A DNA stretch of 64,000 nt from Paludibacteraceae bacterium (GTDB lineage: Bacteria > Bacteroidota > Bacteroidia > Bacteroidales > Paludibacteraceae): the NCBI GenBank assembly GCA_024401435.1, contig JAKSLB010000010.1:1-64000 (forward strand), given 5' to 3'. Below are positions 1 through 64,000 of the stretch, piece by piece (the first letter of the stretch is position 1; each line of letters starts with the position of its first letter). The notes below the pieces were generated by a model, which was not told the origin of the DNA, ran no database searches, and worked only from the letters and a program-made list of their open reading frames with translations. The position numbers and the translations under genes were made by a program.

Positions 1-452
1 TTCTCATGCCCCGTATATCCGAAGCGATAGTCGCCAGCATTCCAGCTTCTTCCCGGCTCTGTCATACCAAACGGATAGTAGTCCGACAAACTAACGACCG
101 TAGGCTCAGCTGTAGAGGATGCCTTATCCGAAATCACCGCCATCACGTTGCCGAGGTGGTTGGTGAGCTCGTAATAAGTGGCAGGTGATTCACTCGTGTT
201 GGTGGCGTTCAGCGCCAAGTCACGCTTCCTCATGCCGAGGCGACCGGCTCCGTAGAGGTGCTGCTCGGTGAGGGTGAAGGTGCCGTTATCAGAGTCTCCA
301 TGTTTGTGCTCATACACCGCCAACACATTGCCCTGCGGGTCACGCACGTAGTAGGTGGTCACAAACTTGTCCATACCGTCGGTCGTGTTCTTGTTGGTCA
401 CCGTCTTGGCAATGCGCTGGCCCATGGCGTCGTAGTCCGCATTTATCTTCAT
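1..452 (-). CDS. Orphan Rhs core fragment, unit 1 (runs off the left edge)
   Basis: The minus-strand frame is open from an ATG at 452 to the window edge, about 150 codons. It begins with the YD-repeat-like segment DAMGQRIAKTV and continues through YYVRDPQGNVLAVYEH, HYLYG-type, YELTNHLGNVMAVIS and DYYPFGM motifs typical of the C-terminal Rhs core. The same core recurs in units 2, 4 and 5 to the right. The large N-terminal shell of a true Rhs protein is absent: the ORF starts directly at the core, just after a conserved junction sequence (461-516). The variable tip lies outside the window, so the toxin type cannot be told. It is probably a silent or orphan donor cassette. Confidence 0.8.
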   Translation of the reverse strand, partial: MKINADYDAMGQRIAKTVTNKNTTDGMDKFVTTYYVRDPQGNVLAVYEHKHGDSDNGTFTLTEQHLYGAGRLGMRKRDLALNATNTSESPATYYELTNHLGNVMAVISDKASSTAEPTVVSLSDYYPFGMTEPGRSWNAGDYRFGYTGHE

Positions 453-460
453 GCCTGCTA

Positions 461-516
461 ATTTAAGATTTATTTTCTTAAATTAAATAGTTTCAAATCT
501 TCGGCAGTATTATATA
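461..516. repeat. Cassette junction repeat, copy A
   Basis: AT-rich spacer between the start of Rhs unit 1 and the stop of the preceding small gene. It shares the TTTATTTTCTT block and the GGCAGTATTATA end with the copies near 7314, 10903, 14549, 16021, 17187, 19155 and 20209. It marks a cassette boundary and may carry a promoter for the minus-strand core. Confidence 0.6.
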
Positions 517-521
517 ACACT

Positions 522-854
522 CTATCTTGTATGCGACCATTCCTTCGTTTCTGAATTATACACGTAATTCTCATCAAACCCGAGACCGAAAAAAACGATG
601 TATGTATTACTATCATTCTTTACGTAAAAAGGTCCAAATCCACTATCTTCTCCCATTCCCAATTCTGACATATTCTCGGGCAACCGATTATGCGTAGCAC
701 GAAATTCTTCAACGGCTGAAATCATACAACCACCATCTTCCCTATATTGTTCCTCTTCTCTTTCAGCCAACCAATGCACACATCGGGTTGTCAACCATAA
801 AAAAATGGCAAGGCAAACAACAATTATAGTTATACGTTTAAAAAATTTCTTCAT
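522..854 (-). CDS. Small membrane-anchored protein, candidate immunity protein of unit 2
   Basis: The frame extends to 890, but the Met at 854 gives a cleaner start: MKKFFKRI followed by a hydrophobic stretch (about residues 8-22) that would anchor it in the inner membrane. The remaining ~85 residues resemble the C-terminal part of pilin-like secreted proteins (AVEEFRATHNRLPENM..., then FGLGFDENYVYN), but no family is firmly recognised. It is the last gene of cassette 2, downstream of the split Rhs tip, and is followed by junction copy A. Position, size and membrane anchoring suggest an immunity role; this is inference only. Confidence 0.55.
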   Translation of the reverse strand: MKKFFKRITIIVVCLAIFLWLTTRCVHWLAEREEEQYREDGGCMISAVEEFRATHNRLPENMSELGMGEDSGFGPFYVKNDSNTYIVFFGLGFDENYVYNSETKEWSHTR

Positions 855-1044
855 GGCCTTAATTCCACAATATATTAGTTGATGTTTCATATAAAAATCT
901 GAGAAACAAAATGTTGCTCAGATTTTTATATGACGAAAAAACAACATACACAACAAAGACACAAATTAATTCTGACAGAATCATACCTTACAGAGGATTC
1001 TTAAATCATGGAACATATCAACGCTCTTTTTCACATCTGCCAAA

Positions 1045-1437
1045 TTAAGGGTCACTCCTTAACGGCGGGCAACAAGTTCGAGATTTCGGACCTGGTTTAC
1101 ACCGATTAACTCCTCCATTAGGCTTTGTATATACGGGTTTTGTCGTTTTATTAGTTTTCGAAGGGGTTTTTAAATTTCCCTCATCATCAGGTAACGTATT
1201 ATAATTTGGTGCATTTTCTGGGGATGTTGCGCCAAGACTATTTAAATAGTTCTCCAGTTGTTCTGCCAAACTCAAATTACTATTAGGGTCAAAGTAATTA
1301 GCTCCAAATTCGGCCCCATATTTATCACTTGGTAAGTCTTCGTAACTATATGCAGAATGTCTGGCGGCATATTTATCAGTCATTTCCTGAAAATAACCAT
1401 CTTGTAGTGCTTCAGCGACAGGGTCTGTTCGAGATAG
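1045..1437 (-). pseudogene. C-terminal half of the unit 2 Rhs tip, beyond an in-frame stop
   Basis: This piece is in the same frame as the Rhs ORF ending at 1438; only one TAA (1440-1438) separates them. Reading through gives LSRTDPVAEALQDGYFQEM, then the segment HSAYSYEDLPSDKYG and GANYFDPNSNLSLAEQLENY, which looks like the natural continuation of the tip domain. The first internal ATG lies at 1383, so a separate 112-residue product is possible but unlikely to be meaningful. The C-terminus is rich in Lys, Thr and Pro. The enzyme class is not recognised. A point nonsense mutation in the tip is the simplest reading; sequencing error is the alternative. Confidence 0.6.
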
Positions 1438-2334
1438 TTAAAAAATATAAGCTTGATATTCACTGGAGGAAAACAACGCATATGACTTTGAGTTCATAAT
1501 CTCTATAGCTTCTTGTTTATTAAGTTTTGCGTTATATGCCGCACCAGCATAGAACATAAAATGTACCATATCTAGCCATCCGGCTTTTGTTGTATATATA
1601 TATTTACCTTTGAATTTGTTAAAGAATGTTGTCTGATTAGGGAAAGGTCGCATTTGTGACCACTTAAATTCTGTACCATTTAAACTTTTCATATACTCTG
1701 CGGCCTGAGCCCCTTTAAATTTCCCAACTTTTCTAGAACTTTCATTATTCAAAACATACATAAAATCGGAGACAGTACCTGCTTTATTTTTTTCCGGTTC
1801 GCTTCCATCATCATCCACAAGGTTCAACACATTCCCCCCACAATAATTATAAGAACTCATCCCCGGATACTTTCCGAACAGTGGATCCACACTCATCCAC
1901 TTACCCAATCTCGTATCCAGCAATCGGTACTCAGTAGTATACACCCCTTCCGCCAAATCATTCTCCTTCTCATGTCCTGTGTATCCAAAACGATAATCAC
2001 CAGCATTCCAACTTCTTCCCGGCTCCGTCATACCGAACGGATAGTAGTCCGAAAGGCTCACGACGGTAGGTTCGGCTGTAGCGGATGCCTCGTCCGAGAT
2101 CACCGCCATCACGTTGCCGAGGTGGTTGGTCAGCTCGTAGTGGGTGACAGGTGGTGTGGATTCACTCGCATTGGTGGCGTTCAGCGCCAAGTCACGCTTC
2201 CTCATGCCGAGGCGGCCGGCTCCGTAGAGGTGCTGCTCGGCGAGGGTGAAGGAGCCGTTGTCCGAGTCTCCATGTTTGTGCTCATACACCGCCATCACGC
2301 TGCCCTGCGAGTTGCGCACGTAGTAGGTCGTCAC
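1438..2334 (-). CDS. Orphan Rhs core plus tip, unit 2 (truncated)
   Basis: Residues 1-165 are Rhs core (TTYYVRNSQGSVMAVYEH at the start, then DYYPFGMTEPGRSWNAGDY, HEKENDLAEG, RLLDTRLGKWMSVDPLFG and SYNYCGGN). The remainder is a variable tip containing GWLDMVHFMFYAGAAYN. The 5' end is decayed: the DNA before the Met at 2334 is still recognisable as the KTVTNKN segment of other units but carries indels and stops, so the usual MK..DAMG start is lost. The ORF ends at a TAA after EYQAYIF, and the tip continues in frame to 1045. The cassette therefore looks damaged at both ends. Toxin activity is unknown. Confidence 0.75.
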   Translation of the reverse strand: MTTYYVRNSQGSVMAVYEHKHGDSDNGSFTLAEQHLYGAGRLGMRKRDLALNATNASESTPPVTHYELTNHLGNVMAVISDEASATAEPTVVSLSDYYPFGMTEPGRSWNAGDYRFGYTGHEKENDLAEGVYTTEYRLLDTRLGKWMSVDPLFGKYPGMSSYNYCGGNVLNLVDDDGSEPEKNKAGTVSDFMYVLNNESSRKVGKFKGAQAAEYMKSLNGTEFKWSQMRPFPNQTTFFNKFKGKYIYTTKAGWLDMVHFMFYAGAAYNAKLNKQEAIEIMNSKSYALFSSSEYQAYIF

Positions 2335-2502
2335 ATTTTGTCGTCCAAAGTCTCGTTCTTATTGGTTGCCGTTTGGGCGATGCGATGGGGGTTGGTGATG
2401 TGGGGTGTGTTTCTTTATGGTTGCTGAATTAAGGTTTTAATGTAGTATTTTCAAGTGCATTAAATAAAATCCCTAAGGAATTTATTCTATCAATATTATA
2501 CA

Positions 2503-4071
2503 CTATCTCTCAAAGATTTCATAATGGCCTTCCGATGGAACAACTACATATTTATTATCAATTCTCCATTGTGGCTCTAAAGAATGTACCCAAACCAACT
2601 GATCCTTGTGACTTTCGTACCATGTTGCCACATAATCGTGTATCTCTTTCAACTGTCCCTTATCTATCCGTTCATACGTGTCATCTAATTCAATTTCAGG
2701 GATAATTTGCACCAGAAGTGAGTAAGCTACTCTAGCAACAGATACTTCATACTTCCTCATCTCTGAGGACGGGAACGATCTTTCATACACGACAGTCACC
2801 CGAGAACTATCTTCAAGCATTGATATCAAGCATGGAACTGCTTCTTTACCACACTTTATTATATTCCATGCGGTATGATCGCCTCCAACGCCCCACCCTT
2901 TATATTGTAAATTGAAAGGGACATTCGTAATGTTTCTTACGGACTGAGCGATACTATCACATGTCAACAATTCTGTATCTCGGCAGATAGGCTTAGGATT
3001 AAAATAATCCTTAGAGGACACGACAGAACCATCTGGCAGATGTAACGTAGAGGATGGATTGTTTCTGTCGAATGAAACATCGCCCCTAAAGTAGAGGTCC
3101 TTTATGTTCTTTGGCATCGATTCCTTATCTATGTAGAGAATACCTGTGGGGAATTGAATACTATCTAGTGAAGTACAACCTTCAAATGCACCTCTTCCGA
3201 TATGCCTAACAGAGTTTGATAATACAACCTTTTCCAAATTCGTTGCGTTATGGAATGCATACATTCCTATTTTCTTCACAGTCTTTGGAACTATGAACAC
3301 GCGCTTCCTCTTTCTGGCAGGATATAATACCAATTCTGTTTTATCTTTATTATAAAGCACATTTCTCACAGAACAATAATATGGATTCTTTTTGTCCACT
3401 TTGATTTTCCCGAATCTCACATCTCCCATACGGCTTTCTTTTCCCATATTAGATTGAAATGCGGTTTCAATCTTATAAAGACCTTTGGGAATATATATTT
3501 CACGCAAATTATCGCAACCTATGAAAGTGAGAGAAATGAAACTTGTCGAATCGGGCAGAACAATTTTCTCCAGACTTTTACATTCACTTATTTCATTATT
3601 GTCTAAAGATTTCAATCTATCAGGCAAAACCAAAGTTTTCAAATTAGCACAATCATTCAAACGTTCGCAATACCTCATATTACATTGAGACATATCTATC
3701 TTCTCAATCTGATAACAATCACGAAAATCAGCTCCTCGCACATGTTTTGGTAAAACAACGCTTTTAAAACAATTGACAGAGCGTGTGCCTGCACAGATTG
3801 TTACAGGATAAGTTATTGAATCAACCACAATCGATTCTGGGATAACCAATTCCTTCACTTTCTTACGGATGAAATATAAAGTGTCTATACGATACATTGT
3901 GCATCTATATCCAGCAGAATCTTTTTTCCCCGCTCTAAACCTCACACAGGGCTGATATAACTTATACTCTAAGCCATCTTGAAAATGCAAAACATAATCT
4001 TCACAATTCCCTTCCGCATAAACATGCGCAACTGAGAGTAGCAAAATTATTATCAATACAGTTCTTTTCAT
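2503..4071 (-). CDS. BspA-type LRR protein with C-terminal helical domain, candidate immunity of unit 3
   Basis: 522 residues with a signal peptide (MKRTVLIIILLLSVAHVYA). Residues ~70-360 carry LRR_5/BspA-like repeats, seen as recurrent C..L..I.LP / GAFEGCTSLDSIQFP patterns. The last ~150 residues form a different domain with GGDHTAWNIIKCGKEAVPCL and VARVAYSLLVQIIPEI, reminiscent of HEAT-like repeat modules. Its start overlaps the stop of Rhs unit 3 by 4 bp, implying translational coupling. LRR_5 proteins are usually surface binding proteins, but this tight coupling suggests it binds or neutralises the tip of unit 3 in the periplasm. That role is inferred. A second LRR protein in the array is at 16323-17150. 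Confidence 0.75.
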   Translation of the reverse strand: MKRTVLIIILLLSVAHVYAEGNCEDYVLHFQDGLEYKLYQPCVRFRAGKKDSAGYRCTMYRIDTLYFIRKKVKELVIPESIVVDSITYPVTICAGTRSVNCFKSVVLPKHVRGADFRDCYQIEKIDMSQCNMRYCERLNDCANLKTLVLPDRLKSLDNNEISECKSLEKIVLPDSTSFISLTFIGCDNLREIYIPKGLYKIETAFQSNMGKESRMGDVRFGKIKVDKKNPYYCSVRNVLYNKDKTELVLYPARKRKRVFIVPKTVKKIGMYAFHNATNLEKVVLSNSVRHIGRGAFEGCTSLDSIQFPTGILYIDKESMPKNIKDLYFRGDVSFDRNNPSSTLHLPDGSVVSSKDYFNPKPICRDTELLTCDSIAQSVRNITNVPFNLQYKGWGVGGDHTAWNIIKCGKEAVPCLISMLEDSSRVTVVYERSFPSSEMRKYEVSVARVAYSLLVQIIPEIELDDTYERIDKGQLKEIHDYVATWYESHKDQLVWVHSLEPQWRIDNKYVVVPSEGHYEIFER

Positions 4072-5489
4072 TTTTTAAATTCACCGCCTATTAGTAATCC
4101 ACATTTATTCTCTTCAGTAACTTGCGATTTTATCACATCTTTTGGAACAGGCTTATCACTATTTCTTCTGTACACTGTTTTATTATCAGTTTGAGCCTTT
4201 TCATACCCTTCATATAACCATAATTGATCATATATTTGGAAAGGCTCACTTGTAATTGGATTTATTCCATCAATTATTATTGGCATATTTCTTGTTATAT
4301 CACGCGGCTCATTTCTTCCATCCTTTGAAAAAAGATTAACAGACATCTTAAATTTATTTTCACTTATTTTATAAGGAGGAACTAATTCCACAATCTCAGA
4401 CGCATGCTGTGGAATATCTCCCCATCTACTATTGGTATAAATTACGATATCACCAGTCATGACAGTCGACATATCTCCAGCCTCATAATTCATCATCTCT
4501 GGAGTAGATGGACTTCTTTCAGTTTTTGGTGTAATATGATATTCTTCAGCCAATATCACTTGAGTATCAATTCCACATGGAATAAAGGCTTGACCTCCCA
4601 AAAAACATGCTCCAAAGCAATTGGTGTTATTAACAATCTTGTCGTGATCATTACCATCACCGATATACGTCATAACTATAAAAGGTGTGCCATCAGATGT
4701 GTAAGCTACTCCATACTTGTAATCAGTATTACCACCATAAGGGTTAAATGGATCGCTTGGGTTAATAGCATTATATTGTTGCCATCTTTGATTCAACAAT
4801 GGATTTACAACATCAGCTTCATAGGTAATATCCAAAGTGCCATCTTCTTTACATTTTATCCTTCCATCTGAATCCCAAAAAATTATCGGATTCCCCGAGC
4901 AATATTCATATGGGCTCTCTATCACATTCTTCCCTGCCAGCGGATCCACACTCATCCACCTGCCCAACCTAGTATCCAACAGACGATACTGTGTCGTATA
5001 GGCACCCTCTGCCAGGTCGTTCTCCTTCTCGTGACCCGTGTAGCCGAAGCGGGAGGCAGTGGAATTATAACTCCTCCCCGGCTCCTCCATTCCAAACGGA
5101 TAGTAGTCCGTCAGGCTCTCGATGGCGGGCTGGGTGGCGTCGTTTGCGTAGGGTGTGATGACCGCCAAGACGTTGCCCAAGTGGTTGGTCAGCTCGTAGT
5201 GGACGGAAGGGGCGGTGGGGTCTGCAGAGGTTGTGCCTGTGCCGCTCAACACGAGGTTCGGCTTCGTCATGCCGAGACGTGACGCGCCGTAGAGGTGCTG
5301 CTCGACGAGGGTGAGGGTGCCGTTGCCCGTCTCGCCACGCTGGTGCTCGTAGACGGAAAGGACGTTGCCTTGCGGGTCGCGCACGTAGTAGGTGGTCACG
5401 AATTTGTCCGTGCCGTCGGTCGTGTTCTTGTTGGTCACCGTCTTGGCGATGCGTTGGTCCATGGCGTCGTGGGGTGTGTTTTTCTTCAT
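4068..5489 (-). CDS. Orphan Rhs core with papain/NlpC-like cysteine enzyme tip, unit 3
   Basis: 473 residues. Core 1-205: DAMDQRIAKTVTNKN, YVRDPQGNVLSVYEH, YELTNHLGNVLAVITP, DYYPFGMEEPGRSYNS, LLDTRLGRWMSVDPLAG. Tip 206-473 contains NTNCFGACFLGG (Cys 291, Cys 295) and GDIVIYTNSRWGDIPQHASE (His 362). A Cys in a small-residue context followed by a GD.V.. strand and a His is the layout of NlpC/P60 and related papain-fold enzymes, suggesting a cell-wall or protein-hydrolysing toxin. Unit 4 shows the same layout. The core starts at ATG with no secretion signal or shell, so delivery would need recombination with a full-length rhs gene. Confidence 0.75.
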   Translation of the reverse strand: MKKNTPHDAMDQRIAKTVTNKNTTDGTDKFVTTYYVRDPQGNVLSVYEHQRGETGNGTLTLVEQHLYGASRLGMTKPNLVLSGTGTTSADPTAPSVHYELTNHLGNVLAVITPYANDATQPAIESLTDYYPFGMEEPGRSYNSTASRFGYTGHEKENDLAEGAYTTQYRLLDTRLGRWMSVDPLAGKNVIESPYEYCSGNPIIFWDSDGRIKCKEDGTLDITYEADVVNPLLNQRWQQYNAINPSDPFNPYGGNTDYKYGVAYTSDGTPFIVMTYIGDGNDHDKIVNNTNCFGACFLGGQAFIPCGIDTQVILAEEYHITPKTERSPSTPEMMNYEAGDMSTVMTGDIVIYTNSRWGDIPQHASEIVELVPPYKISENKFKMSVNLFSKDGRNEPRDITRNMPIIIDGINPITSEPFQIYDQLWLYEGYEKAQTDNKTVYRRNSDKPVPKDVIKSQVTEENKCGLLIGGEFKK

Positions 5490-5510
5490 GGATGCGATAT
5501 TAAGAATAAC

Positions 5511-7100
5511 TTAATTCTTAAATCTCTCTATCCTGCACGTATGTTTCTTCGTCTTCTCATCGTAGCTAATGCCTACGAAGAGCAGGTCGCCCTTGTAGTG
5601 GTTCAGGGCTTGGCAGTAATTTTTATCCTTGATTTGTTGCAGGGCGCTTTCGGCACTCTTGTTATGCTTCAGTTCAATGACCAAGGCAGGGATATTCGGC
5701 AGATAAGGAATCAGTACCAAGTCTGCGTAGCCTTTGCCCGTCGGCAGTTCCTTCACCAATGTGTAGCGGGTGTTGGCATAGAAATAGGCCAAGCAGATGG
5801 CGCTTTGGAAACAGTGTTCATCGTTGTAGGTCAGAGGGTTGGTCACCTCGGTGTGGGCGGCATCTAGCGCACGGGCCACCGCCTCCTCATTGCCTTGGAT
5901 GGTGTCGTCTAGGAGCTTCTTCGAAGCGTTGACCACCGCCATCACCTTCTTGTAGTCAGCGGAGTCCTCTATGGAGTTAATCCACTCGATACGCACCTCC
6001 TCGTTTGGTATGGAGCATGTCTTATCCTTGCGGTTGTAACAGAGATAACCCAAGTGGATAAGGTAGGTGAACACATTGTCTTTCGAGTTGACGCTCTCCA
6101 TTGTATTCTGGTATTTCAAGACATTGACCGGCACACTCCCGCCCGATATCATCTTGATCACATCCTGACGGATGCCTTCGAAATCCATGAGGATGTAGTC
6201 GCGAAGCGCCTCGAAAGAACCTGTGGCAGACCAATAGCTGTCAAATTCACGGTCATGGATGGCAGTGACAATAGAGAGCGGATTGCATACTCGGATGGTG
6301 TCAGACATCTTGTAACCGTCGTACCATCTGAGGCATTCATCATAGTCCATATCATACGTTTCGCACAACTCCTTCACCTCCTCCTCCGTGAAACCAATCA
6401 TGCCCGCAAACTGACGCGGACGCAACATGGTATATTCCATAAACTCGTTCAGCTTGCTCTGCACTTTATCACGCACAATCGGGATGATACCCGTGATGTA
6501 GGCAAGGGCAATGGCGGGACGCAATGTGGTATCCTTAAAGAGTCCGTTCAGAAAACTAAGGTAGTCTTGGAATAATTCCTCGGAAACTCTCTCACGGACC
6601 AGAACATCATATTCATCGATGATGATGACGAATTTTTCACCCGTCTCCTTGTAAACCTTCAATATACAACTATCGATGCTTTTTTCTTTCTCAGAAAAAT
6701 TCACATTCGCGAACTGTTCATGAAACTCTTCGGCAACACATTCGTCTATTTGACTGATCAGATTCTGATGTTCGTTTTTCTTCTTGGCATTTTGATACCA
6801 CCCGTTCAAATCCAGTTTGATGACATTGAGCTTGTTCAAATATTTATCATAATCAGGCACCTGTCCGATTTTCATCTGACTGAATATCTCATGGGTGTCG
6901 CACCCCTTCGAGTAGTAGGCAGAGATAAGGTTACCGACCATACTCTTTCCGAAGCGACGGGGACGGGAGATGCAGAGAAAATCATGATCCGTTTCTGCAA
7001 GTTTATTCAACTCACTCACAATCATAGATTTATCCACATATATCTCGTTTCTGAGACTTTGTTTTAATGCTTCCGCATTTGGATTCAGATATAAGCCCAT
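5511..7100 (-). CDS. AAA-ATPase-like / PD-(D/E)XK nuclease family protein
   Basis: 529 residues from MGLYLNPNAEALKQ. The N-terminal part has the AAA-ATPase_like layout (YVDKSMIVSELN, then CISRPRRFGKSMVGNLISAYY as P-loop, and KFVIIIDEYDVLV as Walker B). The C-terminal part has the PDDEXK_9-type segment ADLVLIPYLPNIPALVIELK. This family (PF09820 + PF08011) is highly expanded in gut Bacteroidales; its function is not established. The frame is open to 7214, but a TATTTTTG -7 box at 7115-7122 lies only ~15 bp upstream of the Met at 7100, which fixes the start. The gene sits 21 bp in front of Rhs unit 3, between its core and junction copy D, so it appears inserted into the array. Confidence 0.85.
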   Translation of the reverse strand: MGLYLNPNAEALKQSLRNEIYVDKSMIVSELNKLAETDHDFLCISRPRRFGKSMVGNLISAYYSKGCDTHEIFSQMKIGQVPDYDKYLNKLNVIKLDLNGWYQNAKKKNEHQNLISQIDECVAEEFHEQFANVNFSEKEKSIDSCILKVYKETGEKFVIIIDEYDVLVRERVSEELFQDYLSFLNGLFKDTTLRPAIALAYITGIIPIVRDKVQSKLNEFMEYTMLRPRQFAGMIGFTEEEVKELCETYDMDYDECLRWYDGYKMSDTIRVCNPLSIVTAIHDREFDSYWSATGSFEALRDYILMDFEGIRQDVIKMISGGSVPVNVLKYQNTMESVNSKDNVFTYLIHLGYLCYNRKDKTCSIPNEEVRIEWINSIEDSADYKKVMAVVNASKKLLDDTIQGNEEAVARALDAAHTEVTNPLTYNDEHCFQSAICLAYFYANTRYTLVKELPTGKGYADLVLIPYLPNIPALVIELKHNKSAESALQQIKDKNYCQALNHYKGDLLFVGISYDEKTKKHTCRIERFKN

Positions 7101-7114
7101 AGTCTTTTTTTTTA

Positions 7115-7122
7115 CAAAAATA
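7115..7122 (-). promoter_or_regulatory. Bacteroidetes -7 box TATTTTTG
   Basis: Matches TAnnTTTG on the minus strand ~15 bp before the ATG at 7100. It argues against the longer start at 7214. Confidence 0.6.
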
Positions 7123-7216
7123 GAATTTATTTGGAAATTTCCCATTGATTGCTTGAGTGAATGTTTGCAGGGATTGGACTTCTCATCAGGGGAAATATGC
7201 TTTGAAAACAACAAAA

Positions 7217-7247
7217 GTCCGGGCTACAAACTCGTTATAGCCCGGAC
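7217..7247 (-). terminator. Hairpin terminator after the unit 4 operon
   Basis: A perfect 10-bp inverted repeat, GTCCGGGCTA / TAGCCCGGAC, with an 11-nt loop. It is followed on the minus strand by a T-rich stretch and would end transcription of unit 4 and its lipoprotein. Confidence 0.65.
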
Positions 7248-7313
7248 CTTTCCCGCAAGACTTCTTTGGTTGAAAGTATCTTTATTTCACTAAACCACCT
7301 AGCGGCAATTGGA

Positions 7314-7350
7314 ATATTCTTAAGTTAGCTATTGGATCTAAAAATGGGCA
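7314..7350. repeat. Cassette junction repeat, copy D (short)
   Basis: Contains CTTAAGTTAGC..TTGGATC and GGGCAGTATTATAA, matching the right half of the other junctions. It lies directly after the stop of the 7354-7782 lipoprotein; the usual Rhs core has been displaced by the AAA-ATPase gene. Confidence 0.5.
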
Positions 7351-7353
7351 GTA

Positions 7354-7782
7354 TTATAATTTGTTAAAATCAAATTTAAAAAACCATTGTATCCGAGATT
7401 TTTCATCTGGTTTTGTTTGGAAATCAAAACCAGCATACCATCCCGATTCAATTTCTATGTAATATCCCCATCCTGGTCTGTAACCCCATTCTCTATTAAA
7501 ATATGATTCTGGCAATTGGTCATTTGTTTTTAAATTACTTATTGTAAAGTTTTTATCTGTAGTGCAGATGTAAATGATTTTATTATTTAAAACCCCAACT
7601 GAGAATTCTATATTATTCTCAACTATTGGGAATGAATTAATCACTGCTCCATTGGGAATAAGTATAAACGTATTATTTGCTTTTGTCCCTTTAAATTTAG
7701 ATTCTAAAGTCAAATATTCCTTAGAAGAACAAGAGGACAAGCACATAATAGAAACAAGCAATACTATAATTATTTTATTCAT
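7354..7782 (-). CDS. Lipoprotein, candidate immunity protein of unit 4
   Basis: 142 residues with a lipobox (LVSIMCLSSC, Cys 18) so the mature protein would be membrane-anchored outside the cytoplasm. The rest is beta-rich with aromatic residues (NREWGYRPGWGYYIEIESG). No known family recognised. Its start overlaps the end of Rhs unit 4 by 8 bp. Because the unit 4 tip looks like a papain/NlpC-type enzyme that would act in the periplasm, a periplasmic lipoprotein is the expected kind of inhibitor. The role is inferred from position and localisation. Confidence 0.65.
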   Translation of the reverse strand: MNKIIIVLLVSIMCLSSCSSKEYLTLESKFKGTKANNTFILIPNGAVINSFPIVENNIEFSVGVLNNKIIYICTTDKNFTISNLKTNDQLPESYFNREWGYRPGWGYYIEIESGWYAGFDFQTKPDEKSRIQWFFKFDFNKL

Positions 7783-8911
7783 TGGAGATTTTTTTTCTTA
7801 ATTTTTCAATTTCTTCATCTGAGGCAACTTTATCACGTTTTTCTTTCCTAAAAATCGTAGAATTCTGAGGTTTCCCCCATGCTTCATTTGCCTTATCTGT
7901 ATGATTCTCTACTTCTAAGCCGCCCTGCCCGTATACCTTCGTTCCTTCCATCGTTCCATTAGTTTTTACTATTGTCATTGAATGTTCTGAATCAGTATCG
8001 CCATCATACACTATTTTGTCTCCCACTTTTGCTTCTTTAATTGTTTTTACCTTATATCCATCTCCTGTTAATAAGGTGGGAACTTGATCGTTATTCAACC
8101 AATATTTCCCGTCTGTAAAAGTAGTGCCATGACAATTCGTATCCCAACCCGCATCACCGTCAATGTTTTTAAACACTTTAATAGGTGTTCCATCATCTGC
8201 AAAAACAAAGCCTATTTCAAGTGTAGCTTTACTCCCCGATGGATGTGTAAAAGTACCTCTATCCCCATTTGTGGCATATACTATATTGCCTTTTTTGTCA
8301 CGAATTATTTTCCCATCCAGGTCAATAAACCTAACCGGATTCCCCCCACAATAATTATAAGGACTCATCCCCGGATACTTTCCAAACAGCGGATCCACAC
8401 TCATCCACCTTCCCAGCCTAGTATCCAACAACCGATACTCGGTAGTATAAACGCCTTCCGCCAAATCATTCTCCTTCTCATGTCCCGTGTAGCCGAAGCG
8501 ATAATCACCAGCATTCCAACTCCTTCCCGGCTCCGTCATACCAAACGGATAGTAATCCGACAAACTAACGACCGTAGGCTCGTCTGTAGCAGATGTCTCA
8601 TCCGAAATCACCGCCATCACATTGCCGAGGTGGTTGGTGAGCTCGTAATAAGTGGCAGGTGATTCACTCGTATTGGTGGCGTTCAGCGCCAAGTCACGCT
8701 TCCTCATGCCAAGGCGACCGGCACCGTAGAGGTGCTGCTCGGTGAGGGTGAAGGTGCCGTTGCCCGATTCGCCTCGCTTGTGCTCGTACACCGCCAGCAC
8801 GTTGCCCTGCGGGTCGCGCACGTAGTAGGTCGTCACAAATTTGTCACCGTCGGTCACATTCTTGTTGAGGAGAAACATCACAGATTTTCTAATCACTTTA
8901 TCATCCCACAC
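7775..8911 (-). CDS. Orphan Rhs core with papain/NlpC-like tip, unit 4
   Basis: 378 residues. The N-terminus is replaced by an unrelated leader (MWDDKVIRKSVMFLL) joined at NKNVTDGDKFVTTYYV, so the usual DAMG segment is missing. Core motifs follow (VRDPQGNVLAVYEHKRG, YELTNHLGNVMAVISDE, DYYPFGMTEPGRSW, LDTRLGRWMSVDPLFG). Tip residues 200-378 contain GWDTNCHGTTF (Cys 260) and GDKIVYDGDTDSEHSMTIV (His 310), a plausible Cys-His pair of a papain-fold hydrolase. A lipoprotein gene overlaps the 3' end. Same tip class as unit 3 but strongly diverged, and with a different candidate immunity gene. Confidence 0.75.
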   Translation of the reverse strand: MWDDKVIRKSVMFLLNKNVTDGDKFVTTYYVRDPQGNVLAVYEHKRGESGNGTFTLTEQHLYGAGRLGMRKRDLALNATNTSESPATYYELTNHLGNVMAVISDETSATDEPTVVSLSDYYPFGMTEPGRSWNAGDYRFGYTGHEKENDLAEGVYTTEYRLLDTRLGRWMSVDPLFGKYPGMSPYNYCGGNPVRFIDLDGKIIRDKKGNIVYATNGDRGTFTHPSGSKATLEIGFVFADDGTPIKVFKNIDGDAGWDTNCHGTTFTDGKYWLNNDQVPTLLTGDGYKVKTIKEAKVGDKIVYDGDTDSEHSMTIVKTNGTMEGTKVYGQGGLEVENHTDKANEAWGKPQNSTIFRKEKRDKVASDEEIEKLRKKISNE

Positions 8912-9081
8912 TTACGCAATATCTCATTTAGAGATTGATGCGTAATCTTCTTATATTTTTGACGATAATCTATCAAACACTTTACAAAGAATAGTAATTA
9001 TATTTTACATATCTTACAAAATTTACGGATTTATATATGTAGGAACTACTGAACCGACTTTTCTTTTCATCGACAAAAATT

Positions 9082-9603
9082 CTATTTAATTTGAAATTTT
9101 AAATTTTTTCTCTTTTCCACTAAATTCAAATCAAACGTATGCTTCACATTATTGTCATAATAAGCACAATACCAATACAATACATTTTCAGAAGCATAAA
9201 CACAGAAATAATCACTATTTATTTCATCGATAATAGCAGATTTTATCTTATCAGTATCATAACACATCATTTTCTTTCTCCATTCAAATTTCTCTATTCG
9301 CCATAGATCACTATTTATTTCTTTTATCTTGTCAAAAAATTCCAAGCAGATTATTCTCTTTTCTAAAGTATCTATATAATAAGTGGTTCCTATGTCTGTA
9401 CATTTATTTGTTGTTATCTCTATAAAATCATTATCATCAAAATAAACTAATGCTAATTTTTTGGATGGATTGTGTATCACTTTAATTGACACCCCTGTAT
9501 TAGGGACAGAATAAATATATTCCTTCTCAATAAAATTTGAATCTATCATTAAATATGATATAAAAAGTCCCAAAAACGTCAAGACAAATCCCACTTTTTT
9601 CAT
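9082..9603 (-). CDS. Membrane-anchored protein, candidate immunity protein of unit 5
   Basis: 173 residues. One N-terminal hydrophobic segment (VGFVLTFLGLFISYLMI) and a charged, Asp/Lys-rich soluble part, probably periplasmic. No family recognised. The start overlaps the Rhs unit 5 stop by 4 bp (ATGA), typical of toxin-immunity pairs. AT-rich compared with the neighbouring core, as for the other tips and immunity genes of the array. About 170 bp of non-coding AT-rich sequence separate it from unit 4. Confidence 0.6.
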   Translation of the reverse strand: MKKVGFVLTFLGLFISYLMIDSNFIEKEYIYSVPNTGVSIKVIHNPSKKLALVYFDDNDFIEITTNKCTDIGTTYYIDTLEKRIICLEFFDKIKEINSDLWRIEKFEWRKKMMCYDTDKIKSAIIDEINSDYFCVYASENVLYWYCAYYDNNVKHTFDLNLVEKRKNLKFQIK

Positions 9604-10898
9604 TTGAAAATATGTTTGAAAAATTCGTAAATTGATTTAACATCTGTAATTGATTTCATAAAAGTCTTTGCTTTATAAGAATGAGAACGAGCTTGACCTG
9701 TCAACCAACCTTTATACTCTGCATTGCGCGTTGTAATACCTTCGATAGTCAACTCTTTGCTTTTATACGACTGATAAGTGTCAAAACCGACTCTAGACGA
9801 CTTCCAATCTAATCCATTAATACCAGCAATATATCCAGCCCCAAAATTTCCAACATCACGTGCAGAAGCGAACATAATTTCTCCCTTACCATTTTCACCT
9901 ATAGGCATACCCCTATATTTATCTCTATCATGATCTGCTATATTTGTTCCATTCGTCCACTTAAAATCATATTTTTGATCATTTCCTCCTTTAGTCATAT
10001 ATTCCGTTAATGTAGGAATGTTGTTACACGTAAGATCATCAAGGAATTCTATTCCACTTCGATCACTAGGATCAATTTTTGTTCCTTTGGCCCAATCGTT
10101 TTTATCTGCATCCCAAAATGAGGTTATTGTTAAAGTAAATCCTATTGACTTACCTTTTATAGTATATTTTCCTTCTTTGTCCTTAGAATAAACATAAATA
10201 TTTCTATCTTTATCTTCTAAAGAACCACCAATCACTGTATAAGTTCCATTCCCATTATCAGCGACTTTCGTACTCATTCCATAAGGATCCACCATAACAA
10301 TTGGATTCCCCCCACAATAATTATACGGACTCATCCAAGCAAAATCTCCCGCCAGCGGATCCACACTCATCCACCTTCCCAACCTCGTATCCAACAACCG
10401 ATACTCAGTAGTATACACCCCTTCCGCCATGTCATTTCCCTTCTCATGTCCTGTGTATCCGAAACGATAATCGCCAGCATTCCAACTTCTTCCCGGCTCC
10501 GTCATACCAAACGGATAGTAGTCCGAAAGGCTCACGACCGCAGGTTCTGCTGTAGCAGATGTCTCATCCGAAATCACCGCCATCACATTGCCAAGGTGGT
10601 TGGTCAGCTCGTAGTGGGTGACAGGTGGTGTGGATTCACTCGCATTGGTGGCGTTCAGCGCCAAATCACGCTTCCTCATGCCGAGGCGACTGGCTCCATA
10701 GAGGTGCTGCTCGGTGAGGGTGAAGGTGCCGTTGCCCGATTCGCCTCGCTTGTGCTCATACACCGCCAGCACTTTGCCCTGCGGGTCGCGCACGTAGTAG
10801 GTGGTGACACTTTTCTCTTTATCCGTTGCCATATTTTTGTTAATCACCGTCTTCGAGATACGGTTGCCCATAGCGTCATTATTTACATTCATTTTCAT
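9600..10898 (-). CDS. Orphan Rhs core with type-44-like toxin tip, unit 5
   Basis: 432 residues beginning MKMNVNNDAMGNRISKTV, the canonical start of the array cores. Core to ~205 (YVRDPQGKVLAVYEH, THYELTNHLGNVMAVIS, MTEPGRSWNAGDYRFGY, RLGRWMSVDPLAG, SPYNYCGGNPIVM). The tip contains RGMPIGENGKGEIMFASARD then VGNFGAGYIAGINGLDW and GFDTYQSYKS. The ARDVGNFGAGY.AG.NG segment is what I associate with polymorphic toxin type 44 (Ntox44); the assignment is from memory and moderate. The immunity candidate at 9082-9603 overlaps its stop. Junction copy E lies 4 bp before the start. Confidence 0.7.
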   Translation of the reverse strand: MKMNVNNDAMGNRISKTVINKNMATDKEKSVTTYYVRDPQGKVLAVYEHKRGESGNGTFTLTEQHLYGASRLGMRKRDLALNATNASESTPPVTHYELTNHLGNVMAVISDETSATAEPAVVSLSDYYPFGMTEPGRSWNAGDYRFGYTGHEKGNDMAEGVYTTEYRLLDTRLGRWMSVDPLAGDFAWMSPYNYCGGNPIVMVDPYGMSTKVADNGNGTYTVIGGSLEDKDRNIYVYSKDKEGKYTIKGKSIGFTLTITSFWDADKNDWAKGTKIDPSDRSGIEFLDDLTCNNIPTLTEYMTKGGNDQKYDFKWTNGTNIADHDRDKYRGMPIGENGKGEIMFASARDVGNFGAGYIAGINGLDWKSSRVGFDTYQSYKSKELTIEGITTRNAEYKGWLTGQARSHSYKAKTFMKSITDVKSIYEFFKHIFK

Positions 10899-10902
10899 GT
10901 CT

Positions 10903-10964
10903 GTTAATTTAAGTTTTATTTTCTTAACTTAGCAACTGGTTCGAAAAAGCGGCAGTATTATAAC
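10903..10964. repeat. Cassette junction repeat, copy E
   Basis: Carries TTTTATTTTCTTAACTTAGC, then ACTGGTTCGAAAA and GCGGCAGTATTATAAC. It lies between the start of Rhs unit 5 and the stop of the unit 6 immunity candidate. Confidence 0.65.
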
Positions 10965-10997
10965 TTTACGATTTGTCATTTGCAAAACTTCAATTAT

Positions 10998-12023
10998 TCA
11001 TTCAAAATGTGAAATTTTTTTACGATGATAAGTCACATATGATGATGAAACAATTTTTGAAAAAATCGAATCCCTCATCTGTATACAATTTGAAGGATCT
11101 TCTATTTCAATCTCCGAGGCCATCCGATCATGCCATAAATGATTACAATAACATTCCTCTTGCCTTATACTACCATAATAATAGCGGTCTATGATACAAA
11201 AGGAATAACGTCCATTAACATCATTTCTTTTTGCATATACAGAAATGATTTCACATACTGTATCATTTTGTAAAACATATCCCAATTTTTTACTCTTCCA
11301 ATCCAATACGATTCCACTCCACTGATTCCATGAAAAAAGACATTGGTGTAATTTAACACTTTCCGGAATAGATGAACTATCTGTTGAATAATGTCCGTTT
11401 TGAACAAGACGTTCAAATAACCCATCACGAATCATTTTACATGTTGTAATATCATCATAAACATCTTTATCGTCTTTCCATACCAAAGTGTCTGAAACCA
11501 TGGAACTTACGACCTCGTCTATAAGACTTATGAAAGGTTGTATGTGATTTTCTCTTCCCGTTTCATAAAGATTCGCAATCCAGACAGTATCATGATTTAA
11601 TGACAAAAATGAATCTTTCAAAGACATTATTTCCGAATATTTTTTCCCTTTCTCCTTGCACCAAATCAGTACAGGCCATAACGTTTTGTAGTCTTTTAAA
11701 CATCCATCTTTCGTTCTAAAACGAAGAACCTCTGTCAAAAGGCTATCAAACACAAGAGAATCATTGTGATTGTATAAATAGTCTATTCGCTCCTGTACGC
11801 TTCCGAAGTCATCATCTATACGAAGTTTATATCTGGATTTTACAACATATTTATACACATCTTCTTTTGAGTCTGTAAAATTCCACACATAAAAATCTGA
11901 TAAAAAGAATCTAATTATGCTCACAAATAATACAATTAACGTAATACCACCAAGAAAAGTACCACAAATCCATATTAAATATGTGACAATGCATTTTTTT
12001 TTTGATTTATTTTTTGTTTCCAT
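10998..12023 (-). CDS. Single-span membrane protein, candidate immunity protein of unit 6
   Basis: 341 residues. A short basic N-terminus (METKNKSKKK) is followed by a long hydrophobic segment (about residues 12-38), then a large soluble, probably periplasmic domain. No family recognised. It overlaps the unit 6 Rhs stop by 17 bp. Features seen: DSLLTEVLRFRTKDGC, WPVLIWCKEKGKKYSEI and a Cys-rich stretch near the C-terminus. An immunity role is inferred only from order and coupling. Confidence 0.6.
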   Translation of the reverse strand: METKNKSKKKCIVTYLIWICGTFLGGITLIVLFVSIIRFFLSDFYVWNFTDSKEDVYKYVVKSRYKLRIDDDFGSVQERIDYLYNHNDSLVFDSLLTEVLRFRTKDGCLKDYKTLWPVLIWCKEKGKKYSEIMSLKDSFLSLNHDTVWIANLYETGRENHIQPFISLIDEVVSSMVSDTLVWKDDKDVYDDITTCKMIRDGLFERLVQNGHYSTDSSSIPESVKLHQCLFSWNQWSGIVLDWKSKKLGYVLQNDTVCEIISVYAKRNDVNGRYSFCIIDRYYYGSIRQEECYCNHLWHDRMASEIEIEDPSNCIQMRDSIFSKIVSSSYVTYHRKKISHFE

Positions 12024-12963
12024 TATGCTCTATTGGTTCATTTAATTTGACAGTAGGACCATCAATGAGACCTTCTTTTATTATTATATCATCACCTTTT
12101 TCGTTTTGTTCCAAAACGAGATTTGTGGTACAGGTCGTAATACCATCATCCCTAAGTCCCGTTAGTTCTTCCCACTTACCAGCGCCTCCTCTGCCGAAAC
12201 ATGATTGTATTTTAATTGTTCCTTCCTGGAAATCAGATACTGGAGTTTTTGCATTTGTATCATCATTATTATTATTGTATCTTTGTTCTCCAATTTTGAA
12301 AGTTTGTCCTTCTCCTAATGCTATAAAATCAACATCAAATGCATCTACAATTTTTACCAGTGTCCCGTCACTATTGAATATTTTCGCAACATAATAATAT
12401 GTATTATCTCCCTCGTAAATATAAGGAACTAATTTTTGCCCTGGCTCTAACTTTATTATCGGTGATTCCGTTTTCCCATCTGATAAAAGCATCGTTTCGT
12501 ATGGGTAAGTTTCCCGACTTTTTTCCTTGTCAATTTTTTCTACTAATAAATAATCATTTACAACCATAAAATAACCACTACATCCACCAAGAATTATTGT
12601 CTCTTTTGTATTATTCGTAATAGAAAAACCTCCATTGAATCCCCTTCCGTCAGGGTCTATTATATTCACTGGATTCCCCGCACAATAATTATACGAACTC
12701 ATCCCCGGATACTTCACAAACAGCGGATTCACACTCATCCACCGTCCCAAACGGGTGTCCAGCAGACGGTACTGGGTGGTGTAGACGCCCTCTGCCAGGT
12801 CGTTCTCCTTCTCGTGGCCCGTGTAGCCGAAGCGGAAGGTGTTGGAGTTATAACTCCTCCCCAGCTCCTCCATACCGAACGGATAGTAGTCCGTCAGGCT
12901 CTCGATGGCGGGCTGGGTGGCGTCGCTTGCATCGGGGGTGATGACCGCCAGGACGTTGCCCAA
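12007..12963 (-). CDS. Orphan Rhs tip with truncated core, unit 6 (no proper start)
   Basis: Homology to the core begins at LTNHLGNVLAV, around 12978. Upstream in this frame there is a TAA four codons before, and the only available start is a TTG (12963). The DAMG and YVRDPQG segments are missing. Core ends near YNYCAGNPVNIIDPDG; the tip has DGRGFNGGFSITNNTKE, SGYFMVVNDYLL and GQTFKIGEQRYNNNND. Toxin class not recognised. Without a start or ribosome entry it is probably silent, serving as a recombination donor. The overlapping candidate immunity gene at 10998-12023 is intact. Confidence 0.65.
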   Translation of the reverse strand: MGNVLAVITPDASDATQPAIESLTDYYPFGMEELGRSYNSNTFRFGYTGHEKENDLAEGVYTTQYRLLDTRLGRWMSVNPLFVKYPGMSSYNYCAGNPVNIIDPDGRGFNGGFSITNNTKETIILGGCSGYFMVVNDYLLVEKIDKEKSRETYPYETMLLSDGKTESPIIKLEPGQKLVPYIYEGDNTYYYVAKIFNSDGTLVKIVDAFDVDFIALGEGQTFKIGEQRYNNNNDDTNAKTPVSDFQEGTIKIQSCFGRGGAGKWEELTGLRDDGITTCTTNLVLEQNEKGDDIIIKEGLIDGPTVKLNEPIEHNGNKK

Positions 12964-13075
12964 GTGGTTGGTCAGTTGTAATACTTACTGCCCTTCTTCT
13001 CATCCAACTTATTTTCATTCGTTGATACTACCAAGATAATGGAGAAAAGTATTGGAGTGTTTACTATACGATGCA

Positions 13076-13342
13076 CTACATAAAAATTAAAATTATCGCT
13101 ATAATGAATATAGGAACGAAAGGTAATAATGCCAATAAAAGTAACCACAACTCTCTTCCTTTACGTTCTTTTACAAACCTTATTACAATTGTATATACTA
13201 TCCAAAAATAAATGTCATAAAAAATTGTAAAAAACAAAATAAGCCAAAAAGGCAAACCTCCCTTCTCTGGGTCAGTAAAAAACATTGTTATCAGCAATGC
13301 GAATACCAAAAAATTACAAATCTTAATAATTGTTTTTATCAT
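13076..13342 (-). CDS. Small multi-span membrane protein, candidate immunity of unit 7
   Basis: 88 residues with three hydrophobic segments (near residues 4-22, 30-55 and 66-88) separated by charged turns (FFTDPEKGGLP, FVKERKGREL). It begins 3 bp after the stop of Rhs unit 7. Small polytopic immunity proteins are the rule for pore-forming colicins, which act on the inner membrane. By analogy the unit 7 tip may be a membrane-active toxin; this is inference only. No sequence family recognised. Confidence 0.6.
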   Translation of the reverse strand: MIKTIIKICNFLVFALLITMFFTDPEKGGLPFWLILFFTIFYDIYFWIVYTIVIRFVKERKGRELWLLLLALLPFVPIFIIAIILIFM

Positions 13343-13345
13343 TTT

Positions 13346-14557
13346 CTATCTAACTTTTAGTGCCTCACTGATTTTCATAGTAAAAGAAAATGTTTGACTT
13401 ATATTACCATATGGTGTTTCTTTATCCTTCAATCTAACCACAGACTTACTATAATCATTCCATGCGGCATGCTTCATTGCATCACCTGATGTTATACTAG
13501 TTATATTGATTACGCTGACCTTAATATCTTCGTCGCTTATTTTTTCAATACAAACAGCAGCAGACCCCATAAACGTTTCCAAATTATTAACAGAGACGTG
13601 AGAGCTGGCTGAAATAGCATTTCCCAAATACACCTGTACATTAAACTCAAGAAAATTAATATCAATGAGATCTTTGCCTGCCTTATATCTACATTGATTA
13701 ATCCTTCTATAGTCATTTAATCCTAATCTCACAACACTTGATTTCTTTAATAATGAACTTACAGGACCATCAGTTGGGAATTCAACATTTTCATAGCCCT
13801 TTCCTGTTACAAACGAATGCATTAAGTATGCAACTATTTTTTTCTCATCCACTCCATGTTCTTTCATATTAGAATCATCCACTTTGAATACACCATATCG
13901 TCTTACAACCTCATTTGAATAAAATTCCCCATCTTTGGGGGCATCATTAATTGATCCATAAATTTCATCCCCTTCTGATACATAATAACGAAGATTTACG
14001 CTAGCGTTTTCATCATATGATCCTTTTATATACGATTCGTCATAATTAAAAATTTGGTTCCACTTATCAATATATTTACTTATTGTAGTGGGATCTCTAT
14101 CCTCATCTTGATTTTGTGGATTTCTAGGATTTTCGGAAGGTTCAAGCCCATCTATATCTACTGAATATATCGGCATATTTCCAGCAAACTGATATGGAGT
14201 ATACCATGGATATTTCGATGTCAATGGATCAACACTCAAAAATCTAGCTATATTAGGATTATATATTCTAAATCCATAATCATAAGTAGAACCTCCACCT
14301 CCTAATCCATCGAAATCTTTTTCTTTCCCATTAAAACCATACCGGTAATCCTCAGCACTATAGCTTCTCCCCGGCTCCTCCATTCCGAACGGATAGTAGT
14401 CCGTCAGGCTCTCGATGGCGGGCTGGGTGACGTTGTTTGCGTCGAGGGTGATGACCGCCAGGACGTTGCCCAAGTGGTTGGTCAGCTCGTAGTGGACGGA
14501 AGGGGCGGTTCCTTTTTTGTGGAGTACAACCATGAAAGTCATAGTGAGTATTTTCAA
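13346..14557 (-). CDS. Chimeric orphan Rhs core with unknown tip, unit 7
   Basis: 403 residues. The first ~15 residues are non-homologous leader, then GTAPSVHYELTNHLGNV. The core starts as in units 3 and 6 (YYPFGMEEPGRSYSAEDY) but switches to a different Bacteroidetes Rhs lineage (YRYGFNGKEKDFDG, YDYGFRIYNPNIARFLSVDP, YPWYTPYQFAGNMP). This suggests recombination between two core types at PGRSY. The tip (~135-403) contains VVRRYGVFKVDD, SLLKKSSVVRLGLNDY and DAMKHAAWNDYSKS; I do not recognise its class. The downstream candidate immunity protein is a small polytopic membrane protein. Confidence 0.7.
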   Translation of the reverse strand: MKILTMTFMVVLHKKGTAPSVHYELTNHLGNVLAVITLDANNVTQPAIESLTDYYPFGMEEPGRSYSAEDYRYGFNGKEKDFDGLGGGGSTYDYGFRIYNPNIARFLSVDPLTSKYPWYTPYQFAGNMPIYSVDIDGLEPSENPRNPQNQDEDRDPTTISKYIDKWNQIFNYDESYIKGSYDENASVNLRYYVSEGDEIYGSINDAPKDGEFYSNEVVRRYGVFKVDDSNMKEHGVDEKKIVAYLMHSFVTGKGYENVEFPTDGPVSSLLKKSSVVRLGLNDYRRINQCRYKAGKDLIDINFLEFNVQVYLGNAISASSHVSVNNLETFMGSAAVCIEKISDEDIKVSVINITSITSGDAMKHAAWNDYSKSVVRLKDKETPYGNISQTFSFTMKISEALKVR

Positions 14558-14594
14558 CCTAGCATGCGATTCGAAATTTCAGTTGTATTATACC
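14549..14594. repeat. Cassette junction repeat, copy F (diverged)
   Basis: Contains ATTTTCAACCTAGCATGCGA, TTCGAAATTTC and GTTGTATTATACC, a diverged version of the junction. It sits between Rhs unit 7 and the Fic gene. Confidence 0.5.
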
Positions 14595-14646
14595 ACCTCA
14601 AAATCGGTGATGCCCCTTACTGTTTCCTTAATGTTTTTAAGTCCAA

Positions 14647-15777
14647 TCAGTTATCAATAAATTTCCAATATCCGTTACGTTTGCCATTCTCTCGTCGGAG
14701 AATACCTTTTTCTTGAAGGTTAACGGTAATGGTTTTGACAGTCCTTTCCGATTTACCTATTTCCGCAGCAATCTCCTTCTGAGTTGCAGTAGGTTTTTTC
14801 TGCACTATACGAAGTACAGCCATCTCTTCCAAAGTGCAGATTTTGCACTTTGAAGGCAATTTACCCTCCATTTTTGCACTTTGGATCATGGCTTTTGCAC
14901 TTTGAAGTTCAGCTGAATCCTTCTCTTTATCCCAATCCACATGCATGGTTCGGTTTCTCAAATCATGTTCTTCGCCAAGCAACATACTACGGAAGAAACG
15001 TTCCAGATAGAGAGTGGTTTCCGTGATGCCCTTCGTCAGATCGCTATAGTTAGCACGGACCAATGCATTACGGAAGTACCACGAGTTCTCCGCAAAAACA
15101 TCGTTTACCACATTGAAGCCCAATGTCCGAAAGTACTTGATCATAAAAACAGCCGTAGTGCGCGTATTACCCTCACAAAAAGCATGAACTTGCCACAGAT
15201 TGGCACAAAAGCGAGTCAGATGACGGATAGCTTCATCCACATTCATACCCTCATAACTAAACCGACGCTCCTGCTCCATATCATACTCAAGAGTCGCACT
15301 AATCGTATCAGCACTTGCGTAATAGACGGTCATACCACCAAGCACCCATTCGTTCTTAGTGATGTTATAGTCTCGGATTCTACCAGCTAATTGATAGATA
15401 CCATCGAACAATCTGCGATGAATGGAAATCAACTGAGCAGGTGTAAACGAGAAGGTCTTTTCCGCCAAAATCTCTGTGATACGAGCAGAAACCTTATCAG
15501 CCTCCTCCGTTCGTCCGTTTTCCGCCGTCTCACATCCGGAAGCAGACTGGTAATAAGAGTCTATAAGCGCCTTAGCTTCACCTATCGTGATATCACCCTC
15601 AATGTGCTTACGAGCCGTATCAAGCAGATATTGGGAAGTATGTAAGCCATCCACCTGCTGTAGACCGATAGCCACCTTCCAAGCCTCTCCACGTTCGCGT
15701 TGCTGAGGTTCACACTGTCGGATGTATTCCTCAAGGCCGTGTACCGAATATTTCTGTTCGTCGTTCATATTTGTCAT
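14647..15777 (-). CDS. Fic family protein with N-terminal VbhA-like antitoxin helix and C-terminal wHTH
   Basis: 376 residues. Residues ~15-75 resemble the antitoxin VbhA domain fused to class I-type Fic proteins (AWKVAIGLQQVDGL, then HIEGDITIGEAKALIDSYY). The Fic core follows (ILAEKTFSFTPAQLISIHRR, LAGRIRDYNITKNEW), with active-site loop VHAFCEGNTRTT at about 197-208: His 198, Glu/Gly/Asn and Arg 206 of HxFx(D/E)GNxR are kept. The C-terminal ~70 residues form a winged helix (KPTATQKEIAAEIGKSERTV). Fic enzymes usually AMPylate target proteins. The inhibitory segment reads QQVDG rather than the S/TxxxEG consensus. It lies 71 bp after a truncated Rhs core, in the place of a tip or immunity gene. 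Confidence 0.85.
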   Translation of the reverse strand: MTNMNDEQKYSVHGLEEYIRQCEPQQRERGEAWKVAIGLQQVDGLHTSQYLLDTARKHIEGDITIGEAKALIDSYYQSASGCETAENGRTEEADKVSARITEILAEKTFSFTPAQLISIHRRLFDGIYQLAGRIRDYNITKNEWVLGGMTVYYASADTISATLEYDMEQERRFSYEGMNVDEAIRHLTRFCANLWQVHAFCEGNTRTTAVFMIKYFRTLGFNVVNDVFAENSWYFRNALVRANYSDLTKGITETTLYLERFFRSMLLGEEHDLRNRTMHVDWDKEKDSAELQSAKAMIQSAKMEGKLPSKCKICTLEEMAVLRIVQKKPTATQKEIAAEIGKSERTVKTITVNLQEKGILRRENGKRNGYWKFIDN

Positions 15778-15848
15778 TTTAACATAACCACACCACCTTC
15801 ACTCGTTCTTTCTCCTTCATCATAGAGGTAAATTACGTAAATCCAAAA

Positions 15849-16085
15849 TTATAATTTTTTTGTGATAATCACGAAGTTGGTCAGCTCGTAGTGGACGGCT
15901 GGGGCGGTGGGTTCTATGTTTCGAGATAAGTTGTTCCTTTCCACGGCTTCGCCCTTGTCAGTGACAGGAGGGGTAACTGACATTTCGCTGTTTTCCAACT
16001 TTTCGAACTTATTTTTCGTATTTGCTAAGTTAGATTTATTTTCTTTATTGGGCAAGTGGGTCGAAAATGTGGCAGTACTATACAT
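15849..16085 (-). pseudogene. Truncated Rhs core remnant, unit 8
   Basis: The frame reads MSVTPPVTDKGEAVE, then PTAPAVHYELTN and breaks off into unrelated sequence (FVIITKKL). The same 5' segment (DKGEA.. then APAVHYELTN) precedes unit 9, so this is the beginning of a core that has lost everything after ELTN. Its upstream part overlaps junction copy G, which is read as a poor coding sequence. It is probably non-functional and marks where the Fic gene or a deletion replaced a tip. Confidence 0.6.
16021..16084. repeat. Cassette junction repeat, copy G
   Basis: TTTGCTAAGTTAGATTTATT, TTCTTTATTGGGCAAGTGGG, TCGAAAATGTGGCAGTACTATA. On the minus strand TCTAACTTAGCAAA is one base from the TAnnTTTG -7 box (TAACTTAG), so a weak promoter is possible. 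Confidence 0.65.
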
Positions 16086-16096
16086 TTGTCTATTAA

Positions 16097-16295
16097 GGGG
16101 ACTTCTATAAATTCCCCGATTATTAAATATTTTTTTATATAGGTTATTCTTTAATCTTTTGTGCGCTTTTGAACTTTTGTCGCCATCTTGCTGATTTTCA
16201 CTCAGTCACAGTGCCCGCACTGCTCCTTCGTTCAAATCAACAATCTGTCTGACAAAACTTTCAAAATCGCTACAAAGCAATTTATAGAAATCCCC
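16097..16295. mobile_element. MITE copy 1 (199 bp, flanked by TTAA)
   Basis: The element begins GGGGACTTCTATAAATT and ends AATTTATAGAAATCCCC, so the termini are imperfect inverted repeats of ~17 bp. TTAA occurs on both sides (16093-16096, 16296-16299). The left end has its own nested palindrome (GGGGACTTCTATAAATTCCCC). No transposase is encoded; a short ORF starting in the right half is conserved between copies only as far as the DNA is. It is nearly identical in length and sequence to 19221-19419 and, in reverse, to 63845-64000. Confidence 0.8.
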
Positions 16296-16322
16296 TTAAA
16301 TTATCAACGAAATCCACTTCAA

Positions 16323-17150
16323 TTATTTGAAAGTTTTTCTCTTTCTATCGTTTACCTGAATCACGAAGCTATCCATTTTCAACTCCTCGTCACTTCTATC
16401 GTAAAATATTTTGTTTTCCGATCTTATCATTTTTAAGTTTTCACAAGGATATAATTCGATTTTGTTTATGTCATCGGAAACATATATTTCCTCAACATAC
16501 GGGTTCTCCAACATTTTAATTTTCCTAATAAAATCAGGGAATCTACACGATCTATCTTTTTTGGCATAAGGATAAATAATTACTTCATCACTTATATATA
16601 GCATTCCGTCCCAAGTTTTATAAGGGCTTGTAGTATCTCTCACTTCTATAAACTCCAAACTGTCACAGCCTTCTAAATGATAAATGGTATAAGAAGACAA
16701 ATATCCAAACGAAAGCCTTTTTAAACTCCTACAACGATCAAAAGCTCGCAGATCAATACCGACAGTATCTGGGAGAGTAATGTATTTAAGATTATCGCAA
16801 TTTGTAAACGACCCCATAATCCACCTAACTTTAGGGGGGATTACCACACTTTCCAAAGAAGCACAGCCAACAAAAGTATTCTTTCCCAAAACACGCAATG
16901 AATTGGGAAGCTGTATTTCTTTCATTAATTTAAAATCACAAAATGAAAAAAATTGTATCCTTTCAATGCCTTCGTTTATCTCAACCTTAAGACATTTATC
17001 CTTATATTTATTTACATCATCATTTTGGATTTCTCCCTTTCCACTAATTATCAAAGTCGAATCCTTTTGTCTATAGGTGTATATAACTTTTTCCTGCGAA
17101 AAAGCATTAAAACAAACAACAAATGTGATGAATAACAATATATTTCTCAT
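16323..17150 (-). CDS. BspA-type LRR secreted protein, orphan immunity-like
   Basis: 275 residues with signal peptide (MRNILLFITFVVCFNAFS). LRR_5 pattern repeats run from ~70 to 200: LPNSLRVLGKNTFVGCASLE, SVVIPPKVRWIMGSFTNCDN. The C-terminal third is not repeat-like. It lies between junction copies G and H, with no Rhs core of its own upstream; the next gene to the right belongs to unit 9. It may be the immunity half of a cassette that has lost its toxin, as for the LRR protein coupled to unit 3. This is inferred from context only. The MITE lies 28 bp past its stop. Confidence 0.7.
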   Translation of the reverse strand: MRNILLFITFVVCFNAFSQEKVIYTYRQKDSTLIISGKGEIQNDDVNKYKDKCLKVEINEGIERIQFFSFCDFKLMKEIQLPNSLRVLGKNTFVGCASLESVVIPPKVRWIMGSFTNCDNLKYITLPDTVGIDLRAFDRCRSLKRLSFGYLSSYTIYHLEGCDSLEFIEVRDTTSPYKTWDGMLYISDEVIIYPYAKKDRSCRFPDFIRKIKMLENPYVEEIYVSDDINKIELYPCENLKMIRSENKIFYDRSDEELKMDSFVIQVNDRKRKTFK

Positions 17151-17186
17151 TTATCTTCTATAGAATTTTCGAACTTACTTTTCGTG

Positions 17187-17252
17187 TTTGCTAAGTTAGG
17201 TTTATTTTCTTTATTGAGTAAACGGTTCGGGGAATAAGCGATATTATATTTC
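17187..17252. repeat. Cassette junction repeat, copy H
   Basis: TTTGCTAAGTTAGGTTTATT, TTCTTTATTGAGTAAACGGT, then GATATTATAT. It shares the preceding TTTTCGAACTTA segment with copies G and I. Confidence 0.6.
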
Positions 17253-17302
17253 AATTTCCCTACATCATCCATCGGCATCTTCTTTAAAAATTAGATATTA
17301 CA

Positions 17303-17998
17303 TTATGGAATATGAATCGTATAGGTAACATTGTCTTGGTATTCCACCTTCATACTCTTTCTCTGAATACCAAGAACACTGTCTCTTATAGTAACCTCTA
17401 CATCCATAATATCGCCTGGAAAAGTTAAAAATGACATATTATCTTCAAGATATTTTTCACTAGTATTTTTTTTAGTTAATACTATTTCCGATTTCATCCA
17501 CTTGTCTCGATATAATTTATAATAATCCGATAAAGGAGGATTCTTTCTCGTTATTGAAATTTTTGCTGTATCTACCCTTGAAATTATTTCCACAACGTGG
17601 GGCATAGGACATACCCACACAATAATTTTCTTGCAATTTTTAGGGATAAGGAAACGAGCCCAGCCTGGATATTTAGACTTTTGAAAATAACCATACAACA
17701 ACCTATCCTTATTTATATTATACCCATCTACGTTATTCCTTTTTAAAACAAAACTATCGGTTGATATCGTTCCAAAACCCGAATGCTCAAACACATAATG
17801 TAACGGACATTCAAAATATGACACTCCAAATCTATAGTTGTTTAATGTATCGCCGTTAATCTTATCTTTAAAAATCAGAACAACCTCATTTAAATGCTTT
17901 TTATTTCCTTCAATATACTCTACTTCTGGAACCCTTCTAATTTGAGCCTCAGTTACTATTGGCAAAGTAAAAAATATCAATAATAATATTTTTTTCAT
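17303..17998 (-). CDS. Secreted protein, candidate immunity protein of unit 9
   Basis: 231 residues with a signal peptide (MKKILLLIFFTLPIVTEA). The mature part is beta-rich (GYFQKSKYPGWARFLIPKNC, VVEIISRVDTAKISITRKN) and ends IHIP. No family recognised. It starts 3 bp after the stop of the caspase-like tip of unit 9 and is followed by junction copy H, so it is the candidate inhibitor of that tip, acting outside the cytoplasm. The gene is intact although the Rhs gene before it is frameshifted. Confidence 0.6.
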   Translation of the reverse strand: MKKILLLIFFTLPIVTEAQIRRVPEVEYIEGNKKHLNEVVLIFKDKINGDTLNNYRFGVSYFECPLHYVFEHSGFGTISTDSFVLKRNNVDGYNINKDRLLYGYFQKSKYPGWARFLIPKNCKKIIVWVCPMPHVVEIISRVDTAKISITRKNPPLSDYYKLYRDKWMKSEIVLTKKNTSEKYLEDNMSFLTFPGDIMDVEVTIRDSVLGIQRKSMKVEYQDNVTYTIHIP

Positions 17999-18001
17999 AA
18001 G

Positions 18002-18553
18002 CTATTCCTCACATTTATTTATATAATCATCCATATTCACTTCAGTCCCTAAATCTTCTCTTGACTCTATTCCTCCTTGATATTTATAAAAGCCAGCATG
18101 ATTGGGTCCATTAGGAGCCCAGTCATATAATGCAGTTTCATTGCCTTCTCTTTCTACCTCACGATTACTTATTTTAAACTTACCGTCTGCTTTTGTTTGA
18201 TCTTGCATTTCACAATGACCCACAGCGGCAATTACAGTGGCTCCAGTTATTCTTGATATTTTTGAAGCCAATGCATCTAGCCTACTAACATCCTTACCAG
18301 GAAAATACGAAGGTGAAATTGCTCCTACATTACAAGCATCAATAAAGATTGTTGAATTCTCTTCAAACTTTATCAACCCTTTTTTTATAGCATCCGCTAT
18401 ATCATCCCATGTTTTTGCTCCTGGTTTTGGAGATACCACACTTGAATTATAAAAAAGACCTGCGTCATTGTTCAAATAAAAACCTAAATCCCCACCATGT
18501 GTAAAAAATGCAATCGAACTTATAGACCCTTCTCTTTGAGTCGCTTCTATCAT
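18002..18553 (-). CDS. Caspase/CHAT-like tip of Rhs unit 9 (separated by a frameshift)
   Basis: 183 residues from the first ATG, but the frame is open and sensible back to ~18640 (IFKAQAERLEKTYAEY, then STGEDILKI). It contains AFFTHGGDLGFYL (His 19) and STIFIDACNVGAISP (Cys 74), the His-Gly and Asp-Ala-Cys arrangement of clan CD cysteine peptidases (caspase/CHAT type). This would be a proteolytic toxin. The core it belongs to is at 18616-19110 in another frame; adding one T to the T5 run at 18642-18638 on the minus strand would join them. The candidate immunity gene follows 3 bp later. Confidence 0.6.
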   Translation of the reverse strand: MIEATQREGSISSIAFFTHGGDLGFYLNNDAGLFYNSSVVSPKPGAKTWDDIADAIKKGLIKFEENSTIFIDACNVGAISPSYFPGKDVSRLDALASKISRITGATVIAAVGHCEMQDQTKADGKFKISNREVEREGNETALYDWAPNGPNHAGFYKYQGGIESREDLGTEVNMDDYINKCEE

Positions 18554-18615
18554 TATCTTTAATATATCCTCTCCTGTCGATACTGTATATGCGCTATATT
18601 CAGCATATGTTTTTT

Positions 18616-19110
18616 CTAAACGTTCTGCTTGTGCTTTAAAAATTTTCTATGATTTTTATCCCATGCAGCACCATATGCATTCCCTGCTATAGCTAAAAAA
18701 GCTTCCAATCCATCCAAATCAATTGCCCCAATTGGAGTATTACTAGCAAATTGATATGGAGATAACTCTGGATATTCTTGATTGAAAACAATCAAAGGAT
18801 CAGCACTTAAAAAGCGGGCAATGTTAGGTTTATATATTCTTTCTCCATAATCCTGCGAATCATCAAAAACATTTTCTTTCCCATTAAACCCATACCTATA
18901 CCCCTCAGCGCTATAGCTCCTCCCCGGCTCCTCCATTCCGAACGGATAGTAGTCCGTCAGGCTCTCGATGGCGGGCTGGGTGGCGTCGCTTGCGTCGGGG
19001 GTGATGACAGCAAGGACATTGTCCAAGTGGTTGGTCAGCTCGTAGTGGACGGCTGGGGCGGTTTCAAGATATGTTATTTCTTTCCACGGCTTCGCCCTTG
19101 TCAGTGACAT
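18616..19110 (-). CDS. Orphan Rhs core of unit 9, ending in a frameshift
   Basis: 164 residues. A non-homologous leader is followed by TAPAVHYELTNHLDNVLAV, YYPFGMEEPGRSYSAEGY, RYGFNGKENVFDD and ERIYKPNIARFLSADPL, then SPYQFASNTPIGAIDLDGLE. Like unit 7 it is a hybrid of two core lineages switching at PGRSYSAE. Core drift is visible (LDNV for LGNV, SADP for SVDP). After NAYGAAWDKNHRKF the frame ends at a T5 homopolymer; the real tip continues in the +1 frame at 18002-18640. It is most likely an inactivated gene, unless the indel is a phase switch or sequencing error. Confidence 0.65.
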   Translation of the reverse strand: MSLTRAKPWKEITYLETAPAVHYELTNHLDNVLAVITPDASDATQPAIESLTDYYPFGMEEPGRSYSAEGYRYGFNGKENVFDDSQDYGERIYKPNIARFLSADPLIVFNQEYPELSPYQFASNTPIGAIDLDGLEAFLAIAGNAYGAAWDKNHRKFLKHKQNV

Positions 19111-19154
19111 TAGGGTCGGCTGACATTTCTCTGTTATTACAACTTTTCGAACTT

Positions 19155-19216
19155 GTATTTGCTAAGTTAGGTTTATTTTCTTTATTGAGCAAGTGGGTCG
19201 AAATTTGGGCAATATA
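19155..19216. repeat. Cassette junction repeat, copy I
   Basis: GTATTTGCTAAGTTAGGTTT, ATTTTCTTTATTGAGCAAGT, GGGTCGAAATTTGGGCAATA. MITE copy 2 begins right after it. Confidence 0.65.
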
Positions 19217-19220
19217 TTAA

Positions 19221-19419
19221 GGGGACTTCTATAAATTCCCCGATTATTAAATATTTTTAAAAAGAGGTTATTCTTTCATCTTTTGTGTGCTTTTGAATTT
19301 TTGTCGCCATCTTGCTGATTTTCACTCAGTCACAGTGCCCGCACTGCTCCTTCGTTCAAATCATCAATCTGTCTGACAAAACCTTCAAAATCACTACAAA
19401 GCAATTTATAGAAATCCCC
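19221..19419. mobile_element. MITE copy 2 (199 bp, TTAA target duplication)
   Basis: Same length and orientation as copy 1, bounded by GGGGACTTCTATAAATT and AATTTATAGAAATCCCC. TTAA flanks both ends (19217-19220, 19420-19423). The paralogous region at 20250-20347 has the same flanking sequence without the element: there GTATATTAACATTG holds a single TTAA. This gives an empty site inside the window and supports a 4-bp TTAA target duplication. Confidence 0.85.
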
Positions 19420-19423
19420 TTAA

Positions 19424-19510
19424 CATTGTTTCTTCTCTTTAAAAACCCAATATCCTTATTTACAAATTCCTAATTTGTATAAGTGTAAAATTCACATATA
19501 ATACTGCAAC
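19424..19510. repeat. Direct repeat, copy 1 of an 85-bp spacer sequence
   Basis: ACATTGTTTCTTCTCTTTAA, AACCCAATATCCTTATTTAC, AAATTCCTAATTTGTATAAG and CACATATAATACTGCA recur almost unchanged at 20263-20349. Non-coding on both strands. It is part of the duplicated cassette ends and ends at TATAATACTGC. Confidence 0.7.
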
Positions 19511-19556
19511 CCCTCTGGGGTTGTGTGTGCGTGTTACGAATCTATGATTCTACAGA

Positions 19557-19622
19557 TATGGAACCCCTCTAGGATTTTCTGCGTGACACAAAAGGGAATA
19601 GGATTTCAGATGTGGTGGAAAG
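19557..19622. repeat. Dispersed spacer repeat, copy 1
   Basis: ATGGAACCCCTCTAGGATTT, then CACAAAAGGGAATAGGATTT and CAGATGTGGTGGAAAG recur at 21360-21424 with a few changes. A related start (CCCCCTCTGGGATTTTGCG) is near 25070. No coding function is visible. Confidence 0.55.
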
Positions 19623-19647
19623 TTAAGAAAATCAAAATTTCAACATT

Positions 19648-20154
19648 TCAATCATAGGATGTTTTTCCTGGTTTCTTGTCGACCCCTATAGGAACATCAT
19701 TTTTAAGATATAATTCCAAAATCTCTGCAGGAGTCTTGAAAACATCGATTTCTTCTTTAAACTCGTACATGCAATATAACAGTCCATTCTCATCAATAAA
19801 AACATCCGCTGGAGACTGATAGCCTATTAATGCAACAGGACAGACATCCTGTTTTGCCACCTCTTTAACTACATCCAAATATTGCGCCGCATATTCTAAG
19901 TCTCCATCTTCATACTTCCCATAGCATTTGAAAAAGATATCCGCATTATGCTTAGGATTAGGTAGCATAATATAATTATCTCGATAAGCACCACCATATT
20001 TTTTAAAAAAATTCACAGCAGCTAAAGACGGCATTATTCCAGCATTCTCGTAAATCCCATAAAAATGCTCTATTTCTTCATTTGTTACTTCCGAGCATAC
20101 CATATTAATGGCCTGCTCCAGCCTTTCTATCAATGTTCCTTTTAATTCAATCAT
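19648..20154 (-). CDS. SUKH-like (SMI1/KNR4 superfamily) immunity protein, orphan
   Basis: 168 residues from MIELKGTLIERL; a GTG seven codons earlier (20175) is an alternative, but an AGGAGGA motif sits ~14 nt before the ATG. Features that suggest the SUKH fold are PSLAAVNFFKKYGGAY, the Asp-rich middle, VALIGYQSPADVFIDENGL and the C-terminal FKTPAEILELYL helix. SUKH proteins are cytoplasmic immunity proteins against polymorphic nuclease and other toxins. It lies alone between junction copies I and J with no Rhs core, so it looks like an orphan immunity gene protecting against toxins of other strains. Subfamily (SUKH-3 or other) uncertain. Confidence 0.65.
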   Translation of the reverse strand: MIELKGTLIERLEQAINMVCSEVTNEEIEHFYGIYENAGIMPSLAAVNFFKKYGGAYRDNYIMLPNPKHNADIFFKCYGKYEDGDLEYAAQYLDVVKEVAKQDVCPVALIGYQSPADVFIDENGLLYCMYEFKEEIDVFKTPAEILELYLKNDVPIGVDKKPGKTSYD

Positions 20155-20208
20155 ATCATACGTATTCCTCCTCACAACTTAGTTTTAAACTCATGTAATT
20201 CCTTACAT

Positions 20209-20262
20209 GTTAAATCTTTATTTTCTATATTGAGCAAGTGGGTCTAAATTTGAGCAGTATAT
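20209..20262. repeat. Cassette junction repeat, copy J
   Basis: TTAAATCTTTATTTTCTATA, TTGAGCAAGTGGGTCTAAAT and TTGAGCAGTATATTAACATT. This is the MITE-free version of copy I. Confidence 0.65.
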
Positions 20263-20349
20263 TAACATTGATTCTTCTCTTTAAAACCCAATATCCTTAT
20301 TTACAAATTCCTTATTTTGTATAAGTGTAAATTTCACATATAATACTGC
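20263..20349. repeat. Direct repeat, copy 2 of the 85-bp spacer sequence
   Basis: Near-identical to 19424-19510 and placed in the same position relative to a junction repeat. Confidence 0.7.
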
Positions 20350-20378
20350 ACAAATACACATAAATAATTTATAGCATT

Positions 20379-21041
20379 TCATTTTAGGTTCATAAATTTT
20401 TCACATTTGATCATTTTATTATTTGAGAAAGTATATTGAATATACGGACCCTCTTGAGGTTGATTCTCTACCCATATACCAGATAACAAACAATATTTGT
20501 ACTCTAACTGATTACTTTGTATATCAAAACAACCTGCTAATTTCCCATAATCAGTTTTCTCAACCGTAAATGTAGATCCTACATAATAATCATTTGGCTC
20601 CGTCTCCGTATCTAACGTTCTATAAAAGAAAAAGAAATTAACACGACCTTCAACTATCGTTTCAGAATATATTAAATCAGAAGGCCAATTAATGATTTTT
20701 GATGACATTGTAATAAATTTTCCTATAGTGTCTGCATCAAATGTTATATCAGTAAAATAATTCATAGGCCATGTATACAACTCTCTATAAGTATTATAAT
20801 AAGTGCCAATAGTATGATAATCATAATCACAATAACGATACGCAAGTGATACAGATTCAATATTTTCCATATCATCCTCAAAATGAAAAGTAACTGAAAT
20901 AACAGAATCCTTAAACGACCAATGAACATCAGTTATTCGATCACTTGGTTCTTTTCCTAAAATTTCTTGTTGTCCCCAACATAAATTGCAAGTAAAGAAT
21001 AGCACACAAACTATTGTAAATAATCTTTTTATTGTTTTCAT
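20379..21041 (-). CDS. Secreted protein of unknown function
   Basis: 220 residues with a signal peptide (IKRLFTIVCVLFFTCNLCWG). The mature part is rich in Tyr and acidic residues (SLAYRYCDYDYHTIGTYYNT) and beta-like throughout. I do not recognise a family. It is the rightmost gene of the cassette array, after junction copy J, and has no Rhs core upstream. By position it may be another orphan immunity-type gene, but nothing in the sequence proves it. Confidence 0.55.
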   Translation of the reverse strand: MKTIKRLFTIVCVLFFTCNLCWGQQEILGKEPSDRITDVHWSFKDSVISVTFHFEDDMENIESVSLAYRYCDYDYHTIGTYYNTYRELYTWPMNYFTDITFDADTIGKFITMSSKIINWPSDLIYSETIVEGRVNFFFFYRTLDTETEPNDYYVGSTFTVEKTDYGKLAGCFDIQSNQLEYKYCLLSGIWVENQPQEGPYIQYTFSNNKMIKCEKFMNLK

Positions 21042-21528
21042 GATTTTTAATTTTTAATGTTATCATTTTAAGTTATTTATTTTGCACATTCCTATATTTA
21101 AGTACACGTTTCGGTTACAAATTTAATTATTAGTTTCATAATAAACTTAACATTCTCTGCTTTTATATTGTAATAGTAAAAACATTTTTCATGTCTTTGA
21201 ATATTGATGTTTATCAAACACATTCGACAAGAATGTATCAATTCTATCTATTGGTGACTTCTATAAGTTCACCATTTGAAAAACGTAAGAATAACAAATT
21301 GGGCAATATAAACTTTTCAAGACGTTGAAATCAAATTATAGATCCCACCTATATACAGACATGGAACCCCTCCGGAGGGTTCTGCATGGCACAAAAGGGA
21401 ATAGAATTTCAGATGTAGTGGGAAAAGAATGTGTGAAAACTTTACCAAATAATCTATTATTTAACTCAAAATAAACAAACAGGTGAACATTTCACAATGT
21501 CCACCTGTCTTCTTAATGCATTAAACTA
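21042..21528. other. Non-coding spacer with a palindrome and a dispersed repeat
   Basis: AT-rich with no credible ORF. It holds the 21-bp palindrome at 21253-21273 (GGTGACTTCTATAAGTTCACC), whose core is shared with the MITE ends, and copy 2 of the dispersed repeat at 21360-21424 (ATGGAACCCCTCCGGAGGG...). It separates the Rhs array from the mannanase gene. Confidence 0.6.
21360..21424. repeat. Dispersed spacer repeat, copy 2
   Basis: ACATGGAACCCCTCCGGAGG then CACAAAAGGGAATAGAATTT and CAGATGTAGTGGGAAA; matches 19557-19622. CCCTCCGGAGGG is self-complementary and could form a small hairpin. Confidence 0.55.
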
Positions 21529-24258
21529 TCACTTTATGATTTTTAAAGACTTTTGGTCTATAGAGATGAGATACATACCATTCATCCAATTGGAAGATGA
21601 AATGATAGAATCTCCATTCTCTAAAGAACCTTCATATATGGTTTTCCCGGTTATATCCATGATTTTCACATTCGTTTCCTTATTGTATACCACATGTAGT
21701 TCATCACCCATTTTCGTGAAAAAAACTTTAGCATCCCCCCCTTCTGCATACCGTTCATTGATGTCGGAACTACCACACTTATCCAAATTGGCCATCTTCG
21801 CCTCTGACTTCCATGTCTCTGTAATCAATCTACCCCAATCAGCAGATGCTTTATAGGTCTGCGTATTATTCCAATTGGAAATAGATAGGTCAGAATAGGA
21901 TGCCAACAACGGATTAGAACTTGCATCTTTTACCAAATCTAAATATTCTACAGGACTTCCGTTTCCATACCAAGACCATGCTAACCACCCAACATTCTTT
22001 GACCTACAATAGGATAATATCTTCTCTTCATCTACATCGCCATCACTATGAAACCAACCAAATTCTCCTATGCACAAAGCTAAATCTTGATTAATGACAC
22101 CATCTATGTTTGATTGTACTTTATTGGTATTCCCTGCTGTCCCATACATGTGTATGGAAAAAATCACATTGTTATCTGGATCTGCTGCCAAGACATCTTT
22201 CCCATAACTATGAACAGTCGCCGCACTTTGTCCATATCCTCCTGCATCAACCATAATGCAATGACGCAATCCTGCCTCCCGTATCACTGGTATAGCTTGC
22301 TTATAACCATCTCTCCAATTGGTTGATGCAGAAGAATTATGCCACTCATTTGCAATATTGATCATCACATACGATTCTGTCCCTTTTAACGTTGAAGCCA
22401 AACTGGCAAAAAACTTGGCGGCGTCCAACAAATCAGAAATCTCATCACTTCCTGTCTCATCATGCACCTCCAAAATAGCCACCATTCCATATTCCTTACA
22501 CTGATTAATCAACTTTTTTATCGAAGAGGCATCGTCTGCAGAAACTCCATAACCTTTCCCATCCGTCAATACAATTCGAACGGCATTGGCTCCATAACTA
22601 TGAATGGCTTCCAACTGAGCATAAGCGGAACTCTTAAACCATGTGTAGGCCATATTGACCCCTCTCATCACAAATTCATTCCCACAATGATCCAACAACT
22701 TTGAACCACTCACCTTCAATCCATCTACATCTGATGTATTAAATTCATACAAAATAGAGTTCTCGTCCTCTTCAATACGAATATAATCGACAACCGCCCA
22801 CGTCCAAATTGGTGTTAACTTCACAATGTTATCTCCCGACTTGAAATCGAACGATCCCACAAGCGTTTCTCCTTTCGCATCCACCTCTGGATCAGTAGAT
22901 GATTTTCCCAAATTGGCAGTACCACTCACACCATTCACAGCGCAATCAATTTGTTTGAACCCATAGATGGAATTATAGCCTACATAGACTTTATAGGCAC
23001 CTTTTTTCTCCACCATAACATTGATCGAAATATAATCATCTTCATCTTTTAAATTCAAGACACCTTTACCGGAATAATTGGAAACAGAAACAGCGGTTGC
23101 TTTGCTATCCGTTGCACATTCTACCTCGTAGATACCTTTTGCTGCAGACTCTTCACATGCACTCGCCTCCTTGTCCACATAAGTTCCCCATCCTTGCATA
23201 TCACTTAACGCATATACACGCTCGTCTGACATAAACTTTTTCCACTGAGCATCAGAAGTTTGACTTAAAAAATGACCATCCCACGTTTCATACCATGGCA
23301 TAATATACGACCACATAGAGTTATCTTTCACCATATTTGATACATCCGGCATAGGTCCATTCTCTGTCAAGGCAAAAATCTTACTATCGCCAAACAATTC
23401 TTTCATCTTATCGAAATGACTCTTCTGCGAACCATAATCATAAGCATCAGCATAGATATCCACACCTATAATATCCACATACTGATCACCCGGATACCAT
23501 GTTGAAGTCAAATCCTTATAAGTATATGTCTTATTACTTAATGTACAATCCTTCTCTACATTCCAGACCCAAATACAATTTTTCACGCCTTTTTCATTAA
23601 CAAAACGATTATACATCAAACGATACAAAGCCTTGTAACGTTCAGGACCATACATTCCCCACCAAAACCATCCACCTGCACCTTCATGAAAAGGACGCCA
23701 CAAAACAGCAACACCAGACTCTTGTAATTGAAGCAACAAATCCGCCACATGATCCATATCCGTTATTAATGTCTTGTAACATTCAGACGTGGTATCAAAT
23801 TCAGAGGTACTTCCTTCTTTGAACGCTTTAGAATAATCATATGTTTTATAGGTATCACTAGTACCAACTCTCCAATGCCAACAATAAGCTGGAATACCGC
23901 CCTTCGACCATACCTCTTTTGCCAAAGCAATCGTAGAGTTTGTATAGGATTGGAACCAAGTTTCAGATGATTGAGAACCTGTTGCATTAATAAAATCAAT
24001 ACCGACTAAAGCTGGATACTCACCTGTTTTCGCTTTTATGAATTGAAGATCTTCCTGTGTACCCATTGAAGCTGTAACATCACCTGTCATCACACCAGAG
24101 ATGGTTTTCTTGCCATAATTATCAACTAAAAAAGCATATAGTTTTTTTGCACCTTCTGTAGCATCTAAGGTGACAGGAGATGAACTAATCGCTGCCCATA
24201 ACTGACCAGGAATTGTCAGCGCAGCACATAATAAAAGAGTAAATAATTTAGTATTCAT
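21529..24258 (-). CDS. Secreted bifunctional GH26-CBM-GH5 beta-mannanase-like enzyme
   Basis: 909 residues from MNTKLFTLLLCAALTIPG (signal peptide); an ATG 8 codons upstream is less likely. GH26 domain ~25-345: VLWRPFHEGAGGWFWWG (acid/base Glu ~192) and FALTENGPMPD (nucleophile Glu ~299). Residues ~370-500 form a beta-sandwich CBM6/35-like module (GIYEVECA..., VDYIRIE). GH5 domain ~515-820: INIANEWHN (acid/base Glu ~639) and CIGEFGWFH (nucleophile Glu ~732). The last ~65 residues (VKIMDITGKTIYEGSL, WMNGMYLISI) look like a type IX secretion sorting domain. GH26 and the GH5 type with this architecture are mainly endo-beta-mannanases, so it should degrade mannan or galactomannan. No SusCD pair is adjacent. 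Confidence 0.85.
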   Translation of the reverse strand: MNTKLFTLLLCAALTIPGQLWAAISSSPVTLDATEGAKKLYAFLVDNYGKKTISGVMTGDVTASMGTQEDLQFIKAKTGEYPALVGIDFINATGSQSSETWFQSYTNSTIALAKEVWSKGGIPAYCWHWRVGTSDTYKTYDYSKAFKEGSTSEFDTTSECYKTLITDMDHVADLLLQLQESGVAVLWRPFHEGAGGWFWWGMYGPERYKALYRLMYNRFVNEKGVKNCIWVWNVEKDCTLSNKTYTYKDLTSTWYPGDQYVDIIGVDIYADAYDYGSQKSHFDKMKELFGDSKIFALTENGPMPDVSNMVKDNSMWSYIMPWYETWDGHFLSQTSDAQWKKFMSDERVYALSDMQGWGTYVDKEASACEESAAKGIYEVECATDSKATAVSVSNYSGKGVLNLKDEDDYISINVMVEKKGAYKVYVGYNSIYGFKQIDCAVNGVSGTANLGKSSTDPEVDAKGETLVGSFDFKSGDNIVKLTPIWTWAVVDYIRIEEDENSILYEFNTSDVDGLKVSGSKLLDHCGNEFVMRGVNMAYTWFKSSAYAQLEAIHSYGANAVRIVLTDGKGYGVSADDASSIKKLINQCKEYGMVAILEVHDETGSDEISDLLDAAKFFASLASTLKGTESYVMINIANEWHNSSASTNWRDGYKQAIPVIREAGLRHCIMVDAGGYGQSAATVHSYGKDVLAADPDNNVIFSIHMYGTAGNTNKVQSNIDGVINQDLALCIGEFGWFHSDGDVDEEKILSYCRSKNVGWLAWSWYGNGSPVEYLDLVKDASSNPLLASYSDLSISNWNNTQTYKASADWGRLITETWKSEAKMANLDKCGSSDINERYAEGGDAKVFFTKMGDELHVVYNKETNVKIMDITGKTIYEGSLENGDSIISSSNWMNGMYLISIDQKSLKIIK

Positions 24259-24461
24259 GGTTTTTCTTTTTTTAATACACACATCGTGTTCTCATTGAAC
24301 GATTACAAAATTAAACGAGCTGTCAAAACTGGATTAGGACTTTCAATTCAAATAATGGTAGAATCGCTCCACGCCCCTAAAACATAGAGGTTGCAAGAGA
24401 TATGACACTCTTTTTGATGAAAATTCACATAGATGATTTTCGCCTTTTTAAATATTATCTT

Positions 24462-24469
24462 TACCTTTG
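24462..24469 (+). promoter_or_regulatory. -7 box TACCTTTG
   Basis: Perfect TAnnTTTG 22 bp before the ATG at 24492. Confidence 0.65.
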
Positions 24470-24491
24470 AACAAACAAAATTCAATTCAAA

Positions 24492-25052
24492 ATGAAGAAA
24501 TATTTTCAATTTATATTCCTGTGTTTACTCGGATTAACTTTTCAAAGTTGTGATGATGAAGAAAACGAGGGTGTAGAAGAACCCATCTATACAATTGCCC
24601 GACTATCCTACTCTTTTTCAGATGATTTTTTATCATTGTACAACGTGCAACTCACTACAACAGATTTTAACGGAGTGACCGATACAATGGAGATCACCCA
24701 ATCAGGAGAACAAAAATATGAGATCAAAACCGATGCGAAAAAAGATTCTGCTATGGCAGAACTATCAATCACATTCAAAGGAGTATATCCTGAAGTGGAC
24801 TCGTTAACAAACATTGAACTAGACTACTATGTTATTCCTTTCACAGGAAAAACCAAAGATGGTCAATCCTACAGCAAAGTAAATTCATCCACACTCTACA
24901 ATGAGAAAAAACAATACAAAGGAGTATCCCTTTTAGAAGACCCTACCCAACTAGAGAAATTTTATGAAAGGATCAACACCCTCCCCACAAACCAGAAAAT
25001 TATTTTCTCGTTCAGTGAAACAGAAAGCCCCAATTTCACAATAGAAAATTAA
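24492..25052 (+). CDS. Lipoprotein of unknown function
   Basis: 186 residues with lipobox LLGLTFQSC (Cys 20), followed by an acidic linker (DDEENEGVEEP). The mature part has a beta-sandwich look (FSDDFLSLYNVQLTTTDFNG, DTMEITQSGEQKYEIKT) and ends in FSETESPNFTIEN. No family recognised; small beta-sandwich lipoproteins of this type are common on Bacteroidales surfaces. It is transcribed alone from the box at 24462, divergent from the mannanase, and ends before a hairpin at 25191. Confidence 0.65.
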   Translation: MKKYFQFIFLCLLGLTFQSCDDEENEGVEEPIYTIARLSYSFSDDFLSLYNVQLTTTDFNGVTDTMEITQSGEQKYEIKTDAKKDSAMAELSITFKGVYPEVDSLTNIELDYYVIPFTGKTKDGQSYSKVNSSTLYNEKKQYKGVSLLEDPTQLEKFYERINTLPTNQKIIFSFSETESPNFTIEN

Positions 25053-25190
25053 AAATATTCTATAAAGATGATCCCCCTCTGGGATTTTGCGAATAGGCAA
25101 ATAGGGCTTGAAAAAACGCTATGCATATTCGTATTCGCTGTATTTCAGTGCGTTAAATTTTCACGTTTATCGGACAATAATATTATCAAA

Positions 25191-25220
25191 AATCCGACTC
25201 TCTTCACAGAGAATCGGATT
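25191..25220 (+). terminator. Hairpin, possible terminator
   Basis: AATCCGA / TCGGATT stem with a partly paired CTCT/AGAG extension. The downstream T-run is weak. Confidence 0.45.
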
Positions 25221-25502
25221 AAATTGTGATTTTTAATCAGATAAATTATGTATTAATATTTAACGGGGGAAAACAAAAAATAAACTTATAGTTTACTTCT
25301 TGAATTCATTCATTTTGAATCTTTAAAAGTATTGAAATAAAACAAATCAAACATTAATTCCGACAAATATAAAAATTTCTAATTAAAAACCAAAAAAAAT
25401 ATTCTTTTTTTAATCATATAAATAAATTTTTATTTGAAAATAATTTCAAACTTGGATTTTAGAATCCACCCAACTAGTTTATTATTTTTGATAAAATAGC
25501 AT

Positions 25503-25510
25503 TAACTTTG
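25503..25510 (+). promoter_or_regulatory. cinA -7 box TAACTTTG
   Basis: Perfect TAnnTTTG. It lies only 10 bp before the ATG at 25521, which favours the second ATG (25533) as the cinA start. Confidence 0.65.
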
Positions 25511-25532
25511 CAGTAACCAAATGATTCATAAA

Positions 25533-26786
25533 ATGAATAATAGTGTAGAAATTATTACCATTGGTGACGAACTTCTCATCGGGCAAGTTATAGATACCAA
25601 CTCAGCATGGATGGGAGAGAAACTGAATGAAAATGGTTTTTGCGTGAAACAAATCACATCCATACCTGATGACAAATCCCATATTCTAACAGCCATTGCA
25701 AATGCATTTAACAATGCAGATGTTATACTGATAACAGGTGGTTTAGGTCCCACAAAAGATGACATTACGAAAAAAAGTTTATGTGAATTTTTCAACACCG
25801 AACTAATATTTGACGAAGCATCCTACGACAACGTTAAGAAGTTTATCCGAAATAGACCGCAGAACATGGACAACGAGCTAAATCGGCAACAAGCCATGGT
25901 TCCGAAATCATGTACACCTATTCTTAATAAAGAAGGTACCGCACCTATTTTATGGTTTGAGAGGATCAATAAAATACTCGTTTCCTTACCGGGTGTACCT
26001 CATGAAATGGAATGTGCCATGACGGATGAAATACTTCCCCGACTAAAAGACTTTTTCGAATGTCCATCCCGACAACAAATCACAATGATTGTCTATGGAT
26101 ATGGAGAGTCTGCTCTTGCCCTTAAAATATCCGATTGGGAAAACCAACTACCCAACGGTCTCAAACTAGCCTATCTTCCACAAAGTAATTACGTAAAACT
26201 TCGTTTATCAGGTGAAAGCGAAGATCAGGAAAGTCTCAAAGAAAGTCTTGACAGAGAAGTAAACAAACTGACAGCCATATTAGGAAAATCTATTTTAGCA
26301 TATGAAGATATAGAGCCAGAAAAGATTTTAACCAATATTTTAAAGGAGAAAAAGCTGACAATCTCCACAGCAGAAAGTTGTACAGGAGGAACCATTGCAT
26401 CATTATTAGCAAAACATCCAGGAAGTTCCTCTTTCTATAAAGGATCTGTTGTTTCCTATTGTAACGAAGTCAAACATAACATTTTAGGAGTAAAATCCGA
26501 GACATTAGAAACGGTAGGAGCAGTAAGTCAGGATACAGTAGAGCAGATGGCAAAAGGTGTCTGCCAACTTTTAAATACAGATATCGGCATTTCGGTTTCC
26601 GGAATAGCAGGACCTGATGGAGGAACAGACGAATTACCAGTAGGAACAATCTGGATTGCAGTTGCCAATCATGAAACTGTTGTTTCGAAGAGACTCCAAC
26701 TAGGCACGTCTAGATCTGAGAACATAAATAAAGCAACAATAGAAGCAATTTTTTTAGCAAAAGAATTTGCAGAAAATAAAAATTGA
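25533..26786 (+). CDS. cinA: CinA: nicotinamide-nucleotide amidohydrolase / competence-damage protein
   Basis: 417 residues from MNNSVEIITIGDELLIG. The N-terminal half is a MoCF-type binding domain (VIDTNSAWMGEKL, ILITGGLGPTKDDITKK, APILWFERINKILVSLPGVP). The C-terminal half is the CinA amidohydrolase domain (LTISTAESCTGGTIASLLA, GSVVSYCNEVKHNILGV, SVSGIAGPDGGTDELPVGT). CinA-type enzymes recycle NMN to nicotinate mononucleotide and hydrolyse ADP-ribose. Full length for the family. The next gene downstream is rpmB with its own promoter, an order common in Bacteroidales. Confidence 0.93.
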   Translation: MNNSVEIITIGDELLIGQVIDTNSAWMGEKLNENGFCVKQITSIPDDKSHILTAIANAFNNADVILITGGLGPTKDDITKKSLCEFFNTELIFDEASYDNVKKFIRNRPQNMDNELNRQQAMVPKSCTPILNKEGTAPILWFERINKILVSLPGVPHEMECAMTDEILPRLKDFFECPSRQQITMIVYGYGESALALKISDWENQLPNGLKLAYLPQSNYVKLRLSGESEDQESLKESLDREVNKLTAILGKSILAYEDIEPEKILTNILKEKKLTISTAESCTGGTIASLLAKHPGSSSFYKGSVVSYCNEVKHNILGVKSETLETVGAVSQDTVEQMAKGVCQLLNTDIGISVSGIAGPDGGTDELPVGTIWIAVANHETVVSKRLQLGTSRSENINKATIEAIFLAKEFAENKN

Positions 26787-26789
26787 TTG

Positions 26790-26797
26790 TACCTTTG
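26790..26797 (+). promoter_or_regulatory. -7 box TACCTTTG of the rpmB operon, with leader
   Basis: Perfect TAnnTTTG just past the cinA stop. The ~160-nt leader to rpmB contains an inverted repeat TTCTGAT (26876-26882) / ATCAGAA (26905-26911); whether this is regulatory is not known. Confidence 0.65.
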
Positions 26798-26963
26798 CAC
26801 CTCGTAAGTTTAAGAAAATTGGTGGTTTTCCAAGACTTATGATTTAAAAGAAAGAAAGGCAACATTTCGTTAGTTTTCTGATAGTTACGCTGCTTCGAGA
26901 GAAGATCAGAAGGAAAAAAATGGGACCTTACTTTATGTAATAACTTTAAGATTTTATACAGCG

Positions 26964-27197
26964 ATGTCAAAAATTTGTGAAATTACTGGTAAAACAGCAT
27001 TAAATGGAAATAATGTTTCTCACTCAAAGAGAAGAACAAAGAGATCATTTGATGTAAATTTGTTTACAAAGAAGTTCTATTGGCCAGAGCAAGATTGCTG
27101 GATTAGTTTGAAGCTATCTGCAAAAGGTCTTCGTACTATTAACAAGAAAGGTCTTAACGCAGCATTGATTGATGCAGCAAAGAAAGGTAACATTTAA
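26964..27197 (+). CDS. rpmB: Large ribosomal subunit protein bL28
   Basis: 77 residues. [20 protein letters not shown] is the diagnostic N-terminus, followed by [20 protein letters not shown] and the C-terminal [14 protein letters not shown]. Component of the 50S subunit near the E site. First gene of a three-gene operon with rpmG (17 bp downstream) and the DUF4295 gene, the conserved Bacteroidetes arrangement. Full length, basic. Start fixed by homology. Confidence 0.97.
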
Positions 27198-27214
27198 TTA
27201 GGAGGACTAAAAAA

Positions 27215-27403
27215 ATGGCAAAAAAAGGAAAAGAAAATCGTGTGCAAGTGATTTTGGAATGCACCGAACAAAAAGATAGTGGTGTACCAGGAATATCTCG
27301 TTATATCACAACAAAGAATAGAAAAAATACTCCAGACAGATTGGAATTGAAGAAATACAATCCATACTTGAAGAGATATACTATTCACAAGGAAATTAAG
27401 TAA
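27215..27403 (+). CDS. rpmG: Large ribosomal subunit protein bL33
   Basis: 62 residues ([20 protein letters not shown], then [20 protein letters not shown]). The two CxxC zinc-binding pairs of the zinc form are absent; only one Cys is present, so this is the zinc-independent form of bL33. Preceded by an AGGAGG ribosome binding site. Co-transcribed with rpmB and the DUF4295 gene. Confidence 0.97.
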
Positions 27404-27428
27404 TAGAACTTTTTAAAAAAGAATAATT

Positions 27429-27581
27429 ATGGCAAAGAAAGCAGTCGCAACCCTCCAAAAAGGTGAAGGTCGTTCTTATGCAAAAGTAATTAAAATGGTT
27501 AAGTCTCCTAAAACTGGTGCTTACTATTTCGATGAAAAAATCGTTCATAACGATGATGTAAAAGCTCATTTGGCTAAATAA
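27429..27581 (+). CDS. DUF4295 family small protein
   Basis: 50 residues: MAKKAVATLQKGEGRSYAKV, IKMVKSPKTGAYYFDEKIV, then DDVKAHLAK. Small Lys-rich proteins of this family follow rpmG throughout Bacteroidetes; they are thought to be ribosome-associated because of this context, but no function is established. It begins 25 bp after the rpmG stop and is the last gene of the operon, followed by a strong terminator. Confidence 0.92.
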   Translation: MAKKAVATLQKGEGRSYAKVIKMVKSPKTGAYYFDEKIVHNDDVKAHLAK

Positions 27582-27598
27582 TTTTATTTATCATATGA

Positions 27599-27634
27599 AA
27601 AAGCGTTATCCAAAAGGGTAACGCTTTTTTTTTT
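27599..27634 (+). terminator. Rho-independent terminator of the rpmB operon
   Basis: AAAGCGTTA / TAACGCTTT stem with a 10-nt loop, followed by a run of T. Confidence 0.85.
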
Positions 27635-27709
27635 CACTGAACAGCAACGATTAAACATATACAAAAACCTTTTTTCTTGTTAAAAAACACCCCTTAAAAG
27701 AAAATTTAG

Positions 27710-27717
27710 TATCTTTG
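27710..27717 (+). promoter_or_regulatory. -7 box TATCTTTG
   Basis: Perfect TAnnTTTG 32 bp before the ATG at 27750. Confidence 0.65.
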
Positions 27718-27749
27718 CACTGTAACAATACATAGAACTAGAACCAACA

Positions 27750-28799
27750 ATGAAACAAACAAAAAACATAAGAATCTTTAAGACAACTATCACAATAGTA
27801 TTCATACTTTCTATTCTGTCCTCTTGTAAAGTTGACCAGAAAAAAGAAGAAAACAACACCCCAAACACAAAAATCGATACCGTTATTCCCGTTGCCCCAA
27901 ATACACAAGAAAAGGTAACCTATTATCCTTCTGACACACTATTGTATGGGAAACATTCTCACATCATCCATTTTGGTCGTAATATGAGACGTGATTCCTC
28001 TCTCATTACAGATACTATCGTTTATAACATAAATCAAAAAGAAACACAAGACTTCCGTTCGTTGGACCTCCAAATGAACTTGCTACAAGGACCCGTAAAA
28101 GCCACCTATATAACTTGTCGTCCAATGGTGACAAACAAAGCATATTTAGATAGTACGTGGCAATTGGTTTACAAACCCTACAATAAAAAGGATAATAAAA
28201 AGATAGACTCTACCCTATTCGACATCTACGGTAAACTTATCCAAGGAAGCGTGGTATACAATAGTTGGCAAATCAATTCTAAAACCAAAGCAAAAGCAAA
28301 ACGTGACATCAACGGAAACATCAGAGACGTACTCATCGAAACAATAGATTGCGGTACCCTTGGTGCAAGATACTTTTATGATTCTGAAGGTTTCTTAAAA
28401 CACTACAACGTTCGTGGATGGGAAGATGGTTACAAAGTAACCAACCATATGAGCAAAGCCACATTGAAATCCTATGAAATGGAGGGAATCAGTGAAGGGG
28501 AACCTTACCGATACAAACGATTCTTCACGACTGTCGACACCGATGAATATGGAAATTGGACCATCAGAATCTGCAAACAACATTATTTCCCTGGAAATCT
28601 CTATATTCGTGAAGGACAAGAACATGAAACAAATCAAAGCTGGAATGTTTCTGAAGAGGATGCAGAACTATTAGAACAAATAGCCGAATGGCAAAACAGT
28701 TTTGACAAAGAGGGACCCATCAGTCAATTCGCTGTGTTTGAAGATAGACCTCAATCTGTAAAAACTTGGATAGAAATCCGAAAAATCATCTACTACTAA
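27750..28799 (+). CDS. Lipoprotein of unknown function
   Basis: 349 residues with a lipobox (FILSILSSC, Cys ~26) and a Lys/Glu/Asn linker. The body contains short repeats of the kind DSTLFDIYGKLIQGSVVYN, DINGNIRDVLIET, YDSEGFLKHYNVRGWEDGY and VDTDEYGNWTIRICK. These resemble YD/WG-like beta-strand repeats of Bacteroidetes envelope proteins. Probably an outer-membrane or surface lipoprotein. I do not recognise a named family. Single-gene transcript from the box at 27710. Confidence 0.65.
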   Translation: MKQTKNIRIFKTTITIVFILSILSSCKVDQKKEENNTPNTKIDTVIPVAPNTQEKVTYYPSDTLLYGKHSHIIHFGRNMRRDSSLITDTIVYNINQKETQDFRSLDLQMNLLQGPVKATYITCRPMVTNKAYLDSTWQLVYKPYNKKDNKKIDSTLFDIYGKLIQGSVVYNSWQINSKTKAKAKRDINGNIRDVLIETIDCGTLGARYFYDSEGFLKHYNVRGWEDGYKVTNHMSKATLKSYEMEGISEGEPYRYKRFFTTVDTDEYGNWTIRICKQHYFPGNLYIREGQEHETNQSWNVSEEDAELLEQIAEWQNSFDKEGPISQFAVFEDRPQSVKTWIEIRKIIYY

Positions 28800-29124
28800 A
28801 AACATAACCCTATCATAAACAACACAGGGTGTGCTAATTTTTTAACACACCCCCCGCCTTTACTTAATAGCCGCAAGTTATTCCACCTATTTCGGAGTAA
28901 TAATATTGTATAAAGCAAAAATAACTTATTATACCTAGATAACGAATGGGATATTTTGCTATTTAAATGTCATTTTTGACCATATTTGGCATTTCTGACA
29001 ATTATTCTTAGAAAATAAATAAAAAAGGAGAATTTCTATTCTGTTTTTTGAGACAAAGACATAAATAGAGTAACATTGTCAACACCAACATTTATTACCC
29101 TTTTTGTATTAAGAATAACTTCTC
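28800..29124. other. Intergenic spacer between convergent genes
   Basis: No gene is visible. Apart from the hairpin at 28827-28852, it is AT-rich and unremarkable. Confidence 0.6.
28827..28852. terminator. Hairpin between convergent genes
   Basis: GGGTGTG / CACACCC stem with an AT loop (also TTAA pairs). Possible terminator for the lipoprotein; no strong T-run follows. Confidence 0.45.
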
Positions 29125-30291
29125 TTATTTCACATCTTTTGATTTCACTTTCATAGAAGATAACTTCTCTTTCAACAATGATTCAGTGGTCATACATTCA
29201 AAATCCATATACTCAATATCCATATTTTTGGCAATTCGTCCCCACTCTCCATTATTATCCTTTCGCAAAGTACAGATATGGAACAAACAAGAAACACCTA
29301 ACAAAGCTTCCTTCAATGCACAAGCCTTGTAAACAATCTCATTAAAGATACTTTCCGTCTGTACACCTGTCTTACACTCAACCACATAAAACTTATTTCC
29401 TTTCGTAAAGACAACATCCAGTTCATTCTGACGTTTTACCCCTTTTGTGTAGATCTTTACACCAATAGCAATGTCATCTGGATTCAATTCACGTTTCATC
29501 ATATAATAAACATACTCCTCAAACCATCCGCCCGTCAAATATTCCAACTCCTCTTTCGTTAATAATTCAGGATTTTGCGGGGTGAAATGAAGATACGCTA
29601 AAAAGTTCACTATGTCAGGAATAGGTTCATCCTCCTCTAACTGAGGAGAGATAATATCTTGTATAGCTACCTTATTTTTACATCTGTAGAATTTTCTCAA
29701 AATATCCAGTATTTCCAATCCACAAGGACCTAACAAATCTTCCGAGAAAAGATAAAACAAATATTTCGCATCCTCTTCCGAGCGAATAGGCGTATGACCT
29801 TTCCTTTTCAAATCACTATGCATTCCATGTGCCGTCAGATACTCCTGAATAGTCATTCTATAGGAAATAGGGAAATAAGAATCATCATCGTCATAGATAC
29901 TATCATCATAAATAGACTTTATGATCACATTGTCTTTCACATGAACATAGAAAAATTCGCTATCAAAACGTTCAAACACCTGCTGTACCGCTAAGGCCAT
30001 ATAACGTGTTCCCCCAGCCAGATTGACACAATAATGAACGCCCTCTTGCAAATAGGCTTTTACTGTCCTACAAATCTTTTCATAACAAAAAGCATCCGTA
30101 TCTTCCTTCAATAAAACCACAATACTTTCAGTAGGAACACCGTCAATCTCATCCAAATATACCATATCAGATTCCGTGTCTTTCGCAGATATGTACATCA
30201 ATCTGTCACCTTCCTGAAACATCTCCTTAATGAACAGATAAGCTGAAATCGGATCATCTTCGGTTACAATATTTACAATAGTCTTTGCCAT
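29125..30291 (-). CDS. Card1/Can2-like CARF-domain nuclease (DUF1887 family), stand-alone
   Basis: 388 residues. The N-terminal ~145 residues form a CARF-like Rossmann domain: VNIVTEDDPISAYLFIKEMF, then CVNLAGGTRYMALAV (Gly-Gly-Thr at 94-96), the usual cyclic-oligoadenylate site. A winged-helix-like linker follows. The C-terminal domain is PD-(D/E)XK: GGWFEEYVYYMM (Glu 259/260), NELDVVF (Asp 293) and YVVECKTG (Glu 307, Lys 309). Relatives are activated by cA4 from type III CRISPR and cleave DNA and/or RNA. No cas gene or CRISPR array is present in this window, so its signal source would be elsewhere in the genome. Single gene, minus strand, next to tRNA-Met. Confidence 0.82.
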   Translation of the reverse strand: MAKTIVNIVTEDDPISAYLFIKEMFQEGDRLMYISAKDTESDMVYLDEIDGVPTESIVVLLKEDTDAFCYEKICRTVKAYLQEGVHYCVNLAGGTRYMALAVQQVFERFDSEFFYVHVKDNVIIKSIYDDSIYDDDDSYFPISYRMTIQEYLTAHGMHSDLKRKGHTPIRSEEDAKYLFYLFSEDLLGPCGLEILDILRKFYRCKNKVAIQDIISPQLEEDEPIPDIVNFLAYLHFTPQNPELLTKEELEYLTGGWFEEYVYYMMKRELNPDDIAIGVKIYTKGVKRQNELDVVFTKGNKFYVVECKTGVQTESIFNEIVYKACALKEALLGVSCLFHICTLRKDNNGEWGRIAKNMDIEYMDFECMTTESLLKEKLSSMKVKSKDVK

Positions 30292-30472
30292 AATAAATCA
30301 ATAGGATTTTTATCTCCCAATCATTTTAGAATACTTCTTCCTCTCGAAAATTCGAATTTATACCCAAAGTATCTACTACATAATTGCTCCAAAGTTAGGC
30401 ATTTTATTTGGTTATCAAAAGGATACACAACCACCATCTTCTAACAAAACACCTTTCCTAACTTAAAACCAT

Positions 30473-30498
30473 AAAAAAAGGCAGACAAACTGTCTACC
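30473..30498 (-). terminator. Terminator of tRNA-Met
   Basis: On the minus strand GGTAGACA / TGTCTGCC pair across a 3-nt loop, followed by seven T. Confidence 0.7.
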
Positions 30499-30505
30499 TA
30501 AGATG

Positions 30506-30580
30506 TGGGCCCAACAGGACTTGAACCTGTGACCCCCTGATTATGAGTCAGGTGCTACTAACCAACTGAGCTATGGGCCC
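30506..30580 (-). tRNA. tRNA-Met (anticodon CAT)
   Basis: 75 nt without CCA. Acceptor stem GGGCCCA / TGGGCCC, D-arm GCTCAGTTGGTTAGTAGC, anticodon stem-loop CTGA-CTCATAA-TCAG, T-arm ACAGGTTCAAGTCCTGT, discriminator A. Anticodon CAT. It lacks the initiator features (C1:A72 mismatch and GGG/CCC anticodon stem), so it is elongator Met, or Ile if the C is lysidine-modified; Met is preferred on overall sequence. Confidence 0.93.
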
Positions 30581-30678
30581 TTGCAAATAGGAAAATTTTC
30601 ATTACCTTTGCAAATCGATTGCAAAAGTAGTATTTTTTGGCGATATACAAAACTTTTTGCCCTATTTTATATTAGAAA

Positions 30679-31623
30679 GTGGTTAATTTCATACATACTA
30701 TTCAGGAATCACCTGACTCAGATTTAATACTGACAATCGGATTTTTTGACGGCGTTCATTGCGGACATCGTTATTTGGTTGATTATATGCAAACAATTGC
30801 CCGAAAGGAAAATCTCAAATCTGCGATTCTGACCTTTTGGCCCCATCCACGCATGGTACTACAACAAGAGTATCAACCAAAATTATTGAATACGATTGAA
30901 GAGAAACTGGAAAGAATAAGCCAACTACCAATTGATTACTGTTTTCAGATTCCTTTCACGAAAGAGTTCTCCAACTTATCAGCCTATGATTTTATGAAAG
31001 AAATATTACGCGACCAACTACATGTCCGTCATCTAATCATAGGCTATGACCATAGATTCGGTCACAATCGCGAAGAAGGGTTCGACGAATATTGTCAATA
31101 TGGGAAGGAATTAGGCATCGTCGTCACACAAGCTCCCGTTTTCAGTATAGAAGATAAAAACATCAGTTCCTCACTGATTCGACGTTTACTCTCCAAAGGA
31201 GATGTGGCGCAAGCTAAGAATTTTCTCGGATATCCATACACTCTAACAGGAGAAGTCGTACATGGAAAAAGAATCGGACAATCCATAGGATTTCCAACCG
31301 CAAATCTTCAACCCAATTCTCCAATAAAAATCATACCATCCGATGGAGTGTATGCTGTGAAAATTGTAATACAAAACAATTGTTATACTGGAATGGCCTG
31401 CATCGGATCGCGTCCGACCCTTGAAAAAGACGGGAAAACTTCCATTGAAATCAACATTTTCGATTTCGATCATTCAATTTATGGAGAAACCATTCAAATC
31501 CAATTTTACGAATATATCCGTCCTTTATGTAAATTCACAGATTTACAAGAACTACAAAAAGCATTAGAATTAGATAAGGAACAAGTGTTATTCTACTTTA
31601 AAGACAATCAACAAAACGCATAA
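30679..31623 (+). CDS. ribF: Bifunctional riboflavin kinase / FAD synthetase
   Basis: 314 residues starting at a GTG. The N-terminal FAD synthetase domain shows LTIGFFDGVHCGHRYLVDY (nucleotidyltransferase HxGH-type motif), ILTFWPHPRMVL, LIIGYDHRFGHNREEG and NISSSLIRRLLSKGDV. The C-terminal kinase domain shows LTGEVVHGKRIGQSIGFPTA and GVYAVKI, MACIGSRPT and FIYGET-like segments. It converts riboflavin to FMN and FMN to FAD in the cytoplasm. Complete length. Ends in a bidirectional terminator facing the PfkB gene. Confidence 0.95.
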   Translation: MVNFIHTIQESPDSDLILTIGFFDGVHCGHRYLVDYMQTIARKENLKSAILTFWPHPRMVLQQEYQPKLLNTIEEKLERISQLPIDYCFQIPFTKEFSNLSAYDFMKEILRDQLHVRHLIIGYDHRFGHNREEGFDEYCQYGKELGIVVTQAPVFSIEDKNISSSLIRRLLSKGDVAQAKNFLGYPYTLTGEVVHGKRIGQSIGFPTANLQPNSPIKIIPSDGVYAVKIVIQNNCYTGMACIGSRPTLEKDGKTSIEINIFDFDHSIYGETIQIQFYEYIRPLCKFTDLQELQKALELDKEQVLFYFKDNQQNA

Positions 31624-31653
31624 AAAAAGGAGTTCAACATTGAACTCCTTTTT
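31623..31653. terminator. Bidirectional terminator after ribF
   Basis: AAAAAGGAGTTCA / TGAACTCCTTTTT hairpin with a short loop between the convergent ribF and PfkB genes. Confidence 0.8.
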
Positions 31654-31660
31654 CATTTTA

Positions 31661-31680
31661 GGGAATTTTATAGAAGTCCC
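31661..31680. repeat. Solo palindrome related to the MITE ends
   Basis: GGGAATTTTATAGAAGTCCC is the reverse complement, with one change, of the nested palindrome at the MITE left end (16097-16117). It stands alone here, 4 bp before the PfkB stop. Confidence 0.6.
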
Positions 31681-31684
31681 TTTA

Positions 31685-32608
31685 TTATAAGAAATGTTCT
31701 GCGTATTCTTTAGAAATGTAATTATCTAACGTAGTACATACAAAAGAAGAGAAATCAATAGCATAACGAGCCACCTGATTCCAACGCTCTTCAGTCACAC
31801 CAGCCTTCAAATCCTCTAACGTTATCTCCTCTTTAATAAGACCATAAACAAAACCAGCATTAAAATTATCCCCCGCACCCACAGTACTCATTGGATCAAT
31901 CTTGTTAGCCGTATATTGTTTTTCGAAATTTTCAGCAAATATTTTAGCCCCCTTCTCTCCCATCGTATAGATGAAATTTTTAGAGTAGAAACTGATATGG
32001 TCTTTGTAAATCTGACTAGCATTATCTTCGCCATAGATGTTGATAAAGTCTTCATCAGACCCCTTGATAATATCCGCATATTCAAAGTTGTCCAAAATGG
32101 CAGGCATCAAATGGCGTACATCATTGATGTGTGATTTACGGAAATTCACATCATAATAAATAATGGCTTTTCTTTCACGTGCGAAATCCAACAAATCAAC
32201 AACACGATCACGCAAGACAGGGTTCAAAGCAAAGTAAGACCCAATGATGATGATATCATTCTCATCAATGCGAGGCATAATATAATCCAAACGCTCAGCT
32301 GGATAGTCTTTATAAAAAAGGTAATCTGCATTTTGTTTTTCATCCAAAAAAGCCAATGCTAAAGGAGTCTTACCTCTATCATAAGAATAGATGTATTTTG
32401 TTTCAACCTGATTTTCGACTAAGAAATTTTTAATAATCTCACCGATTCGATCGTCACCAATTTCACTAATAAAAATAGGATTTGTGTGCAAACGCCCTAA
32501 AGAGATCAATGCATTATAAACCGAACCTCCCGGTTTTGCACTAATAGGCTGATTATTTTTAAAAATAATATCATAGACAGTCTCACCTATGCCAATAATT
32601 TTTCTCAT
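31685..32608 (-). CDS. PfkB-family carbohydrate (or nucleoside) kinase
   Basis: 307 residues. IIGIGETVYDIIFKNNQP at the start, AKPGGSVYNALISLGRL (sugar-binding Gly-Gly), and MSTVGAGDNFNAGFVYGL, which carries the catalytic Asp of the PfkB signature GAGDxFxAG. It phosphorylates a sugar or nucleoside using ATP; fructokinase is the commonest annotation in Bacteroidales, but the substrate cannot be told from sequence alone. The upstream lipoprotein (32628-33920) is in the same direction, 19 bp away, so the two may be co-transcribed from the box at 33949. Confidence 0.88.
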   Translation of the reverse strand: MRKIIGIGETVYDIIFKNNQPISAKPGGSVYNALISLGRLHTNPIFISEIGDDRIGEIIKNFLVENQVETKYIYSYDRGKTPLALAFLDEKQNADYLFYKDYPAERLDYIMPRIDENDIIIIGSYFALNPVLRDRVVDLLDFARERKAIIYYDVNFRKSHINDVRHLMPAILDNFEYADIIKGSDEDFINIYGEDNASQIYKDHISFYSKNFIYTMGEKGAKIFAENFEKQYTANKIDPMSTVGAGDNFNAGFVYGLIKEEITLEDLKAGVTEERWNQVARYAIDFSSFVCTTLDNYISKEYAEHFL

Positions 32609-32627
32609 CTTTAAATTTTAAAATTGT

Positions 32628-33920
32628 TTAATCCCTATAGTTTAATTCGTCAGCAATTAACTGGTTTAACACTCCTCTCCAAACAATAGGAGAAACAACG
32701 TTTCCTTTATTTCCGCCAACTATAACCATTTCCCCCTCTTTCGAAGATAAAAATACGCCCGCAGAATTAAGATCTTGTAAATCACCTATCAATTGTTTGT
32801 GCCAATCTTCAGTCCAAGTAACTCCATTATCATAAGAAGCATAACATTTAGAAGAATAGGTTCCGTCAGATAACTGACCACCAACAATACTTAATGTATT
32901 ATTATAATTGTAAACCATAGGATTGACAAGATAAGGAATTGTTCCATCAGAAGGGATCAATTGATAAAAACCACCCTTATAATCAACAGACCATATAGAA
33001 CCGTTATCATCTTTAGTAACATAGATATACCCCAACTGTGTAGCAGCTGATTCTGTAGTAAATGTCACAAAATTTTCTAATGAAAATTCAGATGGTAGTT
33101 CAGAAACTTTAGTAAAATCGGAACTATCCTTAGCCATAGCATATAAAGATCTTTCGGCAATAGCCCATAATTTACCATCTAATTCAAAAAGGATATAATC
33201 CATTTTAGAGCAATCTAACTTACTAAACGTAAGTTTATCTATATCACCTACATAAAGTTCTTTATTGCTATCTTGAAGATATAACTTTCCATTGAACATA
33301 GACAAAGTATTCCAATTGAAAGATGTATTCTCAATATTTTTCTTCGTCCATTTCTGACCATTCGTTTCAGAGGAGAAACAATAATTATTTCCATCCGCTG
33401 TTTGACAGAACCAATACCAAATATTCTTATCAACAATAGATTTTTGAGTGATAACTACCTCATCAATATCTAAAGAACACTTTTCCTGCCAAGAAAAAGC
33501 AGATACATCAAACTTATGAACACGCAAATCAAAATCATACACCTTCTGATTGGTTCCATCTTCGGATATAGCCAATATTTGAAGAGGAGAAGAAAAATTC
33601 ATCGCAGTTCCATTAGAGAAATTTTTCCATTCTTTATCATCCTTATATTTATATTTAATAGAAGGGGTGGATGTATATCCATAAAAGAACATATTCATTT
33701 TAGAGACATTACTTCCAAAAGCTAAGGAATCATAATTATAGATTACACTTTCAACGTCGTTGATAACAAATGTTGTTGATTTAAAATTCGTTGATACAAC
33801 AGATCGAATACGAGGATCTTCTCTATTAAAATCAGTCGTCAAATCTTCGTCTTTATCACAAGAAACTGTTATCAAAGGCAAAGAAAGGAAAAAAAGATAT
33901 CCTAAATTTTTAAAACTCAT
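32628..33920 (-). CDS. DUF6242-like beta-propeller lipoprotein
   Basis: 430 residues with lipobox FLSLPLITVSC (Cys ~21) and acidic linker DKDEDL. The N-terminal part (to ~150) is a domain with IRSVVSTNFKSTTFVINDVE and repeated strands; the C-terminal ~280 residues have propeller-like repeats (SMFNGKLYLQDSNKELYVGD, LFELDGKLWAIAERSLYAMA, CYASYDNGVTWTEDW with an Asp-box). The architecture recalls DUF6242 lipoproteins of Bacteroidales. Probably surface-exposed; ligand unknown. Single -7 box upstream. Confidence 0.7.
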   Translation of the reverse strand: MSFKNLGYLFFLSLPLITVSCDKDEDLTTDFNREDPRIRSVVSTNFKSTTFVINDVESVIYNYDSLAFGSNVSKMNMFFYGYTSTPSIKYKYKDDKEWKNFSNGTAMNFSSPLQILAISEDGTNQKVYDFDLRVHKFDVSAFSWQEKCSLDIDEVVITQKSIVDKNIWYWFCQTADGNNYCFSSETNGQKWTKKNIENTSFNWNTLSMFNGKLYLQDSNKELYVGDIDKLTFSKLDCSKMDYILFELDGKLWAIAERSLYAMAKDSSDFTKVSELPSEFSLENFVTFTTESAATQLGYIYVTKDDNGSIWSVDYKGGFYQLIPSDGTIPYLVNPMVYNYNNTLSIVGGQLSDGTYSSKCYASYDNGVTWTEDWHKQLIGDLQDLNSAGVFLSSKEGEMVIVGGNKGNVVSPIVWRGVLNQLIADELNYRD

Positions 33921-33948
33921 ACTAATATTATTTTCTCAAAATATCACG

Positions 33949-33956
33949 CAAATGTA
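33949..33956 (-). promoter_or_regulatory. -7 box TACATTTG
   Basis: Perfect TAnnTTTG on the minus strand ~28 bp before the ATG at 33920; likely drives the lipoprotein and PfkB kinase. Confidence 0.6.
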
Positions 33957-33983
33957 GTAAAAATATACAAGAACACAGCGCAA

Positions 33984-35405
33984 CTAAGCTCTATTTTTAA
34001 GACGAGTATTTAAGGAATACTTCAAATACTCTTTTGCTTCTTTCTCTTTTAAGTTGGGTAACTTACTATTTAATTCTTCTACATAAGCGACTTGGACATT
34101 ATAATCCAAACTTTCAAACTTACGTTTCAAATCTTCCTGTATCATACTTTCCGGGAAGAATGAAGTAAGGACCTCACTGTAAAAATCAACACAAAGTTTC
34201 TCTTTGTCAGATTTGTTCATTTTCAACAAATTTTGATGGAATGAATTACCAACGATCTTAATAAAGAAAATCCAATTGGTAATAGCGCGACGTTTCTGAC
34301 CTGGCACCGACACTTTATTTCCAATAGAATAATTGAAGTATAACTCACTCTCACCCTCATTGGCCATGCGTTCCAATTCAGCTTGCGCAGGTTTGATAAC
34401 ATATCGTTCAAAATCACAACTATCAGAGAACTTATCTTCACAATTGAGAATTTCTCGTAAGTGTGTATCTGTGATATTGACCATTAGTTTATCACTGTTC
34501 TTATATTGAGAACACAACTCATATAAACGTAATGTCGTATACGATTTTGTACGCATAGTCGTACTCAAATTCATAGTTGTGTAATTACCAAGAGCGGTGA
34601 TACGATTGACCAAACTGACCATAGTCGGACTTAACTCCACATATACAGATTTCCCCCATTTCGCCATTTCCAACTTTGTCACCAAAGCAATGGATTGCCA
34701 CGTTCCATTTTCATCCACAAAATCAACACATAGTTTCTTTTGTAGTTCAGACAAACTTCTACGAAGAGACATATTACTGTTTGCACAACCCACACTCACC
34801 AACTCTGCCGTTGGTACATCCATACAAGCGCCACCAAAGATTTGAGGATTACTTTTTTGGAAGTTGGCTATCATATAGTTGACAAACTTCTTTTGGATCA
34901 ATGTAAACTTTTGTCTTGCTTGTGTCAATCTATTACTCTGAAAGAACGTAACATCCGTCACCGAATTCAAGTCCTTGTCCTGCATTTTATTGAACAATTC
35001 CTCTCCAGCTTTCGATTTCAGATAATTAGAATAATAGCGTTCCATCGGACGACGTATTTTATACAAAATGTCCTTTTGGAAATCCGTCATATTATCGGGG
35101 GATATAACATCGTATAAGGTAAAAGAAAATTGATGATTTCGAAACTCATCGTATAATGGTGAGAAGAAATGATAGTCAGAATCAGGAGATTCAAACATTT
35201 CGAAAACGGATCTTTTGGTATAAAGATTCACCCCACCATCTTCCCGAAAGGAATATGGTACACAATTATCGATTATGAGTCCTATTTTAGCTTTCTTACA
35301 AATAGGGTCAGTTGAATCTGCAAAATTTCGAATGATCTGATAAGCAATATCCAAAATTTGCTTTAATTCCTCCCCTTCTGCAACCTTATCAATGTTATTT
35401 TCCAT
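33984..35405 (-). CDS. RepB/Rep_3-type replication initiator
   Basis: 473 residues from MENNIDKVAEG; 15 extra codons are open upstream, but a -7 box at 35428-35435 lies between, which fixes this start. The Rep_3 (PF01051) layout is visible: SNRLTQARQKFTLIQKKFV (helix after the N-terminal extension), SNMSLRRSLSELQKKL, TKSYTTLRLYELCSQYKN and NWIFFIKIVG, i.e. two winged-helix halves. Such proteins bind iterons and open the origin of theta-replicating plasmids. Here ~1.3 kb of 20-bp repeats lies directly upstream, with partial copies within 65 bp of the -7 box, suggesting autorepression. Neighbours on both sides are chromosomal-type genes; no partition or mobilisation gene is adjacent. Confidence 0.85.
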   Translation of the reverse strand: MENNIDKVAEGEELKQILDIAYQIIRNFADSTDPICKKAKIGLIIDNCVPYSFREDGGVNLYTKRSVFEMFESPDSDYHFFSPLYDEFRNHQFSFTLYDVISPDNMTDFQKDILYKIRRPMERYYSNYLKSKAGEELFNKMQDKDLNSVTDVTFFQSNRLTQARQKFTLIQKKFVNYMIANFQKSNPQIFGGACMDVPTAELVSVGCANSNMSLRRSLSELQKKLCVDFVDENGTWQSIALVTKLEMAKWGKSVYVELSPTMVSLVNRITALGNYTTMNLSTTMRTKSYTTLRLYELCSQYKNSDKLMVNITDTHLREILNCEDKFSDSCDFERYVIKPAQAELERMANEGESELYFNYSIGNKVSVPGQKRRAITNWIFFIKIVGNSFHQNLLKMNKSDKEKLCVDFYSEVLTSFFPESMIQEDLKRKFESLDYNVQVAYVEELNSKLPNLKEKEAKEYLKYSLNTRLKNRA

Positions 35406-35427
35406 ATACAAGCATACTAATTTTTGG

Positions 35428-35435
35428 CAAATATA
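35428..35435 (-). promoter_or_regulatory. -7 box TATATTTG of the rep gene
   Basis: Perfect TAnnTTTG on the minus strand, 22 bp before the chosen ATG. Repeats with TTCCGCAC start ~30 bp farther upstream. Confidence 0.6.
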
Positions 35436-35464
35436 ACAAAGTTTCCACAAAAAGATAGCATTTT

Positions 35465-36760
35465 ATCCGCATTTTTTTTCATTTCTTCCGCACAAACATT
35501 TCATTTCTTCCGCACAAATCTTCTAAACTGCTGATATATAAAGGATTTTTCGAACAGTCTAAAATATAAAATAAAAAAATAAATAATAACAAAATTTAAA
35601 ATAAGGGGATTCTTTCATTTGAATTTATATTTCAATCTATTTTAGATTCAATTTTTTATTACTGCAAAAGTAACATTTCTTCCGCACTCACACAGAAATA
35701 CACAGGAAAGTTCTCAACAAAAAGCACTGCGGAAAAAATGTTATCTTTAAGACAAAAATGGTTGGTAATCCATTTCAAAAATCTATCTAAGATAGTCATA
35801 GAACCACCTATGGAAAGTACAGCGGAAAAAATGTTATCTTTTTCTGCCAAAAACGTTAGGATAAAATAACATTTTTTCCGCAGAGAAGGAATCTATTGAG
35901 TGCGGAATTTTTGTTACCTTTATGTTTTTCGAAAGATAACAATTTTTCCACACAAATATTCAGTAAATAATTAATAGTAAATGATTTATAGAATCTATGT
36001 AGAATAATAAGTATTGTAAAAAGATAACAAAAGTTCCGCTGTTTACAACTCAATATACAGGTTGAGAGTGCGGAAGAATTGTTATCTTTTGAAGCAATTC
36101 AAAGAGGATAAAAGATAACAAAAGTTCCACAGTATTTTATATACATTTGAACCTCAGGATATTACAATTTTATGCGGAAAAAATATTATCTTTCAATTCG
36201 ATGATAAGCACCCAAAAGATAACAAAATTTCCGCTTATTAAGCTATAAAAAGCAGGTCCTCAGTTCTGCGAAAGTGCGGAAGAATTGTGTTCTTTTTGTT
36301 CGAAAATATTGGATAGTATCAGAGTCAAAAGGTAACAAAATTTCCGCTGTTTTTTATATGCCATTGAACTTCAATCTATTATGATTTTGTGCGGAAAATT
36401 TGTTATGTTTTCATCAGAAAAAAAGCACCCAAAAGATAACAAAATTTCCGCCTATTAAGTTATAAAATGCAGGTCCTCAGTTCTGCGAAAGTGCGGAAGA
36501 ATTGTGTTCTTTTTGTTCGAAAATATTGGATAGTATCAGAGTCAAAAGGTAACAAAATTTCCGCTGTTTTTTATATGCTATTGAACTTCAATCTATTATG
36601 ATTTTGTGCGGAAAATTTGTTATGTTTTATGTTTGTTTGTATCAGCTAAAAGACAACAATTTTTCCGCATAAATGAACCTATTTTCCGCAATAGAGATAA
36701 CAAAAGTTCCGCAGATGGTTAACAATTTTTCCGCACAAAAATGTCTGTTACCTTTTAGAC
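35465..36760. repeat. Iteron-like array, candidate origin of replication
   Basis: About 21 full copies of a 20-21-bp motif, consensus AAAGATAACAAAANTTCCGC, plus several half copies. Twelve are in this orientation (starts near 35667, 35863, 35932, 36020, 36111, 36215, 36328, 36432, 36545, 36649, 36693, 36717). Nine are inverted (near 35728, 35821, 35901, 36069, 36173, 36275, 36390, 36492, 36607). From 36069 to 36669 the two orientations strictly alternate with spacing ~42/60/53/62 bp. The interval is very AT-rich between motifs and has no credible gene. Together with the adjacent Rep gene it looks like an iteron origin. Confidence 0.8.
36206..36629. repeat. 217-bp tandem duplication inside the iteron array
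   Basis: The segment 36206-36412 recurs at 36423-36629 with an offset of 217 bp and only a few substitutions (for example CTTATTAAGC against CCTATTAAGT). Each copy carries four iterons, two in each orientation. Confidence 0.85.
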
Positions 36761-36842
36761 AAAGGGGTTTTACAATTTTGTAAAATAATATATAAAATAG
36801 AAGATAAAATCAATTAATTATAATAAGACGGTTGTTTAAAAT

Positions 36843-37268
36843 TTAAAAATTAGAATCATACAATTCAAATTCTTTCGGATTGGGACCATATTCATTTTCT
36901 TCTGGCTGTCCCTCCTTTTTATAGAGCAATACATTCGCAAGAATTATGAATGATAAAACCAGAATTCTAGGCAAAGTATATTTTGCACAAAATAGGAAAC
37001 AGATATAAATAGGTAATATAGAGAAGATCGCCCAAATCTCTTTTTTCCCCATGTCATGTAGTCTTCGAATGGCAACAGAATAAGTTGGACAGATGAAAAT
37101 AATGCTGATACCTATATATACAGATATATCAAATCTCAATTTAAGATCCGCATATATGACCGAAAAAAGTAATAGGATTATAAAGACAAAGAAAGTAAAA
37201 AATTCTTTTCTTCTTGCGCGACCATGGAAATTCCCATAATTTTTAAAACATTTAATAATCCACTTCAT
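36843..37268 (-). CDS. DUF805 family inner-membrane protein
   Basis: 141 residues with four hydrophobic segments. Family features: CFKNYGNFHGRARRKEFFTF at the N-terminus and YSVAIRRLHDMGKKEIWAI in the second half, then a Pro/Glu-rich tail (EGQPEENEYGPNP). DUF805 proteins (YhaH-like) are small polytopic membrane proteins of unknown function. The upstream RDD gene ends 4 bp away, so the two form an operon. Confidence 0.85.
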   Translation of the reverse strand: MKWIIKCFKNYGNFHGRARRKEFFTFFVFIILLLFSVIYADLKLRFDISVYIGISIIFICPTYSVAIRRLHDMGKKEIWAIFSILPIYICFLFCAKYTLPRILVLSFIILANVLLYKKEGQPEENEYGPNPKEFELYDSNF

Positions 37269-37272
37269 ATTA

Positions 37273-37983
37273 TTATTCTATTGTTTGGTAATAATTATAA
37301 TCATTATAGATTTGAATAAGGAAATTTCGTTTATTGTAATGTTTCATATCTATTTCCTTTTTTTTACTAATCATAGTAGCGATTTCATCGAGTTGTGCTG
37401 AATAGTTATTATCATATAGTGCTTTGAGAATAAGTTGAATATCTTTTTCTTCCAGTTTTGAAAGTTCTTCTAATTTATATATGGGTTTATAATTTATTTC
37501 AACATATTGGTAATCTGTACTTAATGAAACTTTTACATCTTTTGCATTTCCCTCGCATACAATGTAGGATCCAGAAGCCATATCACCTAATCGCTGACCA
37601 TGTTTGGTAATCATGATCAATCCTACAATATATATATCTATTGGGTAAAGAATCCATCGAATAAAACATTGTTGAAAAGAGGGCGGTTGACAATTGTCTG
37701 TGATAACTTTGATTTTTAATGCATACTTACCAATGGTTTTCCCATGTAAAAGGAATTCTAACATTAAATTTATAAGGTATATAAATACATATGTAAAAAT
37801 CAAAATGTGTTTTTGGGTTGACCATGAAATGTATTGATTATCTATGAGATAAAGGGAAAATAAGACAAGAGCGGTTTGGATAGCACGATCAATTATAACG
37901 GCAAAAAAACGTTTTCCAATTGATGCTAATTTATAATTTAGTTGAACGTATTGTCCGTTGGTTATTTTTAGAGTATCTAACAT
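37273..37983 (-). CDS. RDD family membrane protein
   Basis: 236 residues. The RDD pattern is visible in ASIGKRFFAVIIDRAIQ, with further segments KTIGKYALKIKVITDN and IMITKHGQRLGDMASGSYIV. Three to four membrane spans are followed by a ~90-residue cytoplasmic C-terminus. RDD proteins are thought to be ion-transport or membrane-stress related. It is the first gene of a two-gene operon with DUF805, divergent from the SpoIIM/MoxR operon; the two share the 38.0-kb promoter region. Confidence 0.85.
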   Translation of the reverse strand: MLDTLKITNGQYVQLNYKLASIGKRFFAVIIDRAIQTALVLFSLYLIDNQYISWSTQKHILIFTYVFIYLINLMLEFLLHGKTIGKYALKIKVITDNCQPPSFQQCFIRWILYPIDIYIVGLIMITKHGQRLGDMASGSYIVCEGNAKDVKVSLSTDYQYVEINYKPIYKLEELSKLEEKDIQLILKALYDNNYSAQLDEIATMISKKKEIDMKHYNKRNFLIQIYNDYNYYQTIE

Positions 37984-38021
37984 AAGAATTAAGTAATTGT
38001 TTATTTCTTACTTTATCACAA

Positions 38022-38029
38022 CAAAAATA
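38022..38029 (-). promoter_or_regulatory. -7 box TATTTTTG (RDD operon)
   Basis: Perfect TAnnTTTG on the minus strand, 38 bp before the RDD ATG. Confidence 0.6.
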
Positions 38030-38042
38030 ATAAAAATAAATA

Positions 38043-38050
38043 TATCTTTG
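38043..38050 (+). promoter_or_regulatory. -7 box TATCTTTG (SpoIIM-MoxR operon)
   Basis: Perfect TAnnTTTG 22 bp before the ATG at 38073. The two divergent boxes are only 13 bp apart. Confidence 0.65.
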
Positions 38051-38072
38051 TTGTTGCAATAAAGGTGATTTT

Positions 38073-39038
38073 ATGAAGGAAAACATTTTTGTTAGAAAAA
38101 ATAAGGATAAATGGGAGGAGTATGAACGTAAGGTCTCCAATCCTCAGCAGTTATCCACACAACACATTTCTGATATATACCAAGATTTAACGGCAGATTT
38201 GGCATATGCTCAAGGACATTTTCCAGAAGCACGAGTCACCTCTTATTTAAATAATCTTGTTCTTTCATTGCATGGGTATCTTTATCAGCCCAAACAACGT
38301 TCTTTTCTATCGATTATTACTTTTTTCACAGAATATGTACCAAAGACTGTTGCTGAATCTCATGTTGAAATGAAAATTGCCTTTGTCATTTTTTCTTTAT
38401 TTACGATAGCAGGAGTTATACTGGCTGTACAAGATATACAGAATATTATTGATACGTTAGGTCCTAGTTATGTGGAGATGACATTGGAAAATATTAACAA
38501 TGGTGTTCCTACAGATGTTTATGGTGATTCTATGCAAAGTGATATGTTTTTGTATATTGTGTTGAATAATTTACGGGTTGATTTAATAACTTATATGTAT
38601 GGAATTGTTCCAATATTGGGTCCAGGCTATATTATGATGAATAATGGTGTTATGTTGGGTGAGTTTCAAACCCTATTCTTTTTAAATGGAGTCGGTTTTC
38701 AGTCGATGACAGCCATCTGGATTCATGGAACAATCGAAATCTCCACTATTATTATAGCTAGTGCGGCTTCGCTTAGATTAGGATTAGGTTGGGTATTTCC
38801 TGGTACGTATTCAAGAAAAGAGGCTTTGAAACAAAGTGGTTTGAAGAGTGTCAAGATACTTATTTCGATTTTACCATTGACTATTTTGGCTGCTTTTTTG
38901 GAAAGTTTTGCCACTCGACATACAGAATGGCCATTATTTGTTAAGTTACTAATTATCGGAGGTTCTTTAGCTTTTATATTGTTTTACTATGTTTTTTTAC
39001 CTCATCAAATTAGAAAAAGAAGGGAGGGGATGATATGA
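38073..39038 (+). CDS. SpoIIM/stage II sporulation protein M family membrane protein
   Basis: 321 residues. A soluble N-terminal part (KDKWEEYERKVSNPQQLS, SDIYQDLTADLAYAQGHFP) is followed by five to six membrane segments; GPGYIMMNNGVMLGEF and AIWIHGTIEISTIIIASAA are typical of the SpoIIM/DUF95 family. In Bacteroidetes this gene travels with RDD, DUF4129-like, DUF4350-like, MoxR and DUF58 genes. The family function outside sporulation is not known. It overlaps the next gene by 4 bp. Confidence 0.88.
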   Translation: MKENIFVRKNKDKWEEYERKVSNPQQLSTQHISDIYQDLTADLAYAQGHFPEARVTSYLNNLVLSLHGYLYQPKQRSFLSIITFFTEYVPKTVAESHVEMKIAFVIFSLFTIAGVILAVQDIQNIIDTLGPSYVEMTLENINNGVPTDVYGDSMQSDMFLYIVLNNLRVDLITYMYGIVPILGPGYIMMNNGVMLGEFQTLFFLNGVGFQSMTAIWIHGTIEISTIIIASAASLRLGLGWVFPGTYSRKEALKQSGLKSVKILISILPLTILAAFLESFATRHTEWPLFVKLLIIGGSLAFILFYYVFLPHQIRKRREGMI

Positions 39039-39832
39039 AAAACAAGTATCGTTTGAAAGTCACGTTCCTTTTCTTATTATCTTTTCTTTACTCCTTTGGT
39101 CAGCAAGATACTGATTTTTCTTTTTCGGAGGAGGATTCTATTGTTGCACAGGCGGATTCTACGGCTGCATATATCCTCAACGCGGAAGATTCTACTATTG
39201 TAGTAGCTGATTTAGATGAGGACGATGAATTACCCCGAGATACCTTTTTAACTTATAATCCAGAAAGTATTGATTATTTGAAATCCAATACCCATTATGG
39301 TCCTGGTCAAAAAATGAAGAAATTTGAAAAGGGGAAAAAATCAAAAGATGAGAAATCTAGGTTTCTTAGTGAAATAGTTGAATTTATAGAGTCGATTAAT
39401 GGGGAAATATTTATAATAGCATTGATTATTTTTATTGTCTGCATTATCTTTATTTCTCTATTTGTTTTTTATAAGAATCATTATTATCATAAGAAATATG
39501 GAGATTCAGGATTAAAAAAAACGGAAAATGAACAGGTTGAGACTGTGGATTTATTAAATCAGGCTTTACAAAGTAAAAATTATAATGAGGCAGTAAAAAT
39601 TGTTTATGTACAAACATTGGCATGGTTAAATAACCATCAGATGATTCATTGGGAGTTGTCGAAGACTCCTTCTGAATATTATTATGAAGTGAAAGATCAT
39701 TCTTTACGAAAACCGTTTAAAGAATTGACACATATATTTTTATTAGCGCGTTATGATAATGTGATGGTTGATTGTGAGATGTATGAATCAGCACAAAAAT
39801 ATAAACAACAAATTTTATCGATGACGAAATGA
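39035..39832 (+). CDS. DUF4129-like membrane protein
   Basis: 265 residues with a signal sequence (FLFLLSFLYSFG), an acidic low-complexity stretch (VADLDEDDELPRD), one membrane span near residues 124-147, and a cytoplasmic C-terminal domain (LNQALQSKNYNEAVKIVYVQ, then WELSKTPSEYYYEV and LARYDNVMVDCEMY). The C-terminal layout is that of DUF4129-type proteins in MoxR operons. It overlaps both neighbours by 4 bp, so all are translated as one unit. Probably a membrane partner of the MoxR/DUF58 system. Confidence 0.75.
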   Translation: MKNKYRLKVTFLFLLSFLYSFGQQDTDFSFSEEDSIVAQADSTAAYILNAEDSTIVVADLDEDDELPRDTFLTYNPESIDYLKSNTHYGPGQKMKKFEKGKKSKDEKSRFLSEIVEFIESINGEIFIIALIIFIVCIIFISLFVFYKNHYYHKKYGDSGLKKTENEQVETVDLLNQALQSKNYNEAVKIVYVQTLAWLNNHQMIHWELSKTPSEYYYEVKDHSLRKPFKELTHIFLLARYDNVMVDCEMYESAQKYKQQILSMTK

Positions 39833-41040
39833 AAGGAAAAATAAGAAATATAATATTCATGTTTTCCCTTTTTGTTTTGGGAGCTTGTAATAATAGTGAT
39901 AATCATACCAATTGGGCACCTCATTTCTTAGCCAATCATGATCCTTTTGGCACCGCTATTTTTAGAGACCTTGTTATAGCTTCAGATCCTGGTCATCCAA
40001 AATTTTATGATGATGAGATGATTGTTTATAAAAAAGATGATCTTCAAGGAGAAGAGCAAGGGATGAAGCACAACTTCTTGTATGTTACATGTTCTAATGA
40101 TCCTATTGATACTACTATGATATGGAAGCAAAATGAAAATGGATATTCTACAATTGTCGCTGCTTCTCAATCATTTATACTAGAAGATTTTGCTGAAGAA
40201 GTAGAAAAAAACAAAGGATGTTTGACATCTGTTATTACAAATCTTGTGACACAAAAGAAGTATAATTATCCGACCCAAATGTGTAAGTCACGTGTTTTTG
40301 ATAATCCTGTCGATGAATTTTTACAACGATACATCGCTTATGAAGAAATAGCAACCATTGATTCTGCACCTGTAGCCATTCGGTATATACATCCGAACGG
40401 TTCAAGTCTTATTTTTGTCTCAATGCCTCTGTTGTTTACTAATTATGGTGCCTTATATGAAGAAAATGCAGAATTGATTATTGACTTTTTTAGAATAGCT
40501 GGTGGTCATAGCTGGTATTGTTTCTTCCATATGGATGAAAAGAATAAAGAGGCAGCATATTATGAAACAAGTAAAATAAAATCAGAAACGAATAGCGAGT
40601 CTTCTGTAGATTCGGGTGTTATGCTTCGTGATTTAATAGAATATGCCATTATTGGTGTATTTATAGGTTTTTTGCTATTTTTTGCGCGACGTCGAGAGAG
40701 AATAATTCCTGTTATGGAAAAGCCTCAAAATAAGTCTATCGATTTTGCTAAACAGATTAGTAAGAATTATATGTGGAAAGAGGAATATGGTGTTATCTTA
40801 CGAAAAAAGTTTGTTGTGTTTATTGATACGTTACAAGAAAAAACAAATATCAATCTGAATGATTTGGAACATTTCAGTTCCAATATAGCGACATTGGAAA
40901 AATTAACACAAGAGAATAGATTGAATTTATTTTTTCAAAATTTATTCAAAATACATGAAAATAAAAAAATCGAGGTCTCATATGAAGAAATGAGGTATTA
41001 TATAACAAAAATGAATTTGATAATCAGTAAATTAAAATAA
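39829..41040 (+). CDS. DUF4350-like lipoprotein/membrane protein of the MoxR operon
   Basis: 403 residues. N-terminal lipobox-like FSLFVLGAC (Cys ~18), then a DUF4350-like domain (NHDPFGTAIFRDLVIASDP, IVAASQSFILEDFAEEVEKN, SSLIFVSMPLLFTNYG). A single membrane span near residues 270-288 (IIGVFIGFLLFFARRR) and a cytoplasmic tail of ~110 residues. It fits the proteins found between DUF4129 and MoxR genes in Bacteroidetes. Molecular function unknown. Confidence 0.75.
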   Translation: MKGKIRNIIFMFSLFVLGACNNSDNHTNWAPHFLANHDPFGTAIFRDLVIASDPGHPKFYDDEMIVYKKDDLQGEEQGMKHNFLYVTCSNDPIDTTMIWKQNENGYSTIVAASQSFILEDFAEEVEKNKGCLTSVITNLVTQKKYNYPTQMCKSRVFDNPVDEFLQRYIAYEEIATIDSAPVAIRYIHPNGSSLIFVSMPLLFTNYGALYEENAELIIDFFRIAGGHSWYCFFHMDEKNKEAAYYETSKIKSETNSESSVDSGVMLRDLIEYAIIGVFIGFLLFFARRRERIIPVMEKPQNKSIDFAKQISKNYMWKEEYGVILRKKFVVFIDTLQEKTNINLNDLEHFSSNIATLEKLTQENRLNLFFQNLFKIHENKKIEVSYEEMRYYITKMNLIISKLK

Positions 41041-41041
41041 T

Positions 41042-42010
41042 ATGGAAAACGAAACAATCATAACAGAGGTTCAATACCAAGCCAAGATAGAAGAGTTGAA
41101 GAGTCTGGTTTCTTCTATCATTGTTGGACAAGAGAAAATGTTGGATCTTCTATTAACTGCAGTTTTGGCAGATGGTCATACATTGATAGAGGGTGTACCT
41201 GGTGTTGCAAAAACATTAACCGCACGTTTGTTGGCAAAACTGATTAGTGCTAATTTTTCTCGTATGCAGTTTACTTCCGATTTGATGCCGTCCGACGTAT
41301 TAGGAACGAATGTGTTTAATGTAAGTAAAGGATGTTTCGAATTTCATCAAGGTCCCGCTTTTGGTGATATTATTTTGGTGGATGAAATTAATCGTGCTCC
41401 AGCAAAGACCCAATCCGCTTTGTTTGAGTTGATGGAAGAGCGACAGACCACCATCGATGGGGAATGTCATAAGATGGGAGATGTATATACGATTGTTGCT
41501 ACGCAAAACCCTATTGAGCAAGAGGGAACCTATCGTTTACCAGAGGCTCAGTTAGATCGTTTTCTATTTAAGATTCATATTGGTTATCCGTCGGTGGAAG
41601 ATGAGATAGCAATTATTAAAGCACATAATAGTAATAGTCGATTCACCAAGTTGGAGAATATTACACCTATTCTTTCTAAGGAGGAGTTGTTAGATCTTCG
41701 TTCAAAAGCTAATAATGTTTTCATTGATGAAAAATTGATTCAATATATTGCTTTGTTGATTCAGGAGACTCGTACCAACAAGTCTATCTATGTTGGCGCG
41801 TCTCCACGTGCGTCCATAGCCTTTTTACATGCAGCTAAAGCTTATGCATTGATTCAAGGACGTTCATTTGTGATTCCAGATGATATAAAAATGCTTACAT
41901 TCCCTATTTTATGTCACAGAATCATATTGACGGCAGAGGCAGAAATGGAAGGTCTTTCGATTGACCGTGTTATTAAAGAGATGGTGGAGAAAGTAGAAGT
42001 TCCAAAATAA
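41042..42010 (+). CDS. MoxR-family AAA ATPase
   Basis: 322 residues. Walker A GVPGVAKT, Walker B IILVDEINRAPAKTQSALFE, sensor 1 ATQNPIEQEGTYRLPEAQ followed by LDRF, and VGASPRASIAFLHAAKAYAL near the C-terminus with sensor 2 features. MoxR ATPases act as chaperones that assemble or activate partner proteins, usually with VWA/DUF58 proteins such as the next gene. The gene is 1 bp after the DUF4350-like stop. Complete length. Confidence 0.93.
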   Translation: MENETIITEVQYQAKIEELKSLVSSIIVGQEKMLDLLLTAVLADGHTLIEGVPGVAKTLTARLLAKLISANFSRMQFTSDLMPSDVLGTNVFNVSKGCFEFHQGPAFGDIILVDEINRAPAKTQSALFELMEERQTTIDGECHKMGDVYTIVATQNPIEQEGTYRLPEAQLDRFLFKIHIGYPSVEDEIAIIKAHNSNSRFTKLENITPILSKEELLDLRSKANNVFIDEKLIQYIALLIQETRTNKSIYVGASPRASIAFLHAAKAYALIQGRSFVIPDDIKMLTFPILCHRIILTAEAEMEGLSIDRVIKEMVEKVEVPK

Positions 42011-42028
42011 TTAAAAAGAAGAACGAGA

Positions 42029-43342
42029 ATGTTTTTATCGAAAAGATTCATAACATTTCTATGCATTGCATGTTTTCTGACCTCATTGGGTAGGCTCTGG
42101 CCTTTCTTTTATGTGGTTGGCGGCATAACTATAGCTGTATTGATCGTATCTTTCATCATTGATCTTTTCTCTATTTATTCTGATGATGCTGGTATTTTAT
42201 GCAAAAGAGAGATGGCGGAACGATTTTCAAATGGCGATGAAAATATAGTGAAACTTCATATTACCAGTTTGTATGATAGAGATGTTACGGTTTCGGTGAT
42301 TGATGAAATTCCCGTAGAGTTTCAGAATCGTCATTTTAGGTTGAATGGTTTGTTACATTCCAAAGAAGAAACAACGCTATCTTATTCGTTAATCCCCAAA
42401 AGAAGAGGTTCCTATTCTTTTGAAAACATTCACATTTATGTACATTCCATTTGGCATTTGTGTGAGCGACGTTTCACTATAAAAACTCCAATGGCTGTAA
42501 AGGTATATCCTTCCTTTTTATATATTCGAAATATGCAGTTATTATCTATTGAGAATAAATCGTTAGAGTGTGGTATTAAGTTGGTGAGACGATTAGGAAG
42601 CAGCATGGAGTTTGATCAAATCAAGGAGTATGTTCCAGGAGATGATTATAGAAAGATCAATTGGAAAGCCAGTGCTCGTAAAAATCTGCTGATGACGAAT
42701 TTGTATAGAGATGAGCAGTCACAGTTAATTTATAATGTGATAGATAAGGGAAGAGGTATGCAGCATACATTTAATCAGATGAGTTTGCTTGATTATGCGA
42801 TAAATTCCTCTTTGGCGTTGTCGTATATGGCTCTTCAACATCGAGATAATCCAGGTTTAATCACATTTGAAAAAAACATTGATAGTTTTGTCCCAGCAAG
42901 TAGGAATATCAATCAGATGGAATCTATTATGAATACGTTGTATAAAGAGTCTACAACTTATATTCAAAGTGATTATGCTGCATTGTATGGACATATTCGT
43001 AAGAATGTAAATAAACGAAGTCTTATTGTTATATATACAATGTTTGATACGAATGTGGCGATGGAGCGAGAACTTCCTTATTTACGAAAATTAGCTTCTA
43101 ATCATGTCGTTTTAGTTGTTTTCTTTAAAGACAAGGAACTTCAGTTGGCTGCGCAGACAAAACCTGTGAAAAAATTGGATTATTTTGACCATGTCATTCT
43201 GGAGAATATGGAGTTTGAAAAGAAAATGATTGTTAGGAATCTTTATCGATATGGAATACATTCAATTTTAACCGAACCGGAAAATTTGACAGTTAATGTT
43301 GTTAATAAGTACATTGATATGAAAGCGCGAAACATAATTTAA
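42029..43342 (+). CDS. DUF58 domain protein
   Basis: 437 residues. Two N-terminal membrane spans (residues ~5-45), a beta-rich domain, then the DUF58 signature IKEYVPGDDYRKINWKASAR and the von Willebrand A-like fold (LIYNVIDKGRGMQH with a DxGxx motif). DUF58 proteins pair with MoxR ATPases. Last gene of the six-partner divergent locus. A 235-bp spacer follows before the next promoter. Confidence 0.9.
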   Translation: MFLSKRFITFLCIACFLTSLGRLWPFFYVVGGITIAVLIVSFIIDLFSIYSDDAGILCKREMAERFSNGDENIVKLHITSLYDRDVTVSVIDEIPVEFQNRHFRLNGLLHSKEETTLSYSLIPKRRGSYSFENIHIYVHSIWHLCERRFTIKTPMAVKVYPSFLYIRNMQLLSIENKSLECGIKLVRRLGSSMEFDQIKEYVPGDDYRKINWKASARKNLLMTNLYRDEQSQLIYNVIDKGRGMQHTFNQMSLLDYAINSSLALSYMALQHRDNPGLITFEKNIDSFVPASRNINQMESIMNTLYKESTTYIQSDYAALYGHIRKNVNKRSLIVIYTMFDTNVAMERELPYLRKLASNHVVLVVFFKDKELQLAAQTKPVKKLDYFDHVILENMEFEKKMIVRNLYRYGIHSILTEPENLTVNVVNKYIDMKARNII

Positions 43343-43573
43343 TATGTATTTGCCATGTTTTACCAATTGATTAGCAATGAAAAATTGTTCAGTTCTAAAA
43401 ACATTTCAAAGGAATTTTATATTATCATCGTGAAAACTATTGATAGTCACTTGTCTTTGTGTTGAAAAAGGTTGTTGATTTTTATATTCAGTTAAAAAAT
43501 AAAATGAGGGTGATGAAGGTACGAAATCGATGATATTTACTTACGAAAGTATGGAAATGAGTTGAACTTTTTT

Positions 43574-43581
43574 TATCTTTG
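43574..43581 (+). promoter_or_regulatory. -7 box TATCTTTG
   Basis: Perfect TAnnTTTG. It overlaps the ATG at 43579, so that start is ruled out and the start at 43615 is chosen. Confidence 0.65.
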
Positions 43582-43614
43582 CATGATTTTTATTTTTGGA
43601 AATTATATAAGTAT

Positions 43615-44520
43615 ATGAAACCTACATTATTAGTTTTAGCGGCTGGAATGGGTAGTCGTTATGGAGGATTGAAACAGTTGGATGGACTGGGTCCTAACGG
43701 AGAAACCATTATGGATTATTCCATTTATGATGCAGCACGCGCTGGGTTTGGCAAGGTCGTTTTTGTTATTAGACATGCATTTGAAAATGATTTTAGAGAA
43801 AAAATCATTACAAAGTATAACAAAGCTATTGAGGTAGAGTTGGTTTTTCAAGAATTAGATTCTTTGCCAGAGGGATATAGTTTACCAGCTGATAGAGTAA
43901 AACCTTGGGGGACAAATCATGCTATTATGATGGGTGCCAAAGTTATTCATGAGCCTTTTGCCGTAATTAATGCAGATGACTTTTATGGAAAAGAGAGTTT
44001 CCAAATTCTTGCGGATGCATTAAAGAATCTGGAAGGAAAGAAAAATGACTATTGTATGGTGGGTTATCGTTTGGGTAATACTTTATCTGAAAGTGGTCAT
44101 GTTTCAAGAGGAGTATGTCAGACTGATAACAACAAGTTCTTAACCACTGTGGTAGAACATTATGAGGTTCAACGCAAAGATGATGTTGTGATATTTAAGG
44201 ATCAAGAGAGTGGTGAATACAAAACAATAGATGAAAATTTGCCAGTTTCTATGAATATGTGGGGCTTCACACCAGATTATTTTGATCATTCAGATAAGGA
44301 TTTCAAGGAGTTCTTAAAGGTAAATGCCACAAATATTAAAGCTGAATATGGAATACCTACAATGGTTAATAAATTGATACAAACAAAGACGGCAACGATT
44401 AAGGTCTTAGACACACCATGTAAATGGTTTGGTGTTACATACAAAGAAGATCGCCCTTCAGTTGTATCAAAGATCAATCAATTAATACAATCGGGAGTTT
44501 ATCCCTCAAAATTATTTTAA
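43615..44520 (+). CDS. Sugar nucleotidyltransferase (NTP-transferase family)
   Basis: 301 residues from MKPTLLVLAAGMGSRYGGLK, the nucleotide-binding GxGxR(x)-type motif of NTP transferases. Other features: LDGLGPNGETIMDYSIYDA, VKPWGTNHAIMMG, AVINADDFYG (metal-binding Asp), GVTYKEDRPSV. It should transfer a nucleotide to a sugar phosphate; the substrate is not clear from sequence. galE follows 3 bp later, so the pair probably supplies nucleotide sugars for glycan synthesis. Confidence 0.85.
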   Translation: MKPTLLVLAAGMGSRYGGLKQLDGLGPNGETIMDYSIYDAARAGFGKVVFVIRHAFENDFREKIITKYNKAIEVELVFQELDSLPEGYSLPADRVKPWGTNHAIMMGAKVIHEPFAVINADDFYGKESFQILADALKNLEGKKNDYCMVGYRLGNTLSESGHVSRGVCQTDNNKFLTTVVEHYEVQRKDDVVIFKDQESGEYKTIDENLPVSMNMWGFTPDYFDHSDKDFKEFLKVNATNIKAEYGIPTMVNKLIQTKTATIKVLDTPCKWFGVTYKEDRPSVVSKINQLIQSGVYPSKLF

Positions 44521-44523
44521 TCA

Positions 44524-45570
44524 ATGGCAAAAGGAAAGATATTAATCACAGGTGGAACTGGTTATATCGGATCTCACACCGTTGTAGAGTTATTCAATGC
44601 TGGTTATGAACCTATTATCATTGATAATTTATCTAACTCTAACATTAGTGTATTAGATGGTATAAAGGCAATAACAGGACATTCTGTTATATACGAAAAT
44701 ATTGATTGTAAAGATTATAACTCTTTAGAACGGTTTTTGGAGAAACATCCAGAAATTGTTGCAATTGCTCATTTTGCAGCTTCTAAATCTGTTGGTGAAT
44801 CGGTTGAGAATCCATTGTTGTATTATCGAAACAATATTGTTTCTCTTATAAATCTTCTTCAATTGATGCCTAAGTTTGGTATTAAAAATATCGTTTTCTC
44901 TTCGTCGTGTACTGTCTACGGACAGCCTGATGTATTGCCTGTCACAGAGAAATCACCGATTAAACCTGCCACTTCACCATATGGCAGTACGAAGCAGATG
45001 TGTGAGACTATTTTATATGATTTCACTCATGCAAACAAAGATATTAATGTGGTTCTTCTTCGTTATTTTAATCCTATTGGAGCACATCCAAGTGGTGAGA
45101 TCGGGGAGTTGCCAAACGGTATTCCCAATAATCTTTTGCCATATATCACGCAAACAGCAGCTGGCATTCGTAAAGAATTAAGTGTCTTTGGAAATGATTA
45201 TGACACACCAGATGGTAGTTGCATTCGTGATTATATAAATGTCGTAGATTTGGCGAAGGCTCATGTGGTTGCTCTTAATCGTCTGATTGACGGTAAAAAC
45301 GAGAAGAATATTGAAGTCTTCAATTTAGGTACAGGTTCTGGTGTATCTGTTTTGGAGATTATTAATGCATTTGAAAAAGCGACAGGCGTTAAGGTTCCAT
45401 ATAAGATTGCACCTCGTCGTCCGGGTGACATTGAAAAAGTTTGGGCAGACACTTCTTTAGCGAATAAAGAATTAGGATGGTCATCCAAGGAGACATTGGA
45501 AGACACTCTACGTTCGGCATGGAATTGGCAAAAAAAATTGGAAGAAAAGAATAGTGTTACGAATGGATAA
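44524..45570 (+). CDS. galE: UDP-glucose 4-epimerase
   Basis: 348 residues. Rossmann motif ILITGGTGYIGSHTVVELF, catalytic region VFSSSCTVYGQPDVLPV and YGSTKQMCETI (YxxxK), NAD and substrate contacts ALRYFNPIGAH-like (LLRYFNPIGAHPSGEIGE) and VWADTSLANKELGW. Interconverts UDP-glucose and UDP-galactose. Full length. Co-transcribed with the nucleotidyltransferase and ended by a terminator at 45594. Confidence 0.95.
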   Translation: MAKGKILITGGTGYIGSHTVVELFNAGYEPIIIDNLSNSNISVLDGIKAITGHSVIYENIDCKDYNSLERFLEKHPEIVAIAHFAASKSVGESVENPLLYYRNNIVSLINLLQLMPKFGIKNIVFSSSCTVYGQPDVLPVTEKSPIKPATSPYGSTKQMCETILYDFTHANKDINVVLLRYFNPIGAHPSGEIGELPNGIPNNLLPYITQTAAGIRKELSVFGNDYDTPDGSCIRDYINVVDLAKAHVVALNRLIDGKNEKNIEVFNLGTGSGVSVLEIINAFEKATGVKVPYKIAPRRPGDIEKVWADTSLANKELGWSSKETLEDTLRSAWNWQKKLEEKNSVTNG

Positions 45571-45593
45571 ATTCATTGGTAATGATAGATAAA

Positions 45594-45627
45594 AATAACC
45601 CACAACAAAATTGTGGGTTATTTTTTT
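45594..45627 (+). terminator. Terminator after galE
   Basis: AATAACCCACAA / TTGTGGGTTATT hairpin with a short loop and seven T. Confidence 0.85.
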
Positions 45628-45647
45628 ATGATAGTATAAAATCCCCT

Positions 45648-46274
45648 TTATTGAAGAAATCCAGCTGTTTTTAGGTAGTGAATAATAAAATCCACTGTTT
45701 TGTCTACTCCCAAAGAGGAAACATCGATTGAGAGTGTGTAGGTAGAAGACATTCCCCATATTTTATTGGAGTAAAAATTGTAATAAGCAGCTCTTCTTTT
45801 ATCTTCTATTTCCATTTTAGTTAATGCTTCTTCTTTCGTGATATTGTTTCTTTGGCAGATACGTTCGGCGCGATCATCATTGGAGGAGTGAAGGAATACA
45901 CTGACACAATTTGGATTATCTCGTAAAACGTAGTCGGAGCATCGTCCAACGATAATGCAGGATTTCTCTTCTGCTAATCTTTTGATGGCACTTGATTGCA
46001 TTTCGAAAAGAGTGTCTTGAGAAAGAAAGTTTTTGGATTGGAATCCACCTGTGATTAAACTTTCCACCCATTGTAGAACATTACCTGAGAAAGTGGCAGA
46101 TTTTTCATCTGCGTTTTCGAAGAATTCTGGTGCGAATCCAAAATCTTTAGCAGCTTCGAGTATGAGTTCTTTATCGTAATAATCGATACCTAGTTTTTCA
46201 GAAAGTTTCTTTCCGACAGCTCTACCGCCAGCGCCGAATTGTCGGCCTATGCTTATGATTAAATTGTTTTTCAT
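45648..46274 (-). CDS. Cytidylate kinase-like family protein
   Basis: 208 residues. ISIGRQFGAGGRAVGKKLSE is the P-loop-like start of the family, followed by YYDKELILEAAKDFGFAPE, SCIIVGRCSDYVLRD and IKKYRRAAYYNFYS-like C-terminal lid region (EIEDKRRAAYYNFYSNKI). Members of this family (PF13189) resemble CMP kinase and are common in Bacteroidales; the true substrate is uncertain. It overlaps the upstream MATE gene by 4 bp (ATGA), so they form an operon. Confidence 0.85.
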   Translation of the reverse strand: MKNNLIISIGRQFGAGGRAVGKKLSEKLGIDYYDKELILEAAKDFGFAPEFFENADEKSATFSGNVLQWVESLITGGFQSKNFLSQDTLFEMQSSAIKRLAEEKSCIIVGRCSDYVLRDNPNCVSVFLHSSNDDRAERICQRNNITKEEALTKMEIEDKRRAAYYNFYSNKIWGMSSTYTLSIDVSSLGVDKTVDFIIHYLKTAGFLQ

Positions 46275-47659
46275 GATTGAATAGATTGGTTGTTAGTGAA
46301 TGGTTTGTCTTTTAGTTTTGAAAAGCGTTTCATTTCAATACGTAAAAGGACAAGTGCCAGTATTGAGGATAACGCATCTGAAATTGGCATGCAGATGAAG
46401 ACACCTGTAGTTCCGTAGATTTTAGGTAAAATTAGTAATAGGGGAACAAGCATTAATAGTTGTCTGGTTGAAGAGAGAATGACAGCCATTGGTGCTTTAC
46501 CGATAGATTGGAAAAAGTTTGAAGTAACCATTTGGAATCCTACAATTGGGAATGCTGCTACGCAGATTCTAAGTCCCAGAATGGTTAAATCTATTAATTG
46601 TTCATCTGATGTGAATAATCTCGCCATGTAATAGGGAATTGTTTCCGCCACAATAAATGCCATGGTTGTTACGCACATTGCGCAGATGATTGTTACTTTT
46701 AGTACTTCTCGAACTCTGGAATAGAGTTGTGCACCAAAATTGTAACCTGCGATAGGTTGCATACCTTGGTTAAATCCCATAACCAACATTACGAACATCA
46801 TTAACAAACTATTAACGATTCCGTAGGCTCCTATGGCAAGGTCACCTCCTTGTTCAGCCAAAGCTTTGTTAATCAAAATAACAACGAGACATGCGCATGC
46901 GTTAAGCATGAATGGAGCCATTCCAATGGATAAGATGGATTTGATGATACGACTATCAAATTTAAAAATGTTTTTTTCGAAATGTAAAAAAGATTGTTGA
47001 TTGCTAAAGTGATGAATAACAATAATTAAGGCAACCAATTGTGATAATATGGTAGCGCTTGCAGCACCTCGAATTCCCCAGTGAAAAACGAAGATGAACA
47101 GTGGTGCTAAGCAAAGGTTTATCAAGACTGTCATAATTGTCACACGCATAGCCTTGCGAGGATTTCCTGAAGCACGCATAACATTATTTAATCCTAAATA
47201 TAGGTGTGTGATGACATTACCCAACAAAATCACTTGCATAAAATCCCTTGCGTAAGGGATGGTATCTTGACTCGCTCCGAAAAAGAACAATATTTGATCA
47301 ATGAATAGTAATCCGAGTGTCATGAATATGATACCAAGGCAAATGTTTAAAAGGACCACATTCCCTAATACTTTTTGTGTGCTGTCATAATCTTGTTGTC
47401 CCATTTTTATAGAGGTTAATGTAGCACCTCCTGCGCCTACCATTGCACCGAATGCTGCGGACAAGTTCATGACTGGCAATGTGATGGCAAGTCCTGAAAT
47501 GGCTAAAGCAGAAACACCTTGACCTATAAACGCACGGTCGATTACGTTGTATAAGGCTGATGCCATCATGGCTGCAATAGCTGGACCAGAATATTCAAAT
47601 AGTAATTTTCGAATATTTCCTGTGCCTAAAATTGTTGTGGATGTTTGAGAATTTGACAT
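46271..47659 (-). CDS. MATE family multidrug/Na+ efflux transporter
   Basis: 462 residues with about 12 hydrophobic segments in two halves. Typical N-terminal segment FEYSGPAIAAMMASALYNVI, then DRAFIGQGVSALAISGLAIT, and AFGAMVGAGGATLTSIKMG; in the C-half QGMQPIAGYNFGAQLYSRV. MATE carriers expel cationic drugs or metabolites by Na+ or H+ antiport across the inner membrane. Operon with the cytidylate kinase-like gene. Confidence 0.9.
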   Translation of the reverse strand: MSNSQTSTTILGTGNIRKLLFEYSGPAIAAMMASALYNVIDRAFIGQGVSALAISGLAITLPVMNLSAAFGAMVGAGGATLTSIKMGQQDYDSTQKVLGNVVLLNICLGIIFMTLGLLFIDQILFFFGASQDTIPYARDFMQVILLGNVITHLYLGLNNVMRASGNPRKAMRVTIMTVLINLCLAPLFIFVFHWGIRGAASATILSQLVALIIVIHHFSNQQSFLHFEKNIFKFDSRIIKSILSIGMAPFMLNACACLVVILINKALAEQGGDLAIGAYGIVNSLLMMFVMLVMGFNQGMQPIAGYNFGAQLYSRVREVLKVTIICAMCVTTMAFIVAETIPYYMARLFTSDEQLIDLTILGLRICVAAFPIVGFQMVTSNFFQSIGKAPMAVILSSTRQLLMLVPLLLILPKIYGTTGVFICMPISDALSSILALVLLRIEMKRFSKLKDKPFTNNQSIQS

Positions 47660-47689
47660 GTTATACTTAAAATTTTTTGCAAAAGTATG

Positions 47690-48190
47690 CTATTTTATCC
47701 AAATATGAGGGAGTATCTCATGATAAGTTTCATCTGAAAGACCATATACGTTTCGAATTTGTTCAACAGAGGTGAATCCACCTAACTTCTTCCTGTATTT
47801 AACAATCCTTGCAGACAATACGCTTCCTATACCTTTCAATCTTTTGAGTTCTGTGGTGTCTGCAGAATTCAATTCAACGCGAACAGTATCGTAATTGTAG
47901 GATACGTATGAGCTTTTCTTTCTCTCCTTCTTAATTGGCAGTTCCCTTTTTATATTCGTTATATTGGTTGTAGTATCTTTTTTCACACTTTGAAATGTGT
48001 CGATCGTAGTTGTCGTTGATGCTTTTTTTATTTCTGTTTTTTTTTGAACTATTTGTTTTTCTTCCTTTGTTTGAACTGGAAGACAAAAGTTGACGGCGAA
48101 CATTAGTCCGATTAAACAACACAAGATGACAATACCGCTTCTTTCCCCTTTGGAGAAAAAGAAAAAATCTTTCCATATTGAATGTGACAT
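47690..48190 (-). CDS. ComEA-like helix-hairpin-helix protein
   Basis: 166 residues. One membrane span (~19-37), a Lys/Thr-rich linker, and a C-terminal helix-hairpin-helix DNA-binding module (LNSADTTELKRLKGIGSVLS, ARIVKYRKKLGGFTSVEQIR, YGLSDETYHEILPHIW). The layout is that of ComEA, the membrane-anchored DNA receptor for natural transformation. No other com gene is adjacent, so competence function is only possible. The related yifB/comM gene is at 60857-62395. Confidence 0.8.
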   Translation of the reverse strand: MSHSIWKDFFFFSKGERSGIVILCCLIGLMFAVNFCLPVQTKEEKQIVQKKTEIKKASTTTTIDTFQSVKKDTTTNITNIKRELPIKKERKKSSYVSYNYDTVRVELNSADTTELKRLKGIGSVLSARIVKYRKKLGGFTSVEQIRNVYGLSDETYHEILPHIWIK

Positions 48191-48357
48191 TTTGTAAAAT
48201 TTTAGGTATGAATGATAGATTTGTTGATAACATATTGGTTTCTCATTTGGATTTGCTTATGTCACTTATGTGTGATGTAAACAGGTTTTATATCCTCAGA
48301 TAGATACGCAAAAATACAATTTTATTTGTAGATAATAAAGATATGGAAAAATTTCTG

Positions 48358-48365
48358 TAAATTTG
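48358..48365 (+). promoter_or_regulatory. -7 box TAAATTTG (yidC)
   Basis: Perfect TAnnTTTG 72 bp before the yidC ATG. Confidence 0.55.
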
Positions 48366-48437
48366 CACTTCATTTTGAGTCCCTTTGCGGGGGTGTATTC
48401 TATGAATTTTTGAAATTACGAATAACAAATATATACG

Positions 48438-50321
48438 ATGGATAAAAATAGTATTCTGGCTTTTGTCTTGATGACGTTAGTTTTTATAGGTTTCAGTTAT
48501 TTTAACCGACCAACGCAAGAACAGATTGAAGCACAACAAAGGTACGTTGATTCTATTAACAATGTACAAGCACAGTTGAAAGAAAAAGAGGCCCAGATTC
48601 AAGCTGAGGCATTCAAGCCTATCTTTTCTGAGGAAGATACAGATTCTATGAAGATGATCAAGTCTACAGAGCGTTATGGAGAGTTTGCTAGTGGTGCATT
48701 TGGTGCAAACGAAACGGTCACATTACAAAATAATTTAATCCGTGTAGACTTGTCAACTTTAGGTGCGGAAGTTAAAAAGGTTACATTGAAGGATTATGTT
48801 GACTATAAGAAAGATACGCTAGTTTTATTTTCTGAAAATGAGAATCAATTTTCAATTGATTTGCCGACTGTTAGTAATCGGACATTAAAAACGACAGATT
48901 TAAAATTTAAAATTGCATCAAAGACAGATAGTTCGGTAACATTCTCATTGTTAACCAACAATGGCGGAAGTTTAGATTATATCTATACTCTTCCTTCTAA
49001 CTCCTATATGTTAGATTTTGATATTCGCATGAATAATTTGTCTAATGTATTATCTGATAAGTCTTCATTGGTGGCCAATTGGAAAATGGATGTACCTCAA
49101 CATGAAAAAGGTCGAAAGTTTGAAGGAAGATATGCTCAAATGTATTATTATACATTGGATGATGGCATAGATTATTTAAGCGAGACTTCAAATGATGAAA
49201 CAAAACTTTCAGATCCGTTGAGATGGATTGCTTTTAAAGACCAATATTTTTCAAGTATTTTGATTGCAGACAAAGAATTCTCTTCATCTGATTTGTCATC
49301 AAAAGTGGCAAAGGATTTATCTAAATATTTAAAACAATACGAAGCTTCCATTAAGATTCCTTGTGAAGGCGATAATTCAACTATTGGAATGCGTTATTTC
49401 TTTGGTCCTAACCATTACAAATTGTTAAAGTCATATGATGAAGGTTTGTCGGGTGATCAAAAATTATATCTGAAACGTATTGTTCCTTTAGGTGCTGCAA
49501 TATTCCGTTGGGTAAATCAAATTTTCACAATACCAATGTTTAATTTCCTTGGTGGATTTATTAGTAACTATGGTATCATTATTTTAATTATGACATTTGT
49601 AGTGAAATTGATTATCTTCCCATTGACGTACAAGTCATATCTTTCAACAGCGAAGATGAGAGTGTTAAAACCGCAAATTGATGAAATTAATGCTAGAATT
49701 CCTGCAGAAAATCAGTCTGAGCGTTCACAAGCAACTATGGAATTGTATTCTAAAGCTGGTGTTAATCCGATGGGTGGATGTTTACCAATGTTATTGCAAA
49801 TGCCTATTTTGATTGCTTTATTCTATTTCTTCCCGAATGCAATTGAGTTGAGAGGACAAAGTTTCTTGTGGGCTGAAGATCTTTCTACATACGATGCTAT
49901 CATTTCATGGAATAAAGACTTATGGTTAATCGGTGATCACATTAGTTTGTTCTGTTTATTGATGACCATAACCAATTTCATTTATACTAAAATTAATATG
50001 GCAACCACTGATACAGGACAAATGAATCAAATGCCAATTATGAAGTATATGATGTACTTTATGCCTGTTATGTTCTTGTTTATCTTTAATGATTATTCTT
50101 CTGGTTTGAGTTACTATTATTTCATTTCTTTGTTGATTACGATCATTCAAACTTTTGTGATTCGTAAGTATTTTGTTGATGAAGAGAAATTATTAAAAAA
50201 GATTCAAGAAAATCAAAAGAAGCCTATGAAAAAAGGTACATGGTTGTCTAGAATTGAGGAAATGCAGAAACAAAGTCAGGCAATGATGGAACAACAAAGA
50301 AAACAACAACAAGGTAAATAA
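48438..50321 (+). CDS. yidC: YidC membrane protein insertase
   Basis: 627 residues. MDKNSILAFVLMTLVFIGFS is the N-terminal anchor; residues ~70-350 form the periplasmic beta-supersandwich of Gram-negative YidC (TLQNNLIRVDLSTLGAEVKK). The conserved core follows: NYGIIILIMTFVVKLIIFPL, AGVNPMGGCLPMLLQMPILI and SGLSYYYFISLLITIIQTF. A basic, Gln/Lys-rich tail follows. It inserts and folds inner-membrane proteins with or without SecYEG. Single-gene transcript ending in a strong hairpin; the tra operon converges on it. Confidence 0.96.
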   Translation: MDKNSILAFVLMTLVFIGFSYFNRPTQEQIEAQQRYVDSINNVQAQLKEKEAQIQAEAFKPIFSEEDTDSMKMIKSTERYGEFASGAFGANETVTLQNNLIRVDLSTLGAEVKKVTLKDYVDYKKDTLVLFSENENQFSIDLPTVSNRTLKTTDLKFKIASKTDSSVTFSLLTNNGGSLDYIYTLPSNSYMLDFDIRMNNLSNVLSDKSSLVANWKMDVPQHEKGRKFEGRYAQMYYYTLDDGIDYLSETSNDETKLSDPLRWIAFKDQYFSSILIADKEFSSSDLSSKVAKDLSKYLKQYEASIKIPCEGDNSTIGMRYFFGPNHYKLLKSYDEGLSGDQKLYLKRIVPLGAAIFRWVNQIFTIPMFNFLGGFISNYGIIILIMTFVVKLIIFPLTYKSYLSTAKMRVLKPQIDEINARIPAENQSERSQATMELYSKAGVNPMGGCLPMLLQMPILIALFYFFPNAIELRGQSFLWAEDLSTYDAIISWNKDLWLIGDHISLFCLLMTITNFIYTKINMATTDTGQMNQMPIMKYMMYFMPVMFLFIFNDYSSGLSYYYFISLLITIIQTFVIRKYFVDEEKLLKKIQENQKKPMKKGTWLSRIEEMQKQSQAMMEQQRKQQQGK

Positions 50322-50338
50322 TTAAAAGTTATATCCCA

Positions 50339-50370
50339 AAGTGCACAAGATTTTACTTGTGCACTTTTTT
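50339..50370 (+). terminator. Terminator after yidC
   Basis: AAGTGCACAAG / CTTGTGCACTT hairpin with a short loop and a T-run. Confidence 0.85.
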
Positions 50371-50450
50371 TATTCCCTTATTTGATAATGATGTAAAAAT
50401 GTGATATTGTGAAAATGCAAAATTTCAAATATGAAACCATACTAAAACGA

Positions 50451-50478
50451 AAAGACACCATATCGCTATGGTGTCTTT
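50451..50478 (-). terminator. Terminator of the tra operon
   Basis: AAAGACACCA / TGGTGTCTTT stem with an 8-nt loop. On the minus strand it is followed by a T-rich stretch (TTTTCGTTTTAG). Confidence 0.7.
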
Positions 50479-50517
50479 CCTTAAGGTAGATTTTTGTGTA
50501 GTAGATTTTTCAATGCG

Positions 50518-51624
50518 TTATTCTAAGTGCTTGGCTTGCAGTAAATTTTTGTGTGAAACGGTAAATTTGAGATGTCTTCCTCCATTTTTTTCAAATAATT
50601 CGATGCGTAAATTGTGTTTATTGGGTATGGTGAATTTCTTATAAAAGAAAATAATAGCTTCTTTGTTGTTGATGGGGATGATTTTACAATCTGGTTGAGA
50701 ATAGGTAAATAAGGGTTCTTTTTCATCCGCTTGATAAGATTGTTTTCTGTTGGTCTTTTTGTTTGTCACATAACATTTAATGAAGTCGATTTCATAGTCA
50801 ATTTTAGAATTATTTTCAATGTTTAAATAAAGCATCATTACATCATTTTTCACATAAATCCCATAAAGAGAAAAGAATATTTTATCGCTGATAGAACCGA
50901 TATTCTTAATCACACTCCCCTTCTCTATTATTTGTTTTCCAAAATTTTGTATTTGTGGTTCATTAATTGAAAGATACGAGAAAATGGCATTTTGTTGATG
51001 ACTCCCATCTGTCATTTGAATATTCACTAATTCTGGATCGATTTTGTAGGTCACTAAAAATGGGTAGATGATTTTGTCCTCTGTTATAATGGTAAGAGAT
51101 GTTTCATCAAAAGATATGAATCCTTCTGAGATAGACTTGCACTTTATGATGTTATCAATTTCTTCTGCATAATCAGCTATTACATTTTCATTTCCTGATT
51201 GAATATCCAAAACCTTTGTTGGGAAAATAATGTGTGAGGTCTGTCGATGAGATAATTCTATAGGGTAAGGATTAATGGCTGTTAGTTCGTTGCCATTTAC
51301 CTGACAAGCTATGAAGGAGGGGTTTTGATGATAGTGCAAATCGAAAGTGTGAACAATACCATCTAAGGTTATGATTGTTATACTTGTTTTTTCAAAGACA
51401 GCCACTTGACTCTTAATTCTTATAATGGATGGTATTTTAGTGATCTCAACTTGTATATCCTCAGTTCCCATATCTGCATATTTCACATCAGAGGAGAATT
51501 GAAGGTATACCCATTTTATATCTGAGATTTCTAATGATGTACTTTTTACATCCATCATATTTGTGGCAAGGCTTTTTATGACCAATAGACAAAATAGTAT
51601 AAGAAAAGATATTTTTTTATTCAT
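50518..51624 (-). CDS. traN: Conjugative transfer protein TraN (DUF4138)
   Basis: 368 residues with a signal sequence (FLILFCLLVIKSLA). A beta-rich protein with the TraN/DUF4138 pattern: KWVYLQFSSDVKYADMGTED, VKSQVAVFEKTSITIITLDG and FFSLYGIYVKNDVMMLYLNI, ending in NLRIELFEKNGGRHLKFTV. In CTnDOT-type elements TraN is a VirB9-like core-complex subunit between the outer membrane and TraM. It overlaps traM by 8 bp. Last gene of the operon; no traO, traP or traQ follows before the terminator and yidC. Confidence 0.85.
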   Translation of the reverse strand: MNKKISFLILFCLLVIKSLATNMMDVKSTSLEISDIKWVYLQFSSDVKYADMGTEDIQVEITKIPSIIRIKSQVAVFEKTSITIITLDGIVHTFDLHYHQNPSFIACQVNGNELTAINPYPIELSHRQTSHIIFPTKVLDIQSGNENVIADYAEEIDNIIKCKSISEGFISFDETSLTIITEDKIIYPFLVTYKIDPELVNIQMTDGSHQQNAIFSYLSINEPQIQNFGKQIIEKGSVIKNIGSISDKIFFSLYGIYVKNDVMMLYLNIENNSKIDYEIDFIKCYVTNKKTNRKQSYQADEKEPLFTYSQPDCKIIPINNKEAIIFFYKKFTIPNKHNLRIELFEKNGGRHLKFTVSHKNLLQAKHLE

Positions 51625-52747
51625 CGATTTTGATAATTAAATTATAGTTAGATGCTAATGTTACTTTCACGTCTTTAACGGATCCGTTGACAACACTCTT
51701 TGTGGCATTAATAATGGCGTGTGCACCTGTGTTTAAAATGCCTGTGACATTTCCAAAATTAATTTCTGTATCGGTAATTGTTTCGCTACCCGCCTCTTTT
51801 TGAACATCGTTCACTAGATTTTCAGGGAAATAAATTCCTTCAAATCCGTCCTTGTCATAAATTGTCCCTTTGAACGGATATACGTTGTCTTTATATACAA
51901 TGTTTTCTATGTGAATATTCACACGATTTTTATTGAAATTAGCCATTCCAATCACAATCGTGTTTTCTGGAATGCTTGTTCCATCAATGATAATGGGTTC
52001 TAAGATTCGTAGTTTTACTTGAGATGAGGAGGTTATGTTTTTTTGTTCTCCATGAATAACAGCTTTGATTCTTCCGTTATTATTTTTCTTTGTTGTAGAA
52101 TTGATTGGTCTGAAGCCATTTTTAGGTTGTTGGACTATTGGTTTTTCTTCTTTTGATTGTACGATATTCCTTTCTTTGGGTTCTTGAATCTCCTCTTTGG
52201 GTGGATTGATGTATAAACTACGAAGTCTTTCAAATCTTTCTTTCTTCTCTTTTTCTTTTGCTTCTGTCAGATCAATGTCGTCGTAATTTTTTATCTCTGT
52301 GTCGATTGGTTCTGTCTTGGAAGTACGTTTTTTTGAAATCGGTTCTTTTTTGGGGGTATATTCGACAATACTCTGTTTAAAGTTTTGTAAGGCATTTCTA
52401 TTGGTATCTTCTTTATTCACATCCGTTTCTGCTATGATCTCTTCCGATTTTTCGGTAAAGAAGAGGAACGAGTTGTGTTCCTCTTGTAACTCTTTTTCTT
52501 TTTGCTCTTGTTGGATAATTGCAGTTGCTTTATTGTAAGCATCTAATCTATTATCAGCGATTTCATCCGTGAATATGTCAGGGAGAGAATCAGTATTATG
52601 TGTATTATTACTTTCCTGAAAAGATGTGTGGGTCGTTTCACTTGCACTTTTTAAAATGTAAAATAATCCACAGGATCCTACGAATAGAAATATCATGCCA
52701 AAATGAATGATCCATATTTTCTTATGTAAATTATTGTTTTTTTTCAT
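51617..52747 (-). CDS. traM: Conjugative transfer protein TraM (VirB10-like)
   Basis: 376 residues. One N-terminal membrane span (IHFGMIFLFVGSCGLFYIL), a long charged linker with Glu/Lys repeats, and the C-terminal TraM domain: KAVIHGEQKNITSSSQVKLR, LEPIIIDGTSIPENTIVIG, and GVKDVKVTLASNYNLIIK-like end. TraM (PF12508) plays the VirB10 role in bridging inner and outer membranes. Somewhat shorter than CTnDOT TraM as I remember it. Overlaps both traL (17 bp) and traN (8 bp). Confidence 0.85.
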   Translation of the reverse strand: MKKNNNLHKKIWIIHFGMIFLFVGSCGLFYILKSASETTHTSFQESNNTHNTDSLPDIFTDEIADNRLDAYNKATAIIQQEQKEKELQEEHNSFLFFTEKSEEIIAETDVNKEDTNRNALQNFKQSIVEYTPKKEPISKKRTSKTEPIDTEIKNYDDIDLTEAKEKEKKERFERLRSLYINPPKEEIQEPKERNIVQSKEEKPIVQQPKNGFRPINSTTKKNNNGRIKAVIHGEQKNITSSSQVKLRILEPIIIDGTSIPENTIVIGMANFNKNRVNIHIENIVYKDNVYPFKGTIYDKDGFEGIYFPENLVNDVQKEAGSETITDTEINFGNVTGILNTGAHAIINATKSVVNGSVKDVKVTLASNYNLIIKIDE

Positions 52748-53057
52748 TTTTCTCTTCTAATTGTAAGTTAAATGAATCAATGGTTGTGAAGATGTTTTGT
52801 AAGGAATCCTTTTTCCTTTTTAGGTCATTTTCTACTGTTTCTAATTCGTTCCGAAGTAGTTCATAGTTCTTTACATTGGTAGAATCTACCCATTCGGTAT
52901 TTATTGCGGATTCTTTTTTTGAAATAGAAACGAATGTCTTGAAAATTGCCACGAAAAAAATAGAGATACAAAAAATGATAATGTATCGTTTTCGTTCATT
53001 TAAAGGAACATTTTCGAATGTTTCATTTATTTTTTCTTTAATAGTTTTCTTTTCCAT
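52731..53057 (-). CDS. TraL-like small membrane protein
   Basis: 108 residues. An acidic/basic N-terminus (IKEKINETFENVPLNERK), one membrane span (YIIIFCISIFFVAIFKTF) and a predicted coiled coil (VENDLKRKKDSLQNIFTTID). Its place between traK and traM matches TraL of CTnDOT-type elements. Sequence alone would not identify it. Overlaps traM by 17 bp. Confidence 0.7.
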   Translation of the reverse strand: MEKKTIKEKINETFENVPLNERKRYIIIFCISIFFVAIFKTFVSISKKESAINTEWVDSTNVKNYELLRNELETVENDLKRKKDSLQNIFTTIDSFNLQLEEKNEKKQ

Positions 53058-53069
53058 GATATGTAAAAT

Positions 53070-53690
53070 TTAACGTGCGACAGTATTTATCTCATTCATT
53101 TGTTCTATTCCCCAGTTTTCTATGATAAAACCATGAGGGTTGTTGTCAGACCTTGGACAATTGATGAGCTGACAATGAGTATGAAGTTGATAATAGGTTA
53201 TGGAAGATGTTCTCATAACTGAAGTAATGGCATATGTGTCTGCCTGGTATGGATAATGATTCATATCAATTAAGATGGAATCGACTTTGATTTCGTTAAT
53301 GATACCAGCTCCGACTAATTTTTGATAATATCCGTTTTCTTTTCTTGTTTTATAGAATTCTAATGCTGAATTATCAGCTAAGAATAAGGCTTGTTGAATA
53401 TTATCTTCAATGGCTGCGCCATCGGGAGCTAGTGTAAAAAACAATTCATGAAACCATCGTATGTGTGACTTAGCCTCCGCAGGTTTACAGATATTAATGT
53501 CTTGTGCTAAAGCCATCATAAGAGATTTCCCTTCGTCTAACACATATATTTTTTGTCGTTGTTCATCAGCATATTTGTAAGATTTATGAATAGCATAGCA
53601 TGAGACTATGATGGCGAATAAAGATATGCCGATTAGATAGAACTTTGATAGAGCAAAGGCCCCTTGTATGTTTTTTAAGCTGTTTAACAT
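53070..53690 (-). CDS. traK: Conjugative transfer protein TraK (VirB8-like)
   Basis: 206 residues from MLNSLKNIQGAFALSKFYLI. The frame is open to 53762, but that start would overlap traJ by 79 bp and lose the standard TraK start, so 53690 (7-bp overlap) is chosen. One membrane span at 19-40, then a VirB8-like periplasmic domain: VLDEGKSLMMALAQDINICK, EIKVDSILIDMNHYPYQ, YYQLHTHCQLINCPRSDNNP and the end HGFIIENWGIE. TraK is an inner-membrane scaffold subunit of the transfer channel. Confidence 0.88.
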   Translation of the reverse strand: MLNSLKNIQGAFALSKFYLIGISLFAIIVSCYAIHKSYKYADEQRQKIYVLDEGKSLMMALAQDINICKPAEAKSHIRWFHELFFTLAPDGAAIEDNIQQALFLADNSALEFYKTRKENGYYQKLVGAGIINEIKVDSILIDMNHYPYQADTYAITSVMRTSSITYYQLHTHCQLINCPRSDNNPHGFIIENWGIEQMNEINTVAR

Positions 53691-54805
53691 GTTTCTTTTG
53701 CTTTTAGTGATTGGTTGGATACTAAATTTTGTGGAACAGAGGTATTCGTTGTATTGATCCATTCGAAGAATCTATGTTTTCGCTTCAATTTGCTAAAAAG
53801 TCGTAAAATATTCGGAGTTAATGGATTGGGTGCTGCTCCACTGATGAGTTTACTTGCTGCTGCAGAACCAGCTAACGTGATACCTCCTGTAATACTTTCC
53901 ATTCCACCGGCGCTGACTATATAAGAAGATATGGATGGAATCATCAGATATAATACGATGAAAGCGAGTAGAAAAATTATGTAAGAGACGGTGATGGTTG
54001 TGAGAGAGGAATCAATGGATGTCACATCTGTAGATAGATTCGAAAGAGCTTGCCGATAGATTCCTATATGTTGTTGCATTAAAGTGGTGTTGAGTTGCAT
54101 TATGATGACATCCATTAGATTGGCAATGGGAATAAAAAGGCACACATTAATGTATTTACTTACCCAGCTTTGCCAGTTCTTTTTGAACATTGGCAAAACA
54201 GATAGTGCAAATGCAAAAGGACCGAATATGATTAATATGATCCGGAAAGCAATATTAATGGCTCTAATTGTTAATTTCACTGCTCCGAATGCGATGGCAG
54301 ATATGTATTCAAGTCCGTTGAGCAATAAATCAATAGCGTTAATATAGAGGTTATCAAAGAAGGAAGATACGGAGTTAATCCCTAAGATTCCTTTCCAGAA
54401 ACCGTTTTCATTTTTTTTCTCTTTCTCGGCATCCTGAAACGATTTTTTTATTTTTGACAACTCTTTTTTTGCATTTAAGGATTCTTCAGTTCCATTAGTT
54501 GAAATAGTATATGTATATGAATTGATTGGTTCAAATATGGCATCGATGAAATTATAGACGAGCGAAAAGTTGATCGTGATTATACCGATGACAAAAGGTT
54601 TGAGTAAAGCATGAAAATCAATGGGTTCTCCTTTAGCCCATGTTTTCATCAGTATATTTGCGAAGTATGCAAATGCAAAGAGTCCACAAAGGAGGAAGCA
54701 TATTTCAGTTATTCCCGATAATTGTCCGACACATTTTTCAAAAAGATCATCTACAAAAGAATCGGATAAAAAGGAAGATAAGTTGAAGGTTGTTGTCTGA
54801 TCCAT
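53684..54805 (-). CDS. traJ: Conjugative transfer protein TraJ (VirB6-like)
   Basis: 373 residues, polytopic, with hydrophobic segments near 40-60, 80-105, 165-215, 255-300. TraJ features: GLFAFAYFANILMKTWAKGE, ALLKPFVIGIITINFSLVYN, IIFGPFAFALSVLPMFKKNW and QSWVSKYINVCLFIPIANLM. TraJ is the polytopic inner-membrane channel component. Correct order between traI and traK. The C-terminus is Lys/Arg-rich and cytoplasmic. Confidence 0.87.
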   Translation of the reverse strand: MDQTTTFNLSSFLSDSFVDDLFEKCVGQLSGITEICFLLCGLFAFAYFANILMKTWAKGEPIDFHALLKPFVIGIITINFSLVYNFIDAIFEPINSYTYTISTNGTEESLNAKKELSKIKKSFQDAEKEKKNENGFWKGILGINSVSSFFDNLYINAIDLLLNGLEYISAIAFGAVKLTIRAINIAFRIILIIFGPFAFALSVLPMFKKNWQSWVSKYINVCLFIPIANLMDVIIMQLNTTLMQQHIGIYRQALSNLSTDVTSIDSSLTTITVSYIIFLLAFIVLYLMIPSISSYIVSAGGMESITGGITLAGSAAASKLISGAAPNPLTPNILRLFSKLKRKHRFFEWINTTNTSVPQNLVSNQSLKAKETC

Positions 54806-54835
54806 TGTCGTATTTGTTGGTAGAATATTAACTAA

Positions 54836-55447
54836 TTAAAAATTGATAAAAGAGAAAAGAGATTCTTTTTTTTCGTTTGCCAAGCTATAAGTGAAGATGT
54901 TATTATAGATTCGTACGAGTTCCTCCTTTGTTAGTTTCATTTCATTTTTAAGATATCGTAATTCTTGTTGCCTTTCAAAATCGGATAATCTAACGTCATT
55001 CTGACTCGTTTTATCTTGTACTACAGCGCTGGCTCGTTTGGCTATATTACTGACATGAGAAGTGCAGTTTATGAGTTCGGTGATACATTGATATTTTTCT
55101 TTACTATTTAGTATTTTGGAAGAAGAGATAGATTCTCGCATTGCTTTAGAAATGTTCATAATGTCTTCTCCAAGGGCGATAATATCGACCACTTCATTCG
55201 CTGTTTTTATATAAGTGGATACTTGCTCTACACGTTCTTGTATCTGTTTGCTTGCTTCATATGTCTTTTGAGCGATTTGTATTTGTTCAATGAATTTGTA
55301 TTTTTGTTCGATTTGTTCATTCATTTCCTCGGTTGCTAAACTTAATCGTTGTATAAAGGATGTTGGATCTGATACGATCATTGCACTTTGTGAAAAACCG
55401 AGGAAAGTGTTGATTGTGAGGATGATTACTAAAGTTGTTTTTTTCAT
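54836..55447 (-). CDS. traI: Conjugative transfer protein TraI (DUF4141)
   Basis: 203 residues with signal peptide (LVIILTINTFLGFS). The rest is mostly helical and coiled-coil forming (EQKYKFIEQIQIAQKTYEAS, KQIQERVEQVSTYIKTANEV), ending in ELRYLKNEMKLTKEELVRIY. This matches the DUF4141/TraI proteins that follow traG in Bacteroidales elements. Periplasmic, possibly VirB5-like by position. Overlaps traG by 4 bp. Confidence 0.83.
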   Translation of the reverse strand: MKKTTLVIILTINTFLGFSQSAMIVSDPTSFIQRLSLATEEMNEQIEQKYKFIEQIQIAQKTYEASKQIQERVEQVSTYIKTANEVVDIIALGEDIMNISKAMRESISSSKILNSKEKYQCITELINCTSHVSNIAKRASAVVQDKTSQNDVRLSDFERQQELRYLKNEMKLTKEELVRIYNNIFTYSLANEKKESLFSFINF

Positions 55448-57948
55448 ATCATAAATTGGTTTATATAGTTAGTAATTGATTTTTGTATGGATCCGTTGTT
55501 GGTAGAAAGTAAGGATTGTATTTTACCTTTTTCTTCTTTGTCGGTTGTATAGGTACAGTATTCTTCTTTGCTAACTTCTACGCCGTACACAGCACAAAAA
55601 TTACGAAGCGATATGAATACTTCTTTGTATTTCGATCTGTGTTCGAAATCTAGGGCATTGTTGATGGAGAACAAAATGTTCTGTTCTTTTTTGGAAAGAG
55701 ATAAAATCTCCTGAATGACAGTTGCTTTCTCTTTGAAATCTCGTAAATCTAATAGAATTTTACAATGAGATTGTGTGATCATAATATCCTTAATGAATTT
55801 ATTACCAACGAGATCGTCTGGTTCTTGTGTTACGATGGCAATTTCACCAAAATGTTTTCTCGCTGTACGATAAAGATATCCTATAAAAGAAGCCATTCCC
55901 TCTTTTGCAATAGCTTGCCACGCTTCTTCTATCAACATTAATTTTCTTTGATCAGAGTTTAAACGTCTAATCTTATCCATAAAAGTGGACATAATGATGA
56001 GTGTGACAATAGGAAACAAAGTTTTGTTGTCTTTGATGTTATCCAATTCAAATACGATAAACCGTTTGTCTAATAAATTCAGGTCAAGATCGGAATTTAA
56101 CAGATGAGAGAACATACCATCGCTAGAAAACGGTTTTAAAACCTGGATCATATCATCCACATCAAAATTTTCAATTCTGACTTGTAATTGCTCGATAATA
56201 AGTGGTTTAAACTCCTCTATTAAGTATTGGTAAAAGGTATTAAAACAGGGTCGTATGGTGTGATCTGAACAAATCTTGTCAATATAATTATAGATACAAA
56301 CTTTTATGTGTGTACTCTCGCTATTGGATAGTTGCACATCCCCTTTCCATAATGTTTTAATCAGTGTAAGTAACTGTTCTTTCTTCTCTTCCGAATATTC
56401 GTAGTCAGGTTCGTAAAAAGGATTAAAAGAAAGAGGGTTGCTTTCTGTATACGTATAGTAAAGTCCATCTTCTCCGTTTGTTTCTTCCTGTATCATTTGA
56501 CAAAGACCTTGATAAGAATCACCAATATCGACTAGTACAATGTGACATCCTTGAGACCAATATTGTCTTACCATATTGTTGGTAAAAAATGATTTTCCAG
56601 ATCCAGAAGGACCAATGATTACTTTATTTCTATTATCAATCCATCCCATTTTTTTAGGATAATCATCTAAGTCAATTCGAATAGGAATGCCTGCAATCCT
56701 ATCCGTTAGATTGATGCCAAATTGCGTAGATGAAACCATATCAATATAGTTTCCGTCGAAGTTTAGGAAACAGCAACCTTGTTCGAGGAAAGTTAGAAAA
56801 GAGAGTTCATTTGGATATTGTGTCGCGCAACCTGGAATACCACCCCAAAAGACTTGAGGTACGATCTTTTCGGTCTTTGTTTTCGTACAACAATTAATGT
56901 TAGAACAAGCTGTTTCTGCTATAGCGTTTTTGGTAAGCAATTGTTCCCAATTTGTATCCCATAATAAAATATTGAAGGCACAACGAACACTTCTTTTTTG
57001 CTCTGTGTAAGCTTCGTCTATGAATTCTGTATTTCTTTCTAGGTTGATAGCATTTTCTCTTGATGCGGCAGAAAATGCTTGTTGAAGTTTACCTTTTTGT
57101 TGGATAGATTTAATATTTTCCTTGTGATTATCAAGGAAGAAATATTGATTGTATATATGTTCAAAAGGCATATTTAAGGCAAGATTAGCCACGAAACTTT
57201 GAGGTAACAGGAAATTGGGCGGATTGGAAAATTTTTTACTATAAGAATAGTTTGAGACTTCTGATGGAATAACATCAAGGTCTGCTATGGAAAAGCAAGA
57301 GACATATTTATCTCCAACCATTAGAGTACCATCTTCAATGTGTAAATCCTTTAGTACGGTTGATTCAGATGAGAAATCAAGAGATAAATATTTCTCTATA
57401 ATCCCGAAAGTGTTTTCTGTTCCTAATAATTCATCTTCCGATAGTGAACGCACATTGATATTTGCATCTTTTAAAATTTGTATTACTCGTGAGAGTGATT
57501 CTTTAAAGTTATTGATCCTGTTTTCATCTATCATCTCTTTAGGGACTAATCTGTTTTTGCAGAGAGCGGAAGCAGTGGAATGTATCTTGCTCCCCTCCTT
57601 GGAGGATAGCGTGATGTATAGGAATGACCTGTGTTTTAAGTATTTCCTTCCATTGAAGTGACGATAGTAAGCCTTGTCCAAAAAGGATGAGTCATTTGTC
57701 TTGTCGTAATTGGCAGTTGAGAAAACATCTTGTTTATGGACTATTGAATAGTCAGGTAAATCACGAAGAGCAGTGACGAAACTTTTATGAAGAATGTCAT
57801 AGTCGTCTGTATCTCTTGTGAAAATTGGAGGTAATGAGATTTCAAAACACATTGTCAAATCTGCATTTTTAGATACAAGAAACCCGTCCTCATATCTCCA
57901 AATAGGAAATACGTTTTCTATTTTGTTACTTTTAATGTTAAAATCCAT
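55444..57948 (-). CDS. traG: Conjugation ATPase TraG (VirB4-like)
   Basis: 834 residues, the usual size. Walker A KVIIGPSGSGKSFF (GPSGSGKS at 446-453), Walker B MLIEEAWQAIAKEGMASFIG (~670), and the VirB4 motif IAIVTQEPDDLVGN. The N-terminal ~400 residues match the TraG/TraC-like domain (PIWRYEDGFLVSKNADLTMC). This ATPase powers assembly of the type IV secretion channel. Naming follows the CTnDOT convention; it is not the VirD4-type coupling protein, which is not in the window. Confidence 0.93.
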   Translation of the reverse strand: MDFNIKSNKIENVFPIWRYEDGFLVSKNADLTMCFEISLPPIFTRDTDDYDILHKSFVTALRDLPDYSIVHKQDVFSTANYDKTNDSSFLDKAYYRHFNGRKYLKHRSFLYITLSSKEGSKIHSTASALCKNRLVPKEMIDENRINNFKESLSRVIQILKDANINVRSLSEDELLGTENTFGIIEKYLSLDFSSESTVLKDLHIEDGTLMVGDKYVSCFSIADLDVIPSEVSNYSYSKKFSNPPNFLLPQSFVANLALNMPFEHIYNQYFFLDNHKENIKSIQQKGKLQQAFSAASRENAINLERNTEFIDEAYTEQKRSVRCAFNILLWDTNWEQLLTKNAIAETACSNINCCTKTKTEKIVPQVFWGGIPGCATQYPNELSFLTFLEQGCCFLNFDGNYIDMVSSTQFGINLTDRIAGIPIRIDLDDYPKKMGWIDNRNKVIIGPSGSGKSFFTNNMVRQYWSQGCHIVLVDIGDSYQGLCQMIQEETNGEDGLYYTYTESNPLSFNPFYEPDYEYSEEKKEQLLTLIKTLWKGDVQLSNSESTHIKVCIYNYIDKICSDHTIRPCFNTFYQYLIEEFKPLIIEQLQVRIENFDVDDMIQVLKPFSSDGMFSHLLNSDLDLNLLDKRFIVFELDNIKDNKTLFPIVTLIIMSTFMDKIRRLNSDQRKLMLIEEAWQAIAKEGMASFIGYLYRTARKHFGEIAIVTQEPDDLVGNKFIKDIMITQSHCKILLDLRDFKEKATVIQEILSLSKKEQNILFSINNALDFEHRSKYKEVFISLRNFCAVYGVEVSKEEYCTYTTDKEEKGKIQSLLSTNNGSIQKSITNYINQFMI

Positions 57949-57968
57949 TTGGATTATACAGTGAGATT

Positions 57969-58277
57969 TTAAATGATAGATATTAGTTTATAAATACGAA
58001 CATTCATTTGAATTCTATGATACGTTTTCTTTTGTGCCATAGAAAACTTTAGTCCAGTTTCACCGAAATGGTAGTTCATATAATAAGCGCATGCTACACT
58101 ACCTATGGAGCAGCCAATAACAATTGAGATTGTTAATCCAAAGGGAAGAAGAAGTCCGAGAATAAAATAGAAAAAGATACTAACGACAATCCCACCAAGA
58201 GCTATAAATACGTATCTTGTTCGAAGTCCCTTAAATTCAAAAGACTTCCCTACCCCTTTGTTCGTTTTGTAGGTCAT
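57969..58277 (-). CDS. traF: Conjugative transfer protein TraF (DUF4133)
   Basis: 102 residues. TYKTNKGVGKSFEFKGLRTR, then YVFIALGGIVVSIFFYFILG and two close membrane spans (~28-70), ending in FGETGLKFSMAQKKTYHRIQ. These are the marks of DUF4133/TraF (VirB3-like). Placed between traE (6 bp upstream) and traG (20 bp downstream). Confidence 0.9.
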   Translation of the reverse strand: MTYKTNKGVGKSFEFKGLRTRYVFIALGGIVVSIFFYFILGLLLPFGLTISIVIGCSIGSVACAYYMNYHFGETGLKFSMAQKKTYHRIQMNVRIYKLISII

Positions 58278-58283
58278 GTAATT

Positions 58284-58583
58284 TTATCCGAAAAAGAAGT
58301 TTTTCACAACCATGGATACTACGCATGCTACAACGAGACCAGCGACCCACCCTCCTATTTTTTTGGCAGAGTCATGATCTCCGTTAAAAAGTTTATAAGC
58401 GACGACAGCACCTCCTACGAGTGCAAATAGTCCACAAACTGACATAAAAAGGGTTAATGCGGGTGATACCATTTTGTCTAATTGATCATTGGCAGATTTT
58501 AGTGCGGCAGAAGCCTGCTTTTGTGCAAATGTGTTACATACAGATAGCAATGCCAACATTGCGATAGAAATTTTTTTTCTCAT
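58284..58583 (-). CDS. traE: Conjugative transfer protein TraE (DUF4134, VirB2/pilin-like)
   Basis: 99 residues with signal peptide (SIAMLALLSVCNTFA). Then a helical segment, a membrane span MSVCGLFALVGGAVVAYKLF, the family motif NGDHDSAKKIGGWVAGLV and a second span. DUF4134/TraE resembles VirB2-type pilin subunits. First of the recognised tra genes of the operon. Confidence 0.9.
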   Translation of the reverse strand: MRKKISIAMLALLSVCNTFAQKQASAALKSANDQLDKMVSPALTLFMSVCGLFALVGGAVVAYKLFNGDHDSAKKIGGWVAGLVVACVVSMVVKNFFFG

Positions 58584-58638
58584 TGATATAAAATTTAAAT
58601 TAATAATGTACTATCAGATAGAAATATAATGTCATCGA

Positions 58639-58809
58639 TTATTTTAGAGCGGAGGCAGATTTACGATGTCTAATTTGATTTGTAGATTCTTTTCCTTCCT
58701 TTTTGGAAGATAAATAACAAAATAAGACTAAAACTAAATCTATGATGATGCAAATCACAAAATCATATAGTAGAAATGTACTCCAACTTATAGCATTAAA
58801 TTCAAACAT
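58639..58809 (-). CDS. Small membrane protein at the head of the tra operon
   Basis: 56 residues from MFEFNAISWSTFLLYDFVIC; an ATG 15 codons upstream (58854) is also possible. One membrane span and a basic, Ser-rich C-terminus (STNQIRHRKSASALK). Small proteins of the MF.FN.ISW..FL type precede traE in other Bacteroidales conjugation loci, as far as I recall. Function unknown. A TAACTTTG box is upstream at 58880. Confidence 0.6.
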   Translation of the reverse strand: MFEFNAISWSTFLLYDFVICIIIDLVLVLFCYLSSKKEGKESTNQIRHRKSASALK

Positions 58810-58879
58810 TTTCGATATTTTTTTTCTTTTGCTGATAAAAACAGCAACAAACATTCAACAATAGTTTTTTTATCTGTTG

Positions 58880-58887
58880 CAAAGTTA
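58880..58887 (-). promoter_or_regulatory. -7 box TAACTTTG of the tra operon
   Basis: Perfect TAnnTTTG on the minus strand ahead of the first small gene. With the terminators at 58943 and 50451 it delimits the operon. Confidence 0.6.
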
Positions 58888-58942
58888 TTATTTTTTTATA
58901 AATAGAAACTTTTTTTGAATAAAAAAATTAGTGATAAAATAA

Positions 58943-58976
58943 AAATGGGTGAAAACACGTTGGTTTTCACCCATTT
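58943..58976 (-). terminator. Hairpin terminator upstream of the tra operon
   Basis: AAATGGGTGAAAAC / GTTTTCACCCATTT, a 14-bp perfect stem. It ends the 59057-59380 transcript and isolates the tra operon from it. Confidence 0.75.
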
Positions 58977-59056
58977 AATTTGCAATTTTTATCACCAGTT
59001 TTATCACATATTAGTTAATAAACTAAGAATGTATGTAGAACAACAAGTGTGATATG

Positions 59057-59380
59057 TTAGCTGACCTCTTGTAGTTCTGGCATGTTTTCTTTATAAAATT
59101 TACAACCTGTTGAAACTGATGAGACAGCGTCTTGTACTAAACATAGTGCTTCGGACAGTTGTTTTTCAGCAGATGTGAGTCGGGCTACTAAATCGCCTAC
59201 TACTATTCGTGATGCCTCTTCATCTGTTGCAGCCTCGGCAAGAAGGCTTTTCAAACATGGACGAATGTCTTTGACAGAGAGTTCCAAATAGGCTCCGCTC
59301 TCTTTCATTTTAGTTAGTAATTTCTCAACAGAAATACTAATGTTATCACTGTTTTCGTAAAGATTAAATCTATTTTCCAT
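59057..59380 (-). CDS. Small helical protein of unknown function
   Basis: 107 residues, no membrane segment, mostly helical (ISVEKLLTKMKESGAYLELS, GDLVARLTSAEKQLSEALCL). No family recognised. A strong terminator follows it, so it is transcribed separately from the tra genes. It could be a regulator or remnant of the element, or an unrelated chromosomal gene; the sequence does not decide. Confidence 0.55.
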   Translation of the reverse strand: MENRFNLYENSDNISISVEKLLTKMKESGAYLELSVKDIRPCLKSLLAEAATDEEASRIVVGDLVARLTSAEKQLSEALCLVQDAVSSVSTGCKFYKENMPELQEVS

Positions 59381-59766
59381 ATCTGTTTTTAGTTATAAAT
59401 TGCATTGCTAATGTATGAGGAACATTTAGAAAAAAAAATTTTATTTGAAAATAGTTACTAACAATTTTATAGATAACCATATATCATTTTGACTATTAAA
59501 TAATTAGCAATGTAACAATTCTTTCTGTTTGTAATTGATTGATATTTAATCATTTACTTCTATTTTTTATCGGTAATGATTTGATTGGCAATTGGTTATG
59601 ATGTTTTTGTTTTTTTTCTATAATCTAATGTTTGTTTTTTTCTATAGAATGATTCCTACTTCTAAATTTTGTATATATTTGCTACATATCTTATGGAGGA
59701 GTTGGATGGTGACCAATATTCCTCTCTTTAATAATCAATTGTTGCTAATATTTTAAATTTAATAGC
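59381..59766. other. AT-rich spacer
   Basis: No gene seen. The only recognisable site is the -7 box of the next gene at 59674. Confidence 0.55.
59674..59681 (+). promoter_or_regulatory. -7 box TATATTTG
   Basis: Perfect TAnnTTTG 85 bp before the DUF4197 ATG. Confidence 0.55.
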
Positions 59767-60627
59767 ATGGGTAGTCTATTTAAAAATGTAATTTCCGTTT
59801 TATCTTCTGTTGCATCAGAAGTAGCAAAAAGTGAAACTGCTAAGGAAATTATTAGTTCAGTTTCAAATGGTAATATTGATATTGCCACAGGTCTTAAAGA
59901 GGCATTAAAAGTAGGTATTCAAACCGCAGCAGCTAATTTGGGTAAAGAAGATGGTTTCTTGGCAGATGCTGCAGTTCGTATTGGATTACCAGAAGAGGCT
60001 TCTACTATTTTTAACGCTGTTCAGTCATTGTCTCAAAATGGAACATTCAATAACATATTGAATGCTACAGGTGTTTCAATTCCAGATTCCGATACTGTCA
60101 TTACGTTGTTTAACCGTGCTGCAGAGAATGCTGCTCCTAAGTCTGTCGATATTTTTGCTAATGCAATCACTGGTATTTCTATTGCGGATGCTGAGCAAAT
60201 CCTTTTTGGCGCTGATAACGCAGCTACTCATTATTTGCAAGATAACACACAAGTTCAGTTGCAAAATGCATTTGTACCATCTATTACGACTTCCTTAGGT
60301 TCCGTAAAAATAGGAAATGTTACTCCTTTGATGGCGTGGGATACTTTTGCCACTTATAACAATAAGTTGGTTGAATTACTCGACAATAGTGCTGTAAAAA
60401 AAGGTTTGGAATTAGCTAGAATGACAGGTCTTTTGAAAGATGAGTATTTCGAGAAATTAAAAGATATTGATTTAGTGAATACGAACTTGTCTGATTATAT
60501 CACAGGCAAAGCATTGGATGGTTTGTTCTTAAAAGTATCTGAAAAAGAGGCTGATATTCGTCACAATGCAAGTTCTCGTGTGAGTGACGTTTTACAAAGT
60601 GTATTTGGTCGTTTGGATAATAAATAA
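59767..60627 (+). CDS. DUF4197 family protein
   Basis: 286 residues. Family pattern: NIDIATGLKEALKVGIQTAA, AAVRIGLPEEASTIFNAVQS, LFNRAAENAAPKSVDIFANA, ADAEQILFGADNAATHYLQD and VTPLMAWDTFATYNN. There is no clear lipobox or cleavable signal here, unlike many family members; the N-terminus (MGSLFKNVISVLSSVASEVA) is amphipathic. Function unknown. Single-gene transcript from the box at 59674 to the hairpin at 60653. Confidence 0.85.
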   Translation: MGSLFKNVISVLSSVASEVAKSETAKEIISSVSNGNIDIATGLKEALKVGIQTAAANLGKEDGFLADAAVRIGLPEEASTIFNAVQSLSQNGTFNNILNATGVSIPDSDTVITLFNRAAENAAPKSVDIFANAITGISIADAEQILFGADNAATHYLQDNTQVQLQNAFVPSITTSLGSVKIGNVTPLMAWDTFATYNNKLVELLDNSAVKKGLELARMTGLLKDEYFEKLKDIDLVNTNLSDYITGKALDGLFLKVSEKEADIRHNASSRVSDVLQSVFGRLDNK

Positions 60628-60652
60628 TAAGAACTTATTTTATACTATATTT

Positions 60653-60680
60653 AGGGGACTATTTAGATAGTCCCCTTTTT
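60653..60680 (+). terminator. Terminator after the DUF4197 gene
   Basis: GGGGACTAT / ATAGTCCCC hairpin followed by seven T. Confidence 0.85.
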
Positions 60681-60761
60681 TTCTCCATTACCTGATTTTG
60701 AGGCAATAACAAAAAACTTGTGAAAATCATCTCTTTTTTCAATTTATTAGATGAAACATAT

Positions 60762-60769
60762 TATATTTG
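60762..60769 (+). promoter_or_regulatory. -7 box TATATTTG (yifB)
   Basis: Perfect TAnnTTTG 87 bp before the yifB ATG. Confidence 0.55.
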
Positions 60770-60856
60770 CATATGAAAAAACCGCTATCGTTTAAATTTG
60801 CTACCTAATTTAATTTCTACCGCAAAATTTACCGATTAGCATAAATTTATATTAAT

Positions 60857-62395
60857 ATGTTAGTAAAAACTTATGGAGCCTCTGTACAAGGGATACATGC
60901 TGCTACTATTACCATTGAGGTCAATGTCACTCAAGGTATTCGTTATATGTTGGTTGGATTACCTGATAATGCTATTAAGGAAAGTCATGAACGTATTGTT
61001 TCGGCGATGGAATTTTGTGGCATGAAATTTCCTCATTATCAAGTAATTGTTAATATGGCACCAGCTGACATCAGGAAAGAAGGTGCCGCTTATGATTTGC
61101 CGTTAGCTATCGGAATTATGGCTGCTGCTGGTGATATTATTTCTGACGAGTTGGATCAGTATATTATTATGGGTGAATTGTCTCTCGATGGTACGTTACA
61201 ACCTATTCGTGGTGCTTTACCTATTGCTATTAATGCACGAGAAGAGGGATTCAAAGGACTGATCTTACCAGAAGAAAACACAAGAGAAGCGGCGGTTGTC
61301 AATAATTTAAATGTTTATGGTGCTAAAAATCTGCAGCAAGTCATTGATTTTTTCAATAAAAAGGAGGGTCTCTCCCCTACTGTTGTAGATACTCGAGCTG
61401 AATTTTATAAAAATTCAAGTCATTTCGACATAGATTTTTCTGATGTTAAAGGACAAGAAAGTGTGAAACGTGCATTTGAAGTTGCTGCAGCGGGAGGTCA
61501 TAATATCATATTAATCGGACCTCCTGGCGCGGGTAAATCAATGTTAGCGAAACGTATACCCACTATCCTACCTCCGTTGACACTCCACGAAGCCTTAGAA
61601 ACCACCAAGATTCATTCTGTCGCTGGCAAAATTGGGAAAGAAACATCTCTTATGACACAGCGTCCCTATCGTAATCCACATCACACTATCTCTGATGCTG
61701 CTTTATGTGGAGGTGGCGGTTATCCGCAGCCAGGGGAAATCTCCTTAGCTCATAATGGCGTACTCTTCCTAGACGAACTTCCCGAGTTTAAACGTACAGT
61801 TTTAGAGGTGATGCGACAACCTTTGGAAGATCGTAAAATAACAATTTCAAGGGCACGTTCTACGGTTGAATTTCCTGCAAGTTTTATGTTAGTTGCTGCT
61901 ATGAATCCTTGTCCGTGTGGTTATTATAATCATCCTACACGAGAATGTGTTTGTGGACCAGGTGTTGTACAGAAGTATATGAGTAAAATCTCTGGTCCTT
62001 TACTGGACCGTATTGATATTCAAATCGAAATTGTACCAGTTCCCTTTGAAAAACTCTCCGATTGTGAACCTTCAGAAACAAGCGAACAAATACGTCAACG
62101 GGTGATAGAGGCACGTAATATACAGTTAGATCGTTTTAAGAATGAAAGAGGAATTCATTGCAATGCTCAAATGAATTCCCGCCTCTTACATAAGTACACT
62201 CAATTGAATGAAGAGGCTACTGCTAAACTGAAAGCTGCCATGCTGAAATTAAATCTTTCTGCTCGTGCTTATGATCGTATTCTAAAGGTAGCACGAACCA
62301 TTGCAGACCTCGATCACTCAGAAAATGTAGAAACTCGACATATATCAGAAGCTATTAATTATCGAAATCTGGATAGAGAGGGCTGGGCTGGATGA
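60857..62395 (+). CDS. YifB/ComM-family Mg-chelatase-like AAA+ ATPase
   Basis: 512 residues. N-terminal LonC-like domain (VQGIHAATITIEVNVTQGIR), Walker A IGPPGAGKS (221-228), Walker B VLFLDELPEF, the Cys cluster NPCPCGYYNHPTRECVC and the C-terminal Mg_chelatase_C domain ([20 protein letters not shown]). ComM is a helicase that promotes branch migration during natural transformation. Ends GWAG. Its last ~180 bp are repeated at 63545-63723, beyond an inserted DUF1016 gene whose ATG overlaps the stop (ATGA). Confidence 0.93.
   Translation: MLVKTYGASVQGIHAATITIEVNVTQGIRYMLVGLPDNAIKESHERIVSAMEFCGMKFPHYQVIVNMAPADIRKEGAAYDLPLAIGIMAAAGDIISDELDQYIIMGELSLDGTLQPIRGALPIAINAREEGFKGLILPEENTREAAVVNNLNVYGAKNLQQVIDFFNKKEGLSPTVVDTRAEFYKNSSHFDIDFSDVKGQESVKRAFEVAAAGGHNIILIGPPGAGKSMLAKRIPTILPPLTLHEALETTKIHSVAGKIGKETSLMTQRPYRNPHHTISDAALCGGGGYPQPGEISLAHNGVLFLDELPEFKRTVLEVMRQPLEDRKITISRARSTVEFPASFMLVAAMNPCPCGYYNHPTRECVCGPGVVQKYMSKISGPLLDRIDIQIEIVPVPFEKLSDCEPSETSEQIRQRVIEARNIQLDRFKNERGIHCNAQMNSRLLHKYTQLNEEATAKLKAAMLKLNLSARAYDRILKVARTIADLDHSENVETRHISEAINYRNLDREGWAG
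62208..62386 (+). repeat. Direct repeat, copy 1 (3' end of yifB)
   Basis: 179 bp matching 63545-63723 at an offset of 1337 bp with two differences, both silent in the yifB frame. It starts at ATGAAGAGGCTACTGC and ends at GAGAGGGCTGG. Confidence 0.9.
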
Positions 62396-63417
62396 TGGAA
62401 ATGATAAAAGACGATAGGTATAAATCGTTTCTTTGTGATATAACCAAACGGATTCGTAGTACTCAATACGAGGCTATGAGGGCTGTGAATACAGAGATGA
62501 TGAATTTGTATTGGCAGATTGGTAAAGAATTATCGGAGAAACAATCTTTAGGATGGGGAAAATCTGTCGTTGAAACATTGTCGAAAGATATTCAAAAGGA
62601 GTTCCCCGGTATTAAGGGATTTGGAAGTAGGAACCTTTGGTATATGGTCCAATTCTACTCTGAATATCAGTCAAATGAATTTCTGCAACCATTAGTTGCA
62701 GAAATTAGTTGGGCAAAGCATTTGACGATTATGACCAAGTGTAAAGATGTTCAAGAACGTAGATTTTATATACTTGCAACAAAGAAGTTTGGTTGGACAA
62801 AGGACCTGCTTATCAATGAAATAGACCTAAAAGCGTATGAAAAATCTCTTTTAGGACAGAGCAATTATGAGGATGTTCTCCCAGAAAGTGTGAAAAAACA
62901 AGCTGTGCTGGCTATCAAAGATGATTATTTTGTAGGGTATGAAAATCTAGGTTCCGAGCACTCGGAATATGAGTTGGAGCAGAGCCTAATACATAACATT
63001 CAACAATTTTTAGCTGAATTCGGTCCCGATGTAATGTATGCGGGAAATCAGTATCGGTTAGAAGTTGCAGGAAAAGAATATTTTGTCGATATAATGCTCT
63101 ATCACCGTAGGTTAAGATGTTTTGTCGCAATAGAATTAAAAATTGGTGAATTTGAACCTGAGTATAAAGGTAAAATGGAATTTTATCTGAATGTAATTAA
63201 TGATACGATAAAATTATCTGATGAAAATCCAGCGATTGGTATTATTATCTGTAAATCCAAGGATAGGACTATTGTTGAATATGCTCTTAAATCTTCAAAT
63301 ATGCCTATCGGTGTTGCAACATACAGCCTTTCTTCTAATTTGCCTGAAGACTATGTAGATATGTTGCCTGAAACATCAGCTATCGAAGCTAAAATCAGTC
63401 GGTTGATTGAAAAATAG
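62392..63417 (+). CDS. DUF1016/YhcG-type PD-(D/E)XK nuclease domain protein
   Basis: 341 residues. N-terminal DUF1016_N domain (NTEMMNLYWQIGKELSEKQS, GWGKSVVETLSKDIQKEFPG, GFGSRNLWYMVQFY). C-terminal nuclease domain: EYFVDIMLYHRRLRCFVAIE then LKIGEFEPEYKGKMEFYLN; the D...ELK arrangement (VDIM, AIELK) is the PD-(D/E)XK core. Relatives are found in mobile and defence-related loci. The start overlaps the yifB stop. The gene is bounded by direct copies of the yifB 3' end, so it was acquired as a cassette in this site. Confidence 0.9.
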   Translation: MMEMIKDDRYKSFLCDITKRIRSTQYEAMRAVNTEMMNLYWQIGKELSEKQSLGWGKSVVETLSKDIQKEFPGIKGFGSRNLWYMVQFYSEYQSNEFLQPLVAEISWAKHLTIMTKCKDVQERRFYILATKKFGWTKDLLINEIDLKAYEKSLLGQSNYEDVLPESVKKQAVLAIKDDYFVGYENLGSEHSEYELEQSLIHNIQQFLAEFGPDVMYAGNQYRLEVAGKEYFVDIMLYHRRLRCFVAIELKIGEFEPEYKGKMEFYLNVINDTIKLSDENPAIGIIICKSKDRTIVEYALKSSNMPIGVATYSLSSNLPEDYVDMLPETSAIEAKISRLIEK

Positions 63418-63544
63418 CGGATGACAAGTTCTTCCGTATTATTCGAAAGGTGTGTCTTGATTGGTTATGCAATGGATCTAATTTTGTTTTGTAATCAAAT
63501 AATTGTAATCATGGAAGATAAGATAAATATTTATCAGACTGCCG

Positions 63545-63732
63545 ATGAAGAGGCTACTGCTAAACTGAAAGCTGCCATGCTGAAATTAAATCTTTCTGCT
63601 CGTGCTTATGATCGTATTCTAAAGGTAGCACGAACCATTGCAGACCTCGATCACTCGGAAAATGTAGAAACTCGACATATATCAGAGGCTATTAATTATC
63701 GAAATCTGGATAGAGAGGGCTGGATGATTTAA
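63545..63732 (+). pseudogene. Duplicated 3' fragment of yifB (direct repeat, copy 2)
   Basis: Nearly identical to 62208-62386 over 63545-63723. The fragment encodes the YifB C-terminus ([20 protein letters not shown]) and ends GWMI because the GGCTGGGCTGG of copy 1 is GGCTGG here. An ORF running through it from 63421 joins unrelated leader sequence to the fragment and has no sign of being a real gene. This is probably the original end of yifB, displaced by the inserted module. Confidence 0.8.
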
Positions 63733-63844
63733 TTCTATACAGATTAATTTGACCATAGTCAGCAACTTTTGGTTTATTTTTTGGACATTTTAATTTAATT
63801 GTTTTTATATATTTGCATAATAAATTAGATAATATTTGATTTAA

Positions 63845-64000
63845 GGGGATTTCTATAAATTGCTTTGTAGTGATTTTGAAGATTTTGTCAGACAGATTGC
63901 TAATTTGAAAGAAGGAGCAGTGCGGGCACTGTGACTGAGTGAAAATCAGCAAGATGACGACAAAAATTCAAAAGCACACAAAAGATTGAAAAATAATTCT
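63845..64000. mobile_element. MITE copy 3 (inverted, cut by window edge)
   Basis: After TTAA (63841-63844) the sequence GGGGATTTCTATAAATTGCT is the reverse complement of the right end of copies 1 and 2. The match continues (AGGAGCAGTGCGGGCACTGT, GACTGAGTGAAAATCAGC) to the window edge. The other end lies outside. Confidence 0.8.

Follow-up and report, generated by a model that had tools for sequence, protein, structure and literature searches.

The window, by which we mean the whole stretch of 64,000 nucleotides that was analysed, lies in contig C2 (100,349 bp) of the source genome (G000), a 3.83-Mb draft in 204 contigs. It contains a gene for a plasmid-type replication initiator, rep, next to a large array of iterons, and the following features were assigned in and around them:

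30505..30580, minus strand: tRNA-Met
30679..31623, plus strand: ribF, the only match found in G000 (Pfam and genome search)
31685-32608, minus strand: PfkB kinase (Pfam)
32628-33920, minus strand: DUF6242 protein (Pfam)
33984..35405, minus strand: rep, Rep_3-family replication initiator, 473 amino acids (Pfam, PDB profile search, conserved ATG)
35432..35514, plus strand: four direct iterons with spacing 22, 21 and 22 bp, directly upstream of rep (matrix sites)
35520..35665, no strand: AT-rich stretch, 19.2% GC (base composition)
35669..36624, both strands: central block of 18 iterons, mostly alternating in orientation (matrix sites)
35808, no strand: cumulative GC-skew minimum of contig C2
36652..36735, plus strand: distal block of four direct iterons with spacing 21, 23 and 22 bp (matrix sites)
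36843..43342, strand not given: block of DUF805, RDD, SpoIIM, DUF4129, MoxR-type AAA and DUF58 genes (Pfam)
48438..50321, plus strand: yidC, a core gene (family profile match)

The open frame of rep covers 33984-35450 and extends past the likely start of the gene, which, from the motif MENNxDK common to the proteins of G000, G004 and G002, would be the ATG at 35405. The earlier note on this DNA had proposed a complete Rep_3 initiator, and this is borne out by Pfam, since Rep3_N (E 2.7e-14) and Rep3_C (E 2.7e-5) both pass the cut-off (PF01051, PF21205), which means that both winged-helix domains of the Rep_3 (RepB/RepE-type) family are present. A profile built from four homologues matches solved replication initiation proteins of the RepE kind in the PDB (1rep, 2z9o and relatives) over profile positions 152-344. 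When 358 genomes of the family were searched with Rep, four matches at E ≤ 1e-30 were obtained, namely G000 itself and the metagenome-assembled genomes G004 (Paludibacteraceae RGIG7865, water-buffalo reticulum), G002 (RUG11121) and G012 (RGIG9770, yak omasum). The G004 protein is 92-93% identical to that of G000 and the G002 protein 79%, so that a close Rep occurs in only 3 of the 358 genomes; the Rep_3 protein of G012 is 32% identical over residues 136-410. Between G000 and G004 the synonymous sites of rep are saturated (pS 0.78) and dN is 0.042, with a value of 0.012 for the winged-helix part, and Rep is evidently under strong purifying constraint. Outside the family, the Rep_3 plasmids of Bacteroides and Parabacteroides in PLSDB (25 of 73 records) reach at most 29.9% identity over 43-63% of Rep. 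No relatives of Rep were found among the phage records, and none was confirmed on the viral contigs.

The three genomes with a close Rep, all of them drafts, such that the locus is held by draft contigs only, fall together with G003 and G014 into one clade of the DnaA tree (support 100/99); the MnmG tree holds four of the five members, also with support 100/99. No close Rep was found in G003 and G014, the latter having a different Rep_3 gene, and the presence of Rep on the DnaA tree requires two or three changes, which counts against the idea of a second chromosome developed below. Since ribF gave no match in these two genomes either, their assemblies may lack the place where Rep would be, and its absence may be put down to missing contigs.

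We now consider the iterons. The earlier note had counted about 21 copies of a motif over 1.3 kb. The array is confirmed, at 35432-36735, but the count turns out somewhat higher: a matrix scan gives 26 related sites (17 plus, 9 minus), compared to six at the same threshold in the rest of the 100-kb contig, with the reservation that the matrix was derived from the three homologous arrays of G000, G004 and G002 and is circular as a test. The 20-mer AAAGATAACAAAATTTCCGC, allowing up to 3 mismatches, has 16 matches in the window, all of them within 35429-36712, where 0.03 are expected from 100 shuffles, and the iteron motif is close to GATAACAATTTTTCCGCA.

The first iteron of the rep-proximal block overlaps the promoter-like TATATTTG. 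This, on which the promoter proposed for rep in the earlier note depends, lies upstream of the rep start, and we judge it against what we take to be the consensus of the Bacteroidales -7 box, TAnnTTTG. The block, which as a four-site block with 22-bp spacing is also found in G004 and G002, is probably the autoregulatory operator of rep. The AT-rich stretch that follows is probably the DNA unwinding element, and the corresponding stretches have 19.2% GC in G004 and 13.9% in G002. In the central block, which contains a 217-bp tandem repeat, many spacings are near 45 and 56-60 bp, and 17 and 16 sites are found in the corresponding blocks of G004 and G002, respectively. The distal block has spacings of 21, 23 and 22 bp in G004 and 22, 23 and 22 bp in G002. 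With 25 and 24 sites in these two species and the same order of blocks, the layout of the array, as judged from predicted sites, is strongly conserved across the three genomes. Features of a Rep_3-type origin are present in all three arrays, i.e. iterons that adjoin rep, blocks with a spacing of 22 bp (about two helical turns), and a stretch of 14-19% GC. The sequence TTTTCCACA at 35944..35952 (plus strand), which we take to be DnaA-box-like, lies within an iteron and may merely be part of it. A strictly alternating array was also looked for in the plasmid-like contig of G012 and was ruled out, all 17 exact CCGTGGAAA sites sharing one orientation.

A shift in GC skew near 36 kb, as sought by the earlier note, is present. 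Of the 2-kb bins of the window, 17 of the 18 before 36 kb have a negative skew (the exception being 26-28 kb, +0.028) and all 14 beyond it a positive one. The cumulative minimum of contig C2 falls inside the array. On the Rep contig of G004 (C28, 168 kb) it is at 85858, 1 bp outside the array, which ends at 85857, and on that of G002 (C58, 112 kb) it is at 26941, inside the array at 25687-27048. Under random placement the chances of a minimum at the array are 0.013, 0.0077 and 0.012 per contig, for species that share ancestry. At window sizes of 20 kb and 25 kb, each of the three contigs has its largest negative-to-positive switch in the array or at most 50 bp away. With 10-kb windows, however, the largest switch is 0.9 kb outside the array on C2 and at 92700, away from the array, on C58, both of which count against an origin. 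An effect of gene orientation was considered as the cause of the flip and was ruled out by strand-controlled third codon positions: their skew flips at the array for genes on both strands, as does the intergenic skew, in all three genomes. For G000, the values for the two gene strands over 35 kb on each side are -0.350 and -0.184 on the left and +0.263 and +0.301 on the right. G000 and G004 share the side of ribF, PfkB and DUF6242 and differ on the other side, whereas in G002 Rep is inverted and has other neighbours, and the skew signal therefore follows the array. That the array locus behaves as an origin is thus well supported.

These results bear directly on the possibility, raised by the earlier note, that the locus is a dead remnant, meaning a silent integrated plasmid with the position of the flip being coincidental or a product of gene orientation. 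Both Rep_3 and iterons belong to the plasmid type, and the restriction of a close Rep to three genomes of the family would fit. It is contradicted by the skew minimum, which lies at the array in all three genomes although their flanks differ, by the flip within both gene strands, by the purifying selection on Rep at saturated synonymous sites, and by the conserved layout of the array, and we find this explanation hardly credible. The rule that absence in relatives would indicate a remnant likewise fails here, because Rep, although confined to one clade, appears to be active there.

The genes on both sides had been described as chromosomal in type, and this holds for ribF, PfkB, RDD, the MoxR-type AAA protein, YidC and tRNA-Met. 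The tRNA also adjoins ribF on contig C28 of G004, and PfkB and DUF6242 (31685..33920) can be regarded as the ancestral chromosomal neighbours. Both G000 and G004 have their single ribF match on the Rep contig; in G002, ribF is found on another contig. Further core genes on C28 of G004 are secA, lgt, trmD, prfC, purD, purE, pyrE and ackA, where secA was matched over its first 700 residues and hence scores below the full-length cut-off. The genes from RDD to DUF58 also lie together on two contigs that carry a dif-like site of a second type, dif2 (see below), namely C35 of G004 and C7 of G014, and yidC of G004 is also on C35. With regard to composition, C2 has 35.6% GC, and two G000 contigs from the main side, the side of mnmG and dnaA, have 35.8 and 36.2%. 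The tetranucleotide correlation between Rep and main-side contigs is 0.885-0.915 in G000 and 0.942-0.974 in G004, with values between species being nearly as high.

Genes of the tra type (TraM, TraG, DUF4138) are present on the Rep contig in all three genomes. As proof of plasmid descent they were discarded, since TraG matches occur in 14 of the 16 genomes of the genus, Rep-less relatives included. Each Rep contig also encodes a ParA-like ATPase. Those of C2 and C28 are alike (220 of 238 positions identical) and that of C58 is different; the G004 protein scores below the NCBIfam cut-off. A partition system would be expected for a second chromosome, and these ATPases are only putative partition proteins. 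ParB has one gene per genome in 11 of 11 genomes, none of them on a Rep contig, which counts against a second chromosome. No clear parS was found on C2, C28 or C58, the nearest sequence having 3 mismatches to the 16-mer and C58 having one 14-mer with 2 mismatches.

One could argue from the tra genes, and from G012, where a distant Rep_3, a dif-like site and TraG are on one 82.6-kb contig, that the Rep contigs come from a conjugative megaplasmid and not from a chromosome-like replicon, or that they are mis-binned. Set against this are the only ribF matches of G000 and G004 on Rep contigs together with secA, lgt, trmD and yidC, the resemblance in composition to main-side contigs, and the orthologues of Rep-contig genes on the mnmG contig of the Rep-less G011. 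We consider the megaplasmid explanation highly improbable.

Next, we turn to the region near mnmG. All 16 genomes of the genus have dnaA. The cumulative skew minimum on the mnmG contig of G004 (C47, 227 kb) falls at 71529, at a distance of 0.9 kb from mnmG; the skew is -0.081 on its left side and +0.095 on its right. In the Rep-less G007, G010 and G011, the minimum of the stretch examined is in each case 11.0 kb from mnmG, just upstream of a gene that we take to be nadA-like. For the complete relative G016, covered by 20 samples and one 388-kb stretch, the deepest minimum of the stretch is at 2,524,173, 12 kb from mnmG, and there is a shallower one near 2.632 Mb. Once gene strand is controlled for, G004, G010 and G011 keep the flip near mnmG, G007 shows it weakly and G000 does not show it. 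In each of the six genus contigs examined, parS sites lie at a distance of 3.5-5 kb from mnmG; in G016 they adjoin the gene. The DnaA-box pattern TTWTNCACA gave only 0-3 sites near each skew minimum or mnmG. Close to mnmG there is thus a second region of the ordinary origin type, marked by parS sites; it is clear in G004 and unclear in G000. That Rep would be the sole chromosome origin in place of DnaA is ruled out by the presence of dnaA in 16 of 16 genomes and by the skew minimum and parS of the mnmG region itself. Two further candidates were rejected. An ancestral origin at ribF is not seen in five Rep-less relatives (four of the genus and G018), in which the skew at this place does no more than step up from negative values to near zero, and one at the SpoIIM block is not seen in the examined stretches of G014 and G018, where there is no negative-to-positive flip.

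We also searched for dif-like sites, at up to 3 mismatches and with a pattern drawn from the three sites seen first, which are of the dif2 type. Two sites each were found in G004, G002 and G012, one in G014 (dif2 type) and one in G003 (dif1 type). Of the ten Rep_3-less genomes outside the clade, nine have one site and G001 has none, and a reversed control pattern gave zero sites in 16 of 16 genomes. In G000 no dif-like site was found at this threshold, which counts against a second chromosome. The sites are presumably divided 11-6-11, and the second one differs in the six central bases, which end in ATC, compared to ATA in the first: the centres are TTTATA and TTAATC in G004, and TTGATA and TTTATC in G002. 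Two of the three Rep-carrying genomes would in this way have an own dif-like site with a divergent centre. The dif2 sites on C35 of G004 and C7 of G014 are not at a clear large-scale skew maximum, which is another point against a second chromosome. In the 40 kb of G012 that were examined, the maximum is at 45963, 52 bp from the dif-like site, with only 3.4 kb to the left of the site, and the minimum is at 76523, beside the Rep array of that genome.

The two dif2 contigs have reciprocal-best pairs with C2 of G000 (11 for C35, 17 for C7) and are therefore tied to the Rep contigs. Five Rep-side contigs across the clade genomes have 155 such pairs mutually and 2 with mnmG- or dnaA-side contigs, and the main-side set has 57 within itself; in these counts one gene may enter several pairs, and parts of each genome were compared. 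The Rep-less G011 has orthologues of both sides on one 258-kb contig, 42 of C47 and 13 of C28 of G004, the latter perhaps including a few paralogues. On this contig, 46 bp separate the gene that adjoins Rep in G002 from DUF6242, the neighbour of Rep in G000 and G004, and PfkB comes after DUF6242. This amounts to an empty site for Rep, at a distance of 33 kb from mnmG. An empty site of the same kind, with a 58-bp gap, lies 38 kb from mnmG in G007, and neither shows a negative-to-positive skew flip. Five Rep-less genomes (G015, G010, G005, G007 and, weakly, G011) have, next to their single dif-like site, a gene that we take to be crcB. It is also by dif1 of G012 and dif2 of G004; the remaining 10 of the 17 sites showed no such gene beside them. 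From its position beside the dif-like site of the Rep-less genomes and beside dif2 of G004, it seems that the old terminus went to a second replicon. A gene that is presumably glycosyltransferase-like lies by dif2 in both G002 and G004. Rearrangement is heavy among these genomes.

The earlier note had considered that the locus might be what is left of a plasmid, a second origin of the chromosome, or part of a chromid. The origin stands, the residual plasmid does not, and a chromid is favoured over an origin on the same chromosome. The latter would mean that a single chromosome works with two origins, the Rep_3/iteron one and an oriC of the DnaA type near mnmG, and has two terminus regions. It would account for both skew minima in G004, for the single ParB and the lack of a clear parS on the Rep contigs, and for the empty site on the mnmG contigs of G011 and G007. 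There is also a precedent, as natural single-chromosome strains of Vibrio cholerae with ori1, ori2 and two dif sites are described in excerpts of one report (PMC5603330). On the other hand, in Proteobacteria the dif centres differ between the chromosomes of one cell, and such divergence is typical of separate chromosomes according to the excerpted account (PMC2533119); two such sites are present in 2 of 3 genomes here. Moreover, the two gene sets hardly mix (155 pairs against 2). G003, with a DnaA identical to that of G004 and a completeness of 88%, has dnaA, mnmG and dif1 and is without the Rep-side markers Rep, ribF, SpoIIM, TraG and dif2, as if a separate molecule had missed the bin. Under this reading two unrelated origins would have been kept stably on one chromosome through the divergence of at least three species, each terminus region being marked by its own dif-like site. 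We regard a single chromosome with two origins as possible but unlikely. The two dif-like sites with different centres and the partition of the genes instead favour a separate second chromosome.

We conclude that, in a clade of uncultured Paludibacteraceae, 33984-36735 probably serves a second chromosome (chromid) as its complete, active and bidirectional origin of replication. As far as the sequences go, the marks of a chromid are found, namely a plasmid-type replication system, core genes that are chromosomal in relatives, and a chromosome-like base composition. Concerning Rep binding, unwinding, copy control, the separation from the main chromosome and the route by which it arose, we infer the following. 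Rep would bind the iterons, melt the adjacent AT-rich stretch and load the replisome, and would repress its own gene via the four promoter-proximal sites. The large alternating block would restrain initiation by titration and pairing, like the regulatory sites of Vibrio chromosome II. The second replicon would carry core genes that sit on the main chromosome of relatives, would have its own dimer-resolution site, dif2, and would comprise at least 228 kb if C28 and C35 of G004 belong together. The old terminus on the second replicon, taken together with the empty site near mnmG, suggests that a Rep_3 plasmid replicon was inserted into the chromosome, 33-38 kb from mnmG, and that chromosome fission followed.

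The way in which second chromosomes come about is an open question, as is the replication of those found in Bacteroidales. With an iteron origin at a skew minimum, two dif-like sites, relatives with a single site, and an empty site within one genus, the steps from a plasmid replicon to a chromosome origin can be ordered and tested. In a survey that scanned metagenome-assembled genomes as well, carriers of chromids are reported from eight phyla, including Bacteroidota (PMC12456017). None of the literature matches listed on chromids or second chromosomes in Paludibacteraceae or Bacteroidales concerns this group, in a search that left most subscription papers uncovered, and the locus is most probably where a second chromosome that had not been described before starts its replication in uncultured gut bacteria.

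Finally, the locus can be compared with known systems. The Rep_3 plasmids of Bacteroides and Parabacteroides share the type of initiator but are mostly smaller than 30 kb (25 of 73 PLSDB records). The second chromosome of Flammeovirga, also of the Bacteroidota, has a plasmid-type RepA; it differs in having its own ParA and ParB, and its authors, in the excerpts considered, derive it from an early plasmid, whereas in the present case a part of the chromosome near oriC seems to have broken away (PMC8653839). Compared by description with chromosome II of Vibrio cholerae (RctB, ori2), as excerpted from two accounts (PMC6090056, PMC2533119), the likeness lies in an autoregulated iteron-type origin with several blocks of initiator sites, an AT-rich unwinding stretch, and a dif2 with a divergent centre. 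The difference is that ori2 has 12-mers and 39-mers, while one type of motif, and no parS beside the origin, was found here. The Prevotella second chromosomes are likewise from the order Bacteroidales. Those of P. intermedia OMA14 and 17 carry essential genes and a Rep_3-superfamily protein, PIOMA14_II_0001, and in the excerpted description no iteron-like repeats near the Rep_3 gene and no clear skew transition are reported, the origin being called unknown (PMC4755523). By this description the two cases agree in order, essential genes and type of initiator, and differ in that the array, the skew minimum and a dif2-like site are visible here.

It is the whole bin of G003, a member of the Rep clade without a close Rep, that jointly lacks Rep, ribF, SpoIIM, TraG and dif2, one of the two dif-like sites. 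The genes dnaA and mnmG are both present there, as is the other dif-like site, dif1, and the DnaA protein is identical to that of G004, a relative with a close Rep. This gene pattern looks as if the inferred second replicon, which bears Rep, had been omitted from the bin.

The contig that carries Rep also contains conjugative-transposon genes:
50518-57948, tra genes DUF4138, TraM and TraG

These genes are retained in both relatives with a close Rep (G004 and G002), and TraG matches were found in 14 of the 16 genus genomes. One such match lies on C160 of G012, an 82.6 kb contig that combines a distant Rep_3 (32%) with a dif-like site having the dif2 centre. This Rep_3 has its own array, with 17 CCGTGGAAA sites in the stretch 42644-82643, and the contig may represent a plasmid related to the ancestor.

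Turning to relatives without Rep, the skew minimum lies 11.0 kb from mnmG, at an equivalent intergenic position in three of them:
G011 C52, 64479
G007 C23, 10513
G010 C35, 47922

Scanning these minima with a DnaA-box pattern revealed no dense cluster of such boxes. Separately, the GC skew at ribF goes from about -0.15 to about 0 in three Rep-less relatives (G001 C39, G007 C5 and G018 C39).

The window holds further genes:
5511-7214, AAA-ATPase with PDDEXK_9
14647-15777, Fic/DOC
29125-30291, Card1-like CARF nuclease
62392-63417, YhcG-type nuclease

The first, second and fourth are of accessory type. The third adjoins tRNA-Met and ribF, and Card1-like CARF nucleases are an effector type linked to CRISPR.
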